The notes beneath the pieces were generated by a model. That model searched no databases. It saw only the letters and a program-made list of their open reading frames with translations, and was not told the origin of the DNA. Positions 1 through 59,668 of a stretch of 59,668 nt of DNA are shown piece after piece. The position numbers and the translations under genes are program-made. The stretch spans positions 1 through 59,668 of the forward strand of contig JADLBJ010000026.1 in the NCBI GenBank assembly GCA_020847765.1, read 5' to 3'. Source of the DNA: Dehalococcoidia bacterium (GTDB taxonomy: Bacteria; Chloroflexota; Dehalococcoidia; Tepidiformales; Tepidiformaceae). How positions within the stretch are numbered: the first letter of the stretch is position 1; each line of letters opens with the position of its first letter.

Positions 1-2
1 AG

Positions 3-158
3 CACCTGCGCGTCGGCCGTGGCACGGTCGACCTGTCGTTCCGCCGAACCGAGCACGGCGTGGGTGTAGAGGTGGAGAACATCCGCGGCAGCAGCGAGGT
101 GGTGCTCTCCGCGGAATGGCCCGACGAGGTTGCGGCGGACGGGGCGGGCCGGGGGTAG
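3..158 (+). CDS. C-terminal fragment of an unidentified protein (5' end outside window)
   Basis: An open frame enters from the left edge and stops at TAG 156-158, giving about 51 residues. The tail alternates hydrophobic and charged residues (LRVGRGTVDLSFRR, then VEVENIRG), which looks like beta strands. It recalls the C-terminal beta domain of large carbohydrate-active enzymes such as amylo-alpha-1,6-glucosidases, but the fragment is too short to assign. It reads in the same direction as the exonuclease gene that follows. The promoter of that next gene lies just after this stop. Confidence 0.5.
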   Translation, partial: HLRVGRGTVDLSFRRTEHGVGVEVENIRGSSEVVLSAEWPDEVAADGAGRG

Positions 159-172
159 ACGGCCGGTGCTCG

Positions 173-201
173 TTGCTCAGGTTAGAGGCGACGTGCATAC
201 T
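173..201 (+). promoter_or_regulatory. Putative promoter of the YprB-like exonuclease gene
   Basis: TTGCTC (173-178) and CATACT (196-201) are separated by 17 bases, matching a sigma-70 layout. The expected start of transcription, near 208, falls inside the LexA-box-like site at 204-215. Confidence 0.4.
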
Positions 202-203
202 TC

Positions 204-215
204 GCACAAATGTTC
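204..215 (-). promoter_or_regulatory. LexA/SOS box-like operator
   Basis: Read on the minus strand, this site is GAACATTTGTGC. It shares the ten bases GAACATTTGT with the site upstream of recA at 3096-3107 and resembles the Gram-positive LexA box GAAC-N4-GTTC with two mismatches in the second half. It lies just after a plausible -10 box and before the GTG start at 230, where a repressor would block transcription. It suggests that the exonuclease belongs to the SOS regulon. Confidence 0.45.
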
Positions 216-229
216 TTGGGGCATCGGAG

Positions 230-1480
230 GTGACGAGCCCGCTGCGCGACAGGCTCCGCACTGCCCTGAGCCAGCCCGCGCGGGTGCTGACGGTGGAGCG
301 CGCGGCGAGCGTGACGGAGCTGAGCGACCTGTCGAGCCTGGGCGGCCACTGGTTCCAGTCGCCCCATGGGCCGGGCTATGTGATCGAGAGCCGCTACGAG
401 GCGGGACACGCGCACGGCAGCGTCGTGCTGCACCGGGCGCTCGAGCTCGACCTGGGGAGGATCGCGGGGCAGTGCCGCGAACCGCGGCTCGGTGAACAGA
501 CGGCCGGGGCGCTCTGTTTCGTCGACACGGAGACCACCGGGCTCGGGGGCGCGGGTGCGATGGTGTTCCTGGCCGGCGTGGCGCGCTTTGACGGGTCGAC
601 CCTGCGGCTACGTCAGTACCTCTTGCCCTCGCCGGCCTACGAGGGCGGTCTGCTCGGCGGCGTGGCCGAGGAGCTGGCGACGGCGGGGGCGCTCGTCAGC
701 TACAACGGGAAGTCGTTCGACGTCCCCCTGCTGGAGGCGCGCTACATTCTCTCGCGGATGCGGCCGACCTTGCGCGAGCTGCCACACCTGGACCTGCTCC
801 ACCCGAATCGACGCCTCTTTCGCGGGCGCTTCGAGTCGCACCGCCTGGTGCGGTTGGAGGCGGAGCTGCTCGGCTTCGAGCGGGAGGCCGACTGTCCGTC
901 GGCGGAGGTGCCGCAACGGTACTTCGCCTTTGCCCGGAGCGGGGACCCGACGCACATCCTGCCGGTGCTGCGGCACAACGCTTGGGACGTGCTTTCGCTC
1001 GTCGCGCTGATGGCGCACCTCGGAGAAGTCTGCGGCACGGGCGCCTTCCCGCTGCAGGCAGCGCGGGCAGCCGAGTACGCCGGGGACTTCGCGGCCGCCG
1101 CGCGCCATTACGCTGCCGCCGTCGAGGGGGGGTTGGGCCGAGCGGAGCGGCTGGAGGCGCTGGAGCGGGCAGCCGTCTGTTGGCGCCGCTGCGGGCGGCC
1201 AGACGAAGCGGCGGAGTGGTGGCGCCGACTGCTGGCGGAGCCGCGCGGACGCCGCGTCGCCCCCTACGTGGCCCTGGCGAAGGACAACGAGCACCGAGAG
1301 CGCGACTTCGCCGCCGCGCTGGCGCTGGTGGACGAGGCGCTCTCGCTGATCGGGAGGGGGATCATCAGGCCGGGAGCGGCGGGCAGCGAGCTGGGAGTGG
1401 CGGCTCTCCAGGAGCGCCGCACACGGCTGGCGCGGCGCCTGGGCGCGGCGGGGGACGGCGGGACGCTGGGGCAACGGTGA
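230..1480 (+). CDS. YprB-like ribonuclease H-like 3'-5' exonuclease with C-terminal helical repeats
   Basis: The protein has about 416 residues. The core carries the exonuclease motif FVDTETTGLGGAG, with the DxE metal-binding pair of the DnaQ/RNase H fold, followed by LVSYNGKSFDVPLL and HNAWDVLSL, as in the YprB/RNase_H_2 family. The last 150 residues are Ala/Arg-rich helices (ARHYAAAVEGGL, DEAAEWWRRLL) resembling TPR repeats, as in Bacillus YprB. The frame is open back to ATG 116, but that overlaps the preceding gene and would include the promoter and operator, so GTG 230 is the likely start. Substrate is unknown; DNA or RNA end trimming is expected. The operator at 204-215 and recA nearby suggest a role in DNA damage. 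Confidence 0.8.
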   Translation: MTSPLRDRLRTALSQPARVLTVERAASVTELSDLSSLGGHWFQSPHGPGYVIESRYEAGHAHGSVVLHRALELDLGRIAGQCREPRLGEQTAGALCFVDTETTGLGGAGAMVFLAGVARFDGSTLRLRQYLLPSPAYEGGLLGGVAEELATAGALVSYNGKSFDVPLLEARYILSRMRPTLRELPHLDLLHPNRRLFRGRFESHRLVRLEAELLGFEREADCPSAEVPQRYFAFARSGDPTHILPVLRHNAWDVLSLVALMAHLGEVCGTGAFPLQAARAAEYAGDFAAAARHYAAAVEGGLGRAERLEALERAAVCWRRCGRPDEAAEWWRRLLAEPRGRRVAPYVALAKDNEHRERDFAAALALVDEALSLIGRGIIRPGAAGSELGVAALQERRTRLARRLGAAGDGGTLGQR

Positions 1481-1521
1481 CGAGCTTCGCGGCCCACACG
1501 GTGCTGGCCTAAGCTCGGGGA

Positions 1522-1875
1522 GTGGACCTGGACGAGCGCTTCCGCCACTCTTTGCGGACGCTGGAGCTGCTGCGAGCGGAGTTGCTCGACGCGCGCGAGG
1601 CGGCGCGCGCCGCCGAGGGCGAATGGGGCGGCTGGTCTGTACGGTTCAACCAGCGGTTGCGGCGCGAGCGAGGGGCGATGGCGGTGCTTTTCGAGCCGCC
1701 GCCGGGGGCAGATCCGCGGCTCCTGCCGCTCTTCGAGGCGGCGGAGGCGCTACGCGAGCTCTGGGACGCGATCAACCAGGTCATCCAGGGTGGTCAGGCC
1801 GACGTCGCCGGTCGGCGGATCGGAATGGAGCGCGCGCTGCACCGGGCGCGGGACGTGATCGCCGCGGGCGGCTGA
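1522..1875 (+). CDS. Hypothetical 117-aa protein, mostly helical
   Basis: GTG start with a purine-rich CGGGGAG just upstream. The sequence is charged and helical (ERFRHSLRTLELLRAELLDA), with an Arg-rich middle and a hydrophobic stretch LFEAAEALRELWDAINQVIQ. There is no signal peptide, membrane segment or cysteine. I do not recognise a family. It lies 41 bases after the exonuclease gene in the same direction and could share its transcript. Codon use matches the neighbours, so it is probably real. Confidence 0.6.
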   Translation: MDLDERFRHSLRTLELLRAELLDAREAARAAEGEWGGWSVRFNQRLRRERGAMAVLFEPPPGADPRLLPLFEAAEALRELWDAINQVIQGGQADVAGRRIGMERALHRARDVIAAGG

Positions 1876-1899
1876 AGCGGCACCGACGAGGCGGGGCGC

Positions 1900-1905
1900 T
1901 ACAAT
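1900..1905 (+). promoter_or_regulatory. Putative -10 box of the acyl-CoA dehydrogenase gene
   Basis: TACAAT at 1900-1905 is followed by AAGGAG (1915-1920) and ATG at 1933. No good -35 element is visible. Confidence 0.35.
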
Positions 1906-1932
1906 CGCGTCTGCAAAGGAGCTGGAGCTGCC

Positions 1933-3081
1933 ATGGATTTCCGACTGTCGCCCGAACAGGCCGCCTTCCAGGAGGAAGTGGCGGGCTTCATCGAGCATGA
2001 GCTGCCGGTCGGCTGGGACGAGGAGCAGGGGTCGTTGGCGGAACGGATGGACGTCGAGCGGGCGGTGATGCGGCGTCTGGCCGCGCGTCGCTGGCTTGCG
2101 CTGCCCTGGCCAAAGGAGTATGGCGGCGCGGGCGCCTCGCCCGTGCAGCAGCTGCTGTTCAACGAGCAGATGGCGTACCACCGCGTGCCCGGGAGCGTGA
2201 ACATGGGCGTGGCCTGGGTGGGGCCGGTGGTCATCCTCTACGGGCGCGCGGACCAGAAACAGCAATACCTCTCGCGTATTGCCGATGGGACAGACATCTG
2301 GTGCACGCTGTATTCCGAGCCGGGAGCGGGGTCGGATCTGGCGGCGATGCAGACGCGGGCCGTGCGCGACGGCGACGAGTACGTCATCAACGGCCAGAAG
2401 ATCTGGACGACGTTCGGCCATTACGCCGACTGGGGCTGGCTGGCGGCGCGCACGGACCCGGCCGCGCCCAAGCACAAGGGCCTCTCGACCTTCGCCGTGA
2501 AGATGGACTCGCCGGGGATCACGGTGCGACCACTGATCAACATGGCGGGTGGGCACGAGTTCAACGAGATCTTCTTCCAGGACGTACGCGTCCCCGTGTC
2601 ACAGATGGTGGGAGAGGAGAACCGCGGCTGGTACAACGTCGCCGTCGGGCTCGACTTCGAGCGCTCGTCGATCGGGGCGACGTCGAGCGCGCGGCGGACC
2701 GTGGACGAACTGGTGGCGTTCCTGCGCGGGCGCGGGGGTATGGATCCGGCAGTCCGCCATCGGCTAGCGGAGCAGGCCATCGGCGTGCAACTGCTGCGCA
2801 CGATGGCGTACTACATCGCCAGCGAACAGGAGCGGACCGGGCTGGCACCCACGCGTGAGGCGCAGATGGCGAAGCTCTTCGGTGCCGAGCTGCAGCAGAA
2901 GGTGGCACTGACGGGCATCCAGATCCTCGGTATGACGGGCCAGGCGGCCAAACCTGGGACGCCGGCGCTGGCCCTGCACTACGGGCTCCTGCGCAGCGTG
3001 GCGAACACGATCGAAGGCGGGACGAGCGAGATCCAGCGGAGCGTCATCGCGAGCCGGGGGCTGGGCTTGCCGCGAGAATAG
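1933..3081 (+). CDS. Acyl-CoA dehydrogenase
   Basis: A 382-residue FAD flavoenzyme of the acyl-CoA dehydrogenase family, full length for the family. It has the N-terminal helical domain, the middle beta domain with the signature YSEPGAGSDLAAMQTRA, and the C-terminal helical bundle ending in EGGTSEIQRSVIASRGLGLP, which contacts flavin. The reaction is alpha,beta-dehydrogenation of an acyl-CoA, passing electrons to ETF. Substrate length cannot be read from the sequence. Long-branch acyl-CoA dehydrogenases of this type are often amplified in fatty-acid or steroid degraders. The start is ATG after AAGGAG. It sits alone between the exonuclease unit and recA. Confidence 0.9.
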   Translation: MDFRLSPEQAAFQEEVAGFIEHELPVGWDEEQGSLAERMDVERAVMRRLAARRWLALPWPKEYGGAGASPVQQLLFNEQMAYHRVPGSVNMGVAWVGPVVILYGRADQKQQYLSRIADGTDIWCTLYSEPGAGSDLAAMQTRAVRDGDEYVINGQKIWTTFGHYADWGWLAARTDPAAPKHKGLSTFAVKMDSPGITVRPLINMAGGHEFNEIFFQDVRVPVSQMVGEENRGWYNVAVGLDFERSSIGATSSARRTVDELVAFLRGRGGMDPAVRHRLAEQAIGVQLLRTMAYYIASEQERTGLAPTREAQMAKLFGAELQQKVALTGIQILGMTGQAAKPGTPALALHYGLLRSVANTIEGGTSEIQRSVIASRGLGLPRE

Positions 3082-3095
3082 CGTTCCGACCACTA

Positions 3096-3107
3096 GAACA
3101 TTTGTTT
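3096..3107 (+). promoter_or_regulatory. LexA/SOS box-like operator upstream of recA
   Basis: GAACATTTGTTT matches GAAC-N4-GTTC at all but the last base. It shares GAACATTTGT with the site at 204-215. It lies 83 bases upstream of the recA start. Candidate -10 boxes nearby are TAGGAT (3117-3122, with TAGAAC 17 bases upstream overlapping the operator) and TATGAT (3146-3151). Confidence 0.55.
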
Positions 3108-3162
3108 GTGCGAGAGTAGGATGGCGAGCGGGAAGACGGGGCCGCTATGATGCGGTCTCGGA

Positions 3163-3174
3163 GAACATTTCTTC
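3163..3174 (+). promoter_or_regulatory. Second, weaker LexA-box-like site in the recA leader
   Basis: GAACATTTCTTC repeats the first eight bases of the upstream box and ends in TTC. It lies about 12 bases after TATGAT (3146-3151) and 16 bases before recA, so it could be a second operator or the same box by chance. Confidence 0.3.
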
Positions 3175-3189
3175 TCCGGCAGGGAGCAG

Positions 3190-4245
3190 ATGGCGGATCA
3201 GGACCGGGCCCGGGCCCTGGAGCTGGCCCTGGGGCAGATCGAGAAGCAGTTCGGCCGGGGTTCTGTCATGCGTCTCGGCGAGGCGCAGGAGCGGATGGCA
3301 GTGGAGGCGATTCCGAGCGGTTCGCTGGCGCTCGACATCGCCCTCGGCATCGGCGGCATCCCGCGTGGGCGGGTGACCGAGATCTACGGGCCCGAGTCGG
3401 CCGGCAAGAGCACGCTCGCGCAGCACGTGATGGCGGAGGCGCAGAAGCTCGGGGGCACGGCTGCCTACATCGACGTCGAGCACGCTCTTGACCCCGGGTA
3501 CGCCCGCGATCTCGGCATTCGCATAGAGGATCTGCTCATCAGCCAGCCGGACACCGGGGAGCAGGCGCTCGAGATCTGCGAAGCGCTGGTGCGGTCGAAC
3601 GCGGTCGACGCGATCGTGATCGACTCCGTGGCGGCGCTGGTGCCGCGCGCAGAGATCGAGGGGGAGATGGGCGACGCGCACGTCGGCTTGCAGGCGCGGC
3701 TGATGTCGCAGGCGCTGCGGAAGCTCACGGGCACGATCGCGCGGACGAGCACGGCTGTAATCTTCATCAATCAGCTGCGCGAGAAGGTCGGCGTCGTCTT
3801 CGGTAACCCGGAGGTGACGCCGGGGGGCCGGGCGCTAAAGTTCTACTCCTCGGTGCGTATCGAAATCCGGGGGGTGGAGTCTATCAAGAAGGGCACGGAC
3901 GTGATCGGGCGACGGGCGAAGGCGAAGATCGTCAAGAACAAGGTGGCGCCGCCGTTTCGACAGGCCGAGTTCGACATCATGTTTGAGCCGCCGCGCGGCA
4001 TCAGCCGGACCGGGGACGTGGTCGATCTGGGCGTGGAGTACGGCATCCTGACGAAGAGCGGTGCGTTCTACAGCTTTGGGGACACGCGCATCGGGCAGGG
4101 CCGGGAGAACGCCAAGCAATTCCTGGAAGACAACCCGGACTTTTGCCAGCAGATCGAAAACGACATCCGCCGGGAGGCAAGCCTGCCGCTGCTCGAGGGG
4201 CGGGCGGTAGACGGAACGCTGGCAACCGCCGTGCTCCAGAGCTAG
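3190..4245 (+). CDS. recA: Recombinase RecA
   Basis: 351 residues, the normal length. It has the Walker A motif GPESAGKST near residue 67, the Walker B region [19 protein letters not shown], loop L1 with [19 protein letters not shown], and [22 protein letters not shown] (loop L2). RecA forms filaments on single-stranded DNA, drives strand exchange and triggers LexA self-cleavage. The start ATG follows AGGGAG. recX begins 4 bases after the stop, so the two are co-transcribed. The LexA-like sites upstream indicate SOS control. Confidence 0.98.
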
Positions 4246-4249
4246 GACG

Positions 4250-4909
4250 ATGGAGGACGGACGGCGCATCCGGGCGGTGCGCCGGGCGCGGCGGGGCCAC
4301 GGCGTCATTCTGGTGCTCGAGGACGGCAGCGAGCTGAACTGCAGCGACGAGGCTCGGGTCGCCGCCGGCCTCTGTGCAGGCCAGGCTGTCACGGACGACC
4401 TGCTGGCAGTGCTGATGGAGGCGGATGAGCGCGCGGCTGTGCATGAGGCGGCGCTGCGCCTGCTGGAGCGACGCCCGCGCACCGCGCTCGAGATCCAGCG
4501 CCGGTTGGGGCGACGCGGGGTGAGTGAGGAAGCCGCGACGGGGGAGATCGATCGCCTGCGCCACGCGGGGCTCATCGACGACGAACGGTTCGCGGCGGCG
4601 TGGGTGGAGGAGCGGGCGCGACTCACCCCGCGGTCGCAGCGTCTCCTGCGGGCAGAGCTGCGCCAGCACGGCGTGTCGGCGGAAACGGCGGAAGCGGCAA
4701 CGGCGGCGGTGGACGACGAGGAGGCGGCGCTGGTGCTTGCCCGACGGAAGGCGGCCGGGGGCCGATGGGGGGACGAGCGCACGTTCGCGGCGCGGGTCGG
4801 CGGGTTCCTGGAACGTCGGGGATTCGGCTATGACGTGGCCGCGCGGGCCGTGCGCACCGCCTGGCGGGAGCGCGAGCGGGCGGATTCCACGGGCCACCGG
4901 GGGGAGTAG
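4250..4909 (+). CDS. recX: Regulatory protein RecX
   Basis: 219 residues, made of three-helix RecX repeats: RPRTALEIQRRLGRRGV, then DRLRHAGLIDDERFAAAWVE, then GFLERRGFGYDVAARAVRTA. RecX binds within the RecA filament groove and restrains RecA activity. The position directly after recA (4-base gap) is the classical arrangement. The N-terminal 60 residues (VRRARRGHGVILVLEDGSEL) form a small beta region typical of longer RecX proteins. Confidence 0.92.
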   Translation: MEDGRRIRAVRRARRGHGVILVLEDGSELNCSDEARVAAGLCAGQAVTDDLLAVLMEADERAAVHEAALRLLERRPRTALEIQRRLGRRGVSEEAATGEIDRLRHAGLIDDERFAAAWVEERARLTPRSQRLLRAELRQHGVSAETAEAATAAVDDEEAALVLARRKAAGGRWGDERTFAARVGGFLERRGFGYDVAARAVRTAWRERERADSTGHRGE

Positions 4910-4955
4910 AAGGGAAGAGGCTCGCGGCGGGGGTATTCGCGTAGGCTTAATCGTT

Positions 4956-4985
4956 TTGACGGGCGGCTCGCGGGGCGAGTACCAT
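4956..4985 (+). promoter_or_regulatory. Putative promoter of rny
   Basis: TTGACG (4956-4961) and TACCAT (4980-4985) are separated by 18 bases, in the 156-base gap between recX and rny. The remaining leader is GC-rich and contains a GCCGCCGGCGG stretch that could fold. I see no clear terminator after recX. Confidence 0.45.
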
Positions 4986-5065
4986 CGAAAGAGCCTCCAC
5001 CGGCAGCCGCCGGCGGGGGCGCAGGCAGAGAATGCTTTCCCTGATGCTTTTCCTGGAGAAGATCC

Positions 5066-6595
5066 ATGCTGGCGGTAATCGCGATTATCGTCGGCCTGGC
5101 GGGACTGCTGGTTGGCGCGGCGGCCGGGCTTTTTGCACGCCGCAAAAGCGTTGGAACATCACTGCAACAGGCAGAGGAGCAAGCCAGCCGGACACTCGCT
5201 GAGGCCGAGTCACGTCGGAAGGAGCTGTTACTCGAAGCGAAAGAGGAGAACCTCTCGCTTCGCAACTCTTTGGAGGCGGAGATCCGCGAAAGACGGAACG
5301 AAGTCTCCCGCGTCGAGCAGCGGCTCACACAGAAAGAGGAGAATCTCGACCGCAAGACGGAGGCGCTCGATCGGCGCGACGTCGGGCTGCGGGAGCGCGA
5401 GGCGCAGATCGACGCCGTTCGCGCCGAAGCGGAGAGCCTGCGCCAGCGCCAGCTCGCGGAGTTCGAGCGGGTCAGCAGCCTCACAGCAAGTGAGGCGCGC
5501 GAGCAACTCCTCGCCCAAGTCGAGGTGGAGATCCGCGACGAAGCGAGCCGGCGCGTACGCGAGGTCGAGCGGGAAGTGGAAGCAACGGCGGCCATGCGCG
5601 CGCGGAAGATCCTGGCCACGGCCATCCAGCGGTACACCTCGGAGGTAACGGCGGAGACGACCGTGTCCGTCGTGCCGATTCCGAGCGAGGAGATGAAGGG
5701 CCGGATCATCGGCCGCGAGGGGCGCAACATCCGCGCTATCGAAGCGGCGACGGGCGTGGACCTCATCATCGACGACACGCCGGATGCGGTGACCGTGAGC
5801 GCGTTCGACCCGGTGCGGCGCGAGATCGCTCGCGTGGCGCTGTCGTCACTCGTCCAGGACGGGCGCATCCACCCGACGCGGATCGAAGAGGCGGTGAACA
5901 AGGCGCGCCGCGAGGTCGAGTCGACGATGCAAGACGCGGCCGAGGCGGCGGCGGTGGAAGCCGGCGTCCTGAACCTCCACCCGGAGGTACTGAAGGTGTT
6001 CGGCCGGCTGCGCTATCGCACCAGCTACGGGCAGAACGTGATGCGGCATTCGATCGAGACCGGGCACATCGCGGCGATGATCGCGCGGGAGATCGGGGCC
6101 GACGTGGAGGTCGCGCGGGCGGGCGGGTTCCTGCACGACCTGGGGAAGGCCGTCGATCACGAAGTGGAAGGGACGCACGCACGCATCGGGGCAGAGATAG
6201 CGCGCCGCTTTCGCGTGAAGGAGGCGGTGGCACATTGCATCGAGGCGCACCACGAAGAGGTCGAACCATCGACGCCGGAGGCGATCGTCGTCATGATGGC
6301 GGACGCCATCAGCGGCGGCCGGCCGGGGGCGCGGCGCGAGTCGCTGGAGACCTACATCAGGCGGCTGGAAACGCTGGAGAGCATCGCCCGCGAGTTCAAG
6401 GGTGTCGATTCGGCCTTCGCCATCCAGGCGGGCCGCGAGATCCGGATCATCGTGAAGCCGGAGCAGGTTGACGACCTGCAGGCGATGCGCATCGCTCGGG
6501 ACGTAAGCCAGAAGATCGAGGAGACGATGGAGTACCCGGGCCAGATAAAGGTGACGGTCGTGCGGGAAACGCGGGCCACCGAATACGCGCGGTAG
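5066..6595 (+). CDS. rny: Ribonuclease Y
   Basis: 509 residues. The N-terminal membrane anchor (LAVIAIIVGLAGLLVGAAAG) is followed by a long coiled coil of Glu/Arg-rich heptads to about residue 190. Then come a KH RNA-binding domain (GRIIGREGRNIRAIEAATGV) and an HD domain (MRHSIETGHIAAMIAREIG, then LHDLGKAVDHEVEGTHA). RNase Y is the membrane-tethered endonuclease that starts mRNA decay in many Gram-positive type bacteria. It sits between recX and ymdB, a common arrangement. It probably has its own promoter at 4956-4985. Confidence 0.97.
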   Translation: MLAVIAIIVGLAGLLVGAAAGLFARRKSVGTSLQQAEEQASRTLAEAESRRKELLLEAKEENLSLRNSLEAEIRERRNEVSRVEQRLTQKEENLDRKTEALDRRDVGLREREAQIDAVRAEAESLRQRQLAEFERVSSLTASEAREQLLAQVEVEIRDEASRRVREVEREVEATAAMRARKILATAIQRYTSEVTAETTVSVVPIPSEEMKGRIIGREGRNIRAIEAATGVDLIIDDTPDAVTVSAFDPVRREIARVALSSLVQDGRIHPTRIEEAVNKARREVESTMQDAAEAAAVEAGVLNLHPEVLKVFGRLRYRTSYGQNVMRHSIETGHIAAMIAREIGADVEVARAGGFLHDLGKAVDHEVEGTHARIGAEIARRFRVKEAVAHCIEAHHEEVEPSTPEAIVVMMADAISGGRPGARRESLETYIRRLETLESIAREFKGVDSAFAIQAGREIRIIVKPEQVDDLQAMRIARDVSQKIEETMEYPGQIKVTVVRETRATEYAR

Positions 6596-6600
6596 GTTCT

Positions 6601-7371
6601 ATGCGGCTGCTCTTCCTTGGCGACATCGTGGGCAGCAGCGGCCGGGACGCGGTGGTGCGGACAGTTCCGCGCCTGCGCCAGGAGCTGCAGCTGGATTATG
6701 TCGTCGCGAACGGTGAGAACATCGCCGGCGGGCGAGGGATCACGCCGCAGACGGCGGACGACCTCTTCCTCTGCGGGGTGGACGTCGTGACCGGGGGGAA
6801 CCACACCTTCCAGCACCGCGAGGTTTACCCCTATCTGGACGCCACGCCGGCGATCACGCGGCCGCTGAACTACCCGCCCGGCGTGCCGGGCCACGGGGTC
6901 GCGCACGTCGGCAGGCTAACGGTGATTAACCTCATCGGACGGGCTTTCATGGGGGCGGACTATGACGACCCGTTTCGGGCGGTCGACGCCGCCCTCGCCG
7001 AGGTGCCCGCCGGGCAGCTCGTGCTCGTCGACTTCCACGGGGAGGCGACGAGTGAGAAGCAGGCGATGGGCTGGTACCTGGACGGGCGCGTGACGGTGGT
7101 CGTGGGAACGCACACACACGTGCCGACCGCCGACCAGCGGCTGCTGCCACGCGGCACGGCGTTCTGCAGCGACGCGGGCATGTGCGGGCCGCGCGACTCG
7201 GTGATTGGCGACGAGATCGACGCGGTGCTGCAGCGCTTTCGCACGCAGATGCCCACGCGTCTGCCGGCGGCGCGGGGCGGACCGGCGGTGCTTAACGGTC
7301 TCCTGGTGGAGGCGGACGAGGAGACGCGCCGGGCCCTCCACGTCGAACGGTGCGATCGGACGGTGTGTTGA
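6601..7371 (+). CDS. ymdB: YmdB-type metallophosphoesterase (2',3'-cyclic nucleotide phosphodiesterase family)
   Basis: 256 residues of the TIGR00282 family. Metal-binding motifs are visible in order: LFLGDIVGSSGRDAV at the N-terminus, ANGENIAGGRGIT, GGNHTF, VDFHGEATSEKQAMGW and VVGTHTHVPTAD. Bacillus YmdB hydrolyses 2',3'-cAMP and affects biofilm and motility decisions. The gene follows rny by 5 bases, matching the conserved rny-ymdB pair. Its stop overlaps the ATG of the PHP gene (ATGA), so these genes form one translationally coupled unit. Confidence 0.92.
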   Translation: MRLLFLGDIVGSSGRDAVVRTVPRLRQELQLDYVVANGENIAGGRGITPQTADDLFLCGVDVVTGGNHTFQHREVYPYLDATPAITRPLNYPPGVPGHGVAHVGRLTVINLIGRAFMGADYDDPFRAVDAALAEVPAGQLVLVDFHGEATSEKQAMGWYLDGRVTVVVGTHTHVPTADQRLLPRGTAFCSDAGMCGPRDSVIGDEIDAVLQRFRTQMPTRLPAARGGPAVLNGLLVEADEETRRALHVERCDRTVC

Positions 7372-8222
7372 TGGCGAAGGGCGACTTCCACCTGCACAGT
7401 ACGGCCTCGGACGGCGTCCACCCGCCGGCCTGGGTGATGGAGACGGCCGCCTCGCGCGGGGTGCGCGTGCTTTCGCTGACCGACCACGACTCGACCGAGG
7501 GGTACGAGGAGGCGCACGCGGCCGCCGGTCGCCTCGGGCTGCGGTTGATTCCGGGGGTGGAGCTAAGCACCGACTTCGGCACGGCGGACGTCCATCTGCT
7601 GGGCTACGGCGTCGACATCGGCTCGCCACCGCTGCAGGAGTTCCTGGCCTGGCAGCGCAACGGGCGTGCTGAACGGGCGCGGAAGATGGTGGCGATCCTG
7701 CGAGACCACGGCATGCCGCTCGACCTGGCCCGCGTGTTCGCCATCGCCGGCGAAGCCACGGTCGGGCGGCCGCACGTCGCCCGGGCGTTGGTCGAACGTG
7801 GGTACGTGGCGAGCGTGCAGGAGGCGTTCGATCTCTGGTTGGGCAACGGCAAGCCGGCGGACGTCAACCGGGAGAAGCTCTCGCCGGAGGATGCCATCCG
7901 ACAGGTCCACGACGCGGGCGGGGTGGTCTTCGCGGCGCACCCGATCTTCATCGGCGAGGACTACCCGGCGGTGGTGGAGCAGCTGGCGGAGTGGGGGCTG
8001 GACGGTGTCGAGACGTTCTACAAGCACTACGACACTGCGCAGGTAGACGCTCACCGAGCGCTGGGGAAGCGGCTGGGGCTGGGGCTGTCCGGCGGGAGCG
8101 ACTACCACGGTCTGGGCAATCCGGACGATCGCGCGATCGGTGACATTCCGTTTCCCGACGTGCAGGTGGACGCCTTCGTCGGTTTCCTCGAGAAGCGGGG
8201 CGTGGACACGGGAAGGGTGTAG
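7371..8222 (+). CDS. PHP-domain phosphoesterase (TrpH/RNase AM-like)
   Basis: 283 residues when started at ATG 7371, which overlaps the ymdB stop as ATGA. The frame extends to ATG 7350, but the later start gives the usual N-terminus just before the first PHP motif DFHLHSTASDG. Other PHP metal motifs are LSLTDHDSTEGYEEA, FAAHPIF and LSGGSDYHG. Relatives include the E. coli YciV/RNase AM 5'-3' exonuclease and 3',5'-nucleotide bisphosphate phosphatases. Its place after two RNA-decay genes favours a role in RNA or nucleotide turnover. Confidence 0.88.
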   Translation: MAKGDFHLHSTASDGVHPPAWVMETAASRGVRVLSLTDHDSTEGYEEAHAAAGRLGLRLIPGVELSTDFGTADVHLLGYGVDIGSPPLQEFLAWQRNGRAERARKMVAILRDHGMPLDLARVFAIAGEATVGRPHVARALVERGYVASVQEAFDLWLGNGKPADVNREKLSPEDAIRQVHDAGGVVFAAHPIFIGEDYPAVVEQLAEWGLDGVETFYKHYDTAQVDAHRALGKRLGLGLSGGSDYHGLGNPDDRAIGDIPFPDVQVDAFVGFLEKRGVDTGRV

Positions 8223-8225
8223 CAG

Positions 8226-8681
8226 ATGGTGCTCGAAGCCGACGAGATCGAGGGAATAATCCCGCACCGCTACCCCTTTCTTCTGGTGGACCGGATCGTG
8301 GAGATCGAGGAGGGGAAGCGTGCCGTCGGGATCAAGAACGTGACGGCCAACGAATGGTTCTTCCAGGGTCATTTCCCGGGGCGGAAGGTGATGCCGGGCG
8401 TGCTTATCGTGGAGGCGCTGGCACAGGTAGCGGCGGCCTCGCTCCTCCGGGGTGTAGAGATGGCGGGGAAGACGCCGCTCTTCGGCGGGATCGAGTCAAT
8501 GCGCTTTCGACGGCCGGTTGTACCGGGCGACCAGTTGCGGCTGGAGTTCTCAATGAACAAGATGCGCGGTCCCATCGGCAAGGGCAGCGTGCGGGCGACA
8601 GTCGAGGGGAAGGTGGCGGCTGAGGGCGTGATCTCCTTCGCGCTGGTGGACATGGGGGCCGGGGGCGGCGATGGAAGGTGA
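8226..8681 (+). CDS. fabZ: 3-hydroxyacyl-[acyl-carrier-protein] dehydratase FabZ
   Basis: 151 residues, full length. The hot-dog fold signature is clear: [14 protein letters not shown], then the catalytic region [20 protein letters not shown] with the His and Glu of FabZ. It dehydrates 3-hydroxyacyl-ACP in type II fatty-acid synthesis. It starts 3 bases after the PHP gene, so it is likely co-transcribed with rny-ymdB-PHP. A palindrome TACCGG-GCGG-CCGGTA lies at 8694-8709 downstream, without a T-tract. Confidence 0.95.
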
Positions 8682-8756
8682 GGACCGCCGCTTTACCGGG
8701 CGGCCGGTAGGATCGGGAGTTGGGATGAGCGTGCCCGCAGAGAGACCTTTGCTACC

Positions 8757-9254
8757 ATGACGGCGGTGAGCGCCATCGTCGAATGCCCGCAGCATCCCGG
8801 GACAGAGACGGCGCTGCGCTGCAGCCGCTGCGAGACGCCGATCTGCCCGCGCTGCCTGGTGCAAACGCCCGTCGGCGCACGCTGCCGGAGCTGTGCCCGG
8901 ATCGTGCGTTCGCCGATCTACACGCTCACACTGTCCGGCTATGTACGGGCGGGGCTGGCCTGCGCGGTCGGCGGGGTCGTGATGGGACTGATCTGGGGGG
9001 CGATCCTGCTGCCCATTTCGTTCGGGTTCGTGGGCATCTTCATCGGCGCGGGGCTGGCGTACGCGTTCACGCGGGTACTCGACCTGGCGACCGGCCGGAA
9101 GAGGGGCCCGGTTGTGGTGACCTTCGCCATTGCGGGTATCTGCCTTGCCTGGGCGACACAGCTCCTGTTCGTGCCGTTCGACGTGGCGCGCTTCGGCCTG
9201 CTGGCCGTGGCCGTCGGGGCGTACCTGGCCTACCAGAACCTGCGTGCCGTCTGA
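8757..9254 (+). CDS. Membrane protein with N-terminal B-box-like zinc-binding domain
   Basis: 165 residues. The first 45 residues carry paired cysteines and a histidine in a B-box-like pattern: CPQHPGTETALRCSRC, then CPRCLVQTPVGARCRSCAR. The rest holds three or four membrane segments (AGLACAVGGVVMGLIWGAIL, FGFVGIFIGAGLAYAF, VVTFAIAGICLAWATQLLFV, FGLLAVAVGAYLAY). The function is unknown. The B-box-plus-membrane architecture is found in high-GC Gram-positive and Chloroflexota proteins. No clear Shine-Dalgarno sequence precedes the ATG. Confidence 0.75.
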   Translation: MTAVSAIVECPQHPGTETALRCSRCETPICPRCLVQTPVGARCRSCARIVRSPIYTLTLSGYVRAGLACAVGGVVMGLIWGAILLPISFGFVGIFIGAGLAYAFTRVLDLATGRKRGPVVVTFAIAGICLAWATQLLFVPFDVARFGLLAVAVGAYLAYQNLRAV

Positions 9255-9307
9255 CCTGCGGGGGACGCGGGCTGGTCGGATGCGGTCCGGCCTGGCAGGC
9301 TAGCGAA

Positions 9308-9580
9308 TCAGCCGACGACGAAGGACATAGCGACGATGAAGGCGATGACGATAAGGCCGACACCGCCGATCGTGTAGAGATCGGTGTGGACGTAGCGGTA
9401 GTCTGTCGTCACATGGTGCTCACGGCCGCGGCTGGCAGAGCGGCGGGGGGTGCGGGCGGTGGTGCCGGGCGACGCGACGGGTTCGGCGGGATGTTCGAGC
9501 GCGGCGCCGGCCACCGGGCGCGGCAGGGTGGAGGCAGGGACAACGCGCCGGCGGGCACGTCGGGGCTGTCGTGCAGTCAT
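9308..9580 (-). CDS. Small single-pass membrane protein, hypothetical
   Basis: 90 residues. The N-terminal two thirds are Arg/Pro/Ala-rich and probably disordered. The C-terminus is YRYVHTDLYTIGGVGLIVIA followed by more hydrophobic residues, a single membrane helix that ends the protein. AGGA lies about 10 bases before the ATG. A shorter product from the internal GTG before TTDYRYVH would have 34 residues and keep only the membrane part. It lies next to cheX, but I cannot say whether it belongs to motility. I do not recognise a family. Confidence 0.5.
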   Translation of the reverse strand: MTARQPRRARRRVVPASTLPRPVAGAALEHPAEPVASPGTTARTPRRSASRGREHHVTTDYRYVHTDLYTIGGVGLIVIAFIVAMSFVVG

Positions 9581-9643
9581 CGATCGGATCCTACGCCGGC
9601 GGTGTGGAACGGTACAACGACAGCTTGCCGCTCTGGCTCGCCG

Positions 9644-10165
9644 TCACATCTCCTTCAGGGCGATGTCGACGAGGAACTCGCCGGTCGAGACGATGAGGGG
9701 GACGACGAGGCGAGTGAGGTTAAAGGTCGCGATCGAGCTGCCGTGACCAACGAGGAGGACGGGCGGTGACATGTCGGTCGCGAATCCGGCCTGCTCGAGG
9801 GCGATGCCCGCCTGGCCGGTGACGATGTTGGCCAGCTCGGCGATGGCGCTCTGGGGGATGGCGTCGAAGAGGACGACGGGTTCGCCCATCATCTTCGCGG
9901 CTAAGGCGCAGGCAGTCGCTTCAGGCATCGAGTAGACGACCAGGCCGGCGACGCTGCCGGTGATGGCGATGAGGACGCTGACGTCGTTGCTCGTCTGGGG
10001 GGAACGCACGCGATGGAGCTTACCCTTGGCGACGGTCTCACCGCATTCCTTGAAGAGGACGCTGGCGGCCGCTTCGATGAAGGGTGCGACGAACTCGAGG
10101 CGGGCGCGGTCGGAGGCGTCAGCGGCGGCGAGGGCTGCCTCGGCAACGGTGATCTTCGCGTGCAT
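9644..10165 (-). CDS. cheX: CheX-like chemotaxis phosphatase
   Basis: 173 residues from ATG 10165; the upstream extension of the frame is low-complexity and probably untranslated. It shows the CheX layout: FIEAAASVLFKECGETVAKG, a beta region, then AIAELANIVTGQAGIALEQA with the ExxN phosphatase pair in ELANI. CheX dephosphorylates CheY-P as a dimer. It follows fliM and an unknown gene on the same strand, across from the che operon, so this bacterium carries CheX and CheC together. Identification is good at family level. Confidence 0.8.
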   Translation of the reverse strand: MHAKITVAEAALAAADASDRARLEFVAPFIEAAASVLFKECGETVAKGKLHRVRSPQTSNDVSVLIAITGSVAGLVVYSMPEATACALAAKMMGEPVVLFDAIPQSAIAELANIVTGQAGIALEQAGFATDMSPPVLLVGHGSSIATFNLTRLVVPLIVSTGEFLVDIALKEM

Positions 10166-10208
10166 GGCGCTGTCTCCCGGGGCTGGTGGTGCAGCGGCAG
10201 GCGCCGGC

Positions 10209-10556
10209 TCAGCGGGTGAAGGTGCTGGCCAGGTCGCTCGCGTAGGCGCCGAAGTCGTCGATGTCGCTCGCAGTGATGGTGATCGCGGCGGGGATGACGC
10301 CGAGCTCGTCCTGGCGCAGTCCGATCGCCCAGCGCGCCCAGTGCTTGAGAAGCTGCGCGCGCTCGAGGGGCTGGCAGCGGGCGCGGTTGAGCTGGGCCAG
10401 GAGCTTGCGGTGGGCATCCTGGGAGATGAGGACGGTGACGTTCGTCATCCCGGCGCGGCCGCCATCGACCTTGAAGACGAGGCGATGGAAGCCGGTTCCG
10501 CCGGCGTGGATCTCGGAGGACATGAGCACGGCACGGACGGGTGCGACCTGGCTCAC
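10209..10556 (-). CDS. Hypothetical protein of the flagellar switch/CheX unit
   Basis: 115 residues from GTG 10556, which overlaps the fliM stop as GTGA, so translation is coupled. The sequence is soluble, with beta segments (FHRLVFKVDGG, GMTNVTVLISQDAHRKLLAQ) and a helical Arg-rich middle (RAQLLKHWARWAIGLRQDEL). There is no signal peptide or membrane segment. I do not recognise the family. The tight position between fliM and cheX suggests a part in motor switching or CheY-P handling; this is inference from context only. Confidence 0.65.
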   Translation of the reverse strand: MSQVAPVRAVLMSSEIHAGGTGFHRLVFKVDGGRAGMTNVTVLISQDAHRKLLAQLNRARCQPLERAQLLKHWARWAIGLRQDELGVIPAAITITASDIDDFGAYASDLASTFTR

Positions 10557-11593
10557 GGCTGCGTCTCCGGGAAGGGCTTCACCCAACCATCGTCGTCAAC
10601 GAGGCCAGAAAGCTGAAGGCCGAGCCGCCGGCCGCGAATGCCGGGGAGGGCGACGAAGCGTTCGCAGTTGCCGACGAAGACGTGGACGGGATCGGCGGCG
10701 CGGGCGTCGAGGACGATGACGTTGCCGGGTTCAAGGGTGGCGAGGTCGGCAGCGGGCACGCGCGCGGTGCCGAGCCTGGCGCGGAGGAGGACGTTCATGG
10801 GGAGGAGCTGGTCGCCGACAATCCGTGTCTGGGCGCCGAGCCCCTGTCGGCCGGGGCGCTGCTCGAAGAAGCTCTGGCCGGTGAGCTTGGGAAGGATCTG
10901 TTCGAGCACTGTCAGAGGGAAGCAGAGGGAGATGCCGCCGGTCTGGTCTGCGAAGCGGATCTCATACCAGGCGGTGATGACGAACTCCGCGGCGGGCACG
11001 ACGTGGATGACCTGGGGGCCGACCGCCAGCTCGGTGACGTCCGGCGTGAGTTCGGTGACGCGGCTCCAGGGCTCGACGAGGGACCGAGCGATGTCCATAC
11101 CGATGTGACGGACGAGCGCGATCTCGATGTCGGTGAGGTCGCGTTGGAGGGCTTTGCCGTGTCCTTTGCCCTTGCCGCCGAGCAGGCGGTCGAGGATGCC
11201 GAAGGCGACGTCGAGCCCGAAGGCGGCGACGGCATAGCCCTGCAGTGGGTTCATGTCGATCATGACGACGAGCGAATTGCTGCCAACCTGAGAGATGTAC
11301 TCCTCGTAGATGCCCCTTTCGAGCGCGCTCAGGCGGGAGTCGACGGGCGCGCGCAGGCGGGTGCTGAGAGCAGCGGCGAGCGAGCCGGCGACGCCCTGCT
11401 GGATGATCTGGAGGCCGCGCAGCTGTTCTTTCGAGAGCTTTTCGGGATGGCGGAAGTCATACGGCTTGATCCGGCGGCCGACTTCGCGGCGGGCAAAGGC
11501 CGGCACCCTGGAGGTGTCCGGCTCGCGCTGGCCGGAGTCGGCGTGAAGAAGGGCGTCGATCTCGCGCTGGCTGAGGACAGCGTTTTCGGCCAA
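10553..11593 (-). CDS. fliM: Flagellar motor switch protein FliM
   Basis: 346 residues from a TTG start preceded by AAGGTGG. The N-terminus holds the CheY-P binding motif LSQREIDALLHA. The middle domain includes DRLLGGKGKGHG and DLTDIEIALVRHIGMDIA, and the C-terminal SpoA domain contains VPAADLATLEPGNVIVLDAR. FliM forms the C-ring with FliG and FliN and sets rotation direction. No other flagellar structural gene is in the window. It is divergent from the che operon. Its Shine-Dalgarno lies within a possible hairpin (CCACTTC pairing with GAAGGTGG). Confidence 0.93.
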   Translation of the reverse strand: MAENAVLSQREIDALLHADSGQREPDTSRVPAFARREVGRRIKPYDFRHPEKLSKEQLRGLQIIQQGVAGSLAAALSTRLRAPVDSRLSALERGIYEEYISQVGSNSLVVMIDMNPLQGYAVAAFGLDVAFGILDRLLGGKGKGHGKALQRDLTDIEIALVRHIGMDIARSLVEPWSRVTELTPDVTELAVGPQVIHVVPAAEFVITAWYEIRFADQTGGISLCFPLTVLEQILPKLTGQSFFEQRPGRQGLGAQTRIVGDQLLPMNVLLRARLGTARVPAADLATLEPGNVIVLDARAADPVHVFVGNCERFVALPGIRGRRLGLQLSGLVDDDGWVKPFPETQP

Positions 11594-11650
11594 GCACGGC
11601 CACCTTCGGGGAAGTGGGACAACTCTCTCAGCGTGACTATCGGCCGCCCA

Positions 11651-11689
11651 TAGAGGGGCGCCCTAGGTCGGGGCGCCGCTTCCCCTCTA
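11651..11689. repeat. Compound inverted repeat between fliM and cheW
   Basis: The inner stem is GGCGCCC (11657-11663) with GGGCGCC (11671-11677) around a 7-base loop. The outer arms TAGAGG (11651-11656) and CCTCTA (11684-11689) also pair, leaving a 6-base bulge. It lies in the divergent promoter region, and no T-tract follows. It may be an operator or an RNA stem. Confidence 0.6.
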
Positions 11690-11716
11690 GTTTGGCCGGC
11701 GGAGACAGGCGGTTCG

Positions 11717-11832
11717 GGGCACCGGGTGACCGGCGGCGATCGGGGAGTCCCCCGGGGGGAAGGGGGGCGTCTCCCAATGCCGCGGGCTAACGGCGGAACC
11801 GTAGCGTCTGGGTGCTGGCCCGGCGATGGGCC
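11717..11832 (+). promoter_or_regulatory. Structured leader of the che operon, possible c-di-GMP-I (GEMM)-like riboswitch
   Basis: The segment CAATGCCGCGGGCTAACGG (11775-11793) resembles the GEMM-I core CAAAGCC-ACGGG-CTAAGG. It is followed by a short hairpin CGG-CGGAA-CCG and TAGC, as expected for the tetraloop-receptor helix. GCACC (11719-11723) can pair with GGTGC (11811-11815) to close the element. A hairpin GGCCC-GGCGAT-GGGCC (11817-11832) then lies just before the cheW Shine-Dalgarno GGAGGAGG. The 5' half fits the known consensus poorly, so this is tentative. Confidence 0.25.
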
Positions 11833-11849
11833 GTGCGGAGGAGGATCGG

Positions 11850-12359
11850 ATGGCTGCGCGAACCCCGGAACACACGGTCGAGGGCGCTGCCGGCGGTGAC
11901 GAGCATGTCGTTGTCTTCCGGCTAGCGGCAGAGCACTACGCACTCGACATCCAGGCAGTGCAGGAGATCGTGCGCATTCAGGCGATCACCACGATTCCCG
12001 GTGCCGACCATTACGTCGAAGGCATTACGAACCTGCGCGGGCGGGTGGTGCCGGTCGTCGATTTGCGCCGCCGCTGCGGGCTGCCGGTTTCGGAGGTGAC
12101 GGCGGAGACGCGGATCGTGGTTGTGAGCAGCAGCAATGGCATGGTCGGCCTGATTGTCGACGCCGTTTCAGAGGTGCTGCGCATTCGCGGGGAACAGATA
12201 GAGCCCCCGAGCACGATCGTACGGGTGCCCGAGAACAGCTACCTGCGAGGCATCGCCAAGCTGGACGACCGGCTGATCTCGTTGATGGACCTGTCGGGCA
12301 TTCTGCCGAGCGACGATTCGCTGGCGTTGGGCGCCGACGAAGCGGCCCGAGCCGCCTGA
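11850..12359 (+). CDS. cheW: Chemotaxis coupling protein CheW
   Basis: 169 residues from ATG 11850, which has a strong GGAGGAGG before it; the earlier in-frame ATG 11826 lacks one. The CheW fold is evident: VVVFRLAAEHYALDIQAVQE, then IPGADHYVEGITNLRGRVVP and VDLRRRCGLPV, ending with the SH3-like subdomain LDDRLISLMDLSGIL. CheW links chemoreceptors to CheA. It is the first gene of a rightward operon that includes all main signalling proteins but no receptor. Confidence 0.93.
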   Translation: MAARTPEHTVEGAAGGDEHVVVFRLAAEHYALDIQAVQEIVRIQAITTIPGADHYVEGITNLRGRVVPVVDLRRRCGLPVSEVTAETRIVVVSSSNGMVGLIVDAVSEVLRIRGEQIEPPSTIVRVPENSYLRGIAKLDDRLISLMDLSGILPSDDSLALGADEAARAA

Positions 12360-12399
12360 GCACCCAGCCGCCTGCCGAGGCGAGGAGAGTGGCCGCCGG

Positions 12400-14481
12400 A
12401 TGAGCAAGGGACAGCGACTCAGCTTCGACTTGGACGACGAGGATCTGAAACTCTTCAACGAGGAGGCGGAGGAGCAGCTGGAGCTGCTCGACACCGCGCT
12501 CGTGCACCTGGAGGGCGACCCGGACCCGGATCTGGTCCAGCAGATCTTCCGCGCGGCGCACACGCTCAAGGGGTCGTCGGCGACCATCGGCCACAGGCGC
12601 ATGGCGGGGTTGACGCACGCCATGGAGACAGTGCTGGACGCTGTGCGCCAGGGGAAGCTCGAGCCCGCGCCGGCGGTGGTGGATCCGCTGTTGCGCGCGC
12701 TCGACGCTCTCCGGCTGCTCGCGCAGGAGGTGGTCCTCAAGCGCCATTCGGGGGTGGAGACGGGCGATCTCGAAGCTGAGCTCCACGCCGCGTTGGAGAC
12801 AGAGGCGGGCCCGTTCCGGCACGAGCCGACGCCGGTCTCGTGGGCTCTGTCGGGCGCGGCCGCTGCAGAGGCGTTCGCCCAGATAGAGCGCGGGCAGCCG
12901 GTCTACCTGGTCCATGTTCGCATTGCCGAGGAATGCCAGCTGCCCGGGATTCGCTGCTATCAGGTGCTGCAGGAGCTCGACGCCTGCGGCGTCGTCGCCT
13001 GGACCGAACCGGAGCGGTCGCTGATCGAGGCCGGGGCCGGCGAGTTCTCGACCCGCGCGCTGCTGGCGAGTGACGTCGGCGAAGAGCAGGTGCAGTCCGC
13101 CCTGGCGGCAGTGTCGGACGTCGGCCTGGCCGAGGTGCGGGCGCTGACTGCCGAGCAGCTGACCGGGGTCGCAGGCGGGGAGGCGACGCCTTTGTTCGAG
13201 GCGGCACCGGCCAGGGCGCAGCTCACCGTCGTGGGGCGGGAGACGCCCGAGGCCGCTGCGGCGCCGCGCAAGACGACGCAGTCGGTACGGATAGACGTCG
13301 AGCGCCTGGACGGGCTGATGAACCTGGTGGGCGAGCTCGTCATCGACCGCACACGGCTCCAGCAGATTCGGGAACAGCTAGCGGGGGTGCTGCGCCAGAC
13401 GAGCCACGCCGAATTGATGGAGAACTTGGAGGAGACGACGGCGCACCTGGCACGCATCACCGACGAGTTGCAGGAAGAGATCATGCGCAGCCGCATGCTC
13501 CCGGTGCGCTCCGTTCTGACGCGTTTGCCGCGGCTGGTGCGAGACGTGGCGGCGAAGTGCGGCAAGCAGGTGGAGCTGGTCATGGCGGGCGAGGAAACGG
13601 AGCTGGACCGTTCGGTGATCGAGGAAATCTCGGACCCGCTGGTGCACATCCTGCGCAACGCCGTCGACCACGGGATCGAGCCGCCGGACGAGCGCCGCGC
13701 GGCGGGCAAGCCGGAGACCGGGATGGTGAGCGTCACCGCCTGGAATCAGGAGGCGTCCATCTACCTGGCGATCCGGGACGACGGCGCGGGGATCGACACG
13801 GAGGCGTTGCGGCGCAAGGCCGTGGAGCGCGGCCTCGTGGCGGCGGAGACCGCCGAAGCGGCAACCGAGGAGGCTATCCTCCAGTACATCTTCCTGCCGG
13901 GGCTGTCGACGGCGAAAGCGCTCTCCGACGTGTCGGGGCGCGGCGTGGGCATGGACATCGTGCGGACGAACGTCGAGCGGCTGAACGGTCACGTGACCGT
14001 GCGGAGCGCGCGCGGGCTTGGCAGCGAGTTCGTCATCCAGTTGCCTTTGACGCTGGCGACAACCAAGGCGCTGATGGTGATGGCCGGCGGGACCGTGTAC
14101 GCCATCCCTCTCGTTTCAGTGACGGAAGCGCTGGCAGAAAGCGACGCGGACCTGCACCAGGTGGGCGGCAAGCACACTCTGCGGCTGCGGGACCGGCTCC
14201 TGCCGGTGGCCGACCTGGCGCGCGCGCTGGGCGAACGGCGGCTGGCGCCCGTGGAGGGGCCCCGCTTCGTCGTCGCCGCGCGGCACGGCGACCGACAGCA
14301 GGCGTTCCTCGTCGACCGCCTGCTGGGCGAGCAGGACGTGGTTGTGAAGTCGCTGGGCGACGTGATCGGGGCGCGACGCGGGCTGACGGGAGCGACGATC
14401 CTCGGCGACGGGACACTCGGCCTGATCGTCGACACGGCGAGCCTGCTCTCGGAACAGGCGCAACTGGCCGCGACCGCCTGA
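12400..14481 (+). CDS. cheA: Chemotaxis sensor histidine kinase CheA
   Basis: 693 residues. The domains in order are: an HPt domain with the phospho-accepting His near residue 54 (FRAAHTLKGSSATIGHRRM); a P2-like domain at about 145-240 (VYLVHVRIAEECQLPGIRCY); the P3 dimerisation helices starting at SVRIDVERLDGLMNLVGELV; the ATPase domain with the N-box HILRNAVDHGIEPPDERR, DDGAGIDTEAL and GRGVGMDIVRTNVERLNG; and a CheW-like P5 domain ending at SLLSEQAQLAATA. It autophosphorylates and passes phosphate to CheY and CheB. Confidence 0.96.
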   Translation: MSKGQRLSFDLDDEDLKLFNEEAEEQLELLDTALVHLEGDPDPDLVQQIFRAAHTLKGSSATIGHRRMAGLTHAMETVLDAVRQGKLEPAPAVVDPLLRALDALRLLAQEVVLKRHSGVETGDLEAELHAALETEAGPFRHEPTPVSWALSGAAAAEAFAQIERGQPVYLVHVRIAEECQLPGIRCYQVLQELDACGVVAWTEPERSLIEAGAGEFSTRALLASDVGEEQVQSALAAVSDVGLAEVRALTAEQLTGVAGGEATPLFEAAPARAQLTVVGRETPEAAAAPRKTTQSVRIDVERLDGLMNLVGELVIDRTRLQQIREQLAGVLRQTSHAELMENLEETTAHLARITDELQEEIMRSRMLPVRSVLTRLPRLVRDVAAKCGKQVELVMAGEETELDRSVIEEISDPLVHILRNAVDHGIEPPDERRAAGKPETGMVSVTAWNQEASIYLAIRDDGAGIDTEALRRKAVERGLVAAETAEAATEEAILQYIFLPGLSTAKALSDVSGRGVGMDIVRTNVERLNGHVTVRSARGLGSEFVIQLPLTLATTKALMVMAGGTVYAIPLVSVTEALAESDADLHQVGGKHTLRLRDRLLPVADLARALGERRLAPVEGPRFVVAARHGDRQQAFLVDRLLGEQDVVVKSLGDVIGARRGLTGATILGDGTLGLIVDTASLLSEQAQLAATA

Positions 14482-14505
14482 GCGTGCGCGAGCAGGGAGG
14501 GGCAG

Positions 14506-15105
14506 ATGGCGACGCTGACGGCAGAACTGGAAGGGACGCTCTCCCGCGTCGCACGGGACGGCGCGGCGCGGGCCGGGCGAGGGCTGACGGGACTGATGGG
14601 TCAGGAGATCGCGATCCACGTGCCGCAGGTGCGTCTGGGCACGCGTGCGGACGCCTGCGACGCCGTGGGCGGCCCGGAGACCGTCGTCCTCGGGAGCTAC
14701 CTCAGCATCACGGGAGACATATCGGGGCACATCGTGCTCCTCTTTCCCGTCGAGCGGGCACTCGCCTGTGTGGACCTGATGTGCGGGCAGCCGGCGGGAA
14801 CGACCCGCGAGGCGGACGAGATCGCCTGCTCGGCGATCGGCGAGTTGGGGAACATCGTCGGCTCGGCCTTCGTGAACGCCCTGGCCGACCACGCGGGCCT
14901 GGCGCTCCACCCAAGCCCGCCGAGCATCTTGAACGACATGGCGCTGGCGCTGGTGGAGACGGTCTACGCGGAGGTGCTGTCGCAGGGCGGCGACGTCGTC
15001 ATGATCGACACGGTCTTCGAGGACGCGCGCGGGCAGACCACGGGGCTCTTGATCGTGGCCCCGGACCCTGTGTGCATGCCGCACCTGCGGGAGCTGGCGG
15101 CGTGA
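14506..15105 (+). CDS. cheC: CheY-P phosphatase CheC
   Basis: 199 residues. The second phosphatase motif is intact (EIACSAIGELGNIVGSAFVN, with E and N in ELGN). The position of the first motif (LSRVARDGAARAGRGLTGLM) lacks the expected ExxN pair, so only one active site is likely to work. CheC dephosphorylates CheY-P and is activated by CheD. Its stop overlaps the GTG start of cheD (GTGA), fitting the CheC-CheD partnership. Confidence 0.85.
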   Translation: MATLTAELEGTLSRVARDGAARAGRGLTGLMGQEIAIHVPQVRLGTRADACDAVGGPETVVLGSYLSITGDISGHIVLLFPVERALACVDLMCGQPAGTTREADEIACSAIGELGNIVGSAFVNALADHAGLALHPSPPSILNDMALALVETVYAEVLSQGGDVVMIDTVFEDARGQTTGLLIVAPDPVCMPHLRELAA

Positions 15106-15608
15106 CGGCACCGGCTTCGGAGCAACGGCGAGTCGCGGTCGGCATCGGGCAGCTAGTGGTGAGCAAGGACCCACGGGACGTGCTCGTCGCCTACGGGCTC
15201 GGCTCGTGCGTGGCCGTCGCCGCGTATGACGTCGGGGCGAAGGTGGCGGGGCTCGTGCACGTCCTGTTGCCGGCAAGCGAAGGGAAGGCGAGCGCCGGCG
15301 GGGAACCGGCGCGCTTTGCCGACGTGGGCGTGGACGAGCTGCTGCGGCGGCTGGCGGAGGCGGGCGCGCTGCGGGCGCGGCTGGTGATCAAGCTGGCCGG
15401 GGGCGCGGCCGTGCTGGGCGCGGCGAATGCGGAGAAGTTCAAGATCGGCGAGCGCAATGCCGAAGCTATACAGGAGCGGCTGCAGCGCCATGGGTTGCGG
15501 GCGGCGAGCTGTGACCTTGGCGGGACACGTGGCCGCACACTCGAATTGCATGTGGCGGCCGGCCGGACGTATGTGCGCATGGCGGCCGGTGCGCCGACCG
15601 AACTATAG
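15102..15608 (+). CDS. cheD: Chemoreceptor glutamine deamidase CheD
   Basis: 168 residues from GTG 15102, coupled to cheC by a GTGA overlap. The catalytic Cys and His are in VAYGLGSCVAVAAYD and GLVHVLLPASEG. Further conserved parts are LVIKLAGGAAVLGAAN, KIGERNAEAI and DLGGTRGRTLELHVAAGRTY. CheD deamidates receptor glutamines and also binds and stimulates CheC. Length is normal for the family. Confidence 0.92.
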   Translation: MTAPASEQRRVAVGIGQLVVSKDPRDVLVAYGLGSCVAVAAYDVGAKVAGLVHVLLPASEGKASAGGEPARFADVGVDELLRRLAEAGALRARLVIKLAGGAAVLGAANAEKFKIGERNAEAIQERLQRHGLRAASCDLGGTRGRTLELHVAAGRTYVRMAAGAPTEL

Positions 15609-15619
15609 GGGGACCGGGC

Positions 15620-15976
15620 ATGGCGACGATTCTCGTGGTGGACGACGCGGCCTTCATGCGGATGCGGATGTCCAAGATCCTCTCCGAGGCGGGCTACGAC
15701 GTCATCCAGGCGGGCAACGGCGTGGAGGCGGTGGAGCAGTATCGTGGGCAGAAGCCGGACGCCGTCCTTATGGACATCACGATGCCGGAGATGGACGGGC
15801 TGACAGCGCTCAGGGAGATCCGGGCGATCGATCCCCAGGCGCGCGTGGCGATGGTTACAGCCCTCGGCCAGCAGCAGGTGGTGCTCGAAGCCGTCAAGCA
15901 GGGGGCGAAGGATTTCCTGGTCAAGCCCTGCGAGGGGGAGCGCGTGCTTGCAGCGGTCAGCAAGCTCTGCGCTTGA
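15620..15976 (+). CDS. cheY: Chemotaxis response regulator CheY
   Basis: 118 residues, a single receiver domain. It has the acidic pocket (LVVDDAAFMR), the phospho-accepting Asp in AVLMDITMPEMDG, the Thr in VAMVTALGQQ and the Lys in DFLVKPCEG. Phospho-CheY binds the EIDALL motif of FliM. The start ATG is preceded by GGGGGA. It is similar to CheY proteins of monoderm bacteria in having no output domain. Confidence 0.95.
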   Translation: MATILVVDDAAFMRMRMSKILSEAGYDVIQAGNGVEAVEQYRGQKPDAVLMDITMPEMDGLTALREIRAIDPQARVAMVTALGQQQVVLEAVKQGAKDFLVKPCEGERVLAAVSKLCA

Positions 15977-15980
15977 GGCC

Positions 15981-17051
15981 ATGAGCCAGCCAGCGCGAGC
16001 CCCGGGACAAGAGTTGCGCGTGCTCGTGGTCGACGACTCGGCCTTCATGCGCCGGGCGCTCGAGCGCATCATCGAGCGGACGCCCGGGCTCGTCGTGGCG
16101 GGCACGGCCGGGGACGGCCTCGAGGCGGTCCGGCAGACGCTCGCCCTGCGGCCGGACGTGATCACGATGGACGTGGAGATGCCGCGCCTGAACGGGGTGC
16201 GGGCCGTGGCCGAGATCATGCATGCAGTGCCGACGCCGGTGGTGATGGTCAGCACGCTCACGGAGCAGGGAACGGAGACGGCGATTCAGGCACTCGAGGC
16301 GGGCGCCGTCGAATGCGTCGCGAAACCGGGGCCGCTGAGCACCAGCCTGGCCGAGGCGGGCGACGAAATCGTGACAGCCATTCGCCGGGCGAGCGCTGCC
16401 CGGCTGCGGCGATTGCGGCCGGGCGCGGCTAGCGCGCCGCCGCCACCCGACAAAGCGGACCGCCACGCGACGGCGAGCGAGTCCGTGGTCGTGATCGGCG
16501 CCTCGACGGGCGGACCGCCGGCGCTGACGCGCGTGCTGTCGGCGCTGCCTGCCTCGCTGCCGGCGGGGGTCGTCGTCGTCCAGCATATGCCAGCCGGTTT
16601 CACGGAAGCGCTTGCGCGGCGGCTGGACGGAGTGGCGGCTCTGCACGTGGAAGAGGCCCGGGAAGGGAGCCTGGTCGAGCGGGGAAAGGCGATCGTGGCG
16701 CGCGGTGATTACCACGCAGTGATCGGGTCGGACAGGCGCGTCCACTTGGACAGCGGGCCCTCGCTCCACGGTGTCAGGCCGGCGGTGGACGTGACGCTGC
16801 AGTCAGCGGCGGCGGTGTACGGGGCAAAGGCGACCGTGGCGATCCTGACGGGGATGGGCAGGGACGGCGCCGAGGGTGCGAGTCTCGTCGAGGACGCGGG
16901 CGGGCGCGTGGTCGTCCAGGATGAGGCGACGTCGGTCATCTATGGGATGCCACGGGTCGCCCGCGAGAAGACGCGCAACCCGGTGGTCGCGCCTCTCGAG
17001 GGCGTGGCCGAGGCGATTGCCCGAGCAGTGGGAGGGGGAAGCTCGAGGTGA
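15981..17051 (+). CDS. cheB: Protein-glutamate methylesterase/glutaminase CheB
   Basis: 356 residues from ATG 15981, 4 bases after cheY; the frame extends upstream into cheY and that part is not used. The receiver domain (VDDSAFMRRALERI, TMDVEMPRLNGV) is joined by a linker to the esterase domain. The esterase carries the Ser of GASTGGPPAL, the His of VVVQHMPAGFTEAL and the Asp of LTGMGRDGAEGA. It removes methyl groups from receptors under CheA control. The stop overlaps the cheR start. Confidence 0.96.
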   Translation: MSQPARAPGQELRVLVVDDSAFMRRALERIIERTPGLVVAGTAGDGLEAVRQTLALRPDVITMDVEMPRLNGVRAVAEIMHAVPTPVVMVSTLTEQGTETAIQALEAGAVECVAKPGPLSTSLAEAGDEIVTAIRRASAARLRRLRPGAASAPPPPDKADRHATASESVVVIGASTGGPPALTRVLSALPASLPAGVVVVQHMPAGFTEALARRLDGVAALHVEEAREGSLVERGKAIVARGDYHAVIGSDRRVHLDSGPSLHGVRPAVDVTLQSAAAVYGAKATVAILTGMGRDGAEGASLVEDAGGRVVVQDEATSVIYGMPRVAREKTRNPVVAPLEGVAEAIARAVGGGSSR

Positions 17052-17842
17052 GCGAAGAAACGGTCGACCACGAGTGGCTGGCTTTCCGGGGGCGGCTGGA
17101 GCGGGGCATCGGCATCCCGCTGGGCGCCTACAAGGAGCCTCGGCTGAAACGTCGCCTGCATTCGGTGATGACGCGCCACCGGCTGCCCTCCTGGGCGGCG
17201 TTCGGCAGGGCGATCGAAAGCGACGGCGTCCTGCTCGGCGAGGTGCGAAACACGGTCACGATCAACGTGAGCGAGTTCTTCCGGCAGCCGGAGCGTTTCC
17301 TGGAGATCCAGCAGCGCCTCCTGCCCGGGATGCTGAAGCAGGGGCGGCCGTTGCGCTTCTGGAGTGCGGGCTGCTCGATTGGATGTGAGCCGTACACTCT
17401 CGCCATCCTCCTGGAGGAGGCCGACCCGCGCGGCAGCCACACGGTTATCGCCACCGACGTAGACCTGCCGGTGCTGACGCGGGCGAAGACGGGGAAAGGC
17501 TACGTGCCCAACGACGTGCGCTCGGTGCCAGCGGCGTTGTTGCGGAAGCACTTCGTGGAGGAGTGCGGCACTTACCGCGTCTCGGAGGCGGTGCGCCAGC
17601 GCGTGACCTTCAGGTGCCACGACCTGTTGAGCGACGCCTACCCGGAAAGCCTCGACCTGATCCTGTGCCGAAACGTCGTCATCTACTTCACGGAAGAGGC
17701 GAAGCAGAAGGTTTACACGGGCTTCGCGCGCTCCCTGCGCCTAGGCGGATACCTGTTCCTGGGCGGGAGCGAGATGATCATGCGTTCGTCGGACATCGGT
17801 CTTCGGGTGTCGGGGACAAGCCTCTACCAGCTGGCGGCGTAG
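17048..17842 (+). CDS. cheR: Chemoreceptor methyltransferase CheR
   Basis: 264 residues from GTG 17048, coupled to cheB by a GTGA overlap. The N-terminal helical domain (RRLHSVMTRHRLPSWAAF) precedes the SAM-binding domain with NVSEFFRQPERF, FWSAGCSIGCEPYTLAILLE and LILCRNVVIYF. The glycine-rich SAM loop reads GCSIGCEPY where most CheR have GCSTGEEPY, but other residues fit. It methylates receptor glutamates. It is the last gene of the che operon. Confidence 0.94.
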   Translation: MSEETVDHEWLAFRGRLERGIGIPLGAYKEPRLKRRLHSVMTRHRLPSWAAFGRAIESDGVLLGEVRNTVTINVSEFFRQPERFLEIQQRLLPGMLKQGRPLRFWSAGCSIGCEPYTLAILLEEADPRGSHTVIATDVDLPVLTRAKTGKGYVPNDVRSVPAALLRKHFVEECGTYRVSEAVRQRVTFRCHDLLSDAYPESLDLILCRNVVIYFTEEAKQKVYTGFARSLRLGGYLFLGGSEMIMRSSDIGLRVSGTSLYQLAA

Positions 17843-17888
17843 CCCCTGCCGTCTATCCCTTTGAGCGTCTTCCATAAAGGGTGCATCC

Positions 17889-17911
17889 CGGTTCCGCGCG
17901 GAGCGGAACCG
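17889..17911. terminator. Perfect 9-bp stem-loop after cheR
   Basis: CGGTTCCGC (17889-17897) pairs with GCGGAACCG (17903-17911) around the loop GCGGA. It starts 47 bases after the cheR stop and lies 29 bases before the lipoprotein start. It lacks a T-tract on either strand, so it may be a non-canonical terminator of the che operon or a leader stem of the lipoprotein gene. Confidence 0.4.
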
Positions 17912-17939
17912 TCGTCCGCCCCGCGCCGTAGGAACGAGC

Positions 17940-18920
17940 ATGAGGCTCTTCATGCTGCGCTTCGTTGCGCTCGCCGCAATATTCGTCCTGTTCGCTGCAC
18001 TGGCCGCTTGCGGCTCGGACTCGAGCTCTGCGACGCCGACATCCTCCCCTTCGCCGTCGCCTACAGCGACCGCGACGCTGCCCGCCGCGTCCTCCTCGGC
18101 GTCGCCCTCCGCTTCCGCCGGCACGAGCGCTACGGCGACCCCTGTGGCGGTCGATCCTGCCGCCGTGCAGGTGCTCGTCGACTACTACGAAGCGATCAAT
18201 AGCCGGACCTTCGACACTGCCTATAGGCTGTGGGCCGACAACGGCGCGGCCTCGAACCAGACCAGCCGCCAGTTCGCGGAGGGCTTTGCTCAGACGGTCC
18301 GATCCGTGATCCACTTCGGTCAGCCGACGGCCTTCAGCGCGGGTGTGCAGGTGCCGGCGACGGTGCTGGCGGTCGTCAACACAAGCGCGTCGACGCAGGC
18401 AGTGCAGCAGTTCGAAGGCAGGTACACGGTGGCCCAGTCCGGCGGCGCCTGGCGGATCGCCAGTGCGAGCCTGAGCAGGAAGCCGGACCTCGCGGAGGTG
18501 TACCCCGCGACAGCGAGCGACACGGGCACGCTCCAGGCGTATTACGGCGCGATCAACGCCGGCGAGCTCGCGCGTGCTTACAGCTACTGGGAGGGCAGTG
18601 GCACAAGCAGCGGACAGAGCTTCCCCGACTTCGTCAACGGATTTGGAAAGACAGTCTCCTCGACGCTGACGATCGGGGAACCGAAGGCTGGAGGGGCCGC
18701 CGGCAGCGTCTACTCCGATATTCCGGTGTTCGTGGTGGCGAAGCAGGCCGACGGTACTCAGCGGGGCTTCTGCGGGACGTACACGATGCGCCGCGCGAAC
18801 GTGCCGCCGTTCCCGCTTCTCGGCTGGGGCCTCTACTCGGCCTCGGTTACACCGTATGCGGGCGCTATCCCTTCGGCTGCGGCGATGCAGACGCTGCTGA
18901 AGAACGGTTGCGCGTCCTAG
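17940..18920 (+). CDS. Secreted lipoprotein with two tandem NTF2-like domains
   Basis: 326 residues. The signal peptide ends in a lipobox (FAALAAC, Cys near residue 23). A Ser/Thr/Pro/Ala-rich linker runs to about residue 75. Two related domains follow: the first starts VQVLVDYYEAINSRTFDTAY, the second LQAYYGAINAGELARAYSYW. Each continues with FAEGFAQTVRS/FVNGFGKTVSS and an AxxxG core, indicating an internal duplication of an NTF2/SnoaL-like fold. It is anchored on the outer face of the membrane; function unknown. There is no evident link to chemotaxis apart from position. Confidence 0.75.
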   Translation: MRLFMLRFVALAAIFVLFAALAACGSDSSSATPTSSPSPSPTATATLPAASSSASPSASAGTSATATPVAVDPAAVQVLVDYYEAINSRTFDTAYRLWADNGAASNQTSRQFAEGFAQTVRSVIHFGQPTAFSAGVQVPATVLAVVNTSASTQAVQQFEGRYTVAQSGGAWRIASASLSRKPDLAEVYPATASDTGTLQAYYGAINAGELARAYSYWEGSGTSSGQSFPDFVNGFGKTVSSTLTIGEPKAGGAAGSVYSDIPVFVVAKQADGTQRGFCGTYTMRRANVPPFPLLGWGLYSASVTPYAGAIPSAAAMQTLLKNGCAS

Positions 18921-19852
18921 GGGATGCGGGCAGGGACGAGCCGCCGCGTGACCAAGTGGCAGGCGAAGGCGATGGCCGCACCCATGAGCAGGTCGAAGGC
19001 GTAGTGCTCGGCCAGGTAGACGAGCGACAAGCCCATCAGGACGGAGTACGCGAAAAGCGGCCAGGCGAGCTTCGGATAGTGGTCGCGCGCCCAGAGGTAC
19101 ATGGCGACGGTGACGGCCATGTGGATGGAGGGCATGGCGGCGACAGAGTTCGGCTCGCCCAAGGAGGCATAGAAGGAACGATAGGTGCCGGCGTCCACGC
19201 GGCCGCCGACGAAGTCCATGATGCGGAAGACCTGCGGGATGTCGCCGGCCTGAGCTGCAAGCCAGGGTGGCGAGGTGGGCACAACGAAGAAGAGCAGCAG
19301 GCCCGCATACATCGTGCCGACGACCACGACGGCATAGCGCGGGAAGAGGTCGCGCCGCCAGAGGAAGATGAGGACGGCGGCGACGTGGGGGGCGATGAAG
19401 AACGACCAGTGCACCTGTACGGCGAAGACGTCGAGCCAGGAGACGGCGGCGGGCGAGAAGAGGTTTCGTTGAAGCCAGACAACGGGGTCCTGGCCGAAGA
19501 AGAGGATGCGGTCGACGTCGATCACGTACATGGTCTGGACGGGCATGCCGGCGTCGTCGGCGACGGAGCGGAGGAGGGTGTAGACGAAGATGCCGGCAAC
19601 GTAGGCAAACCACCAGAGGCGAACGCGCCGGCGAGAGAGCTCGGGGGCCCAGGCGGCGGCGGCGGCGCCCGTGAGGGCCAGACCGAGCCAGAGGTGGTCC
19701 TGCCACGTGCGCGTGGCGACGGTCACTGTCATGGCCAGGAGGGCGAGTGCCTGGAGCACGAGGAACCAGGACGAATCGAGGAAGTGCGGCGAGACGGTCC
19801 TGCCGATTGGCGCGCGGTCGGCTGCCGGCCGGGCGAGCGTTGGCATGCGCAT
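18917..19852 (-). CDS. PAP2-family membrane phosphatase/transferase
   Basis: 311 residues from ATG 19852, six or more membrane helices. The phosphatase motifs of the AUR1-like PAP2 group are present: AMPSIHMAVTVAMYL (the SxH motif) and LAEHYAFDLLMG (the HxxxD motif). Such enzymes dephosphorylate or transfer head groups of phospholipids or polyprenyl phosphates. It ends 4 bases inside the convergent lipoprotein gene. It is divergent from a second lipid-linked membrane gene across the palindrome-bearing intergenic region at 19918-19990. Confidence 0.8.
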   Translation of the reverse strand: MRMPTLARPAADRAPIGRTVSPHFLDSSWFLVLQALALLAMTVTVATRTWQDHLWLGLALTGAAAAAWAPELSRRRVRLWWFAYVAGIFVYTLLRSVADDAGMPVQTMYVIDVDRILFFGQDPVVWLQRNLFSPAAVSWLDVFAVQVHWSFFIAPHVAAVLIFLWRRDLFPRYAVVVVGTMYAGLLLFFVVPTSPPWLAAQAGDIPQVFRIMDFVGGRVDAGTYRSFYASLGEPNSVAAMPSIHMAVTVAMYLWARDHYPKLAWPLFAYSVLMGLSLVYLAEHYAFDLLMGAAIAFACHLVTRRLVPARIP

Positions 19853-19917
19853 GTCCCCATACCCTAGCGCGACACTGACGCTGACGGAAGGCGCAAAATG
19901 TGGCAGGCTTTGCTCAG

Positions 19918-19940
19918 CGAACTTCCTGCGCGCGCAGGGA
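19918..19940. repeat. Palindrome-bearing direct repeat, copy 1
   Basis: A 23-base sequence, identical to copy 2 at 19968-19990 and exactly 50 bases from it. Its centre CCTGCGCGCGCAGG is a perfect 14-base palindrome. It lies in the divergent region between the PAP2 and LPG-synthase-like genes, where a pair of dimer-binding sites would be well placed. Confidence 0.85.
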
Positions 19941-19967
19941 GCGCCAGCGAGGCAGCCCGCCGCCCGA

Positions 19968-19990
19968 CGAACTTCCTGCGCGCGCAGGGA
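19968..19990. repeat. Palindrome-bearing direct repeat, copy 2
   Basis: Identical to copy 1 (CGAACTTCCTG... to ...GCAGGGA). It ends 10 bases before the start codon of the gene at 20001, so a bound protein or an RNA hairpin here could block ribosome access. Confidence 0.85.
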
Positions 19991-20000
19991 AGCAGGCAAC

Positions 20001-21026
20001 ATGCGCCGGTTCTTGCTGGGCTTCGTGTTCACCGCCGCCAGCGTGGCGCTTCTGTTCCGGGTTATCGACTGGTCGACTACCGCGGCTACGCTGCGCAGCG
20101 CCGATCCCACGTTCATCGCCCTGGCGGTGACCTGTCTGGTGCTCTCGCTGGGCGCGAAGACGGTGCGCTGGCGGCTGCTTCTTCCGGCTGAGTCGGCGGT
20201 GACGACGCCGCGGCTCTACCGGATCCTCCACATCAGCTTCTTGTTGAACAACGTGCTGCCGGCGCGGCTCGGGGACGTGGCACGCGTGGCGATGACATCC
20301 CGCCAGCCCGGGCTCCGCTTCGGGCACGTGCTCTCGTCGATGCTGACGGAGCGGGTGACGGACTTCGTCACGCTCGTCTCCTGCTTTGTGCTCGTGAGCC
20401 CCTTCCTGCCGATTCCAGACGCGTATCTGGACTGGCTGCACCTGGCCTGGTTCACGATCGCCGGCATGGCGCTGGTGGCCGTGGTCGCCGTTGTGCTGCG
20501 CCACCAGCTGGCGCGGCTGGGGCGGGGGCTCGCCCTGCCTGCCCGGCTGGCCCGGCACAACCGGCTAACGGAGGAGGCGCGCTCGTTCCAGGACGGCTGG
20601 CGGCAGCTGTTTTCGCGCAAACATCTCGTGCGTATCTGGGGCTGGTCGGGGATGGCGTGGGCGGGCGCCTTTGCGATCAACTACCTGCTGATGCGGGCGC
20701 TGCGTATCGACGCTCCGGTGACAGTGGCTGTGCTGCTGACGTGCACGACGAATCTGGCGATGCTGCTGCCCTCCTCGCCGGGCTACCTGGGGGTCTTCCA
20801 TGCGGCGGCGATGCTGTCGCTGCGTCCGTTCGACGTGGGGAACAGCACGGCCTTTGCCTTCGCGATCCTGGCTCACCTCGTGAACGTGCTGCCCGTCAGC
20901 CTGATCGGCGCGGCATTCCTGCTGGCGGGACGGGACACCCTGAACCTGCGGGGAGCGCGTCAGGCGATGGCCGAATCGGGCAGCGCTGGGGATGGCAAAC
21001 CCCCCGATTCAGCCGCCATTGCGTGA
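20001..21026 (+). CDS. LPG_synthase_TM-family integral membrane protein (flippase-like)
   Basis: 341 residues with about seven to eight membrane helices. Family features are SLGAKTVRWRLLLP near helix 2, the polar motif FLLNNVLPARLGDVARVA and LLPSSPGYLGVFHAAA near the C-terminus. This family includes the flippase domain of MprF and AglD-type proteins, and members are tied to lipid or glycolipid export. The last 18 bases overlap the convergent pyrE gene. Pairing with a divergent PAP2 gene hints at a shared lipid-carrier role; this is inference. Confidence 0.82.
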   Translation: MRRFLLGFVFTAASVALLFRVIDWSTTAATLRSADPTFIALAVTCLVLSLGAKTVRWRLLLPAESAVTTPRLYRILHISFLLNNVLPARLGDVARVAMTSRQPGLRFGHVLSSMLTERVTDFVTLVSCFVLVSPFLPIPDAYLDWLHLAWFTIAGMALVAVVAVVLRHQLARLGRGLALPARLARHNRLTEEARSFQDGWRQLFSRKHLVRIWGWSGMAWAGAFAINYLLMRALRIDAPVTVAVLLTCTTNLAMLLPSSPGYLGVFHAAAMLSLRPFDVGNSTAFAFAILAHLVNVLPVSLIGAAFLLAGRDTLNLRGARQAMAESGSAGDGKPPDSAAIA

Positions 21027-21656
21027 TTCGATATAGGCCATTGTGCGGCGATACCACTCCTCCTCGATGTGTCCGGCGGACATGAGGTAGGTGGCGATCT
21101 GTTCGAGCGTGAGAATGGCGACGAGGTTGATGCCTGCGGCCTTGAGGGCGGCACGGCCGCCTTCCTGGCGATCCAGCAGCGTGACCGCGTCGCGGACGAC
21201 GAGACCAGCCTCGGAGAGGGTGGCGGCCGTCTGGAGGATGCTGCCGCCTCCGGTGATGAGGTCGTCGATGATGAGACAGGTTTGCCCGCGGACGTAGATG
21301 CCCTCGATCACGTCCGCCTTGTCGGTGGCGGGCGGGTGGATGTAGATCATCGGTGTGGAGACGGCGAGGGAGAAGGCGGTGGCGACATGGAGGCCGCCAA
21401 AGGGCACGCCGGCGACCACCGAGAAAGGCTGAACGTGGGGATTGCGCATCGAGAGGAGGGTCTCGAGCTCGTCCTTAATGATGCGGGCGCAGCGCGAGAG
21501 GGCTTTCGGGTTGCTGATGAGCCGACGCAGGTTGACGTAGATGGGGGAGTGGACGGCGGTGCGCCCAAGGGTGAAGTCGCCGAAGTCGATGGCATTCAGC
21601 TTCCAGAGCTCTTCAGCGAGCCAGAGGTTTCCGGCCGGTCTCGTGGTCTTGCTCAA
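21009..21656 (-). CDS. pyrE: Orotate phosphoribosyltransferase
   Basis: 215 residues from TTG 21656, preceded by GGAG. The PRPP-binding loop is CLIIDDLITGGGSILQTAAT and the flexible catalytic region lies around IYIHPPATDKADVIEGIY. Beta-strand VVAGVPFGGLHVATAFSLAV is also typical. It makes OMP from orotate and PRPP in pyrimidine synthesis. No other pyrimidine gene is adjacent. A 14-base palindrome CTGCGATGTCGCAG (21677-21690) sits 20 bases upstream and might be an operator. Confidence 0.88.
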   Translation of the reverse strand: MSKTTRPAGNLWLAEELWKLNAIDFGDFTLGRTAVHSPIYVNLRRLISNPKALSRCARIIKDELETLLSMRNPHVQPFSVVAGVPFGGLHVATAFSLAVSTPMIYIHPPATDKADVIEGIYVRGQTCLIIDDLITGGGSILQTAATLSEAGLVVRDAVTLLDRQEGGRAALKAAGINLVAILTLEQIATYLMSAGHIEEEWYRRTMAYIESRNGG

Positions 21657-21800
21657 CGGGCACTCCGGGAAGGCGGCTGCGATGTCGCAGTCCAGAGCGT
21701 AACGCCTCTTTCGATTGGATACACGTTCAGCCGGCTGAATCCTCGGGCGGGGGCGACGACTGCGCGCCGAACCGCCTGCTAAGGGCGGGACGCGCGGCGA

Positions 21801-22778
21801 TCAGCGCGGCGGAACTGGCCGGTTGACCGGGTTTGGGGGATCCTTCCGGGCGAGGACGGCGAGGATGTTTGCGGCGGCTATCTCCGCCATGCGCGCGCGG
21901 GTGGCCCGGCCCGCGCTGGCAATGTGCGGGGTGACGACAACGTTCGGCAGCATGAAGAGCGGGTGGCCCAGTGGCAGGGGCTCGGGCTCGGTGACGTCGA
22001 GGGCGGCGCCGGCAATCGTCCCTGCGCGGAGGGCGGCGACGAGCGCCTCCTGGTCGACGACAGCGCCACGGCTGGTATTGACGAGGATGGCGCTCGGGCG
22101 CATGAGAGCAAGCTCGGCGGTGCTGATCAGCCCGCGGGTGGAAGCGGTGAGCGGAGTATGGATGGAGACGAAGTCGCTGGCGGCGAGCAGCTCGGGGAGG
22201 GATACCCAGCGTGCCCCTGTCTCGGCCTCGACTGCCGGCTTCGGCGTCCGGGAGGTGTAGAGGATGCGCATGGCGAAGCCCTGGGCGCGGCGTGCGAAGG
22301 CTGCGCCGATCTGGCCCATACCGACTACGCCCAGGGTCGAGCCGTAGACGTCGGCGCCGAGGAAAGCCGTGGGCGACCATGCCTTCCAGCCGCCGGCGCG
22401 CGTGTCGCGCTCGCTGGCCACCACCTGGCGGGCGGTGGCGAGGAGAAGGGCGAAGGCGAAGTCGGCGGTCGTGTCGGCGAGGACTCCGGGGGTGTTCGTC
22501 ACCCAGACCCCGGCGGCGGCCGCCGCCGCGGGATCGACGTTGTCGTAGCCGACGGCCATGTTGGCGACGACCCGCAGCTTCGGGCACGCGGGCAGTAGCT
22601 CGGGCGGGATGCGGTCGCTGACCATCGTGAGGGCGGCGTCGGCCGCCCGCAGGTGGGCGGCGAGGGCGTCCGGCGGCGGCGGCAACTCTCCTGGCCAGAG
22701 GTCGATCGCATGGCCGGCCGCCGCGAGCTGCGAGAGCGCCTGCCCGGGTATGGCGCGGGTGACGAAGACAGTCGTCAT
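21801..22778 (-). CDS. D-isomer-specific 2-hydroxyacid dehydrogenase (glyoxylate/hydroxypyruvate reductase-like)
   Basis: 325 residues from ATG 22778; the frame extends to 22856 but the family N-terminus begins at TTVFVTRAIPGQAL. The NAD(P)-binding motif is LGVVGMGQIGAAFARRAQGF, and the catalytic residues lie in LVNTSRGAVVDQEAL (Arg), DVTEPEPLPLGHPLF (Glu) and VVTPHIASAGRATRARMAEI (His). It reduces 2-oxoacids such as glyoxylate or hydroxypyruvate. VANMAVGYDNVD is also typical of this subgroup. It is a single-gene unit upstream of gdhA in the opposite direction. Confidence 0.9.
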   Translation of the reverse strand: MTTVFVTRAIPGQALSQLAAAGHAIDLWPGELPPPPDALAAHLRAADAALTMVSDRIPPELLPACPKLRVVANMAVGYDNVDPAAAAAAGVWVTNTPGVLADTTADFAFALLLATARQVVASERDTRAGGWKAWSPTAFLGADVYGSTLGVVGMGQIGAAFARRAQGFAMRILYTSRTPKPAVEAETGARWVSLPELLAASDFVSIHTPLTASTRGLISTAELALMRPSAILVNTSRGAVVDQEALVAALRAGTIAGAALDVTEPEPLPLGHPLFMLPNVVVTPHIASAGRATRARMAEIAAANILAVLARKDPPNPVNRPVPPR

Positions 22779-22851
22779 GGCGAGCAGTCTGCCGGGCGGC
22801 CCGGCATAGCGAAAGCGTTGCATGTGGGTAGAGAAAGGCAGCCGGCGGTCC

Positions 22852-22879
22852 GACAATGAGAAGGGGCGCTCCGCGCCCC
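22852..22879 (+). promoter_or_regulatory. gdhA -10 box and 5'-terminal stem-loop
   Basis: GACAAT (22852-22857) is followed by GGGGCGC-TCC-GCGCCCC (22863-22879), a 7-bp hairpin at the expected 5' end of the mRNA. The Shine-Dalgarno GGAGG (22880-22884) follows it directly. purA at the right edge has the same layout. Confidence 0.45.
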
Positions 22880-22895
22880 GGAGGTCAAACGGGGC

Positions 22896-24176
22896 ATGAC
22901 AACAGCAACGAGCACGGCCGCGCCGACGGAGAGGGAGGAAAGCCTCTCGCCATCAGAGTCGGTGCTGACGTCGGTCTACGAATCGGCGACGCGGCTGGCG
23001 ATCGACGCGGAGGTCGTGGACCTGCTGAAGACGTCCTGGCGGGAGATCCGGGCGCAGCTGCCCGTGCGCATGGACGATCGGAAGCTCCGGATCTTCGAAG
23101 GCTACCGTGTTCAGCACAATGGGGCGCGCGGACCGTACAAGGGGGGGGTGCGCTTTCACCCGAAGGCAGACCTGGATGAGGTGCGCGCCCTGGCGATGCT
23201 CATGACGTACAAGTGCGCGCTCATGGAGCTGCCTTTCGGGGGGGCGAAGGGTGGCGTGATGTGCGACCCGAGCCGGATGAGCGAGACAGAGCTGAACCGG
23301 CTGACCCGCACATACACGCAGCACATCAACATGATTCTGGGCATCAATCGCGACATCCCGGCGCCGGACATGGGGACGAACGCGCAGACCATGGCCTGGA
23401 TGATGGACGCCTACGGGCAGCTCCACGGTCACACGCCGGGGATCGTGACGGGCAAGCCCGTCGAGCTGGGTGGGAGCTACGGGCGCGATCAGGCAACGGG
23501 GCGCGGCGTGGCCACCTGCATGCGCGAGTTCGCGCGGGGCGAGGGCGTGGACCCGCACGACATCCGCGTCGTCGTCCAGGGATACGGGAACGTGGGCTCG
23601 TGGACCTGCCGCGTGGCGAGCGAACAGGGCTTCCGCGTCATCGCCGTGGGCGACGTGAAGGGCGGCGTGTACAACCCGGCAGGGATCGACATCGCGCAGC
23701 TGGACCGCTGGTTCGCGGTCGCGGGATCGGTCGCCGGGTTCGAGGAGGCGGAGCCGGTCACGAACGAGCACTTGCTGGAGCTGGAGTGCGATTATCTGGT
23801 GCCGGCCGCGCTCGGGGAGGTAGTGACGACGGCCAACGCCGAGCAGGTGCGCGCGCGGGCGGTCATCGAAGCGGCGAACCACCCGGTGACGCCGGGCGCG
23901 GACGCGATCCTCGCCCGCCGGGGGGTCCCCGTGCTACCGGACATCCTGGTGAACGCGGGCGGGGTGACCGTCTCCTACTTCGAGTGGACGCAGAACATCC
24001 AGCAGTTCCGCTGGCCGCTGGAGCGAGTGATCACCGAGCTGGAGGCACGCATGGTGGCCGCTTTCGGCGACCTGATGGTGCGCACCGGACGCGACGGTAT
24101 TCGGCCGCGTCAAGCAGCCTTCGACATCGCGCTGGAGCGGGTTGCGCGGGCGATCAAGCTGCGCGGGTTCGTTTAG
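22896..24176 (+). CDS. gdhA: Glutamate dehydrogenase (Glu/Leu/Phe/Val family)
   Basis: 426 residues. Key parts are GPYKGGVRFHPKADLDEVRA, the catalytic Lys region CALMELPFGGAKGGV, PAPDMGTNAQTMAWMMDAY and the NAD(P)-binding VVQGYGNVGSWTCRVASEQG. It interconverts glutamate with 2-oxoglutarate and ammonia. The length and start (EESLSPSESVLTSVYESATR) match hexameric small-subunit enzymes. Coenzyme preference cannot be fixed by eye. The stop ends 1 base before the end of the convergent aroF-like gene. Confidence 0.93.
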   Translation: MTTATSTAAPTEREESLSPSESVLTSVYESATRLAIDAEVVDLLKTSWREIRAQLPVRMDDRKLRIFEGYRVQHNGARGPYKGGVRFHPKADLDEVRALAMLMTYKCALMELPFGGAKGGVMCDPSRMSETELNRLTRTYTQHINMILGINRDIPAPDMGTNAQTMAWMMDAYGQLHGHTPGIVTGKPVELGGSYGRDQATGRGVATCMREFARGEGVDPHDIRVVVQGYGNVGSWTCRVASEQGFRVIAVGDVKGGVYNPAGIDIAQLDRWFAVAGSVAGFEEAEPVTNEHLLELECDYLVPAALGEVVTTANAEQVRARAVIEAANHPVTPGADAILARRGVPVLPDILVNAGGVTVSYFEWTQNIQQFRWPLERVITELEARMVAAFGDLMVRTGRDGIRPRQAAFDIALERVARAIKLRGFV

Positions 24177-24177
24177 G

Positions 24178-25260
24178 CTACGTCGCGGCGGCGGCGAGGC
24201 TGGCGCCAGTTTCGTAGCCGACGCCGGCGAGCATCGCGTGGATGCGACGCGCGTTCTCCACGATCCGGCCGGCCTCGGGTCCGACTGCCTGCTTGCCGTC
24301 GCAGAGGGCTTCGGCCGGATTGGAGTGGATGTCGAACTCGAAGCCGCTGGCGCCCGCCGCCACGAGCCCGTAGGCGACGCGTTCGACGAGCTTCCGGTCG
24401 CCGGAGGAGTGGCTGGGATCGGCGAGGAGCGGGAGGTGGGAGCGATGGCGGACGAGGGGAATCATGGCGACGTCGGCGGCGAAGCGCGTCTCGCTCTCGA
24501 ACGACTTGATGCCGCGGTAGCAGAGGATGACGTTTCTGTTGCCCCGGCCGGTCGCGCGGCCTTCGCGGTCGATGCCGGACATGATGTAGGCGGCGGCGCA
24601 GAGCCATTCAGTCATGTCGTTGCCGAAGCCGTGCTTGAGGACGATGGGGACTTCGATCCGGGAGAGCTCTTCCAGAAGCGGGGAGTACTGGGCGCTGCGA
24701 GCACCCACCTGGATGACGTCGACGCCGGCACGCAAGAAGGCGTCCAGGTGGCGGAGGTCGATCAGCTCGCTGACGATGGGCAGGCCCGTTTCCGCCTTCA
24801 TGGCGGCAGCGATCTCCAACCCGCGGTCGAGCGCGAGGCCGCGGTAGTCGTAGGGGCTGGTGCGAGACTTGTCGACGAAGGCGCGCAGGACGTCGACGCC
24901 GGCGGCACGGGCCAGGCGGGCGGAGTCGAGTGCCTGCGACTCGGATTCGATGGCGCAGGGGCCGCCGAAGACAGTGAGGTGCTGGCCGCCAACGGGAACG
25001 GGGCCGACCTGAACGACGCTGTCCTCGTGGTGCCAGGTGCGGCTGGCGTCCTTGTACTTCTCGGTGATGCGGATGACGCGGTCGACGCCGGGCAGCTCGA
25101 GGATCCGGCCCTCGTCGATAACAGCGGCGATGCCTGTGACGCCGATGACCGTGGTGTCGCTGACGATTGTTTCGCAGCGCAGGCCGTAATCGTGGACGAC
25201 GCGGTCGATGACGCGCTGGGTCTGGTCGGGGGTGGCCCCCTCAGCCATGTGGATGATCAT
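24178..25260 (-). CDS. aroF: Divergent DAHP synthase (type I-beta) with N-terminal ferredoxin-like domain
   Basis: 360 residues. The first 70 residues form a ferredoxin-like regulatory domain (MIIHMAEGATPDQTQRVIDR, ending near VIRITEKYKDASRTW), as in Thermotoga-type enzymes. The barrel has FGGPCAIESESQAL, DVIQVGARSAQYSPLLEEL and LLADPSHSSGDRKLVE. Two active-site regions differ from the usual consensus: FVDKSRTSPYDYRG replaces the typical GAFKPRTSPYSFQG, and LKHGFGNDMTEW replaces LKRG-T-EEW. It may still condense PEP and erythrose 4-phosphate, or be a related aldolase. Convergent with gdhA. Confidence 0.75.
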   Translation of the reverse strand: MIIHMAEGATPDQTQRVIDRVVHDYGLRCETIVSDTTVIGVTGIAAVIDEGRILELPGVDRVIRITEKYKDASRTWHHEDSVVQVGPVPVGGQHLTVFGGPCAIESESQALDSARLARAAGVDVLRAFVDKSRTSPYDYRGLALDRGLEIAAAMKAETGLPIVSELIDLRHLDAFLRAGVDVIQVGARSAQYSPLLEELSRIEVPIVLKHGFGNDMTEWLCAAAYIMSGIDREGRATGRGNRNVILCYRGIKSFESETRFAADVAMIPLVRHRSHLPLLADPSHSSGDRKLVERVAYGLVAAGASGFEFDIHSNPAEALCDGKQAVGPEAGRIVENARRIHAMLAGVGYETGASLAAAAT

Positions 25261-25357
25261 GTGTGGACGTCCGGGTTATGTTGCCCACCATTGTCGGTCA
25301 GGGCGGGTTTAGAGGCGAAGAGCGAGAAGACAGCCGTCGTGAGTTGAGGCAGGCGTC

Positions 25358-26737
25358 TCAGCGCCAGCGGACCTCATAGAGGTGAAGGGGCTCATCGAGG
25401 CCCTTCAGATTGTGCTCGCCCCGGTCCCGGAAGGAGAAGCTGTGGCCGGCGGCAAGCTCGCGCACGACCGGGGTGACGAAGATGGCGCCGGGTTCGGCGG
25501 CGTCGCAGGCGCGGCGGGCAATCTGGACGGCGGTGCCGAAGAGGTCGCGGTCTTCGCGCACGGGCTCGCCCGCGTTCAGGCCAACGCGGACGCGGATGGG
25601 CGGGCCGCTCCGTTCGTCGTTGGAGGCGGCGAAGCCTTTCTGGATGGCGGTTGCGCATTCGAGCGCCCGGGAGGTTGAGCGGAAGGAGGCCATGATGCCG
25701 TCGCCAGTGTGCTTGATCTCGCTGCCGCCATGCTGGACGAGGGCCTGGCGAATGACGCCGTTGTGCCTGCGCAGGACCTCCTGGGCGGCGGCGTCGCCGA
25801 GCCGCTGGGTGAGGAGCGTGGAGCCCTCCATGTCGGTGAAGAGCACGGTCAGGGGGAGGCGGTCGTCGCGGCCGCTGGGGGCCACGTCGAGCCCGAGGAC
25901 GCGACCGATAGCGCCGAGGGTCTGGCCGGCGTCGCCCTCCCAGGGGTTGTGGGCTTTGCCTTCGAAGGTCACGAACTCGGCGCCGGGAATGAGGGCGGCC
26001 AGCTGCCGGCCGAGGTCCACCGTCATGACGCGGGCGCTGCGGCGGTGCATCACGAGCGCGGGGCAGGCGATCTTCGGGGCGAGGTCCGTCACGTCCATGT
26101 CGAAGCCCAGGCCGTAGAGACGGGCGGCGGTTTCGGGGGTGACGGAGCGCCAGATGCGGTCGGCGCGGGCGAAGGCCTGGTCGTCGGGCTCGGGCGACGT
26201 CGCACGGGAGAGGAGGAGCCCGCCGGCGGCGGGGACGTTTCGCAGCGTCGCGAGGAAGTCGTCGCGGCTGCCCGTCGGAAAGAGGTCGGCGCCCCGCGCG
26301 TAGCCGCCGCAGACGATGAGGTGGGAGACGCGCTCGGGATGGAGGGCGGCGTAGGCCGTGGCCAGGACACCGCCGAACGAGGCGCCATAGAGGACGAAGC
26401 GGTCGAGGCCGGCCGCGTCGACGACGGCGTCCACGTCGAGGAGGAGCGACTCGAGGTCAACGCGCTCCGGGTTGCGGTCGGAGAGCCCGTTGCCGCGGGA
26501 GTCGAAGCGGTGCACGCGGAGCGTCCGGGCGAGGGCGGTCCAATAGGTGCGGTAGGCGCGGTCGGCCCACATCAGCTCGAGATGGCTGACCCAGCCGCGG
26601 ACGAAGAGGAGAGGAGGCCCCTCGCCATGGGCGCAGTAGGCGAGGTGCGTGCCGTCGGTGGCGGCGATGAAGCGGTAGGAGGGTTCGTCGAGCGCTTCGT
26701 CCAGGCCGGCATCAGGAAAACGCGTTGGTTCGGCCAT
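25358..26737 (-). CDS. Alpha/beta hydrolase fused to a class III adenylate/guanylate cyclase domain
   Basis: 459 residues from ATG 26737 (a GTG at 26758 is in frame). Residues 1-265 are an alpha/beta hydrolase: the nucleophile Ser is in LYGASFGGVLATAY, and the His lies in EGKAHNPWEG. Residues 275-459 are a cyclase homology domain: VLFTDMEGSTLLTQRLGDA with the metal-binding Asp, IKHTGDGIMASF, and RVGLNAGEPVREDRDLFGTA with further catalytic positions. It may sense a small ligand with the hydrolase part and make cAMP. A TACTAT box ends 9 bases before the ATG, suggesting a near-leaderless mRNA. Confidence 0.88.
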   Translation of the reverse strand: MAEPTRFPDAGLDEALDEPSYRFIAATDGTHLAYCAHGEGPPLLFVRGWVSHLELMWADRAYRTYWTALARTLRVHRFDSRGNGLSDRNPERVDLESLLLDVDAVVDAAGLDRFVLYGASFGGVLATAYAALHPERVSHLIVCGGYARGADLFPTGSRDDFLATLRNVPAAGGLLLSRATSPEPDDQAFARADRIWRSVTPETAARLYGLGFDMDVTDLAPKIACPALVMHRRSARVMTVDLGRQLAALIPGAEFVTFEGKAHNPWEGDAGQTLGAIGRVLGLDVAPSGRDDRLPLTVLFTDMEGSTLLTQRLGDAAAQEVLRRHNGVIRQALVQHGGSEIKHTGDGIMASFRSTSRALECATAIQKGFAASNDERSGPPIRVRVGLNAGEPVREDRDLFGTAVQIARRACDAAEPGAIFVTPVVRELAAGHSFSFRDRGEHNLKGLDEPLHLYEVRWR

Positions 26738-26801
26738 CGAATCGCTATAGTACGCCACGGAGCGCCGGTCTCGTCAGCGCTATCAGAAAGCCGAGGTCGC
26801 C

Positions 26802-27203
26802 ATGCCAGCCTTCGAAACGGCCGTCTGGAGATTCAACCAGCTCTTCAATCTCGAGTCGATCGACCGCCTGGACGCGAACATGTTCGCGCCGCATCGCACG
26901 CTGCCGGACATTCTGCGCGAGCTGGGGGCCGGGTCGGATCGCGCGATCGCGGTGGTCGAGGAATGGCCGGAGTCGCTGCAGGAAGCGTTTCGCGCGGTGA
27001 TCCACAGCACACTGAACCGCAAGCCGCGGCCGCCGATCACGATCTCTCTGAAGCCGGACTACGACTACGAGCTGCGGGTCTGGGAGGGACTATCGGTCGT
27101 GGGAAGCCAGGGCGGCGTCTACATCCAAGTTCGCTGCCGTTACCCCTTCGATCCCCACCCGTCCACGGTCTATGACGAGCAGCGTCGCGCGAGCGGCGCC
27201 TGA
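26802..27203 (+). CDS. Hypothetical 133-aa protein
   Basis: ATG start 26802, with GAGG 10 bases upstream. The sequence is soluble and has a mixed pattern: helical N-terminus (AVWRFNQLFNLESIDRL), then DILRELGAGSDRAIAVVEEW and a beta-rich C-terminus (PPITISLKPDYDYELRVWEG, GGVYIQVRCRYPFD). It contains the 16-base palindrome GCGAACATGTTCGC near 26875, which is coding and probably chance. I do not recognise a family. It is divergent from the hydrolase-cyclase gene. Confidence 0.6.
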   Translation: MPAFETAVWRFNQLFNLESIDRLDANMFAPHRTLPDILRELGAGSDRAIAVVEEWPESLQEAFRAVIHSTLNRKPRPPITISLKPDYDYELRVWEGLSVVGSQGGVYIQVRCRYPFDPHPSTVYDEQRRASGA

Positions 27204-27215
27204 AGAGGCGGAACC

Positions 27216-27974
27216 TCAGGGATGGGCGACCAGGTTGGCGAGGACGCCTGCGCCCGTCACCTCCACCTCGACGAGGTCGCCAGGGCTGAGCGCCGGCGGT
27301 GAGCCGGGCGTTCCCGTGTAGATCAGGTCGCCGGGGACGAGCGTCATGACGGCGCTGACGAGGCGCACGATTTCCGGGATGTCGCGAAGGAGCTCGTCCG
27401 AGCGGGCGTGCTGGACCTCCACGCCGTTGACGCGGGTTCTGAGATCGATGGCAGCGTGGTCGAGGCCCGTGACGACGCTCGGGCCGAACACGGCGAAGGT
27501 GTCGCTCCCCTTGGCGCGCCACCACTGGTGGTCCGCCTGCTGCCAGTCGCGCGCAGAGACGTCGTTGCCGCATGTATAGCCAAAGACTCCGGCGAGTGCC
27601 TCCTCGCGGCTGGCGCCTTTGAGGCGGCGGCCCACGACGGCCACTATCTCTCCCTCGGGCTCGACGCGGGCGGCGCCGCGCGGCAGGACGATGGCGTCGC
27701 CCGGACCGGCGACACTCGACAGGGGCTTGAAGAAGAGGGTCGGCGGGTCGGGGATCGGCCGGCCCTGCAGATGGCTCGCGTAATTGAGACCGACGCAGAC
27801 GATGGAACGTGGGAGGCAGGGCGGGAGGAGGCGGACGGAGTCGAGGGCCAGGACTTCGCCGGTGGGGACGGCTGCTGCCCAGAAGGGCTCCTCGATGGCC
27901 TCGACCCGGTCGCCGCGCAGCAGGCCGGCGCCCGTGCGGCCGCCGGTCGTCGTGAAGCGGACGTAGCGTTCCAT
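27216..27974 (-). CDS. Fumarylacetoacetate hydrolase family protein
   Basis: 252 residues from ATG 27974, preceded by AAGGAG. The FAH metal-binding and catalytic motifs are CVGLNYASHLQGRPIPDPP, FFKPLSSVAGPGDAIVLP, RVEPEGEIVAVVGRRLKG (metal Glu residues), YTCGNDVSARDWQQ, and DLIYTGTPGSPPALSPGD. Members cleave C-C bonds of acyl-pyruvates or decarboxylate oxaloacetate. The substrate cannot be predicted. It is a single gene unit convergent with the preceding hypothetical gene. Confidence 0.88.
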   Translation of the reverse strand: MERYVRFTTTGGRTGAGLLRGDRVEAIEEPFWAAAVPTGEVLALDSVRLLPPCLPRSIVCVGLNYASHLQGRPIPDPPTLFFKPLSSVAGPGDAIVLPRGAARVEPEGEIVAVVGRRLKGASREEALAGVFGYTCGNDVSARDWQQADHQWWRAKGSDTFAVFGPSVVTGLDHAAIDLRTRVNGVEVQHARSDELLRDIPEIVRLVSAVMTLVPGDLIYTGTPGSPPALSPGDLVEVEVTGAGVLANLVAHP

Positions 27975-28091
27975 CGCGGCTCCTTCGTGTTGCTGTGCCG
28001 AGTCTACCGAAAGGCGAGCGAGGCGCGACCGCCGTGGTTGGTTGCACGCGGGGGCACGATGGCGGCGGCCAGCGCAAACGTCTCGGAGTGC

Positions 28092-28097
28092 TACAGT
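28092..28097 (+). promoter_or_regulatory. Putative -10 box of galK, leaderless layout
   Basis: TACAGT ends 6 bases before ATG 28104, so transcription would begin close to the start codon. GGGG lies between them. No -35 box is evident. Confidence 0.35.
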
Positions 28098-28103
28098 CAG
28101 GGG

Positions 28104-29351
28104 ATGGACGCGACCGCGCGCGAGGAGATCACAGCCGCCTTCATGCGAGAGTTCGGGCGCGCGCCGGCGGTCGTGGTGCGGGCGCCGGGCCGGGTGAACC
28201 TGGTCGGCGATCACACGGACTACTCCCACCTCCCGGTGCTACCCATGGCGATCGAACGGGCTGTGCTGGTGGCGGTCGCCACAACGGAGAGCCCGCGGCT
28301 GGAGGCGCGCTCCCTGGCGCTCGACGCGCACACCATGCTCGACAGGGCCGACCCGAGTGCGCGGGCGCCGTGGGAACGGTACCTCGTTGGCGTGGTTCGC
28401 CAGCTGGAGGGGGTCAGCCCGCGCACGGGTGCGCAGATCCTGGTCGGCGGCGACCTGCTCCATGAGGGAGGTCTGGGCTCGTCTGCGGCGGTCACGGTGG
28501 GCGTCCTCGCCGGCTTGAGCGCGGCCTGGGGAGAACCGCTCGAGCGCGACGATCTCGTACGGCGCGCATGCCTGGCCGAGCGCGCGAGCGGCGTCGAGGC
28601 GGGGGGTATGGACCAGGAGGCGATCGTCTTCGCTGAGGGGGGAGCGGCCCTGCGTGTGGACTTCGCACCCCACGGGCGGCGGCACGTGCCGTTGCCGGAT
28701 GGGCTCGCCTTTGTGGCCGCCTATTCGGGCCAGGCGGCGGCGAAGGGCGGCGAGGCGCGCGAGCAGTACAACGAGCGCGTTGTGGGAGCGCGGATCGCCG
28801 CCGTCATGCTCGCGGACCAGATCGGGCTCGAGGTCAGCCAGCCACCGGTGCTCGCGGACGTCGCAGCGGCCGACGTGGTGGAGCTGCTAGTGGACGAACT
28901 GCCGGAGAAGGTGTCGCCGGTGGAAGTGGCGAAGACGGGGCTGGCCGATCTGGAGCAGATCGTGCGGCTGAGAGGGGACCGCTTCGACCATATGGCGAAG
29001 GTGCCCGTTCGGCGGATAGCGCGCCATGTCCTGGCGGAGGCGGGGCGCGTGAACCAGGCGGAGGCGGCGCTGCGGGGGCGCGAACTCGAGGCTTTCGGCG
29101 AGCTGCTAGACGAGTCGCACGACAGCCTGCGCCAGGAGATGCGCGTCAGCACGCCGACGCTGGACCGTCTCTGCGCGGCCATGCGCAAGGCGGGCGCCTT
29201 CGGTGCGCGGCTGACGGGGGCAGGCTTCGGCGGATTCGCAATCGCGGCCTGTCCACCGGGGCGCGTTGCCACTGCGGTGGAAGCCGCGATCGCGGCGACG
29301 GGAGGGCCGGCGTTCGCGGTACACCCGTCGCCGGGGTTGACGATCCTCTGA
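28104..29351 (+). CDS. galK: Galactokinase-family sugar kinase
   Basis: 415 residues, GHMP kinase fold. It has the galactokinase signature GRVNLVGDHTDYSHLPVLPM, the ATP-binding LHEGGLGSSAAVTVG and GAFGARLTGAGFGGFAIAAC. The signature differs from the usual GRVNLIGEHTDYNGGFVLP: Glu is replaced by Asp and the NGGF stretch by SHLP, both near the sugar pocket. It probably phosphorylates galactose at C1, but another sugar is possible. An alpha-galactosidase gene lies 279 bases downstream, giving a galactoside use pair. Confidence 0.82.
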   Translation: MDATAREEITAAFMREFGRAPAVVVRAPGRVNLVGDHTDYSHLPVLPMAIERAVLVAVATTESPRLEARSLALDAHTMLDRADPSARAPWERYLVGVVRQLEGVSPRTGAQILVGGDLLHEGGLGSSAAVTVGVLAGLSAAWGEPLERDDLVRRACLAERASGVEAGGMDQEAIVFAEGGAALRVDFAPHGRRHVPLPDGLAFVAAYSGQAAAKGGEAREQYNERVVGARIAAVMLADQIGLEVSQPPVLADVAAADVVELLVDELPEKVSPVEVAKTGLADLEQIVRLRGDRFDHMAKVPVRRIARHVLAEAGRVNQAEAALRGRELEAFGELLDESHDSLRQEMRVSTPTLDRLCAAMRKAGAFGARLTGAGFGGFAIAACPPGRVATAVEAAIAATGGPAFAVHPSPGLTIL

Positions 29352-29380
29352 CGAAGCAGACCGTCGTCTTCGCCGCGGGG

Positions 29381-29413
29381 CGCGGGCAGGGCGGAGCGAG
29401 CGGACTGCCCGCG
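29381..29413 (+). terminator. Stem-loop downstream of galK
   Basis: CGCGGGCAG (29381-29389) pairs perfectly with CTGCCCGCG (29405-29413) around a 15-base loop, 30 bases after the galK stop. It is followed by AATCTTGG, so it could be a weak terminator. The remaining gap up to 29630 shows only a TATGAT box (29617-29622). Confidence 0.4.
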
Positions 29414-29616
29414 AATCTTGGCAGCGGTGGAACGGCTGCGGGTTGCGAGAGAGGCGAATACGAGCTGCCGAGCGCGATCGAAGTGATGATCGTTACCGGT
29501 GAGGAAGTGCACGCGGTTCCGGTACACGGCCCCTGGGTCGCCATCGGTACGCCTGCGTCGCGGGCCACGCCCCCACCGCTGTCGCCGTTAGAAAGGCTCG
29601 AGCCGGGGGCCGCCGC

Positions 29617-29622
29617 TATGAT
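29617..29622 (+). promoter_or_regulatory. Putative -10 box of the alpha-galactosidase gene
   Basis: TATGAT ends 8 bases before ATG 29631, a leaderless layout. The intervening GGGCGGCG offers no clear Shine-Dalgarno at proper distance. Confidence 0.35.
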
Positions 29623-29630
29623 GGGCGGCG

Positions 29631-31589
29631 ATGGTCGCAAACAGCGGGCCCGGCCTACCTTGGAGCCTCGCCTTCGTGCCCGCCGTGGACGGGGCCGTCC
29701 TCGCCGTGCGCCTGGCCTTTGACGCGACCGACGGGAGCCTGACAGCGACCCTCGTGAACGAGGGGGCGGAGACGGCGCGGCCGCGCGCGCTCAGCCTCGT
29801 CGCCGACCCCGCCTGGCCCGCTGCCGGGGGCTCGGCCTGGCTGCACGGGCGGTACATGCAGATGGACGCGCTCGTCCATTCCTTCGGGGCAGAACCGGCC
29901 GAAGCCTACGACGGGCGTTACCGGCGGGAGCTGCCGGGCGGCGGGTGGCGCTATCTCAGCCACGAACAGCTGGCCCTCGGCCTTCCCGCGAAGGCCACGC
30001 CGGCCCTGTTTGCCGGCTGTCTGCGACCCGACCGCTTCTTCCTCGACTTCCTGATCGACGTGGACGCCGAGGAGCGGACGGTAGAACGGCTGGAGGCGCG
30101 CTTCGACCTCGAAGGGATGGAGCTGGGCGCAGGCGAGACGTTTGCGTTGCCGCCGCTGTGGCTGCGCGACGGGTACGACCCGTGGGCGCTGGCCGAGCGG
30201 TACGCCGACGACGTGGCCGGAACGATGGGCGCGCGCGTCCCGCGTCGGCCGCCGACGGGCTGGTGCAGCTGGTACTTCTTCGGCGACCGCGTGGGCGAAG
30301 CGGACGTGCTCGCGAACCTGCAGGCGGCGGGGGCGAGCGGCTTTGCGGCGGGCGTCGTCCAGATCGACGACGGCTACCAGTCGCGCACAGGGGACTGGCT
30401 GACGCCGAACGAGCGTTTTCCCGGGGGAATGGCGGCGCTTGCCGGGCGGATCCGCGAGGCCGGCTACCGGCCTGGCCTCTGGCTGGCGCCGTTTCTCCTG
30501 CACGAGGAGTCGGATGCGCTCCGGGAGCGCCCGACCATGGCGCTGCGCGACCGCGAAGGAGAGCCGTTCTTCGTGGACAGCTGGCTGGGGCGTTGCGCCG
30601 TCGTGGACTGCACGACCGTCGAGGGGGAAGCCTGGCTGCAGGAGGTGGTGGACACGATCGTGGCTCGCTGGGGCTACAGCTACCTGAAGCTGGACGCGCT
30701 CGCCTTCGCGGCCGTCTCTTCCGCGAGCGTGCGGTACGCGCGGACGGGAACAACGGCGGCGGGCCATCTGCGGCGCGGGCTGGAGATCATCCGGGCGGCT
30801 GCCGGCGAGGAGACGTTCCTGCTCGCCTGCACGTGCCATTTCGGGCCGGCGATCGGGCTGGTCGACGGCATGCGGGTGGGACCCGACGTCAGGACGACGT
30901 GGGCGGACGGCCCCAATCCGTCGGTGCGGCATGCCCTGCGCCTGGCTTTGCAGCGGAACTGGATGCACGGACGCTGGTGGACGAACGACCCGGACTGCCT
31001 CGTCCTCCGCGAGCGAGACTCAGAGCTGAGCGAGACGGAGGTGCGGTTCCTTGCGACCGGCGTGGCCCTTAGCGGCGGGATGGTGGTGGACGGGGACGAC
31101 CTGCCTGCGCTGAGTGCCGGGCGGCGGGAGCTCCTGTTGGCGATGACGCCGCCAACCGGACGAGCCGCACGGCCGGCTGATCCCTGGGAGGCGCCGGTCG
31201 CCTCAGCCTGGCGAGCCGAGCTGGACGACGGACGGAGCGTGGTCGGCATGCTCAACTGGAGCGACGTCCCGCGCTGGGTACCCACGGCCGAGCAGCTGCG
31301 TCCGGGCGAGGTGGCCTTCGACTGCCTGGAAGGCAGGCTCGTCGGGATGGGCGACCGCCTGCTTCGGCCGCACGAGGGCGCGCTCTGGCAGGTCGCCGCT
31401 CCGGGGCCGACCCCCCGTGTCGTGGGTGACAGTGCGAGCCTGACCTACGAAGGACTGTACCAGCGGCCCGTGAGCGGCCGTATTCAGGTCGGCAACGATC
31501 TGGCGCGATCGCGGACGATTGCCGTGGAGGCACGCGGGCAGGTGTTCGAGGCCGACCTGGACCCAGGCGAACGGCGCTGGTTCGACTGA
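29631..31589 (+). CDS. Alpha-galactosidase, GH36 family
   Basis: 652 residues, similar to clan GH-D enzymes. The beta-sandwich N-domain (to about 200) precedes the barrel with GWCSWYFFGDRVGEADVLAN and VVQIDDGYQSRTGDWLTPN. The nucleophile Asp is in YSYLKLDALAFAAV. A later acidic region RVGPDVRTTWADG is the likely acid/base site. The C-terminal domain is a small beta sandwich. There is no signal peptide, so it acts in the cytoplasm on imported oligosaccharides. It fits with galK for galactoside use. No transporter is in the window. Confidence 0.88.
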   Translation: MVANSGPGLPWSLAFVPAVDGAVLAVRLAFDATDGSLTATLVNEGAETARPRALSLVADPAWPAAGGSAWLHGRYMQMDALVHSFGAEPAEAYDGRYRRELPGGGWRYLSHEQLALGLPAKATPALFAGCLRPDRFFLDFLIDVDAEERTVERLEARFDLEGMELGAGETFALPPLWLRDGYDPWALAERYADDVAGTMGARVPRRPPTGWCSWYFFGDRVGEADVLANLQAAGASGFAAGVVQIDDGYQSRTGDWLTPNERFPGGMAALAGRIREAGYRPGLWLAPFLLHEESDALRERPTMALRDREGEPFFVDSWLGRCAVVDCTTVEGEAWLQEVVDTIVARWGYSYLKLDALAFAAVSSASVRYARTGTTAAGHLRRGLEIIRAAAGEETFLLACTCHFGPAIGLVDGMRVGPDVRTTWADGPNPSVRHALRLALQRNWMHGRWWTNDPDCLVLRERDSELSETEVRFLATGVALSGGMVVDGDDLPALSAGRRELLLAMTPPTGRAARPADPWEAPVASAWRAELDDGRSVVGMLNWSDVPRWVPTAEQLRPGEVAFDCLEGRLVGMGDRLLRPHEGALWQVAAPGPTPRVVGDSASLTYEGLYQRPVSGRIQVGNDLARSRTIAVEARGQVFEADLDPGERRWFD

Positions 31590-31613
31590 AGAGCGACCCT
31601 GGCGGCCGGGCGG

Positions 31614-32984
31614 TTAACGGGCGGTCCAGGTTGTGCCGGTGGGACCGTCCTTTAGCTCGACGCCAAGGTCGGCCAGGCCGTCACGGACGCGGTCCGCGAG
31701 CGGCCACTGGCGAGCGGTCCGCAGATCCGCGCGGAGGGCCACCAGGAGGTCGATGAACGGCGCGGCTTCGCGGCCGGCACCGTCGGCAGGCGCGGCGAGC
31801 CGCAGGCCGAGAACGCCGGCGAGATCGCACAGCAACGCCCGCGCGGTGGCTGTCGATCGCCCTTCGTCGCGGGCACGGTTGATCACGCGGGCCAGATCGA
31901 ACAGAACGGCAAGGGCGACCGAGGTGTTGAGGTCGTCGTCCATGGCGGCGACGAAGCGGTCGCGTGCGCCGGCAGCGTCCAGGGAGTTCGAGTCGGCGGC
32001 GGCTTCGGCGTCGCAGACGAAGGCGGCCTCGCGCAGCCGTTCGGCGCCGCGACGGGCAGCTTCGAGCGCCTCCTCGGTAAAGGTGAGGGGGCTGCGGTAG
32101 TGGCTGCCGAGGATGAAGAGGCGGACGGCGTCGGCACCATAGCGCGCGAGCACGTCATCGAGGCCGACGATGTTGCCGGTCGATTTGGACATCTTCTCGG
32201 CGCCGAGGCGGAGCAAGGCGTTGTGCATCCAGATGCGGGCAAAGGGCGTCTTGCCGGTATAGGCCTCGCTCTGGGCGATCTCGTTTTCGTGGTGGGGGAA
32301 GATGAGGTCCGCGCCGCCGCCGTGGATGTCAATCTGCTCACCAAGGTGGCCCAGAACCATGGCGGAGCATTCGATGTGCCAGCCAGGGCGGCCCGGTCCC
32401 CAGGGGCTCTCCCAGCTGGGCTCGCCCGGCTTGGCGCCCTTCCAGAGGGCGAAGTCGAGGGGGTCTTCCTTTAGCTCGGTCGGGTCGACACGGGCGCCGG
32501 CGAGGAGGTCGTCGACGTTGCGGCGCGAGAGCTTGCCGTAATCGGGCTTCTGGCGAACGCGGTAGTAAACGTCGCCGCCTGAGGCATAGGCGAAGCCCCT
32601 GGCCTGCAGCCCCTCGATGAGCGCGACGATGCGCGGGATCTCGGCGGTGGCGCGGGGATAGAGAGTGGCGGGCAGGACGTTCAGCTGCGCGACACTGCGG
32701 AGGTAGGAGGCGCTGAACTCTTCGGCGAGATCGCTCACGCTGCGGCCGGTGGCGTTGGATCGGTCTATCAACTTGTCGTCGATGTCCGTGAAGTTTTGGA
32801 CATGCCGAACGCTATAGCCGCGGAATTCGAGGTACCGACGGAGGCCGTCGAAGACGACAGCGGGGACGGCGTGGCCGATGTGGCTCCCGGAGTAGGGTGT
32901 GATGCCGCAGACGTAGAGCCGCACCTCATAGGGAGGTGGAGGCAGAGGAATGAGGTCGCCGGTGAGCGTGTCGAGCAGTTTCAT
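31614..32984 (-). CDS. cysS: Cysteinyl-tRNA synthetase
   Basis: 456 residues from ATG 32984; the upstream frame is read-through of the leader. Class I signatures are present: zinc-binding CGITPYSGSHIGHA (Cys plus HIGH-type motif), FTDIDDKLIDRSN, WHIECSAMVLGHLGEQIDIH with zinc ligands, and KMSKSTGNIVGLDDVL. The C-terminal helical bundle and anticodon region are complete. Its leader contains TGGAACC and stem-loops (see findings). cysE lies nearby on the same strand but is separated by an opposing gene. Confidence 0.96.
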   Translation of the reverse strand: MKLLDTLTGDLIPLPPPPYEVRLYVCGITPYSGSHIGHAVPAVVFDGLRRYLEFRGYSVRHVQNFTDIDDKLIDRSNATGRSVSDLAEEFSASYLRSVAQLNVLPATLYPRATAEIPRIVALIEGLQARGFAYASGGDVYYRVRQKPDYGKLSRRNVDDLLAGARVDPTELKEDPLDFALWKGAKPGEPSWESPWGPGRPGWHIECSAMVLGHLGEQIDIHGGGADLIFPHHENEIAQSEAYTGKTPFARIWMHNALLRLGAEKMSKSTGNIVGLDDVLARYGADAVRLFILGSHYRSPLTFTEEALEAARRGAERLREAAFVCDAEAAADSNSLDAAGARDRFVAAMDDDLNTSVALAVLFDLARVINRARDEGRSTATARALLCDLAGVLGLRLAAPADGAGREAAPFIDLLVALRADLRTARQWPLADRVRDGLADLGVELKDGPTGTTWTAR

Positions 32985-33125
32985 GGTGTGGGTTCCACGC
33001 GAATGTGTGGCGGCGGCTCGCCGCGCGAGGGTCGCGAGGCAGGAAGTCGCGAGGGCGCCGGTCAGCGGCGCCCTGCACAGGCGCCGCCGGGCGGGCGTAG
33101 AAAGCGCACCGGGCCCACGTCGCCA

Positions 33126-34661
33126 GTGTACGGCGAGGCACGAGTCACTGTCGCGACGAGCGGGGACGGGACGGGTCTGCGGAGGCGCTGGCCCGCTGCC
33201 GACATTGAAGCCGTGGAGCGCACGATCGGGTCCGGGGGGGCGGGGGGAAGGCTTCTCGTTCTCGCCCTGCTGGTCAACCCGCTCACGCTTGGATTTCTGT
33301 TCTGGCTGAGCTTCCGCCCGGTGGTGGCGATTGGCCCCTCGATGCGGCCAGCGCTCGCGGGCGACCCGGGGATCGGGTTCGAGAACCTGTGGAGCTACCG
33401 TCTGCATGATCCGCACCGCGGCGACATCGTGTCGATCGAGTCGGCCATCACGGAGCCGCAGCTGCTTGCGAAGCGGGTGATCGGGCTGCCCGGGGAGACT
33501 GTCGCAATCGTCGCGGGAGGGGTGCTCATCGACGGTCGGCCGCTGGCGGAGCCGTACGTGACCTACGGGTCCGACGAGGATCTCGAGCCGTGGCTGCTGG
33601 GACCCGGCGAGTACTGGGTGATGGGCGACAACCGGCAGGACAGCCTGGACAGCCGCGCCTTCGGGCCGGTGGACCGGGAGGATTTTCACGGACAGATCGC
33701 GGGGATGTTCTGGCCGCCCGCCGATGCCGACGCGACGGGGGTCGGGCTGCTGGCGCTAGTTGTGCTGCCGACGCTTGGCCTCTCGATCGCGTGTGGGAGG
33801 GCTTCCCTGCGGACGGGGCGCCGGCGCGGGCTTGGACGCCGGTCGGCGTGCTGGGGCGTGTGCCTCTGGCTCCCCGGCTGCTGGCTCGTCGGGCGCCGGT
33901 CCCTGAAGGCGCGCCCGGAAGAGGGATTCATCGGACCGCGGGCCCTGCGTACCGGCGCGGGCGTCACGGCGACCACTGTCCTTCTCGGCTTCATCACGGG
34001 GGCCGTCTTCGGCAGCACCGTTATCGGTGGGGCCTGGTTCTTCCCGTCGGGGCTTGCCCTGGCCGCGGCGAACCTGGCACTCCTGCACCTGCCTGGAAGT
34101 CTGCTCACGCGGGCCCGCCGGGGCGGTGTGGCGATCACAATAGAGCTGTACTGGTGCCTTGGGAGCTGGCTGCTCGGGCAGGTGACCGAGGAGGCTGCGC
34201 TCGCGGCGTGGGCCGCCGTCGTCGTCGCCGGGATGCCGTATGCCGCGCAGCGCATCCACGGCGCACCCCATCTCATCCCTGCGCCGCGCGGCCGCTGGTC
34301 CGGATGGCTGGGCTTGCTGCGCAGCGCCGAGACGACCGTCGTCTGGACTGCCGTCGTCGGCGCGTTTCTCCCCGTCGAGCGCGCCGGTGGGTTCGCGCTG
34401 CTCGGCGCGGCCGCGGCGGTAATGGCCATCGAGGCGGCGCGCGATCGCGATGTCGGCTGGTTTCCGCGAGCGGCGATCGCCGTAGCGCTGGGCGCTCTCG
34501 CCATGGGAGCGGTCGCGACGACGGCCGGTTCCGGCCTGGGGTTCGGGGCCGCCGGAATCATGCTGCTGGCCTTCATCGCTCTCGACCTGCGGCGAGACGG
34601 GATGAGACGCCTGCACGCCGAGGCGGTGCGGCGCGGGGGAGGGTTGGGCGCGCCCGCGTGA
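33126..34661 (+). CDS. lepB: Signal peptidase I fused to a polytopic membrane domain
   Basis: About 511 residues from GTG 33126 (GTG 33213 is an alternative giving 482). After one membrane helix (LLVLALLVNPLTLGFLFWLS) come the signal peptidase I motifs: AIGPSMRPALAG (catalytic Ser), LLAKRVIGLPGETVAIVAGG (catalytic Lys) and YWVMGDNRQDSLDSRAFGPV. Normal enzymes end about here. This one continues for about 300 residues with eight or so membrane segments (TATTVLLGFITGAVFGSTVI, AALAAWAAVVVAGMPYAAQR, AIAVALGALAMGAVATTAGS). I do not recognise the extension. Divergent from cysS. Confidence 0.85.
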   Translation: MYGEARVTVATSGDGTGLRRRWPAADIEAVERTIGSGGAGGRLLVLALLVNPLTLGFLFWLSFRPVVAIGPSMRPALAGDPGIGFENLWSYRLHDPHRGDIVSIESAITEPQLLAKRVIGLPGETVAIVAGGVLIDGRPLAEPYVTYGSDEDLEPWLLGPGEYWVMGDNRQDSLDSRAFGPVDREDFHGQIAGMFWPPADADATGVGLLALVVLPTLGLSIACGRASLRTGRRRGLGRRSACWGVCLWLPGCWLVGRRSLKARPEEGFIGPRALRTGAGVTATTVLLGFITGAVFGSTVIGGAWFFPSGLALAAANLALLHLPGSLLTRARRGGVAITIELYWCLGSWLLGQVTEEAALAAWAAVVVAGMPYAAQRIHGAPHLIPAPRGRWSGWLGLLRSAETTVVWTAVVGAFLPVERAGGFALLGAAAAVMAIEAARDRDVGWFPRAAIAVALGALAMGAVATTAGSGLGFGAAGIMLLAFIALDLRRDGMRRLHAEAVRRGGGLGAPA

Positions 34662-34672
34662 CACGGGCAGGC

Positions 34673-35365
34673 TCAATGGTGCCGTGCGGCCGGGTCGTCC
34701 TGGTGGTGGCCGTCGTGGACCTCGTTGGCGTGCTGCTCGAGGTGGTGGAGGAGGGTGTGCAGCTCCTCGACCTTCTGGTCGAGTTCGTTCAGACGCTCCC
34801 ATTCCGGGTCGGGCAGCCGCTGGATGACACCGTTTGACTCGTCGTGGTAAGCCGCGACGTGGCCGGGCACACCGATCACGGTGGCGTTCGCCGGGACGTT
34901 GGTGACGACAACCGAGCCGGCGCCGACGCGGGCGTTCTCGCCGATCTCGATGGCGCCGATCACCTTGGCGCCCGCGCCGACGACAACGTTGTCGCGGAGT
35001 GTGGGATGGCGTTTGACGCGGCGGGTGCTCGTGCCGCCGAGGGTGACGCCCTGGTAGAGCGTGACGTTCGCGCCGATCTCCGTGGTTTCGCCGATGACGA
35101 CGCCCATGCCATGGTCGATGAAGAAGCGGGGACCGATGGTGGCACCGGGGTGGATCTCGATGCCGGTCAGGAAGCGAGCGACGTGCATTATGCCGCGGGG
35201 CAGGAGGGGCAGGCCGCGCCGGTGGAGCGCATGGGCGAGGCGGTGGGCAAGACGGGCATGGAAGCCAGGGTAGAAGAGGACGACTTCAACGGCGCTGCGG
35301 GCAGCGGGGTCGCGCTGGAGCGTAGCGCGGACGTCGTCGTGGATCTCGGAGAGAAGGGACATCAC
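34673..35365 (-). CDS. cysE: Serine O-acetyltransferase
   Basis: 230 residues. The N-terminal helices ([20 protein letters not shown]) and the left-handed beta-helix with hexapeptide repeats ([51 protein letters not shown]) are typical of the short EpsC-type enzyme. It makes O-acetylserine for cysteine synthesis. The tail is a His-rich extension ([20 protein letters not shown]) unlike the usual short end and might bind metal. Start at ATG 35365 or the adjacent ATG. Its stop lies 12 bases from the convergent signal peptidase gene. Confidence 0.92.
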
Positions 35366-35501
35366 CTGAAGGGTAGCGCTCCCGAGGGATGAGCGTCAGC
35401 GTCACCAGGCCCCTTCCGCGTCCGGCAAAGGTCGTGGCCCGATCCATGGCGACAGCGAGTACCATGAGGGGGTTGCGGCGCGAAGGTAGCCGCGGAGGTA
35501 C

Positions 35502-36491
35502 GTGGTGCTGACGACTGCTTTCACCAGACGCTTCGGCGTTGTGCATCCCCTGATTCAGGCGGGGATGGGCGAGGCTGGCCCCGAGATCGTACTGGCCGTC
35601 TGCGGTGCGGGCGGGCTCGGCAGCCTGGGCACGATCGGCAAGAATCCCGATCAGGTGGCCGGGGAGATCGCGGCCGTCCGGGGCGGCACGTCGCGGCCTT
35701 TCGCCGTCAACGTGGTGACCTGGGACTGGGCGCCTTTCGCCGGCAAGACACTCGACGTGGTGCTGGAGGCGGGTGCGCCGGTCGTCACGCTCTCTTTCGG
35801 CGACCCCTTGCCCGGCCTCACGCGTTGTCGGGCAGCAGGTGTGCTGACGATCGTGCAGGCACAGGACATGGAGGTGGCACGGGCGGCGATCGCGGCGGGC
35901 GCGGATCTGGTCGTGGCGCAGGGGAACGAAGCCGGGGGTCACACCGGGCGGCGCGGGACGCTGAGCTTCGCCGCCGAGGTGCTGGAGGCGGCCGGCGAGA
36001 CGCCGGTGGGCGTCGCCGGCGGGATCGCGAGCGGCCGCGCGATGTCCGGGGTGCTCGCCATGTGGGCGGCCGTGGCAGTCGTCGGAACGCGTTTCAAAGC
36101 GACCGTGGAGTATCCGGCGTCCGATCAACAGAAGCAGGAGATCGTCGCGGCCAGCGGGGCCGACACGTTGTACGACGAGATCAATGACGAGGCGTACAGC
36201 ATGACCTGGCCGCGAGGCGTGACCGGCAGGGCGATCAGGAACCGCTTCACGGCCGAATGGGAGGAACGACACGCCGAACTGAAGGCGGCCGTGGCCGCGG
36301 CGCCGCGCCCCTTCGGATTCGTCCGTCAGCTGGCCCAGGCCGGCACCTCGGTCAACTGGGGCGGCGAATCGGCCGGGCTCGTGCGAGCCGTGCAACCGGC
36401 CGCCGACGTGGTGGCAGAGATGGTACGCGAGGCGGAGGAGCAGCTCAGGGCGGCGGCCACCCTGCTCACGGGGCCGGGGACCGCGGCCTAG
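35502..36491 (+). CDS. Nitronate monooxygenase-like FMN enzyme
   Basis: 329 residues from GTG 35502 (a second GTG follows at 35505), behind GGAGG. The 2-nitropropane dioxygenase/FabK fold is seen in HPLIQAGMGEAGPEIVLAVC, the phosphate loop GGIASGRAMSGVLAMWAAVA and the active-site QGNEAGGHTGRRGT. The catalytic His is in AGGHTG. Physiological substrates of this family are often nitroalkanes (propionate 3-nitronate), but FabK-like enoyl reductases share the motif. The end overlaps the convergent gene by 4 bases. Confidence 0.85.
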   Translation: MVLTTAFTRRFGVVHPLIQAGMGEAGPEIVLAVCGAGGLGSLGTIGKNPDQVAGEIAAVRGGTSRPFAVNVVTWDWAPFAGKTLDVVLEAGAPVVTLSFGDPLPGLTRCRAAGVLTIVQAQDMEVARAAIAAGADLVVAQGNEAGGHTGRRGTLSFAAEVLEAAGETPVGVAGGIASGRAMSGVLAMWAAVAVVGTRFKATVEYPASDQQKQEIVAASGADTLYDEINDEAYSMTWPRGVTGRAIRNRFTAEWEERHAELKAAVAAAPRPFGFVRQLAQAGTSVNWGGESAGLVRAVQPAADVVAEMVREAEEQLRAAATLLTGPGTAA

Positions 36492-37849
36492 CTGGCGCGG
36501 CCTTCCTGTTGCCGCGAGCCGGGGTGCGCGCCGGCGGTCGGCGGCGCCTGCTTGACGACGAGGACACGATCGACGCGACGGCCGTCCATCGCCATGACGC
36601 GAAACTGGTAACCGGGGACGTCTATCCTGTCGCCCACACGGGGGATGCGGCCGAGCCGGGACATGATGAAGCCGCCGACGGTGTCGTAGTCGTCGTCCGA
36701 GAGCTCGGCGCCGGTCACGTCCTCGACGTCGGCGACGAGGGCGAGACCGCTGAGGAGGAGGTTGCCCGTAGGCAGCGACCGGACGCTGTCGGCGCCATGG
36801 GAACGGCGCCCAAGCCAGCGGCCGAGCAGGCGGTAAAGGACCTCGTCGGCGGTGAGGATGCCGCTCGTGCCGCCATGCTCGTCGACGAGGACGACGATCT
36901 GCACCTGGCGGGCGCGCATGGCAGCGACGGCAACCTCGACGCTGACCGACTCCGGGATGGCGACGGCCGGACGGACGAGTGGCCGCCACTCGCGCCCACC
37001 CTTGCGGACGAGCGCGAGGAGGTCCTTTGCGTCGAGGATGCCGAGGATGTGGTCCAGGTCCTCTTCAAAGACGGGATAGCGGGTGTGCTGATGGCGTTCG
37101 ACGGTGGTGAGGACCTCGTCGAGAGGGTCGTCGGCGTCGATGGCGACGAGCTCGGTGCGCGGGACCATGATCTGGTCGGCCTGGATGGCGCTGAACTCGA
37201 GGGCGCGACGAGCGAGAAGGAGCTCGGAAGTGGAGAGGAGTCCTGCCCGGGCGCTCGCTTCGATGACGAGCTCGAGCTCTTCGGGTTCGAGCTCCTCGCT
37301 CTTCTCGCCGGCGGGACTGACGCCAAAGCCGCGGACAACGAGCCGGCCGGCGCGATTCAACAGCCAGACGAAGGGGGCGAAGACGCGCATGAAGACGGCG
37401 AGGGGCAGAGCGATCCAGAGCGCCACACCCTCCGCCCGGCCGAGAGCGATCGACTTCGGGGCGAGCTCGGCGAAGATGATGACAAGGGCCGTCACCAGGG
37501 CAAAGGCGAGGATGACGGCGACAACGTGACTGACGGCGTCGGCGGCGAAGCTGCCAATGGCGAAGCTGATCGGCGGCTCGAGGATCGAGGCGAGGACGGG
37601 CTCGCCAAGCCAGCCCAGCGCGAGGCCGGCCATGGTGATGCCGAGCTGCGTGGCGGCGATGGCACGGTCGAGATGACGCAGCGTGCCGAGTAGCAGGCGA
37701 GCACGGGAGCGGCCCTCCGCCGCCAGCTGCTCGACGCGAGAGCGACGCACGGCGACGAAGGAGAACTCGGCGGCGACGAAGAGGCCGTTCAGGAAGATGA
37801 GGACGACGACCGCCGCGACCCCGAGCAGGAGCAGATAGGCGTCGGACAC
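36488..37849 (-). CDS. CNNM/CorC-HlyC family transporter protein with CBS domains
   Basis: 453 residues. The DUF21 membrane domain has four segments (LLLLGVAAVVVLIFLNGLFV, LGITMAGLALGWLGEP, VVAVILAFALVTALVIIFAE), with the signature AELAPKSIALGRAE. The paired CBS domains follow (VPRTELVAIDADDPLDEVL, RYPVFEEDLDHILGILDAKD, then QIVVLVDEHGGTSGILTADE), and a CorC_HlyC domain ends the protein (VGGFIMSRLGRIPRVGDRID). These proteins export or regulate Mg2+ and other divalent cations. Complete and full length. Confidence 0.9.
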   Translation of the reverse strand: MSDAYLLLLGVAAVVVLIFLNGLFVAAEFSFVAVRRSRVEQLAAEGRSRARLLLGTLRHLDRAIAATQLGITMAGLALGWLGEPVLASILEPPISFAIGSFAADAVSHVVAVILAFALVTALVIIFAELAPKSIALGRAEGVALWIALPLAVFMRVFAPFVWLLNRAGRLVVRGFGVSPAGEKSEELEPEELELVIEASARAGLLSTSELLLARRALEFSAIQADQIMVPRTELVAIDADDPLDEVLTTVERHQHTRYPVFEEDLDHILGILDAKDLLALVRKGGREWRPLVRPAVAIPESVSVEVAVAAMRARQVQIVVLVDEHGGTSGILTADEVLYRLLGRWLGRRSHGADSVRSLPTGNLLLSGLALVADVEDVTGAELSDDDYDTVGGFIMSRLGRIPRVGDRIDVPGYQFRVMAMDGRRVDRVLVVKQAPPTAGAHPGSRQQEGRAS

Positions 37850-37906
37850 AGCCCAATGGTAGTGGAAAGCGGGCTGAGGGGAGGGGCGCGCTGCGCTTGG
37901 AGGGCC

Positions 37907-38815
37907 TCAGTGGAAGAGGGCGCGGTAGGCGGGGCTCGCGAAGAACTGCGCGAGGATGGCGCGCGCGTGCGGCGGCATCGCCAGCTCGGCCACGGTCTCC
38001 GGGGTGAAGTACCGGAACGCCTGGCCTTCGTTCACTTCGAGGAGCGCCTCGTCGAGGTCGGCGTCGGCGTAATAGACGTGCTCGGTGTGGACGAGGAGGC
38101 CGGGCAGGTCGCTGTCGTGGCGGTAGACGCGGAAGAGTCGGAGGTCTTCGAGGAGGGTGCCCGTCTCCTCTTCGAACTCGCGCAGGGCGGCGGCGTCGGG
38201 GCTTTCTCCGGGCTCAAGGATGCCGCCGGGAAGGGACCAGTGATCCGGCCAACGCTCGGGCGGAAGGTCGGCGTCGCGAAGCTGAAGCAGGACGCGCCCC
38301 CAGCGGTCCAGCTCGAGGACGGCGACACCTACGCGGTCCGGCGCCCTGGTGGCCAGGGTGCCACGATAGAGGTCGCTGCCGAGGAAGCGGAGGAGGAGAG
38401 CGCGGGCGCCTGGATTCATGCGGAGGGCGGCGACTTCGTGCGGGTGCCAGTAGCGGAAGGCAAGGCCCTCGTAGCAGGCGACGGTGGCCTCGGGGACGTC
38501 GTCGTCGGCGAAGAAGAGGTGGAGGGTCCAGCCGGGCCGGCTGGCGGGGTCCCCGGGCCCGAGCGTGGCGAAGAAGCGGAGACGCCGGAGACGAACGCCA
38601 GTCTCCTCTTCGAACTCGCGGAGGGCGGTGTCGCGGGGTGTCTCGTCGCCTTCGCGGCGACCGCCTGGAATGGCCCAGCGCCCGTAGCCCTCCGGCGGGT
38701 GGTGGTCGTCGCGCTGCTGGAGGAGCACACGGCCAGCCGGATCCATGAGCACAACGGCGCTACCCTCATGGGGCGTCTCCAAGGTGGGAGGAACGGCGTC
38801 CGAGCAGCTGTCCAT
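37907..38815 (-). CDS. Protein with two tandem Nudix hydrolase domains
   Basis: 302 residues from ATG 38815 (earlier in-frame ATGs at 38818 and 38827). The first domain has the Nudix box GRREGDETPRDTALREFEEE, the second GILEPGESPDAAALREFEEE. Both fit the GX5EX7REUXEEXGU pattern, so both may be active. The domains (about 1-140 and 150-302) are related to each other, a duplication within one chain. Substrates could be nucleoside diphosphate derivatives such as dGTP-type or ADP-ribose-type compounds. TATGGT (38823-38828, minus strand) ends 7 bases before ATG 38815, supporting that start. Confidence 0.85.
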   Translation of the reverse strand: MDSCSDAVPPTLETPHEGSAVVLMDPAGRVLLQQRDDHHPPEGYGRWAIPGGRREGDETPRDTALREFEEETGVRLRRLRFFATLGPGDPASRPGWTLHLFFADDDVPEATVACYEGLAFRYWHPHEVAALRMNPGARALLLRFLGSDLYRGTLATRAPDRVGVAVLELDRWGRVLLQLRDADLPPERWPDHWSLPGGILEPGESPDAAALREFEEETGTLLEDLRLFRVYRHDSDLPGLLVHTEHVYYADADLDEALLEVNEGQAFRYFTPETVAELAMPPHARAILAQFFASPAYRALFH

Positions 38816-38866
38816 CATGCCTACCATAGCCCAGGGCGTGGCGCGACTCACGCGCGGCGCGCACCC

Positions 38867-39850
38867 TCAGGATGTGCGAAACAACCATCCGTTGTTCGGG
38901 AAGCCAGGCTCGAATGTCGGGCAGAGGGCGTTGTCGGAGCTGGCGGGGCGGATGGCGTAGTGGAGGTGTGGGGCTTCGCTGTAGCCGCTGTCGCCGCTGT
39001 AGCCGATGACGTCGCCCCGCCGGACGGGCCAGCGCGCGACCGTCGTCGCAGTGCGGAAATCGCGCAGGGGCGCGAAGAGGTCGAGCAGGCGGGGGCCTGG
39101 CTGATAGCCGCTTAGCCAGGCGTTGCCGGGAACGACGGCGACCGTACGGCTGAGATCGAGGTGGGCGGCGTCGGTGCGATACCGGGCGTTCTCGACGCGG
39201 ACGAAGACGCCCTGGCCACCCCCCGGCCCGGCGAAGGGCACGACCGGGGCACGCGACCGATCGGGGTTACCCAGGTAGGGTTCGCGTGAGACCCGGTAGA
39301 CGTCGAACGGGTTCGAGACGGTGTTGACGAAGAGCGCGGCCGTCCCGGACATGGTGGCGAGGACGGGGGTGCCGGCGGGGACGTACCAATCGACGGCCGG
39401 CTGGCCCTCGTATTCGAGGTGAGTGCGGGCATTCCAACCGCAGCGGTTGGCCCGCTCGGGGTCGTCGGAGGGCTGGTCGTCGCGGGAGTAGCTGGCAGTG
39501 CCGGGACCCTCGCCCCAGGCGATTGTCCTGCTGTCCGGGGTGCCGCGGACGACGCCGAGCACGGTCGAGGCCTCGACTGGAAAGCCGAACGGCAGGTCGG
39601 GCAGCAGCGCGGGCGTGGGTGTCAGCGTGGGGGCAGGGCTCGGCGTGGCAGTGGGCGTCGCGGGGGTGGGTGGCAGCGGCGACGGTGTGGGCGTGGCCGG
39701 CGGCGCGGTCGACGACAAGGTCGGCGAGGGCGTCTTTTTCGACGGGGAGCAAGCGACCACGAGCAGGCCCCCGCCGAGGAGAAGGAGGCGTCGGCGACCC
39801 AGGGCACCGGCTGCGTGCGCGCGGCTATCGAACGAGCGCACGCAGCCCAC
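38867..39850 (-). CDS. Lipoprotein with an M23 (LytM)-like domain, probably catalytically altered
   Basis: About 327 residues from GTG 39850 (GTG 39841 also possible). The twin-arginine-like signal (GRRRLLLLGGGLLVVAC) ends in a lipobox Cys. A Pro/Thr repeat linker follows (PTPATPTATPSPAPTLTPTP). The C-terminal domain resembles LytM: QPAVDWYVPAGTPVLATMSG, AHLDLSRTVAVVPG, DVIGYSGDSGYSEAPHLHYA. In active LytM the first motif is HxxxD; here QPAVD has Gln at the His position. It may act in cell-wall remodelling or as an activator. Its start overlaps the end of the ytfJ-like gene upstream on the same strand. Confidence 0.78.
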   Translation of the reverse strand: MGCVRSFDSRAHAAGALGRRRLLLLGGGLLVVACSPSKKTPSPTLSSTAPPATPTPSPLPPTPATPTATPSPAPTLTPTPALLPDLPFGFPVEASTVLGVVRGTPDSRTIAWGEGPGTASYSRDDQPSDDPERANRCGWNARTHLEYEGQPAVDWYVPAGTPVLATMSGTAALFVNTVSNPFDVYRVSREPYLGNPDRSRAPVVPFAGPGGGQGVFVRVENARYRTDAAHLDLSRTVAVVPGNAWLSGYQPGPRLLDLFAPLRDFRTATTVARWPVRRGDVIGYSGDSGYSEAPHLHYAIRPASSDNALCPTFEPGFPNNGWLFRTS

Positions 39851-40244
39851 GGAGCAGGAGCCAGCTGCCGAAGCCGACCGCCATGACGAGGGGAACGAAG
39901 CTGGCCGGGTCGCGGAACTGGACGAAGCGCGCCTGACCGTCGCGGATCTCGATGTAGCCGAACGGCCGGGCGTTCACGCCACCGCCGCCACCGCCGCCCT
40001 CGCCAACGTCGCTTTTTTCGCCCTTGCTGGTCGTGCCGGCACCGCCGCCGCCGCCCGCACCCCAGGCGACGCGAGCGGCGGGAATGATGGTGACGCCGTC
40101 TCGCTCTACGGGCTCGCCGAAGACCGCGCGGGCACTGGCGCCCGCCCCGACGCGCTCGAGGAGCCGCTCGACGAAGCGCTGCTGGCCGTTCTGGCTGGCC
40201 TCTTGGACTTCTGCCATGACGTCGTTCAGATCGGTGCTACTCAT
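39825..40244 (-). CDS. Spore YtfJ/GerW-family protein
   Basis: 139 residues from ATG 40244 with GGAGG upstream. It opens DLNDVMAEVQEASQNGQQRF and contains ARAVFGEPVERDGVTIIPAA, typical of the family, followed by two glycine-rich runs (AWGAGGGGGAG, GEGGGGGGGVNARPFGYIEI) and a C-terminal membrane-like segment (FVPLVMAVGFGSWLLL). GerW is known from endospore formers, but this domain also occurs in non-sporulating bacteria. Function here is unknown. It runs into the M23-like gene, overlapping by about 26 bases. Confidence 0.82.
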   Translation of the reverse strand: MSSTDLNDVMAEVQEASQNGQQRFVERLLERVGAGASARAVFGEPVERDGVTIIPAARVAWGAGGGGGAGTTSKGEKSDVGEGGGGGGGVNARPFGYIEIRDGQARFVQFRDPASFVPLVMAVGFGSWLLLRGLRALVR

Positions 40245-40255
40245 CGTTTGCCTCC

Positions 40256-40275
40256 ACGAGGGCAGCGGCCCTCGT
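40256..40275. promoter_or_regulatory. Stem-loop next to the ytfJ-like Shine-Dalgarno
   Basis: ACGAGGGC (40256-40263) pairs with GCCCTCGT (40268-40275) around AGCG. On the minus strand the GGAGG of the ytfJ-like gene (40249-40253) follows at once. It lies in the divergent region with mtaB, whose likely -10 is TATGGT (40327-40332). Confidence 0.45.
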
Positions 40276-40395
40276 CCGGGACACTGTGGCAATCGAAGGG
40301 TGGCGCGGCAAGGGGCAGTGGGCGCTATGGTGAAGGGCGTCACAGACACGGGGCGAGGCAGTGCCATGGCGTCCCCGGGATAGGAGGGGAGAGCG

Positions 40396-41688
40396 ATGGA
40401 CGGGACGCGCGTGGCGGCGGTGGTGACGCTCGGCTGCAAGCTGAACATTGCGGACAGCGAGGAGATCGCTCGGAGCCTTCGCACCGCCGGGTTCGCCGTC
40501 GTCGACCGCCTCTGCGAAGCGGATGCCGTCGTAGTGAACACCTGCTCGGTGACACACGTGGCGGACCAGAAATCGCGGCGACTGATCCGGGCTGCACAGC
40601 GGGCCGCTCCGGGGGCAGTGGTTGCCGTCACCGGCTGCTTCCCGCAAAGCGCCGGATTCCAGGCCGTGCGAGACCTTGGTGCGGTCGTCGTCGCGGGAAC
40701 GCGGGATGGCGACAAGCGGGCGCTCGCCGAGCAGCTTGCCGTCGCCGTCGGCCCAGGGCGGGGTGGAGCGACACCGGTGGGACCGTCGGTGAAACTGCAC
40801 ACGCGGGCGTTCATCAAGGCGCAGGAGGGGTGCAACGACGTCTGCGCGTTCTGCATCGTGCCGCGGACGCGGGGACGGGAAGAGTCCCGCACAGTGGAGG
40901 CGGTCGTGCGGGAGGTGGGACGGGTGGTCGAGGAGGGAGCGCGCGAGGTGGTGATCACAGGCACGCAACTCGGTGCCTGGGGGCGCGACTTCGACCCGCC
41001 GCTGCGGCCGTGGCAGCTGATCGCCGCCCTTCTCGACGGGACAGAGGCGACGCGTATCCGCTTCAGCTCGCTGCAGCCCCAGGATGTCGACGGCCAGCTG
41101 CTGGCGCTCTGGGCCGACCCCCGCCTGATGCCGCACTTCCACCTCGCGCTGCAGTCCGGGAGCGACGCCGTGCTCCGGGCGATGCGCCGGCGCTACACGG
41201 CCGAGCAGTACCGACAGGCGGCCGCGCGCATTCGGAGAGCCCTGCCTGAGGCCGCGATCACGACCGACGTTATCGTGGGCTTTCCGGGGGAGGAAGAGGA
41301 GGACTTCGCCGCCACGCTCGCGTTCTGCCGGGAGGTGGGCGTCGCACGCGTGCACTGCTTTCCGTACTCGCCGCGGAGCAAGACGGCGGCGGCGCGCATG
41401 CCGCGGCAGGTCCCTCTGGCGGTTCGGCAGGAGCGCATGGCGCAGTTGCAGGCGATGGGCCAGGAGCTCGGCCAACGGTTCAGGGAAGCGCACCGCGGCA
41501 CGATCCGTCCGGTGCTCTGGGAGCGCGAGCATTCGGTCGGGGGGGAGCGGCTCTGGCACGGATATACGGACAACTATCTTCCGGTTTACGGGCGCGGGGA
41601 GGATCTGGGCAATCGCGTAACACCGGCCATACTGGGCGGGGTGTACCATGACGGAGTTTGGGGAGACGTCCCCGGAGGGGGAGCATGA
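40396..41688 (+). CDS. mtaB: tRNA t6A37 methylthiotransferase MtaB
   Basis: 430 residues. The N-terminal MTTase domain has conserved Cys in VVTLGCKLNIAD, VVNTCSVTHVAD and VAVTGCFPQ. The radical-SAM cluster motif is EGCNDVCAFCIVPRTRGREE, followed by ITGTQLGAWGRDF and RIRFSSLQPQDVD. The C-terminal TRAM region is short. MtaB converts t6A to ms2t6A in tRNAs reading ANN codons. It is first in an operon with the stop overlapping the amaP start (ATGA). Confidence 0.93.
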   Translation: MDGTRVAAVVTLGCKLNIADSEEIARSLRTAGFAVVDRLCEADAVVVNTCSVTHVADQKSRRLIRAAQRAAPGAVVAVTGCFPQSAGFQAVRDLGAVVVAGTRDGDKRALAEQLAVAVGPGRGGATPVGPSVKLHTRAFIKAQEGCNDVCAFCIVPRTRGREESRTVEAVVREVGRVVEEGAREVVITGTQLGAWGRDFDPPLRPWQLIAALLDGTEATRIRFSSLQPQDVDGQLLALWADPRLMPHFHLALQSGSDAVLRAMRRRYTAEQYRQAAARIRRALPEAAITTDVIVGFPGEEEEDFAATLAFCREVGVARVHCFPYSPRSKTAAARMPRQVPLAVRQERMAQLQAMGQELGQRFREAHRGTIRPVLWEREHSVGGERLWHGYTDNYLPVYGRGEDLGNRVTPAILGGVYHDGVWGDVPGGGA

Positions 41689-42389
41689 ACGTCGTGCGGC
41701 GACTGTTCCTTGCCTTGTACAGCATCCTGCTGATCGCGGCCGCTGGCGGCATGCTTGCCCTGGCCTGGAACGAAGGGCAGCAACTGGACTTGAACGTGGG
41801 GAACTTCAGCCTCCAGGGACTGATCGACACGGACGACCCGGCGAAGGCGATCTGGACGGTGATCATGGCAGCCGTCATCGCCCTGGGCCTGTTCACGCTG
41901 TTTATCGCGCTCGCGCCCGGCGTCACGGGATCGAGCAAGGGTACGCTGCGCATGCGCCAGGCCGACGGCGGCATGGTCGAAGTGACGGCGGACGCCCTGG
42001 AGAGCATGTTGCAGGACGAATTGGAGCAGCTGCCGGAGGTGCGGGAAGCGTACCCCCGCGTCCGCCTGAGCGGAGGCGCGGTGGACACGGAGACGACGGT
42101 AGTGATCGAGCCGAGCGCGAACATCTCGAGCGTGACGGGGGCCGTGGCCGACGCGACGACACGCGCGCTGCGGGAAAACGTGGGGGTCACGAGCGTGCGG
42201 CGTCCCAGCATTCGCATCCGCTACGACGAGATGAACGCGCGGCCCGCGGGCGTGCGAGGGCGGAGCAAGCCCCAGACGGCGACCTACGCGGAGCGAGAGC
42301 TGCCAACGACGCGTCCCGCCGCGCCGCCCGAGCACGACGAGGAGCCCTGGCCATCGCACCCCGAGGCCCCGACGCGCACCGGTGACTGA
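41685..42389 (+). CDS. amaP: Alkaline-shock protein membrane partner AmaP-like
   Basis: 234 residues. Two N-terminal membrane segments (FLALYSILLIAAAGGMLALA and WTVIMAAVIALGLFTLFIAL) with a short extracytoplasmic loop between them are followed by a cytoplasmic Asp23/AmaP-like domain (TADALESMLQDELEQLPEV, VDTETTVVIEPSANISSVTG). The last 50 residues are Pro-rich and disordered. In Staphylococcus AmaP anchors Asp23 to the membrane; no asp23 gene is next to it here. ATGA-overlapped with mtaB and overlapping scpB by 8 bases. Confidence 0.82.
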   Translation: MNVVRRLFLALYSILLIAAAGGMLALAWNEGQQLDLNVGNFSLQGLIDTDDPAKAIWTVIMAAVIALGLFTLFIALAPGVTGSSKGTLRMRQADGGMVEVTADALESMLQDELEQLPEVREAYPRVRLSGGAVDTETTVVIEPSANISSVTGAVADATTRALRENVGVTSVRRPSIRIRYDEMNARPAGVRGRSKPQTATYAERELPTTRPAAPPEHDEEPWPSHPEAPTRTGD

Positions 42390-42939
42390 GTCGTCGCCGC
42401 CCAAACCGTCGACCGGGGAGCTTCCCTGGGTGCTCGAGGCGTTGCTCTTCGTCTCCGAAGAGCCGCAAACGTTGAGCGCGCTGGCGCGGGCGGCGGGCGT
42501 GAGCGAACAGGCCGCCAGGCGCGCGCTCGCTCAGCTCGGGCAAGACTACGAGGCGCGCGGCCTGCGGGTGATGGAGGATAGCCAGCGCTACCAGCTGGTG
42601 ACGGCCGCCGCTTACGCACCCTACGTGGAGGAGCTGGTCGGGCACAGCCCGGGGCAGCGGCTGAGCAGGGCGGCACTCGAAGTGCTGACGATCGTCGCCT
42701 ATCGGCAGCCCTGCACGCGCGCGGACGTCGAGGCCATCCGCGGGGTCAACAGCGACCGTCTGGTGGCGACGCTCGAGGCGCGAGGGCTGGTGGAGCAGGC
42801 GGGGCAGTCGGACGCTCCCGGAAGGCCACGCCTCTACCGGACGACGATGCGCTTCCTGGAGCACTTCGGCATCGAGAGCGCGCACGAGCTGCCACCACTG
42901 CCGTCAGAACCGGAGACGGAGACGGCCGAGCCGCTCTGA
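42382..42939 (+). CDS. scpB: Chromosome segregation protein ScpB
   Basis: 185 residues from GTG 42382. Typical ScpB winged-helix repeats: WVLEALLFVSEEPQTLSALA, then YQLVTAAAYAPYVEELV, LSRAALEVLTIVAYRQPCTR and DVEAIRGVNSDRLVATLEAR, ending in RLYRTTMRFLEHFGIES. ScpB binds ScpA and the SMC condensin. scpA, usually just upstream, is not in the window; its absence from this spot is notable. The gene overlaps amaP. Confidence 0.92.
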   Translation: MTESSPPKPSTGELPWVLEALLFVSEEPQTLSALARAAGVSEQAARRALAQLGQDYEARGLRVMEDSQRYQLVTAAAYAPYVEELVGHSPGQRLSRAALEVLTIVAYRQPCTRADVEAIRGVNSDRLVATLEARGLVEQAGQSDAPGRPRLYRTTMRFLEHFGIESAHELPPLPSEPETETAEPL

Positions 42940-42966
42940 GGCGCTGCCGCGCGTGAAGGCTGAGCC

Positions 42967-43272
42967 GTGAAGGATCGGGAGAGCGCGGTGGTGGGCGTCC
43001 TGCGGCTGAGGCTGGCCCTGCCGGCGGCTACCCTGAAGGAGAAACGGGCGATCGTGAAGTCGGTCGTCGAGCGGCTGCGCCACCGCTTCAACGCCGCGGT
43101 GGCGGAGGTAGGGGATCTGGAGACGCCGAATCGCGCGACAATTGCCGCGGCAGTGCTGTCGACGAACAGGGCGCACGCGGACAGCCAACTCCAGGCGATC
43201 ACGCGCGCGACCGAGGAGTGGCGCCTCGACGCGGAGCTGATCGATGTCGAGACCGAGGTGCTGGCGCTCTAG
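42967..43272 (+). CDS. DUF503 family protein
   Basis: 101 residues, near the usual length. The conserved core is LPAATLKEKRAIVKSVVERL, then RHRFNAAVAEVGDLETPNRA and AIAAAVLSTNRAHADSQLQ-like residues. DUF503 (YlxP) is often found by rbfA in the nusA-infB-rbfA group; here it follows scpB. The function is unknown, but a ribosome-related role is possible. It is the last gene of the mtaB operon. Confidence 0.85.
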   Translation: MKDRESAVVGVLRLRLALPAATLKEKRAIVKSVVERLRHRFNAAVAEVGDLETPNRATIAAAVLSTNRAHADSQLQAITRATEEWRLDAELIDVETEVLAL

Positions 43273-43284
43273 AAGGCGCGCCGC

Positions 43285-43312
43285 GGGAGGGCCTGGCGTC
43301 GGGCGGCCTCCC
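43285..43312. terminator. Inverted repeat between the DUF503 and IPT genes
   Basis: GGGAGG (43285-43290) pairs with CCTCCC (43307-43312); GCC and GGC extend the stem past a 2-base bulge. It sits between convergent genes where a bidirectional terminator is expected. There is no T-run. Confidence 0.35.
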
Positions 43313-43330
43313 ACGGCTCGCGGGCGCGGG

Positions 43331-45982
43331 TCATGGGCCGGCAAGGATCGTCCAGGCGAGGGCGGAAATGGTGCCGTTCGCCCACCAGTAGGCCTCGCCG
43401 TAGTCAAGGGTGGTGAAGTTGACGGCGCCGGGGACATTGCCGGCGTTCGGGAACCAGGCGAGCCAGCAGCTCGACTGGCCGGCCGGGCAGCCGGCGCCGT
43501 TCGGGCTCCACTTGAAGATGGCAGTCACGCTGGCGGAGACGTCGTTCGTCGCCGGGTTGTCGGGGCTTTCGAGCCCGCGCAGGGCGGCAGAGACCGACAG
43601 GTTGTCGAGGCCGCCCCAGGCGAAGAGGCTGAAGTGGGAGTAGAGGGTATAGGTGAAGGTCCCGCCCGAGCCCCCGCTCACGGTGAAGCGGGCGGCGCCG
43701 CCAGCGGGGTTGGCGCCGCGCGGCGTGGTGACGATGACGTCGATCGCGCCGGCCGGCATACCCACCGGGGTCGTAACGGTGATGGTGGAATCGCTGACGA
43801 CGACGAGGTTGGTGCCGGGCACACCGCCGAACTTGACGCTGGTGGCGCCGAGGAAGCCGGTGCCGGTGATCGTCACGGGTGTGCCGCCGCCAAGCGGGCC
43901 GCCCGACGGGCTGATGGAGAGGATCGTCGGTGGTGCGCTGCCCGTGTAGGTGAAGTTGTCCGCGGTCGTGTTCGCGTTCGGGCCGCTCCCGGTCGTGACG
44001 GTGACGTCGACAACGCCGGCGGAATGCGGTGGCGAGACGACCGCGATCGAGGTGCCCGCCTGGTTGACGGTGAAGGTGAACGTGATCGTGCCGCCGAAGG
44101 CGACGGAGAGGGCACCGCCGAAGTTGGCCCCGGTGATGGTGACGAATGTGCCGCCGGCGGCGGAGCCGGTGTTCGGGGAGACAGACGTAACAATCGGGGC
44201 GGTGCCGTAGTTGAAGTCGTCGGCGGGCGTGTCGGCGCTGATGCCATTGGGCGTGACGACGCGCACGGGGACGACCCCGGCCGCGTGGTCCGGCGCGGTG
44301 ACGGTCAGGAGGCTGTCGCCGGTGACGTTGAGGTTGGTGCCCCCAGTGGTGCCGAAGAGGACGCTCAGGACGCCGGCGGAGAAGCCCGAGCCCGTGACCG
44401 TGACCGTGTATCCGCCGAGGACGGAGCCACCGCTCGGGCTGACGCCGCTGACGGTGGGTGCGAGCGAACCGTAGAGGTAGTCGTCGTCGGCGGTGTTCGG
44501 GCTCGGAACGCCGGAGACGATGACCTGGACGTCCACTGTGCCGGCAGACTGGCCGGGGGCGACGGCGGTGAGCTGCGTCGAGTTGTTCACGCTGACGCCG
44601 GTGGCGACGAATCCGCCGAAGCGCACCGTGGTGCTGCCGCTAACGAAGCCGGTGCCATTGACGACGACCGTGTTGCCGCCCGCGGTCGGGCCGCCGTCGG
44701 GGTTCAGCGAGGTGACCGTTGGCCCGGGCGCGTAAACGAAAGCGAGCGGAAGGGTGGTGGAGCCCGAGGTGCCGGACACCATGACGTCGACTGCACCGGC
44801 GGCATGGCCCGGGGTGAGAACGGTCACGCTCGTGGCGCTGACGGTCTGGATAGAGCCAGGACTGCCGCCGAAGGTGACGCTGCTGGTACCGGCGAGTGCC
44901 GTACCCGTCACGGTGACGAGCGTCCCGCCGCCCGTGGTGCCGCTGTGCGGGAAGATGTCGACGAGTGCCGGACCGCCGGTGTAGGTGTAATCGTCGTCGA
45001 CCGTGTTCGGATTCGGGATGCTGCCCACAACGACCTGGACATCGGCGGTGCCGGCGGCGTGCGCGCGGGGAACAACAGAGGCTGCGGTGTCGGTGATGGT
45101 GCCGCAACTCGTGGGCGTGAGGCCGTCGAAGGTGATGTCGGAGCAGGAGAGCCCGCTGAAGCCTTTGCCGACGATCGTGGTCGAGGCACCGCCGCCGGCC
45201 GGGCCGGTACTGGGGTTGACGGCGTAGATGACCGGGCCGGCCCCGTAGACGAAGTCGTCCGCTGACGTGTCGGGGCTGGAGCCATTGCCGTTGTCGACGC
45301 GAATGCTCACGAGGCCGGCCGAGAGCTGTGGCGGTGCTGTGACGGTGATCTGCGTGGACGAGATGGAGCAGCTCGAGGCGGGCACGATACCGAACAGGAT
45401 CGAGCTGCAGGTGGTGCCCGTGAAGTTCGTGCCGGTGAGGGTGACGAGGGCGCCGCCGGCCTTCTGGCCGCTATGGGGGTAGATGGAGGTGATGGTGGGT
45501 AGCGGTGCGCCGTCGTTGTCGAGGATGGTGATCGTCGCCGTGTCGGTAACGCCGATGACGCCGTCGCCGCTGACGGAGGTGATTCGCAGCAGGATCGTAC
45601 GGCTGCCGTCGACGACGAAGTTGTTGATTGTGTTGAGGATGTTGAACCGGGACGCGGTCAGCGCGCCCGCACCGAAGGTGAAGGTGAAATCGTGACCGCC
45701 GCAGCCGCCGAGGGGAGTGTAATCGGCGGGGCAGCTGGCGGAGCCGCCGACGATGTTGACAGTGGCGGTGGCGGAGTCTGTGCCGCCGCTGCGGTTGATG
45801 GTGATGGTGGGGGCGCCGCCTTCGACGACCGTATAGGTGGCCGAGCTGAAGACGAAGGTGCCAGTCGCGGCGGACGCTGGGCGCCAGTGGCTCCCGACGA
45901 GGGCGGCGAAGACGGCAACAAGGACGAGGGTGGGAAGCGCCAGGCGGCGCGAGGCCCGTTGAGGTGGCAGGTGAGGCCGCAT
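43331..45982 (-). CDS. Large secreted protein with a Calx-beta-like domain and seven IPT/TIG domains
   Basis: 883 residues from ATG 45982, preceded by GGGGAGGAG. The signal peptide (LALPTLVLVAVFAALVGSHW, cleaved near ASA-ATG) leads into a Calx-beta-like domain (YTVVEGGAPTITINRSGGTD, ITSVSGDGVIGVTDTATITI). Seven IPT/TIG modules of about 88 residues follow, starting PTITSIYPHSG, PVIYAVNPSTG, PALVDIFPHSG, PTVTSLNPDGG, PTVSGVSPSGG, PIVTSVSPNTG and PTILSISPSGG. The last 100 residues (YTLYSHFSLFAWGGLDNLSV) form an unknown C-terminal domain. There is no membrane anchor. It is probably a cell-surface or secreted adhesive protein. The opposite strand has a long open frame, which I treat as a shadow. 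Confidence 0.9.
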   Translation of the reverse strand: MRPHLPPQRASRRLALPTLVLVAVFAALVGSHWRPASAATGTFVFSSATYTVVEGGAPTITINRSGGTDSATATVNIVGGSASCPADYTPLGGCGGHDFTFTFGAGALTASRFNILNTINNFVVDGSRTILLRITSVSGDGVIGVTDTATITILDNDGAPLPTITSIYPHSGQKAGGALVTLTGTNFTGTTCSSILFGIVPASSCSISSTQITVTAPPQLSAGLVSIRVDNGNGSSPDTSADDFVYGAGPVIYAVNPSTGPAGGGASTTIVGKGFSGLSCSDITFDGLTPTSCGTITDTAASVVPRAHAAGTADVQVVVGSIPNPNTVDDDYTYTGGPALVDIFPHSGTTGGGTLVTVTGTALAGTSSVTFGGSPGSIQTVSATSVTVLTPGHAAGAVDVMVSGTSGSTTLPLAFVYAPGPTVTSLNPDGGPTAGGNTVVVNGTGFVSGSTTVRFGGFVATGVSVNNSTQLTAVAPGQSAGTVDVQVIVSGVPSPNTADDDYLYGSLAPTVSGVSPSGGSVLGGYTVTVTGSGFSAGVLSVLFGTTGGTNLNVTGDSLLTVTAPDHAAGVVPVRVVTPNGISADTPADDFNYGTAPIVTSVSPNTGSAAGGTFVTITGANFGGALSVAFGGTITFTFTVNQAGTSIAVVSPPHSAGVVDVTVTTGSGPNANTTADNFTYTGSAPPTILSISPSGGPLGGGTPVTITGTGFLGATSVKFGGVPGTNLVVVSDSTITVTTPVGMPAGAIDVIVTTPRGANPAGGAARFTVSGGSGGTFTYTLYSHFSLFAWGGLDNLSVSAALRGLESPDNPATNDVSASVTAIFKWSPNGAGCPAGQSSCWLAWFPNAGNVPGAVNFTTLDYGEAYWWANGTISALAWTILAGP

Positions 45983-46087
45983 GGTGAACTCCTCCCCGGT
46001 TCGGATGCGCGCGAGCGGGCGGGCGCCAAGGCCAGGGACCGCCCGCACTCTACCCCGAGACGCTCAGACGAGCCACAACCAGAAGGG

Positions 46088-46978
46088 TCAGGGCTCCATG
46101 CCGGCCATTGCCATGAGCTCCGCGGCGAGGCTCCGACCGAGAGCGGCGGCTGTCTCCGCCGGTCCTGCCGTTCGCGAGCGGGCAATTCTGCCGCCGGGCG
46201 CCAGCAGGGCATGCAGCTTCAGCGTCGTCCCGAAGTGCTCGGCGTAGGCGGCCGCCGGAAAGGAGCAGCCGGCGTCGATCGCGGCGAGGAAGCTCCGTTC
46301 GGCGGTGACAGCGCGGCGGACGAGCGGGTCGTCGACGGCGGCGAGGAGCGCGCGCGTGGGCGCGTCGTCGGCACGGCACTCCACGGCGAGTGCGCCCTGG
46401 GCAGGGGCGGGGAGGAAGTCGTGAACGGCGAAGACCTCGGTTGCCCTGTCGTCGCAGCCCAGGCGACGGAGCCCTGCGAGGGCGAGGACGGTAGCGTCGT
46501 ACTCGCCGGCCGCTACCTTCGCCAGGCGTGTGTCGACGTTGCCGCGCATCGGGCGAACGTCGAGATCGGGGCGTGTCGCGCGCAACTGGGCCTCGCGGCG
46601 GGGGCTCGAGGTGCCGACGACGGCGCCCGCGGGGAGCTGGCGGAGGGTGTGGCCGCGGCGGCTGACAAGGGCGTCGCGGGGGTCGTCGCGGAGGGGAACT
46701 GCGGCCAGGACGAGGCCCTCCGGGCGCCGCGTGGGCAGGTCCTTATAGCTGTGGACGGCGAAGTCGACCTCGCCCTGGCGGATCGCCTCCTGGAGGGCCG
46801 CAGTGAACCAGCCGACGCCCTCGGCCAGGGCAGACTTCTGGTCGCGGTCGCCGGCGGTGGTGACCGTGATGAGGACAACCTCAAGACCCGGATGGGTAGC
46901 GCGTAGGCGGTCGGCGACGAGCCCGGCCTGGGCCAGAGCGAGCTTGCTGCCCCTCGTGCCAAGACGAAGCGTGGTCAT
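46088..46978 (-). CDS. hemC: Porphobilinogen deaminase (hydroxymethylbilane synthase)
   Basis: 296 residues from ATG 46978. Conserved regions are LRLGTRGSKLALAQAGLVAD, VDFAVHSYKDLPTRRPEGL, VVGTSSPRREAQLRATRPDL and ERSFLAAIDAGCSFPAAAYA, which holds the Cys that binds the dipyrromethane cofactor. It joins four porphobilinogens. hemL ends 2 bases upstream on the same strand, so the two are co-transcribed. It is the last gene of the tetrapyrrole operon. Confidence 0.95.
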   Translation of the reverse strand: MTTLRLGTRGSKLALAQAGLVADRLRATHPGLEVVLITVTTAGDRDQKSALAEGVGWFTAALQEAIRQGEVDFAVHSYKDLPTRRPEGLVLAAVPLRDDPRDALVSRRGHTLRQLPAGAVVGTSSPRREAQLRATRPDLDVRPMRGNVDTRLAKVAAGEYDATVLALAGLRRLGCDDRATEVFAVHDFLPAPAQGALAVECRADDAPTRALLAAVDDPLVRRAVTAERSFLAAIDAGCSFPAAAYAEHFGTTLKLHALLAPGGRIARSRTAGPAETAAALGRSLAAELMAMAGMEP

Positions 46979-46980
46979 GC

Positions 46981-48252
46981 CTAGGCCATGGCCGCGCGGA
47001 GGGCGGCGGCAGCCGCTTCGACAGTCGCGTCGACGTTCGCCTCGCTGTGGGCCGCCGAGACGAACCATGTCTCAAACTGTGAGGGTGGGAGGAGGACGCC
47101 GGCGTCGCGCATGGCGCGGTGGAATCGCCCGAACGCAGCCGTGTCTGACTGCCGCGCCTCGGTGTAGTCGCGCGGAGGCGTGGAGCGCCAGAACAGGGTG
47201 AGCATGGAGCCGCAGCGAACGACACTCGCGGGCACACCCGCCCGCCGGATGGCGGTCGTCAGACCGTCTTCGAGGTGGCGAGCCGACTCGGCGGCGCGAA
47301 GGTAAGGGGTGCCTGCGAACAGGACGTCCAGGGTGGCGGCGCCCGCAGCCATCACGAGCGGATTCCCGCTAAGCGTGCCCGCCTGATAGACGGGGCCTTC
47401 GGGGGCGAGTAGCGCCATGACGTCGGCCCGGCCGCCGACGGCGCCGACGGGAAGGCCACCGCCAATGATCTTCCCCAGGCAGACGAGGTCGGCCTCGGGA
47501 AGGACGCCTGAGAGGCCGTAGTGAAGGCGGAAGCCGGTGATCACCTCGTCGGCGACGAGGAGGGTGCCGTGCGCGCGTGGAAGTGCGCGGAGCGCGGCCA
47601 GGAACGGTTCTTCGGGTAGGACGAGGCCCATGTTCGCCGCCATCGGCTCGACGATGACGGCGGCCGTCTGGTCCGCGTGGGCGGCGAACCAGGCGCTGAG
47701 CGCGGCGGGGTCGTTATACGGGAGAACGGCGGTCAGCGCGGCGACGGAGGGCGGCACGCCGGCCGAATCGCTCAGGCCGAGCGTGGCGACGCCGCTCCCG
47801 GCCCTGGCCAGGAGGCCGTCGCTGTGGCCGTGGTAGCACCCGTCGAACTTGACGACGAACTCCCGCCCGGTTGCGGCGCGGGCGAGACGGATGGCGGTCA
47901 TCGTCGCCTCCGTTCCGGAATTGACGAAGCGCAGCCGCTCGAGGCCGGTCGCGTCCTGGATGCGCTGACCGAGGGCGACCTCGCCCGGAGTGAGCGCCCC
48001 GAAGGCGGTGCCGGCGGCGGCCGCCCGCTGGACGGCTTCGACAACAGCAGGATGCGCGTGGCCGAGGAGAAGCGGGCCGAAAGCGCCGACGAAGTCGACG
48101 TAGGGACGGCCGTCGGCGTCGAAGACCTGGGCGCCTCCACCGCGTGCGATCGGCAGCGGTTCTCCTCCGACCGCTTGGAAGGAGCGCACCGGGCTGTTCA
48201 CGCCGCCGGGAAAAAGACTGCGGGCGAGGTCGAGGGTGTGCGCGTTATCCAT
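46981..48252 (-). CDS. hemL: Glutamate-1-semialdehyde 2,1-aminomutase
   Basis: 423 residues from ATG 48252. PLP-enzyme features are FPGGVNSPVRSFQAVGGEPL, RFVNSGTEATMTAIRLARAA, KFDGCYHGHSDGLLARAGSG, LLVADEVITGFRLHYG and the cofactor Lys in CLGKIIGGGLPVGAVGG. It makes 5-aminolevulinate in the C5 pathway. hemA is not in the window. It overlaps the upstream DR2241-like gene by 8 bases. Confidence 0.96.
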   Translation of the reverse strand: MDNAHTLDLARSLFPGGVNSPVRSFQAVGGEPLPIARGGGAQVFDADGRPYVDFVGAFGPLLLGHAHPAVVEAVQRAAAAGTAFGALTPGEVALGQRIQDATGLERLRFVNSGTEATMTAIRLARAATGREFVVKFDGCYHGHSDGLLARAGSGVATLGLSDSAGVPPSVAALTAVLPYNDPAALSAWFAAHADQTAAVIVEPMAANMGLVLPEEPFLAALRALPRAHGTLLVADEVITGFRLHYGLSGVLPEADLVCLGKIIGGGLPVGAVGGRADVMALLAPEGPVYQAGTLSGNPLVMAAGAATLDVLFAGTPYLRAAESARHLEDGLTTAIRRAGVPASVVRCGSMLTLFWRSTPPRDYTEARQSDTAAFGRFHRAMRDAGVLLPPSQFETWFVSAAHSEANVDATVEAAAAALRAAMA

Positions 48253-48904
48253 CGCTGCCAGCGTATCGCGCCGCCAGGTACTGTTCGCGCAGCTCGTTGC
48301 CGGGGCGGTCGAAGGCGGCGAAGGGCACCTGCGGGTCAATCGGCGCGGACGGCGGCCGTTTCTGTTCCCAGAGAGCGGCTTCGCGGCAGAGGGAGACAAG
48401 GACGCTGCAGGCTTCGGGGCAGGGGATGTCTCCGTCCGCCGGCAGTGCACCGCGCCAGACGGGCGACCTGACGCAGAGCCGGCAAAGGAGATGGCTCGCC
48501 AGCTGGCGGCCGGCGGGGCTGAGCCGGGCAGCCGCGGCGTACCGTCCGCTCTGGCGAGAGAGGACCTCATCGAAGGAGACGACGCGCAAGGTGCCGTCCA
48601 CCCAGGCCGCGGAATGGGCCTGGGCGAGAGGGTAAACGGCGTCGAGCGCGGCGGCGAGAGCCTCGAGGTCCGGGCAGCGGGCAAACCAGCCGGGCCGCAG
48701 GGAGCGCGCGCCGGAAAGGGGCCGATAGCGACCGGCGACGTCGAAGCGGGCGAGGCTGCGAAGGACGGGCGGCGAGGGCGCCACCTCCGCCAGATCGCCG
48801 GAACCGGCCGGACCTTCGATTACGGCCTCGTCTGTCCCGAGGTGCGCAGTCAGCTCTCCGACAAGGGCGGTGATGGCACCCGCGGGGACCGGCACCGTCA
48901 CCAT
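48245..48904 (-). CDS. DR2241-like iron-sulfur protein of the siroheme operon
   Basis: 219 residues. The N-terminal part resembles the stabilising domain of Deinococcus DR2241 (GSGDLAEVAPSPPVLRSLAR, AWVDGTLRVVSFDEVLSRQS). The C-terminal half has Cys residues spaced to hold a 4Fe-4S cluster: LLCRLCVRSPVWRG, then IPCPEACSVLVSLCREA. In Deinococcus I recall this region fused to a CbiX domain; here CbiX is the next gene upstream, overlapping by 7 bases, so the two halves are separate. It may donate electrons or iron to the chelatase; this is inference. Family naming is from memory. Confidence 0.55.
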   Translation of the reverse strand: MVTVPVPAGAITALVGELTAHLGTDEAVIEGPAGSGDLAEVAPSPPVLRSLARFDVAGRYRPLSGARSLRPGWFARCPDLEALAAALDAVYPLAQAHSAAWVDGTLRVVSFDEVLSRQSGRYAAAARLSPAGRQLASHLLCRLCVRSPVWRGALPADGDIPCPEACSVLVSLCREAALWEQKRPPSAPIDPQVPFAAFDRPGNELREQYLAARYAGSDG

Positions 48905-49632
48905 GCGGCAGCCTCCTCGGCGAGATCGAGGATGACGTCGGCAACGGCGGGATGGGTGCCCGCGGCGGCGGCGTAACGCAGGCGCCGGCCACCGCTGCGG
49001 AGCTCGGCACCGGCGAGGGCGAGCTCCGCCGGGATCGAGCTACCGACATGCCAGCCGTCGGCCACGAAGAGGGGAACCAGGACGACCGCCGGGGCGGCGA
49101 AGAGCGCAAAGACGTCGCGCATATTCGGCTCCTGCTCGAGGAAGACGGCCGCGACTTCCGGGAAGGCGCGGTATTCGTCGACGAACTGAGCCTGAAGGTA
49201 GACGTTCGCCTCTGAGGTCGCGTTGCGGGGAGTGCCGTGGCCGAGGACGGCGAGGCCCTCGTCGCCCGTGGCGCCTGCCTCCCAGGCGCGCTGGAGGACG
49301 ACTCGGGCGAGGGTCGGGTGGGAGCCGACGGGAGGAGTGTAGCGGACGCACCGGCCGTCGACGCAGCTCAGGCGACCGGTGAGCCGCAGCTCGCGCGGTA
49401 GCACGTCCTGGACGAAGTAGCCGTCGGAGATGAAGACCGGCACGACGGTCACGTCCTCGGCGCAAAGGCCGTCGAAGGCACGGGCAAACGACGGCTCTTC
49501 CTTCCAGAAGACGGCGCGCACCTCGTCGAATTGCCCGAGCGAGGCCACCCGCTCGGCGTGGGCATGGATCGGCGCGCTCGCGTTCGGGTCGAGGTGCGAG
49601 CCGTGGGCAGCGAGGACGAGAGCGCGAGTCAC
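48898..49632 (-). CDS. cbiX: CbiX-type sirohydrochlorin chelatase
   Basis: 244 residues, the two-repeat form. Metal-site His residues are in ALVLAAHGSHLDPNASAPIH and LAVLGHGTPRNATSEANVYL. It has a clear internal duplication. It inserts Fe2+ (siroheme) or Co2+ (cobalamin) into sirohydrochlorin; the neighbours hemC, hemL and cobA-hemD favour the siroheme route. The ATG overlaps the stop of the upstream dehydrogenase (ATGA). It ends with the overlap on the Fe-S gene. Confidence 0.88.
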   Translation of the reverse strand: MTRALVLAAHGSHLDPNASAPIHAHAERVASLGQFDEVRAVFWKEEPSFARAFDGLCAEDVTVVPVFISDGYFVQDVLPRELRLTGRLSCVDGRCVRYTPPVGSHPTLARVVLQRAWEAGATGDEGLAVLGHGTPRNATSEANVYLQAQFVDEYRAFPEVAAVFLEQEPNMRDVFALFAAPAVVLVPLFVADGWHVGSSIPAELALAGAELRSGGRRLRYAAAAGTHPAVADVILDLAEEAAAW

Positions 49633-50153
49633 GGCCCGGGCTCGGCGCGCTCGCGGCTGAGGCGCGCGGCGCGTTCGCGGCGGGCGGCCTCGACGAGCCT
49701 GCCCCAGCCAGGGCCAAGGGCGGCGACGACCCGTTCGCGCAGCTCCCGTGCGAGGAGGGGTGAGGCGCCGCCGGTAGAGACAGCAACTGCCAGGTCGCCG
49801 TCGCGGAGGGTTGCGGGAGTGAAGAACGTGCTCTCCTCCTGGCGATCGGCGACGAGCACCAGGATGCGCCGTTCCCGGGCGAGCCGTCCGACTTCAGCAT
49901 TGACAGCGCGGTCGTCCGTGCAGGCGAAGACGAGGGCGACTGGAGGGTCGCCGTCCAGGTCGGCGGGGGCGAACAGGCGCTCGACAACGGAGACCTCGGC
50001 GATCTGCCGAATCTCGTCGTGGACGGCGGGCGCGACCACGACCACAGGGAAGCCGGCGTCGACCAGGTTGCGGATCTTGCGGGCCGCGACCGTGCCCGCT
50101 CCGACGACGAGCGCACGTCCGCCCGCGGGGAGAAGGTCCACGATCAGTCCCAT
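49629..50153 (-). CDS. Precorrin-2 dehydrogenase (CysG N-terminal/Met8-like)
   Basis: 174 residues from ATG 50153. The NAD-binding motif is RALVVGAGTVAARKIRNLVD, then LVFACTDDRAVNAEVGRLAR and FFTPATLRDGDLAVAVSTGG. It oxidises precorrin-2 to sirohydrochlorin, the substrate of the next gene product, CbiX. There is no ferrochelatase extension. It overlaps the cobA-hemD stop by 10 bases. A short form of SirC. Confidence 0.9.
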   Translation of the reverse strand: MGLIVDLLPAGGRALVVGAGTVAARKIRNLVDAGFPVVVVAPAVHDEIRQIAEVSVVERLFAPADLDGDPPVALVFACTDDRAVNAEVGRLARERRILVLVADRQEESTFFTPATLRDGDLAVAVSTGGASPLLARELRERVVAALGPGWGRLVEAARRERAARLSRERAEPGP

Positions 50154-51655
50154 GTCAGTGCCTCTTCGAGGGCCGCCACGAGCGCGGAAAGGGAGGGCTC
50201 GCGGGCTTCGGCGTCGACACGGCCGAAGACCGCGTGGACAGCTGCGCTCGTCTGGGGTCCCATAGTGACGAGCTTGGCTGAGGCGGGCAGCGGGGCACTG
50301 CCGAGCGCGGCATGAAGGGCCCGGGCTGTCGAGCCGCTGGTGAAGGCGACGGCGTCGGCCTCGGCGAGAGCGCGCAGTCGCTCGTCGTCGAGTGGCTGAG
50401 GGAGCGTCGTGTAGGCGTCTAGTTGTTCCACCACGGCGCCCCGCGCGCGGAGGGAGCTGGCGAGCCGCTCGCCGGCCAGGGCGGACAGCGGCAGTAGCAC
50501 AAGGGTGCCGGCGACGTCTGGAAGCTCGCGTGCGAGGGCGTCGGCCGAGGAGCAGGACGGGAGGAAGTCTGGGCGGAGGCCGTTCTCGCGCAGAGCGGTG
50601 GCCGTGGCGTCGCCGACAGCAGCGAGGCGCACGCCGGCCAGTGCGCGAGCGTCCGCCCCGGCCCCGGCCAGCGCCGCGAAGAAGGCGGCGACACCGTTCG
50701 CGCTCGTGAACGCGATCCAGTTCCATGGCGCGGGCAGGCGACCCGCCAGTGTGAAGGACGGCAGCGGCTCCGAGCGGACGACGGGGGCTTCTATCACGAA
50801 GGCGCCGCGGTCCTCGAGGAGGGTGGCGAGGCGGCCGGCGCTGCTGCGAGCACGCGTCACCACCACGCGACGGCCGGCAAGTGGCCCGGGGGTATACCAG
50901 GCGAGTGCCTCGGCGAGGCCAACGACGGCACCGACAACGGTGACGACGGGTGACTCCAGCTTCGCGGCCGCAGCACGGCTGGCGATGGTGCCGACCGATC
51001 CGACGACGACTTGCTGGTCGGGCCGGGTGCCCCAGCGGACGCAGGCGGCGGGCGTTCCGGGGTCGCGGCCGGCCGCTTGCAGGCGTTCCATGGCGAAGGC
51101 AAGGGTGGCCACGCCCATGAGGATCACGAGCGTGTCGGCCCGGGCGGCCGCCTCCCAATCGACCGAGTCCGCCTCGGCGGCGGCGCCGCTGCCCGTGATC
51201 GCCATGAACGCGCTGGCCAGGCCACGGTGCGTGACGGGGATGCCGGCGTAGGCGGGTGCGGCCACGACGGAGGAGACGCCGGGAACGACGGTGAACGGGA
51301 TTCCAGCGCGGCGGCAGGCGAGAGCCTCCTCGCCGCCGCGGCCGAACACGAACGGGTCACCTCCTTTGAGGCGCACAACCTGCTTGCCTGCGCGGGCGTG
51401 TTCGACGAGCAGGCCTTCGATCTCCGCCTGGGGAAGCGCGTGGCTACCGGCGCGCTTCCCCACGTAGACGAGCTCCGCTGCCGGCGGGGCGTGGCGGAGG
51501 AGGGCCGGCGCGGCGAGGGCGTCGTAGAGGACGACGTCGGCATGCGAGAGCGCCCGCGCGGCGGCGAGCGTCAGGAGGCCGGGGTCGCCCGGGCCGGCGC
51601 CCACGATCCAGACACGTCCAGGGGGAGGCGCATCCACGGCGCCGCTTATTGTCAC
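50144..51655 (-). CDS. cobA-hemD: Uroporphyrinogen-III C-methyltransferase/uroporphyrinogen-III synthase fusion (CobA-HemD)
   Basis: 503 residues from GTG 51655. The CobA half (about 1-250) has VWIVGAGPGDPGLLTLAAAR, KQVVRLKGGDPFVFGRGGEE and FTVVPGVSSVVAAPAYAGIP. The HemD half (about 255-503) starts GRRVVVTRARSSAGRLATLL and ends LVTMGPQTSAAVHAVFGRVD. So hydroxymethylbilane is closed to uroporphyrinogen III and then methylated to precorrin-2 by one protein. This fusion is common in Firmicutes and other monoderms. First gene of the leftward operon; divergent from the kinase gene at 51725. Confidence 0.94.
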   Translation of the reverse strand: MTISGAVDAPPPGRVWIVGAGPGDPGLLTLAAARALSHADVVLYDALAAPALLRHAPPAAELVYVGKRAGSHALPQAEIEGLLVEHARAGKQVVRLKGGDPFVFGRGGEEALACRRAGIPFTVVPGVSSVVAAPAYAGIPVTHRGLASAFMAITGSGAAAEADSVDWEAAARADTLVILMGVATLAFAMERLQAAGRDPGTPAACVRWGTRPDQQVVVGSVGTIASRAAAAKLESPVVTVVGAVVGLAEALAWYTPGPLAGRRVVVTRARSSAGRLATLLEDRGAFVIEAPVVRSEPLPSFTLAGRLPAPWNWIAFTSANGVAAFFAALAGAGADARALAGVRLAAVGDATATALRENGLRPDFLPSCSSADALARELPDVAGTLVLLPLSALAGERLASSLRARGAVVEQLDAYTTLPQPLDDERLRALAEADAVAFTSGSTARALHAALGSAPLPASAKLVTMGPQTSAAVHAVFGRVDAEAREPSLSALVAALEEALTWD

Positions 51656-51711
51656 ACGCGGCGGGTGGGACGTCAGGGTCTCGGCCTGAGGAAGGCGCGC
51701 ACCGAGCAGCC

Positions 51712-51717
51712 TATACT
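51712..51717 (+). promoter_or_regulatory. -10 box of the APH-family gene, leaderless layout
   Basis: TATACT ends 7 bases before ATG 51725, so the mRNA would begin at or within a base or two of the start codon. No Shine-Dalgarno sequence precedes it. Confidence 0.45.
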
Positions 51718-51724
51718 GACGCGC

Positions 51725-52792
51725 ATGACCGAGACCGTGCCGGGCATCAACTACGAGAACGTCTCACGCTTTTTCGCCGAGCATCTCGAGGGCGGCGCGG
51801 CGCCACTCACGTTCGAACTGATCGGTGACGGGCGCTCCAACCTGACCTACCGCGTGACCGGGGGCGGCCGCGTCTGGGTACTGCGCCGCCCGCCGCTGGG
51901 GCATGTACTGCCGACGGCCCACGACATGGTGCGCGAGTTCCGCGTGCTCACAGGCCTCGCGAAAGCGGGCTTCCCCGCGCCCCTTCCGCTGGCGCTCTGC
52001 GAGGACTCAGCGGTGAACGACTTTCCGTTCTACGTGATGGACTTTCGCGACGGCGTGATCCTCGTTTCGGAGATGCCAGAGGGCTACGCCGCGACGCCGG
52101 CAGAGCGCCGCCGGATGAGCCTGGCGCTGGTGGACACGCTCGTGCAATTGCACAGCGTCGACTACGAGGCGGTCGGCCTGGGCGACTTCGGGCATCCGGA
52201 GGGGTACCTGGAACGCCAGGTGCGCCGCTGGGCGCAGCAATGGGAGCGTTCGAAGACGGCGGATCTGCCGGCAATCGACGAGCTGATCCGGAGGCTGAAC
52301 GCGGCCATTCCCCCTTCGCCGCCGCCAACCGTCGTGCACGGCGACTATCGCCTGGGGAACATGATCCTGGGCTATGACGACCCGGGGAAAGTGATCGCCG
52401 TGCTGGACTGGGAGATGTCGACGCTGGGCGACCCACTGTCTGACCTGGGCTGGACGCTCGTCTACTGGGGGAACGAGGACGACCCACCGGAGCGGCTGGC
52501 CATCCGCCCCCACGCGCGCGTAACCGCGCGCCAAGGCTTTCTGACGCGGGCGGAGATCGCGGCGGAGTACGGGAAGCGCAGCGGGCGCAACGTGGAGCAC
52601 ATCGACTTCTACCAGGTGTTCGCGAACTACAAGCTGGCCGTCATCACGGAGGGCATCTACGCGCGTTACCTGAAAGGGCAGACGGTGGGCGCGGGCTTCG
52701 CCGGCATGGAGCGCTCAGCGGTGAAGCTGGTCGAGCTGGCACTGGCGCAGGCCGACCGTTCGTCCGACCTGCGGCTGCGCGGGGGCGCCTGA
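51725..52792 (+). CDS. Phosphotransferase (APH) family protein
   Basis: 355 residues of the aminoglycoside phosphotransferase-like kinase fold. The nucleotide-binding region is ELIGDGRSNLTYRVTGGG and WVLRRPPLGHVLPTAHDMVR. The catalytic loop is VVHGDYRLGNMILGYDDPGK, with the metal Asp in VLDWEMSTLGDPLSDLGWTL. This subgroup is common beside acyl-CoA dehydrogenases and enoyl-CoA hydratases; its substrate is unknown. An enoyl-CoA hydratase gene follows. It starts at a leaderless-type promoter. Confidence 0.88.
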   Translation: MTETVPGINYENVSRFFAEHLEGGAAPLTFELIGDGRSNLTYRVTGGGRVWVLRRPPLGHVLPTAHDMVREFRVLTGLAKAGFPAPLPLALCEDSAVNDFPFYVMDFRDGVILVSEMPEGYAATPAERRRMSLALVDTLVQLHSVDYEAVGLGDFGHPEGYLERQVRRWAQQWERSKTADLPAIDELIRRLNAAIPPSPPPTVVHGDYRLGNMILGYDDPGKVIAVLDWEMSTLGDPLSDLGWTLVYWGNEDDPPERLAIRPHARVTARQGFLTRAEIAAEYGKRSGRNVEHIDFYQVFANYKLAVITEGIYARYLKGQTVGAGFAGMERSAVKLVELALAQADRSSDLRLRGGA

Positions 52793-52902
52793 CGGCTAGC
52801 GCGTGGGCGGCCGCTTGGACCCCGAACGCCGGGCGCGCTTGCGTCGCCGCGCTTCGGCCCGTAGCGTGCAGCCCACCCTCGGACGAGGAGCAGAGGCACA
52901 AC
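52793..52902. other. GC-skew switch point in an intergenic region
   Basis: Upstream of here the + strand is G-rich regardless of gene direction; downstream it is C-rich (see findings). The gap itself holds no dif-like AT-rich site, terminator or promoter that I can point to. The Shine-Dalgarno of the next gene is GGACGAGGAG. Confidence 0.45.
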
Positions 52903-53793
52903 ATGGGCACCCCCGAGAACCTCGCGCTGGATCGCGTCGGTACCGACGGCCGCGTCGGCCGGATCACGCTCAACCGGCCCGAAAAGATGAACGCTCTTTC
53001 CCAGGAGCTGCTGTTCGAGCTGAACGGCGCCCTGCATGACTACGAGGCCGACCCGTCGGTCCGCGTCGTCGTGCTCCGCGGTGCCGGCCGCACCTTCAGC
53101 GCCGGCTATGACCTGGCTGCGCGCGGCGGCGGCTCCGACGCCATCGTCCGCCGGTACCAGCAGGCGGACGACCATGGCCGCCGGCTGCTCATGGGCATCC
53201 GCACAGGCATGCAGCAGATCACCGACATCCACATGTACTTCTGGAATATGGCCAAGGTAACGATCGCCCAGGTGCACGGCTACGCCCTCGCGGGTGGCTG
53301 CGAGCTGGCGATGATGGCCGATCTCGTCACCGCGGCGGACGACGCGCAGCTGGGCCACCCCGGGCTGCGTGGTCTCGGTACAAGCCGCACGGGCGTGATC
53401 TGGCCCCTCGTCATCGGCATGCGCAAGGCGAAGGAGCTCTATTACACGGGCGACAGCGTTTCCGGCCGCGAAGCCGAGCGCGTCGGCATGATCAACCATG
53501 CCTGGCCGAAAGAGGAGCTGGAGGAGCGCACCGTCGCCCTTGCCGACCGTATCGCCACGCTCTCCGCCGACCATCTCGCCATCCTCAAGCTCAACATGAA
53601 CCGCTTCTACGAGAACATGGGCATCTACTCGAGTGTCCGGAGCTCGACCGACCTGGACGCGGCCGGTCAGTACACAGCCCAGGCCTACCAGTGGCAGGAC
53701 AAGATGCGCGAGTCGTTCGAGCAGGGCGGCGGGCTCAAAGCTGCGCTCGAATGGCGCGACACGCCCTACCGCGAGAACCGCGCGCTCCGCTGA
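52903..53793 (+). CDS. Enoyl-CoA hydratase/isomerase family protein
   Basis: 296 residues. Crotonase fold: GRITLNRPEKMNALSQELLF, VVLRGAGRTFSAGYDLAARG (oxyanion hole), then QVHGYALAGGCELAMMADLV (second oxyanion-hole Gly and acid residue) and GREAERVGMINHAW. It may hydrate or isomerise an enoyl-CoA. An insertion around residues 80-110 (RRYQQADDHGRRLLMGIRTG) is longer than in short crotonases. Codon use is C-ending, unlike genes before 52.8 kb. Stop and next start overlap as TGATG. Confidence 0.88.
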   Translation: MGTPENLALDRVGTDGRVGRITLNRPEKMNALSQELLFELNGALHDYEADPSVRVVVLRGAGRTFSAGYDLAARGGGSDAIVRRYQQADDHGRRLLMGIRTGMQQITDIHMYFWNMAKVTIAQVHGYALAGGCELAMMADLVTAADDAQLGHPGLRGLGTSRTGVIWPLVIGMRKAKELYYTGDSVSGREAERVGMINHAWPKEELEERTVALADRIATLSADHLAILKLNMNRFYENMGIYSSVRSSTDLDAAGQYTAQAYQWQDKMRESFEQGGGLKAALEWRDTPYRENRALR

Positions 53794-54224
53794 TGTCCCC
53801 TGGCGGCCGGCGTCCGGTGAGGAGGGCGCCTGAGGTGCCCCGCCGCATCGCCCCCGACGACAGGGTGTGGCTCGGCGAGTCGGGCCTCGTCGATTCCGGT
53901 GTCGAACTGGCTGCCGTCCGGCTCCATTGTGGCGGGCCGGTCAGCTGGTACCTGCGCTGGCGACGTCGGGGTGCGCTGACCCTGGGCAAGCATGTCTGGT
54001 TCGCCCGGGGAGACCGCTCTGGCGACCGCGCCCTCCTCGCCCACGAGCTCGTGCACGTGGGGCAGTACCAGGAACTCGGCGTCCTGCGCTTCTTCGTGCG
54101 CTATCTCAGGGATCTGGCCCGCGCCCGCTTCCGCTACAGCGCCAGGTTGCCGCTGGAAGCGCCCGCCTACGCCCGCGGACGAGAGGCGCGCACCCGGTTG
54201 GACGCGTCGCGGCCCGACGCCTAG
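53793..54224 (+). CDS. Small HExxH metalloprotease-like protein (DUF4157-like)
   Basis: 143 residues from ATG 53793, which overlaps the enoyl-CoA hydratase stop. The zinc motif is RALLAHELVHVGQYQELG, with a likely third ligand Glu in LPLEAPAYARG. The length and flanks (LTLGKHVWFARGDRSGDR) resemble the DUF4157 domain. There is no signal peptide. Most DUF4157 proteins are longer and act in toxin or contractile systems; this one is minimal, so the role is open. It ends 4 bases inside the convergent TPR gene. Confidence 0.68.
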   Translation: MSPGGRRPVRRAPEVPRRIAPDDRVWLGESGLVDSGVELAAVRLHCGGPVSWYLRWRRRGALTLGKHVWFARGDRSGDRALLAHELVHVGQYQELGVLRFFVRYLRDLARARFRYSARLPLEAPAYARGREARTRLDASRPDA

Positions 54225-55501
54225 GAGTTCGCGCGGCTCCCGGTCTCGCGCAGCAACCGCAGAAACTCATTGTCGCCCTGCAACGCCGCCAGCTTCGCGT
54301 CGGCCGCCGCTTCACGCGCGTAGGCGGGATCGAGCGCGAGCGCCCGTCGCAGCCGGCTGAGCGCCTCCTCCCTGTCACCCAGAACGGCCGCGGCCTGGCC
54401 CGCTCCGTAATGGGCGGCGGCGTCCTCCGGGTCGTTGGCGGCGGCCAGCTGAAAATCAGCCAGCGCACGTGCCGGGTCGCCGCCGTGGAGGCAGGCGAGT
54501 CCCCGGTTCACCATCACCGTGGTGTCGTTCGGGTTGATGTCCAGGGCGGCATTGAAGTCGGCCAGCGCTGTGTCGTAGGCCTCGCGATAGAGGTGCAGCA
54601 TGCCCCGGTTGTTGAGCGCGTCGGCGTCGTCGGGCTGGAGAGCGAGCGCCCGGTTGTAATCCTCGAGCGCGCCGTCGTACTCGCCCGCGCGCGTGCGGGC
54701 GTTCGCGCGGTTGTAGTACCCGGCAGTTAGCCCGGGGTCTATCTCCAGGGCCCGCGAATACCGGTCGATCGCCAGGCCGTATTGCCCCACGTTGAAGTAG
54801 ACGTTCCCTTCGTCGAGGTATGACTCGGCGTCGCGCCCCGTGTGCGGGACGACGGGCGGCGGCGCCACGTCCGCCAGCGCCTCTTCGATCGCGCCGGTCA
54901 ACTCCCGCTCGCCACTGATCGACTCTTCGACCGTCGACCCGGCGGTCGGCAATTCCCTCGCGGGCTCTTCGGCCGCGACGGCACCTGCCAGGTCGCTCGC
55001 GAGCGGCAGCGGCTCGGGCGCCGCTGCTGCTTCGACCTCCGCCTCGGCGACGGCGGGCTCGGTGGCGAGCTCCGGGGCACTGTACTGCGCTTCGCCCGCC
55101 AGGTCATTCACAAGCGGCAGCAGCTCGGGCGCCGCGACTGCTTCTATCTCGGCCTCAGCGACGGCGGGCTCGGTGGCGAGCTCCGGGGCACTGTACTGGG
55201 CTTCGCCTGCCAGGTCGCTCGCGAGCGGCAGGGTCTCCGGCGCTGCTTCTGCTTCGATCTCGGCCTCGGCGACGGCGGGCTCGGTGGCGAGCTCCGGGGC
55301 ACTGTACTGGGCTTCGCCCGCCAGGTCGGCCGGGGGTTGGCTGCCAGGTTCTGGCGTTGTGACGGGGACTTCGACGACGGGACTCTGCCATGCCGGCTCG
55401 CGCGCCGTCACCTCCTGTCTGCTGCGCCACCATCGCCAGAGGAGCACCCCCGTGGCCACCAGCAGGAGCAGGATGACCAGACGCCGCAGCTGCTTCTTCA
55501 C
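54221..55501 (-). CDS. Membrane-anchored TPR protein with an Ala/Glu-rich repeat region
   Basis: 426 residues. One N-terminal membrane helix (LVILLLLVATGVLLWRWW) is followed by a low-complexity acidic region with three 37-residue repeats (DLAGEAQYSAPELATEPAVA), then four to five TPRs: AESYLDEGNVYFNVGQYGLA, GYYNRANARTRAGEYDGALE, ADALNNRGMLHLYREAYDTA, TTVMVNRGLACLHGGDPARA. It is a scaffold on the membrane surface with its TPRs in whichever compartment the tail faces. Ligands unknown. The gene runs into the one at 55498 by 4 bases. Confidence 0.8.
   Translation of the reverse strand: MKKQLRRLVILLLLVATGVLLWRWWRSRQEVTAREPAWQSPVVEVPVTTPEPGSQPPADLAGEAQYSAPELATEPAVAEAEIEAEAAPETLPLASDLAGEAQYSAPELATEPAVAEAEIEAVAAPELLPLVNDLAGEAQYSAPELATEPAVAEAEVEAAAAPEPLPLASDLAGAVAAEEPARELPTAGSTVEESISGERELTGAIEEALADVAPPPVVPHTGRDAESYLDEGNVYFNVGQYGLAIDRYSRALEIDPGLTAGYYNRANARTRAGEYDGALEDYNRALALQPDDADALNNRGMLHLYREAYDTALADFNAALDINPNDTTVMVNRGLACLHGGDPARALADFQLAAANDPEDAAAHYGAGQAAAVLGDREEALSRLRRALALDPAYAREAAADAKLAALQGDNEFLRLLRETGSRANS
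54995..55327 (-). repeat. Three tandem 111-bp repeats inside the TPR gene
   Basis: The unit is 111 bases (37 codons). Copies run 55327-55217, 55216-55106 and 55105-54995 and are nearly identical; a fourth begins with DLAG only. The last two differ at a few codons (for example ETLPLAS, ELLPLVN, EPLPLAS). In-frame repeats of this kind expand and contract by recombination. Confidence 0.85.
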
Positions 55502-55908
55502 GGGCGCTCCTCCTCTGCGGCGGCGCGCTCCAGCAAGTGCTCCGTCACCGCGACCAGGCCGTTGTAGGCGTAGACGACGTAATCTCGAGGGTGCAGGTCC
55601 CGCTTCTTGCGAGTCTCTTTGCGCGCGGTCACGGGATCCCAGGAGCCGGTCATCTCGATCGACTCGTGGTCGATCCCGAATTCCAGCTCGTACAGCTCGC
55701 CGTCTTCGCAGACGACGACGCAGCCGCGGTCGGCGGTGGCCGCCGCTCCCTCCTCACATTCGATCGCGTCCGTGAACAGCGCGTTCGGGAACGGCGGGAA
55801 CGGTCGCAGCTCCGCGCAGGCCTCCTGAAGGAGGCTCCGCAGCTGGGCCGCCGTGCGCTCGAGCACCACGTCGGCCTGCGCCTTGCGCAGCAACGGGTCC
55901 CTCTCCAT
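55498..55908 (-). CDS. Hypothetical 136-aa protein
   Basis: Start ATG 55908. It begins MERDPLLRKAQADVVLERTA and has CEEGAAATADRGCVVVCEDG and ELEFGIDHESIEMTGSWDPV before a Lys/Arg-rich tail (TARKETRKKRDLHPRDYVVY). It is soluble with four Cys residues but no clear motif. I do not recognise the family. It overlaps the TPR gene by 4 bases, so they are co-transcribed. TATACT (55918-55923, minus strand) ends 9 bases before the ATG. Confidence 0.6.
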   Translation of the reverse strand: MERDPLLRKAQADVVLERTAAQLRSLLQEACAELRPFPPFPNALFTDAIECEEGAAATADRGCVVVCEDGELYELEFGIDHESIEMTGSWDPVTARKETRKKRDLHPRDYVVYAYNGLVAVTEHLLERAAAEEERP

Positions 55909-55976
55909 CCCGGCAAAAGTATAAACGCCTATGCCCTTGCCGACGAGCAAGGCGGTTCGGCCCGCTCACAAAGGGA

Positions 55977-56001
55977 GGGGCACGTCTTGCGAACGTGCCC
56001 C
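55977..56001 (-). terminator. Terminator-like hairpin after the DUF2171 gene
   Basis: Read on the minus strand, GGGGCACGT (56001-55993) pairs with ACGTGCCCC (55985-55977) around a 7-base loop, a perfect 9-bp stem, followed by TCCCTTTGTG. It is 25 bases after the DUF2171 stop. Confidence 0.65.
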
Positions 56002-56025
56002 CTTACGCTCTGTTTGCGAGCGGGA

Positions 56026-56271
56026 TCAGTACTGGGCGCCCTCCGGCGGCGTGCTCATCCATTCGCGCATTGCCTGGTCGCCGGGCCGGTCCACGTGGAC
56101 CTTGTCGTCCACGCTGGTCACCCAGCTCATAGGAATCCAGTGATGCTGGCCGCGCTGGTCCTTCGTCAGCTTGATCGTGCCGCCCGCGTCGACGTGGTCG
56201 ACCGTGCCAAACTGCTCGTTGTTCGTGCAGACGACCGGCATGTGCTCTTTGATCTTTGTCGCTTCAACCAT
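56026..56271 (-). CDS. DUF2171 domain protein
   Basis: 81 residues from ATG 56271, with AGGAGGT just upstream. The family core is visible: KIKEHMPVVCTNNEQFGTVD, HVDAGGTIKLTKDQRGQHHW and IPMSWVTSVDDKVHVDRPGD. The PRC-barrel-like DUF2171 proteins are short; some are linked to stress. Function unknown. Monocistronic, with its own terminator. Confidence 0.85.
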   Translation of the reverse strand: MVEATKIKEHMPVVCTNNEQFGTVDHVDAGGTIKLTKDQRGQHHWIPMSWVTSVDDKVHVDRPGDQAMREWMSTPPEGAQY

Positions 56272-56435
56272 AGGTCGTACCTCCTGTCGCTCCTTCGAGC
56301 GTCTCACCGCAAGCCTCGCGCCGGGCGCCGCCGACCGGCGGCCCGGCTGACAGTTCTGTGACAGCGCGTGACCGAGGTCTCGCCGCTGCATCCCGGCCAC
56401 TTTTCCGCTGCCGCACGATCGCGCACGCTTGCCGC

Positions 56436-58880
56436 ATGGCGCAGGTCTCGTCACCGCCGTCGCTTCCCGCCGATCTGCGCGGCCTCACCACCACCGACGC
56501 TCGGGCGCGCGCCGAAGCGGGCCTTGCGAACGTCGACACGTCTCGTCAGCGCACGGACGCCGACGTCGTCCGGGCCAATACGCTGACTTTCTTCAACGTC
56601 GTCCTGGCCGCCATGATCGTCGCGCTCTTCGCCGTCGGCGAGTTCCGCGACGGCCTCTTCGTGGGTGTCGTCGTCGCCGCCAACGTTGCCGTCTCCACGA
56701 TCCAGGAACTGCGCGCCGTCCGCACCCTGCGCGAGCTCGTCGCCCTCACTGCACCGCAGACGACGGTCGTCCGCGACGGCGTGGAGACACCGATCCTTGC
56801 CGAGCACGTCGTTCAGGGCGACCTCCTCCACCTCAAGCAGGGCGACCAGGTGGTCGCCGACGGCCGCGTCGTCGCCCGTTCGTGCGAGGTCGACGAGTCG
56901 CTCCTCACCGGCGAGTCCGATTCCGTCCGCAAGGGCCCCGGCGAAGAGCTGCGCTCCGGCAGCTTCTGCACGGCCGGCGACTGCTACTACACCGCCGAGC
57001 AGGTGGGCGCTAACTCCTATGCCGTCAAGCTCACGACCGACGCGCGCGAGCTGGTCAAGCGCTCCACGCCGCTCCAGGTGCGTTTCAAGCGCATCCTCCG
57101 CGTGCTGCTCACGGCCACCGGTGTGCTCGCCGTCCTCCTGATGATCTCCTACAACGTCGGCGACAAGGGGTTCGCCGAGTCGATCAAGGCGACGACGGCG
57201 ACCGTGACGACGGTCGTCCCCACGGGCCTCCTCCTCGGTATGACGGTCGCCTTTGCGGTGGGCGCTGTGCGCGTCTCGCGTTCGGGCGCCATCGTTCAGG
57301 ACATCAACGCGGTCGAGGCGCTGAATTACACCGACGTCATCTGCCTGGACAAGACGGGGACGATCACGGCCAATCGACTGACCCTGCACGACGTGATCTG
57401 GGCCCCCGGCCAGCAGTCGGCACGGCCCTGGCTCGCCTCCTTCGTCCTCGCCAGCGCGGGCGACAGCAAAACGGCGGGAGCTCTCGCCGACGCACTGGGC
57501 AAGGACGCCAACGAGTCGCGCCCGGCCGGGTCCGTTCCCTTCAATTCGGAGCGTCGGTGGAGCGCGATGCGCCTGGAACGTCTGGGCGAGCGGCGCGTGT
57601 TCGTCCTCGGCGCACCGGAGACCGTCCTGCCGCACGCCAGGGACGCGGAAGGGTTGCAGGATGCCTACGAGGCAGCAAGCACCACCGGTCTGCGCGGCGT
57701 CGTCTTCGCCGAGATCGAGGGTCTGCCCGATGCCGGCCAGCCCCTCGGCTCCGTCACGCCCCTCGCGCTCATCACCCTGGGCGACGTCCTCCGGCCGGAA
57801 GTTCGCCAGGCCTTCGCCATGATGGAAAAGCTTGGGATCGAGCCGAAGCTCATCAGCGGCGACAATCCCCATACGGTCGCCGCCCTGCTCAAGCAGCTTG
57901 GCATCAGGACCAGGGGCGGCGTCATCTCGGGCAACGACCTCTACGGGCTCAGCGAGCGCGAGTTCGCCCGTGCGGTGGATGAGAACAGCGTCTTCGGCCG
58001 CATCGCCCCCGCTCAGAAGGCGCAGATCGTGGGCGCCCTGCGCGAGCAGGGCCACTTCGTCGCCATGGTCGGCGACGGCGCCAATGACGTGCAGGCGCTG
58101 CGCACGGCCGACGTGGCTGTCGCCATGGCCTCGGGCACGGCGACAGCGCGCGCGGTGGCGGGCATCGTCCTCCTCCAGGATTCCTTCAACGCCCTCATCC
58201 GTGGCGCGCGCGAAGCGACGGCCGTCCTCGGCAACGCTGCCCGCCTGAGCAAGCTGTTCCTGGCCAAGAGCCTGTACGCCTACCTCCTCATCGTCGCCAC
58301 GAACATGCTCGGCCTGGACTTCCCGTTCCTTCCCCGCCAGGGCACCGTGACCGCGCTGCTGACGCTCGGCATCCCGGCGATCTTCATCTCCGTCAGCGTG
58401 CCGCCGCCTGACGCCGGTCGCGACTTCACACGGAACGTGCTCCGCTTCGCTCTCCCCGCCTCGTTCGCGTTAGCCGTTGCGGCGGTGCTCGTGCACCTCC
58501 TCGTGGAAGGCTTCCTCGGGCGCAGCACCGACCAGGCACGCACGCTCGTCTCGCTCACGGTGGGCATCACTGGTCTCTTCTTCATGCTTGAAGTCCTCGG
58601 TTTCGAAGGAGCCTCCTGGCGCAGCCTGACCCGGCCCGTCCTCACCCTCGCTCTGACCCTCGCCCTCGGTGCCGCCATGCTCATGACGATCTACACGCCG
58701 TCGCTGCGCTCGTTCTTCGAGTTTCACCGCGTGCACGTCGGCGACTGGTTCATCGTCGGGACGGCCGTAGCCGCCTCTCTGGCCGGGCAGTTCGTCCTGA
58801 GCAACTACTGGCAGGAGCTGCTCGACACGCTCACGGCGAAGCCGAAAAGGAACGAGGAGCTGCGCGGCCGCGCCATCTGA
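56436..58880 (+). CDS. P-type ATPase (HAD-IC family) with an unusual ion-site motif
   Basis: 814 residues from ATG 56436 (a GTG at 56358 is also in frame). It has an actuator domain with VDESLLTGESDSVRKG, the phosphorylation motif VICLDKTGTITANRLT, FNSERRWSAMRLERL, and the hinge VAMVGDGANDVQALRTADVA. Membrane helix 4 reads TVVPTGLLLGMTVAFAVGAV. There are no N-terminal metal-binding domains and no heavy-metal CPx motif. The helix-4 motif is PTGL rather than the PEGL of Ca2+-type pumps, so the ion is uncertain. It is nearest to the group of bacterial E1-E2 ATPases such as Exp7. Confidence 0.87.
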   Translation: MAQVSSPPSLPADLRGLTTTDARARAEAGLANVDTSRQRTDADVVRANTLTFFNVVLAAMIVALFAVGEFRDGLFVGVVVAANVAVSTIQELRAVRTLRELVALTAPQTTVVRDGVETPILAEHVVQGDLLHLKQGDQVVADGRVVARSCEVDESLLTGESDSVRKGPGEELRSGSFCTAGDCYYTAEQVGANSYAVKLTTDARELVKRSTPLQVRFKRILRVLLTATGVLAVLLMISYNVGDKGFAESIKATTATVTTVVPTGLLLGMTVAFAVGAVRVSRSGAIVQDINAVEALNYTDVICLDKTGTITANRLTLHDVIWAPGQQSARPWLASFVLASAGDSKTAGALADALGKDANESRPAGSVPFNSERRWSAMRLERLGERRVFVLGAPETVLPHARDAEGLQDAYEAASTTGLRGVVFAEIEGLPDAGQPLGSVTPLALITLGDVLRPEVRQAFAMMEKLGIEPKLISGDNPHTVAALLKQLGIRTRGGVISGNDLYGLSEREFARAVDENSVFGRIAPAQKAQIVGALREQGHFVAMVGDGANDVQALRTADVAVAMASGTATARAVAGIVLLQDSFNALIRGAREATAVLGNAARLSKLFLAKSLYAYLLIVATNMLGLDFPFLPRQGTVTALLTLGIPAIFISVSVPPPDAGRDFTRNVLRFALPASFALAVAAVLVHLLVEGFLGRSTDQARTLVSLTVGITGLFFMLEVLGFEGASWRSLTRPVLTLALTLALGAAMLMTIYTPSLRSFFEFHRVHVGDWFIVGTAVAASLAGQFVLSNYWQELLDTLTAKPKRNEELRGRAI

Positions 58881-58949
58881 TTGGCCTCCTTCGCCGCGGC
58901 CTTCGCGTGCATGACGCCCCGCCATCTGGCCGTCAACGCGTCGGGCCGC

Positions 58950-58987
58950 TAAAATGCCTCAACGGGCCTCCCCCTATGGGAGGCCCG
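58950..58987 (+). promoter_or_regulatory. purA promoter and 5'-terminal stem-loop
   Basis: TAAAAT (58950-58955) precedes a perfect 10-bp hairpin: CGGGCCTCCC (58963-58972), loop CCTAT, and GGGAGGCCCG (58978-58987). The expected transcription start falls at the foot of the stem. GGAG (58987-58990) follows and ATG is at 59000. Confidence 0.55.
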
Positions 58988-58999
58988 GAGTGTGTCCGT

Positions 59000-59668
59000 A
59001 TGCCTATTGTCGTCGTCGTCGGCGGTCAGTGGGGCGACGAAGGCAAAGGCCGCATCGTCGACCTGCTCGCGCGGAAAGCGCGTATCGTCGCTCGCTATTC
59101 GGCCGGGAACAACGCCGGCCACACCATCGTCAACGACCGCGGTGAGTTCAAGCTCCACCTGGTGCCGGCAGGCATCTTCTATCCCGAGAAGACCTGCGTC
59201 ATCGGCAATGGTGTCGCCATCGACCCGGAGGTTCTGCTCGACGAGATCGACAACCTCGAGGCGAAGGGCATCGACACCGGCAAGCTCGTCGTCAGCGACC
59301 GGGCCCAGCTGATCATGCCCTGGCACAAGCTCATCGATCAGCTCGACGAGAAGCTGCGCGGGGACGCCGCCATCGGCACGACGGGCAAGGGCGTCGGCCC
59401 GTGCTTCATCGACAAGGTCGCCCGGCGGGGCATCCGCGTCGCCGACCTCCTCCAGCCCGAAGACCTGATGGCCCGCATCCGGACAGTGCTCGATTACCAG
59501 AACCGCGTTATCACGGGTGTCTATGGCGGTGCGCCGATCGCCTTCGACTCGTGCCTGGAGCGCTACCTCGAGTTCGGGCGTCGCCTCCGCCCCTACGTGG
59601 CCGACGTTCAGGAGATCGTCCTGGACGCCCACCAGCATGGCGACTACGTCCTGCTCGAAGGCGCCCAG
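59000..59668 (+). CDS. purA: Adenylosuccinate synthetase, N-terminal 223 residues (cut by window end)
   Basis: The fragment carries the GTP-binding signature VVVGGQWGDEGKGRIVDLLA, YSAGNNAGHTIVND, and IGTTGKGVGPCFIDKVARRG. It converts IMP and aspartate to adenylosuccinate in AMP synthesis. The rest of the gene lies outside the window; no frameshift is seen in what is present. Its mRNA probably starts with the stem-loop described before it. Confidence 0.96.
   Translation, partial: MPIVVVVGGQWGDEGKGRIVDLLARKARIVARYSAGNNAGHTIVNDRGEFKLHLVPAGIFYPEKTCVIGNGVAIDPEVLLDEIDNLEAKGIDTGKLVVSDRAQLIMPWHKLIDQLDEKLRGDAAIGTTGKGVGPCFIDKVARRGIRVADLLQPEDLMARIRTVLDYQNRVITGVYGGAPIAFDSCLERYLEFGRRLRPYVADVQEIVLDAHQHGDYVLLEGAQ

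Follow-up and report, generated by a model that had tools for sequence, protein, structure and literature searches.

Architecture of the signal peptidase gene

The window analysed here, a 59,668-nucleotide stretch of DNA from a Dehalococcoidia bacterium, harbors a gene encoding a type I signal peptidase that continues into a long membrane tail. This architecture is real and unusual. Signal peptidases are the enzymes that trim exported proteins, and those of type I are usually viewed as a free-standing catalytic domain held by one or two membrane anchors. The gene (33126..34661, forward strand, as are all features described below unless stated otherwise) is a single open frame of 511 codons running from GTG to TGA and encodes a protein of 511 aa with a signal peptidase I domain and a polytopic C-terminal tail; its codon usage is the best of the six frames. 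The GTG start is predicted, and no in-frame ATG occurs upstream of residue 73. The fusion proposed in the first-pass annotation was confirmed, the S26 domain (residues 48–196) and the hydrophobic tail lying within one continuous frame. The combination of peptidase and tail was seen in one draft genome (288 contigs, 78.74% complete).

Peptidase domain

Profile cut-offs, catalytic residues and fold alike identify residues 48–196 (33267..33713) as a type I signal peptidase domain (Peptidase_S26) of the bacterial kind. Pfam PF10502 matched residues 48–196 with an E-value of 6.9e-30 and 104.6 bits (curated cut-off 22.9), and TIGR02227 matched residues 48–197 with an E-value of 6.8e-28 and 97.6 bits (curated cut-off 47). 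For TIGR02228, the profile of the SipW/archaeal type, no match of the window protein was listed at E ≤ 1. Hydropathy places an N-terminal membrane anchor at residues 43–62 (33252..33311).

The catalytic motifs reported earlier from the sequence are all present. Ser72 (33339..33341), Met73, Lys116 (33471..33473) and the GDNR box at residues 167–170 (33624..33635) are invariant across 34 aligned signal peptidases. Ser72 is the predicted nucleophile and Lys116 the predicted general base, roles which we take to be those of the S26 family. The AlphaFold model built on the same 34-sequence alignment has block mean pLDDT values mostly of 81–96 over residues 81–190. When the modelled domain was compared with the PDB, 26 chains were matched at E ≤ 0.001 (best E-value 5.8e-8), all of them signal peptidases or SipA.

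C-terminal tail

The tail, residues 201–511 (33726..34658), features about nine predicted membrane helices and has no known relative, judging from hydropathy, profile, PDB and genome searches and low-confidence AlphaFold helices. Hydropathy analysis found seven hydrophobic segments at a lenient cut-off of 1.4 and five at a strict cut-off of 1.6, and none in any of the other five frames of the same DNA. Seven segments were also reached in 32 of 1000 shuffles of the tail residues, so residue composition, beyond order, accounts for much of the segment count. The AlphaFold model of the tail (mean pLDDT 45) contains nine low-confidence helices within residues 279–502. The count of about nine was obtained from the hydropathy segment at residues 205–223 and the modelled helices, with two short ones merged. 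This number is close to the previous estimate of about eight helices. A topology drawn from hydropathy and the modelled helices, with charges in view, puts both ends inside, with 23 Lys/Arg residues in the inside loops and 0 in the outside loops, which total 14 residues.

Searches for relatives of the tail gave no matches in Pfam and NCBIfam (E ≤ 1), in PHROGs (E ≤ 5) or among PDB sequences (E ≤ 10). A fold search with the low-confidence model yielded nothing at E ≤ 0.001; it matched mostly designed proteins and was set aside. With no profile, PDB-sequence or trustworthy fold match, the description of the C-terminal part as having no recognisable family stands. At the genome level, the tail matched one of 61 genomes (its own and 60 relatives), in its own window only; 7 of 393 genomes of the class at E ≤ 0.01 and 5 of 400 genomes of the phylum at E ≤ 0.001, own genome included in both cases and none of the other matches convincing; one of 38 genomes of the order (its own), a set identical to that of the family; and none of 12 genomes with near signal peptidases. 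These sets overlap, and absence of the tail is stated for the searched genomes and libraries.

Of the weak tail matches, L036, L037, L231 and L233 were inspected, while L040 and L232 were left out. L036 falls in the frame of what we take to be a YebC-like gene; L037 is presumably amino-acid permease-like and L231 ABC permease-like; L233 corresponds to no sensible gene. Matches L038 and L041 are interrupted by several stops each, and L039 by one. Peptide-pattern scans with the tail revealed no relative in genome_contigs or plasmids, and a single match in viral_contigs covered the peptidase part only; such patterns miss distant relatives. No fusion of this kind appears in the accessible parts of the literature searched, those of PMC9360617 and PMC10269814 included.

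In size and helix number the tail corresponds to a polytopic membrane protein, and a SipW-like peptidase of the family (L275) carries an added DUF5305 domain. Hence the tail might be a separate functional unit, such as a transporter, a sensor or a membrane enzyme, which uses the fused peptidase for its own regulation or maturation. We consider this unlikely. Neither a family or sequence match nor a trustworthy fold match was obtained for the tail, it was looked for as a separate gene and found only in its own window in its own genome, with no convincing counterpart in related genomes, and it lacks the internal repeat which many transporters have (local score 37 against a shuffled mean of 40).

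Continuity of the reading frame

The first-pass annotation named a frameshift joining two genes as a finding that would overturn the fusion. No stop interrupts the frame, and both six-frame codon scoring and a fine scan across the joint favor no frame switch. The codon model was trained on 26 frames of the window for six-frame scoring and on 25 for the fine scan. In the peptidase part, the own frame scores 0.45 against −0.01 for the best other frame; in the tail, the values are 0.29 and −0.04. For 120-codon windows, the 5th percentile of training genes in frame is 0.10 and the 95th percentile of wrong frames is 0.29. As these ranges overlap, it is the consistent preference for the own frame, and not any single window, that is decisive.

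The least certain stretch covers residues of about 201–265 (33726..33920) and consists of the first tail helix, an Arg-rich loop and a Trp/Cys-rich stretch. Here, 50-codon windows starting at 33696–33831 score from −0.05 to 0.08, and the AlphaFold pLDDT stays below 50 over residues 203–284. The codon signal returns over the remaining 700 bases of the tail. A frameshift is not indicated, but the finding is weakest at this joint, residues of about 200–265. This weak coding stretch, in a draft assembly of such fragmentation and completeness, might be expected if a peptidase gene had been merged with a separate membrane-protein gene, either in assembly or through the loss of a stop codon. We regard such a merger as very unlikely, given the continuous frame and its codon usage, and none of the searches turned up a relative of the putative second gene.

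Other signal peptidases of the genome and family

Three S26 places were found in the genome with PF10502: the window gene, an ordinary lepB on contig C193 (157.7 bits) with a long N-terminal extension, and a SipW/archaeal-type peptidase on contig C76 exceeding the TIGR02228 cut-off. A normal lepB, which the earlier annotation advised looking for, is therefore present elsewhere, and the window gene, standing beside it and the SipW-like peptidase, is an extra paralogue. The extension of the ordinary lepB (L001:1405-3207) is acidic, about 390 residues long and contains a near-repeat, the domain starting from residue 393. The SipW-type peptidase (L003:736-2904) has a Thr/Pro-rich tail and is preceded by a gene for a small exported-looking protein without a family match, a pair which resembles SipW–TasA.

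Across the family (38 genomes), 47 matches exceeded 100 bits. The lowest two belong to the window protein (108) and to a peptidase of genome G024 (contig C651, 121.6), and the other 45 range from 139.8 to 167.3 bits. Motif reading gave 45 distinct LepB-type frames, leaving out two of the 47 matches, by elimination the second copies in G004 and G021. Forty-three of these frames end 42–68 residues after the GDNR box with no hydrophobic segment; the two with hydrophobic tails are that of G024, ending 104 residues after the box with one segment, and that of the window, ending 341 residues after it with five. In a wider set made up of the best 80 S26 loci of genome_contigs and one viral locus, 66 of the 81 were read by motif and have tails of 20–117 aa with no hydrophobic segment, and the remaining 15 end 4–27 aa after the match; the named near S26 matches in genome_contigs are spread over many phyla. 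A strong hydrophobic tail segment was present in 3 of 56 listed loci, namely the window, L117 (the G024 locus) and L047 (one segment).

The SipW-like proteins of the family feature hydrophobic segments and extra domains. In three family genomes, SipW-type peptidases (L272, L273 and L275) carry a DUF5305-like C-terminal domain; the Pfam match, run on L275 alone, is just above the cut-off (29.4 against 29). L003 and L275 both match TIGR02228 above its cut-off.

Genomic context and the G024 relative

The gene is flanked by a divergent cysS (31614..32984, reverse strand; TIGR00435, 465.3 bits, cut-off 340) and by a tail-to-tail cysE (34673..35365, reverse strand; TIGR01172, 233 bits, cut-off 210.65). 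cysE was matched in 33 other genomes of the family, and we compared the loci of 29 of these. In 11 of the 29 loci cysS immediately follows cysE, in 2 it follows after a gap occupied by a chemotaxis-receptor-like gene, so named by eye (L102), or by small frames (L103), and in 16 no cysS match lies in the examined stretch. The site after cysE (32984–34673 in the window; L101–L129) is variable in the family and is taken up by cysS or by chemotaxis-receptor-like, CAP-like and transporter-like genes, all named by eye.

One of the 29 loci, that of G024 (L117:453-1247), has a signal peptidase in the same tail-to-tail arrangement with cysE as the window. Over a 174-residue stretch that takes in the N-terminal anchor, this peptidase is 35% identical to the window protein. 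Its tail is about 75 aa long with one strong hydrophobic segment, and similarity to the window tail was not detected. In quick trees, the branch of the window protein is long and none of its neighbours is supported; constraining it together with the G024 peptidase gave a higher likelihood (p-AU 0.852), a result that shows no clade. The common place by cysE, the divergent domain and the hydrophobic tail suggest that the two peptidases are members of one rare accessory lineage, which the trees neither show nor reject.

The long branch and the variable site between cysE and cysS would also suit a gene that is decaying or was extended not long ago, its tail being read-through or drifted sequence without a selected function, and so would the orphan status of the tail in the genomes searched and the poor coding signal at residues of about 200–265. 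This explanation is improbable, since the codon signal recovers across the remaining 700 bases, the charges of the tail agree with a positive-inside pattern and the catalytic residues are intact.

Proposed role

The explanation which we favor, at about an even chance of being correct, is that of an accessory, divergent LepB-type signal peptidase. Its catalytic domain would lie outside the membrane, with the N-terminal anchor on one side and a lineage-specific bundle of about nine helices on the other. We favor this reading because the catalytic residues and fold are kept and the genome has both an ordinary lepB and, in another place, a SipW-like peptidase; because the own frame codes best throughout, the five other frames lack hydrophobic segments and Lys/Arg residues follow the loop pattern; and because the G024 peptidase by cysE is likewise hydrophobic-tailed and 43 other family frames are not. 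Counted against it are the missing relatives of the tail, the short and dissimilar tail of the G024 peptidase and the long branch of the window protein.

Members of the S26 family use the Ser-Lys dyad to cut signal peptides on the outer face of the membrane, and the window protein would presumably act in the same way. The tail may anchor and orient the enzyme, or it may bind partners in the membrane or some of the precursors. The window copy could thus serve some substrates, with the ordinary LepB carrying the bulk load. An anchor or scaffold would be the least demanding reading of the tail. From the initial suggestion of a fused transporter, scaffold or sensor, we tentatively retain the scaffold; family matches, trustworthy fold matches and functional gene context offer no support for a transporter or a sensor in particular. 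It is conceivable, though a long shot, that the tail is a new polytopic family handing precursors to the attached peptidase, a one-chain receive-and-cleave module marking a rare class of cysE-locus peptidases with fast-changing tails.

Comparison with known systems

The window protein resembles the P-type signal peptidases I LepB and SipS (TIGR02227, PF10502) in the catalytic domain, Ser-Lys dyad, GDNR box and N-terminal anchor. It differs from the usual LepB-type members of the family in continuing for 341 residues after the GDNR box into a hydrophobic tail. The accessory reading being assumed, a LepB-type peptidase that bears a large membrane bundle and is kept alongside a normal lepB would offer a natural way to test if additional membrane parts lead to substrate choice or to a fixed place at the translocon. 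The G024 peptidase shares the place and orientation by cysE, the divergent S26 domain and the possession of a hydrophobic tail, but that tail is short, single-segmented and unlike the one in the window. A precedent for a signal peptidase dedicated to particular substrates is SipW for TasA, according to the accessible part of PMC10269814. Peptidases of the SipW/archaeal type (TIGR02228, some with DUF5305) are similar to the window protein in that their catalytic domain is followed by hydrophobic segments and additional sequence; however, they belong to another S26 branch, match PF10502 weakly and have different tails. Since C-terminal helices and added domains are already known from peptidases of the SipW type, which were seen here as well, the window protein represents an unusual form of an enzyme already described.

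Follow-up and report, generated by a model that had tools for sequence, protein, structure and literature searches.

The window analysed here (59,668 nucleotides) is an entire contig of a metagenome-assembled draft genome, which comprises 2.50 Mb in 288 contigs and is 78.7% complete with 4.7% contamination. The source genome belongs to the same family as Tepidiforma (Chloroflexota), a genus placed by NCBI in the Tepidiformales. The features around the junction discussed below are collected in Table 1. The tetrapyrrole gene block contains hemC, a hemL-like aminotransferase gene, and genes encoding DR2241-like, CbiX, NAD-binding/sirohaem, and TP_methylase-HEM4 proteins. Scanning of the intergenic gap at the junction revealed no parS, dif-like, promoter-like, or terminator-like site, and no second copy of the gap was found elsewhere in the DNA compared. 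Only short, imperfect inverted repeats occur near the junction, and no pair of them marks out the gap. An Rfam scan of the window gave no match.

Table 1. Features of the window around the GC-skew step, with coordinates in the window, strand, and the basis of each assignment
Feature	Coordinates	Strand	Basis or remark
Tetrapyrrole gene block, divergent from phosphotransferase	46088..51655	-	Pfam; synteny in G013, G019, G022, G027
Phosphotransferase (APH family), complete, last gene of left block	51725..52792	+	Pfam PF01636; full-length alignment to family orthologues
GC-skew step interval	52732..53028		Changepoint fit on strand-corrected third codon positions; raw cumulative skew
110-base intergenic gap (junction)	52793..52902		Between two complete genes
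Enoyl-CoA hydratase/isomerase, complete, first gene of right block	52903..53793	+	Pfam PF00378; orthologues
Small protein, eCIS core domain	53691..54224	+	Pfam PF13699; start uncertain, probably near or after 53793
TPR protein	54221..55501	-	Linked to the enoyl-CoA hydratase gene in G014 and G002
150-aa protein, no known family	55498..55950	-	Linked to the enoyl-CoA hydratase gene in G014 and G002
P-type cation ATPase, right block	56358..58880	+	Pfam PF00122
purA (adenylosuccinate synthetase), right block, truncated by contig end	58907..59668	+	Pfam PF00709; orthologues mapped in family

The small protein with the eCIS core domain, which adjoins the junction, is solitary. Further to the left, a leftward gene (43331-46048) encodes a 905-aa protein that has a Calx-beta domain and seven or more TIG domains, and its repeats give rise to a string of short spurious ORFs on the opposite strand.

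The initial annotation reported a GC-skew reversal at about 52.8 kb, and our measurements confirmed it. The GC skew of the window is +0.128 over positions 1-52,792 and -0.057 over positions 52,903-59,668, and the cumulative raw skew reaches its maximum at 52,810. According to a changepoint fit on third codon positions corrected for gene strand (15,452 G/C sites), the best single step is located at 52,753 (interval 52,732-53,028), with a likelihood ratio of 249. None of 300 gene-order shuffles matched the observed statistic (shuffle maximum 119 versus 229 observed, on a near-identical gene set). In bins of 5 kb, the strand-corrected third-position skew is flat at 0.23 to 0.33 across the first 50 kb, amounts to 0.19 in 50-52.8 kb, and then falls to -0.10 and -0.12 right of the junction; the two sides are thus of unequal amplitude, about +0.26 versus about -0.11. 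A ramp with a half-width of about 3 kb fits the data equally as well as a sharp step. The hand counts on which the reversal had been based were essentially correct, with G24 and C18 (instead of C17) at 24361-24420 and G15 and C24 at 54241-54300. The proposed switch of rightward genes from G-ending to C-ending codons was also borne out, their third-position skew being about 0 to +0.3 left of the step and about -0.3 right of it.

When flanks of 6.9 kb on either side were compared, the step in the window was 0.157. Steps of this size or larger were found at 0 of 164 positions in the other contigs of the same genome and at 0 of 435 positions in other loci of the family. In two Tepidiforma chromosomes, about 2% of positions show such a step, and about half of those positions are at the chromosomes' own sharp arm boundary.

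An abrupt edge might be expected if the right block were a horizontally acquired foreign island with its own composition, and the closeness of the enoyl-CoA hydratase to proteins in contigs labelled Gammaproteobacteria points in the same direction. However, the genes of the right block are ordinary for the family (best identity 83% for the enoyl-CoA hydratase and 84% for purA), no tRNA was found in the window, and no integrase is among the genes identified. The composition is also the same across the junction: the strand-symmetric tetranucleotide distance between the right arm and the left pieces (0.338) is no larger than that among the left pieces (0.360). The right arm is nearest to the other contigs of its own genome (0.334), compared with 0.342 to 0.479 for the other sampled genomes of the family, among which the nearest, G017, falls only narrowly behind. 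Nothing in the tetranucleotide composition points to separate source organisms for the two sides, and we consider a foreign island highly improbable.

The enoyl-CoA hydratase is mostly 73-83% identical to its family orthologues, and it is about 75-78% identical to proteins from contigs labelled Gammaproteobacteria or Pseudomonadales. This likeness of sequence suggests either a cross-phylum transfer or mislabelled bins.

Gene order in the family bears directly on the junction. The phosphotransferase and enoyl-CoA hydratase genes are neighbours in none of 36 family relatives. The tetrapyrrole block and the divergent phosphotransferase gene, by themselves, keep their order in at least four relatives (G013, G019, G022, and G027), where different genes lie downstream; the left flank is in the ancestral order, and it is the adjacency at the edge that is missing from the relatives. 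On the other side, G014 and G002 also have the enoyl-CoA hydratase gene linked with the TPR gene and the neighbouring gene of the 150-aa protein, in an order that differs from that of the window. In G032, which is Tepidiforma flava YIM 72310 (NZ_CP115149.1, chromosome of 2,767,986 bases), the phosphotransferase (+), purA (-), and enoyl-CoA hydratase (-) genes follow each other in this order within one G-rich arm. The TPR gene has the same direction as the enoyl-CoA hydratase gene in G032 and the opposite direction in the window, and the distance from the enoyl-CoA hydratase gene to purA is about 141 kb in G032 versus about 5 kb in the window.

Two blocks of flat, opposite strand asymmetry meet in or beside the 110-base gap, between intact genes. 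We therefore interpret the skew step, with some confidence but not much, as the border of a chromosome block that has been rearranged, and probably inverted, in the source lineage. This is the best explanation because it accounts together for the flat plateaus, the uncut genes, and the adjacency that no searched relative shares. The stretch with the enoyl-CoA hydratase, TPR, and purA genes would have been inverted into its present site, and it would have kept the strand bias of its former orientation in partly eroded form (about -0.11, compared with +0.26 left of the junction). The other breakpoint would lie past the contig end, 6.9 kb right of the switch. Inverting the corresponding segment of G032 gives the order, strands, and skew sign seen in the window for the phosphotransferase, enoyl-CoA hydratase, and purA genes. 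However, one inversion of that order leaves the orientation of the TPR gene unexplained, so several events would be needed. The different spacing, the equal fit of the 3-kb ramp, and the draft state of the genome likewise count against a rearrangement edge, and no convincing repeat able to mediate an inversion was found at the junction. Edges of inversions or misassemblies of the SkewIT type (PMC7717575) are similar in that the sign of the skew changes abruptly between compositionally similar blocks, but in the window a single edge is visible, and it is known from the draft assembly alone.

The same step with flat flanks could also arise by an assembly misjoin at about 52.8 kb, in which two fragments from this one genome, or from closely related genomes placed in the same bin, were connected in error. 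The fragmentation and contamination of the draft are in line with this, as is the fact that no other genome searched has the adjacency. However, the join lies within a gap of 110 bases and cuts no gene, and coding density is high, so a chance misjoin at such a place is unlikely. In addition, the junction carries neither a repeat nor duplicated sequence, and the tetranucleotide match across the junction, with the right arm nearest to its own genome (only narrowly so relative to G017), counts against a misjoin as well. A misjoin is accordingly rather unlikely.

Two complete relatives, G029 and G032, were sampled at 20 kb every 135 kb. Both chromosomes consist of two arms of opposite skew, which reaches about 0.2-0.27. 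Where G-rich gives way to C-rich, the skew has a sharp local step (about 569 kb in G029, about 1,230 kb in G032) on a background that is near zero for tens of kb, and the change from C-rich to G-rich is gradual across hundreds of kb. The skew does not follow a square wave: in G029, the shift at the C-to-G pole is nearly linear and extends over about 1.5 Mb. Neither tRNA orientation (6 of 11 for each of two genomes) nor the overall gene strand bias (46-58%) distinguishes the arms. Within the G-rich arm of the same chromosome, a stretch of a few kb (2572-2578 kb) has reversed skew, which is possibly a small inversion or an island.

The genes at the G-to-C switch of Tepidiforma are those typical of an origin. 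Five parS sites lie within about 700 bases at the switch in both G029 (560001-580000 sample) and G032 (1215001-1235000 sample). To one side lies rpmH-rnpA, which was identified in G032, and to the other lie yidC, jag, parA, and parB. A third chromosome, G012, shows the same switch locally, together with six parS sites. The arrangement rpmH-rnpA-parS-yidC-jag-parA-parB is the classical origin neighbourhood. No DnaA-box cluster was found in the sampled Tepidiforma DNA. The dnaA gene is located about 370-470 kb from the parS cluster in the three complete chromosomes. In every genome of the family that has a DnaA homologue, the protein scores below the NCBIfam cut-off, except for G007, which has two DnaA matches, one of them above the cut-off.

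According to the usual rule, a change from G-rich to C-rich along the + strand marks a replication terminus, and the switch in the window has this direction. A genuine arm boundary would be either a terminus under the usual sign rule or a relocated origin, if the skew of the family is inverted. The sign of the switch is that of the sharp Tepidiforma boundary and the step is comparable (0.157 versus about 0.25), and in two Tepidiforma chromosomes the genes for the TPR and 150-aa proteins, both of the right block, are 17-26 kb away from that boundary. However, in Tepidiforma the boundary is surrounded by tens of kb with a skew close to zero, while the window remains flat at +0.13, at full amplitude, right up to the edge, and the amplitudes of its two sides are unequal. 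The initial annotation had noted that no dif-like site was visible, and a search of the window with the general dif pattern (up to three mismatches) likewise returned 0 matches; the same search in the source genome and nine relatives found nothing convincing, so a divergent dif in the window is possible. No parS site was found in the window within three mismatches, and no origin-type gene lies near the switch. The source genome carries its origin-type cluster on another contig, C51, where yidC (29,946-30,839) has two parS-like sites nearby, with one mismatch, and where the sign of the skew does not change. We therefore rejected the window as the origin region of the source genome.

The 52.8-kb switch is thus not an origin cluster, and the sole positive sign of a terminus is the direction of the skew. 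It differs from a replication terminus in lacking a dif-like site, in its plateau-and-step shape, and in joining genes that are not adjacent in relatives, and it differs from the Tepidiforma arm boundary in that neither the genes nor the parS sites of the latter are found in the window. Taken as a genuine arm boundary, whether terminus or relocated origin, the switch is rather improbable. The initial annotation, whose interpretation is partly supported, had put a terminus first and an inversion edge or a wrong join second; the latter two fit better with the plateau-and-step shape, the unique adjacency, and the missing dif-like site.

The finding that the G-to-C switch of Tepidiforma falls on a classical origin cluster also means that a change of this sign need not mark a terminus even when it is a genuine replication switch. 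Highly expressed genes are normally co-directional with the replication fork. In G012, G029, and G032, the 16S rRNA, rplB, rpoB, and dnaA genes are directed away from the parS cluster (the far ends of the G012 arms being unsampled), and they are coded on the C-rich strand wherever the flanking skew is known. Because the origin-type cluster lies at the switch and these genes point away from it, an origin at the maximum of the cumulative skew, with a C-rich leading strand, is suggested. The data thus suggest an inverted GC skew in Tepidiforma, opposite in sign to that of nearly all bacteria, although this is unproven. It may well be, although we would stop short of calling it probable, that in Tepidiforma, and perhaps in the entire family, the origin is the cumulative-skew maximum, the leading strand is C-rich, and the skew fades gradually to zero at the opposite pole, in which case the sign in the window could not be taken as the mark of a terminus. 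The sign rule appears to be unsafe here.

Several observations limit this reading. The three Tepidiforma chromosomes represent one genus, with partly conserved gene order (G012, G021, G026, G029, G032, and G034 all share one genus label, g13), and the related genus g12 has its 16S gene on the G-rich strand. The DnaA homologue scores under the family cut-off, and the yidC cluster of other genera is often in a region of weak skew. A preference of highly expressed genes for C-ending codons may by itself be an alternative cause.

A rearrangement edge or a misjoin would be an ordinary event, and the window in that respect offers a useful caution on skew switches in draft genomes. The inverted skew of Tepidiforma, if true, outweighs the step in the window in importance. 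A previous survey of 185 chromosomes found significant negative leading-strand GC skew in only five, none of them below about -0.04 (PMC2031905), and our literature search found no report of inverted skew in Tepidiforma, although this does not establish that it is new. Were replication in Tepidiforma to start at the parS/yidC cluster, the leading strand would be C-rich by about 0.2, compared with these rare and small published cases. In that event, skew-based origin prediction would choose the wrong pole in Tepidiforma, and the cause of GC skew would become testable in a cultured genus.
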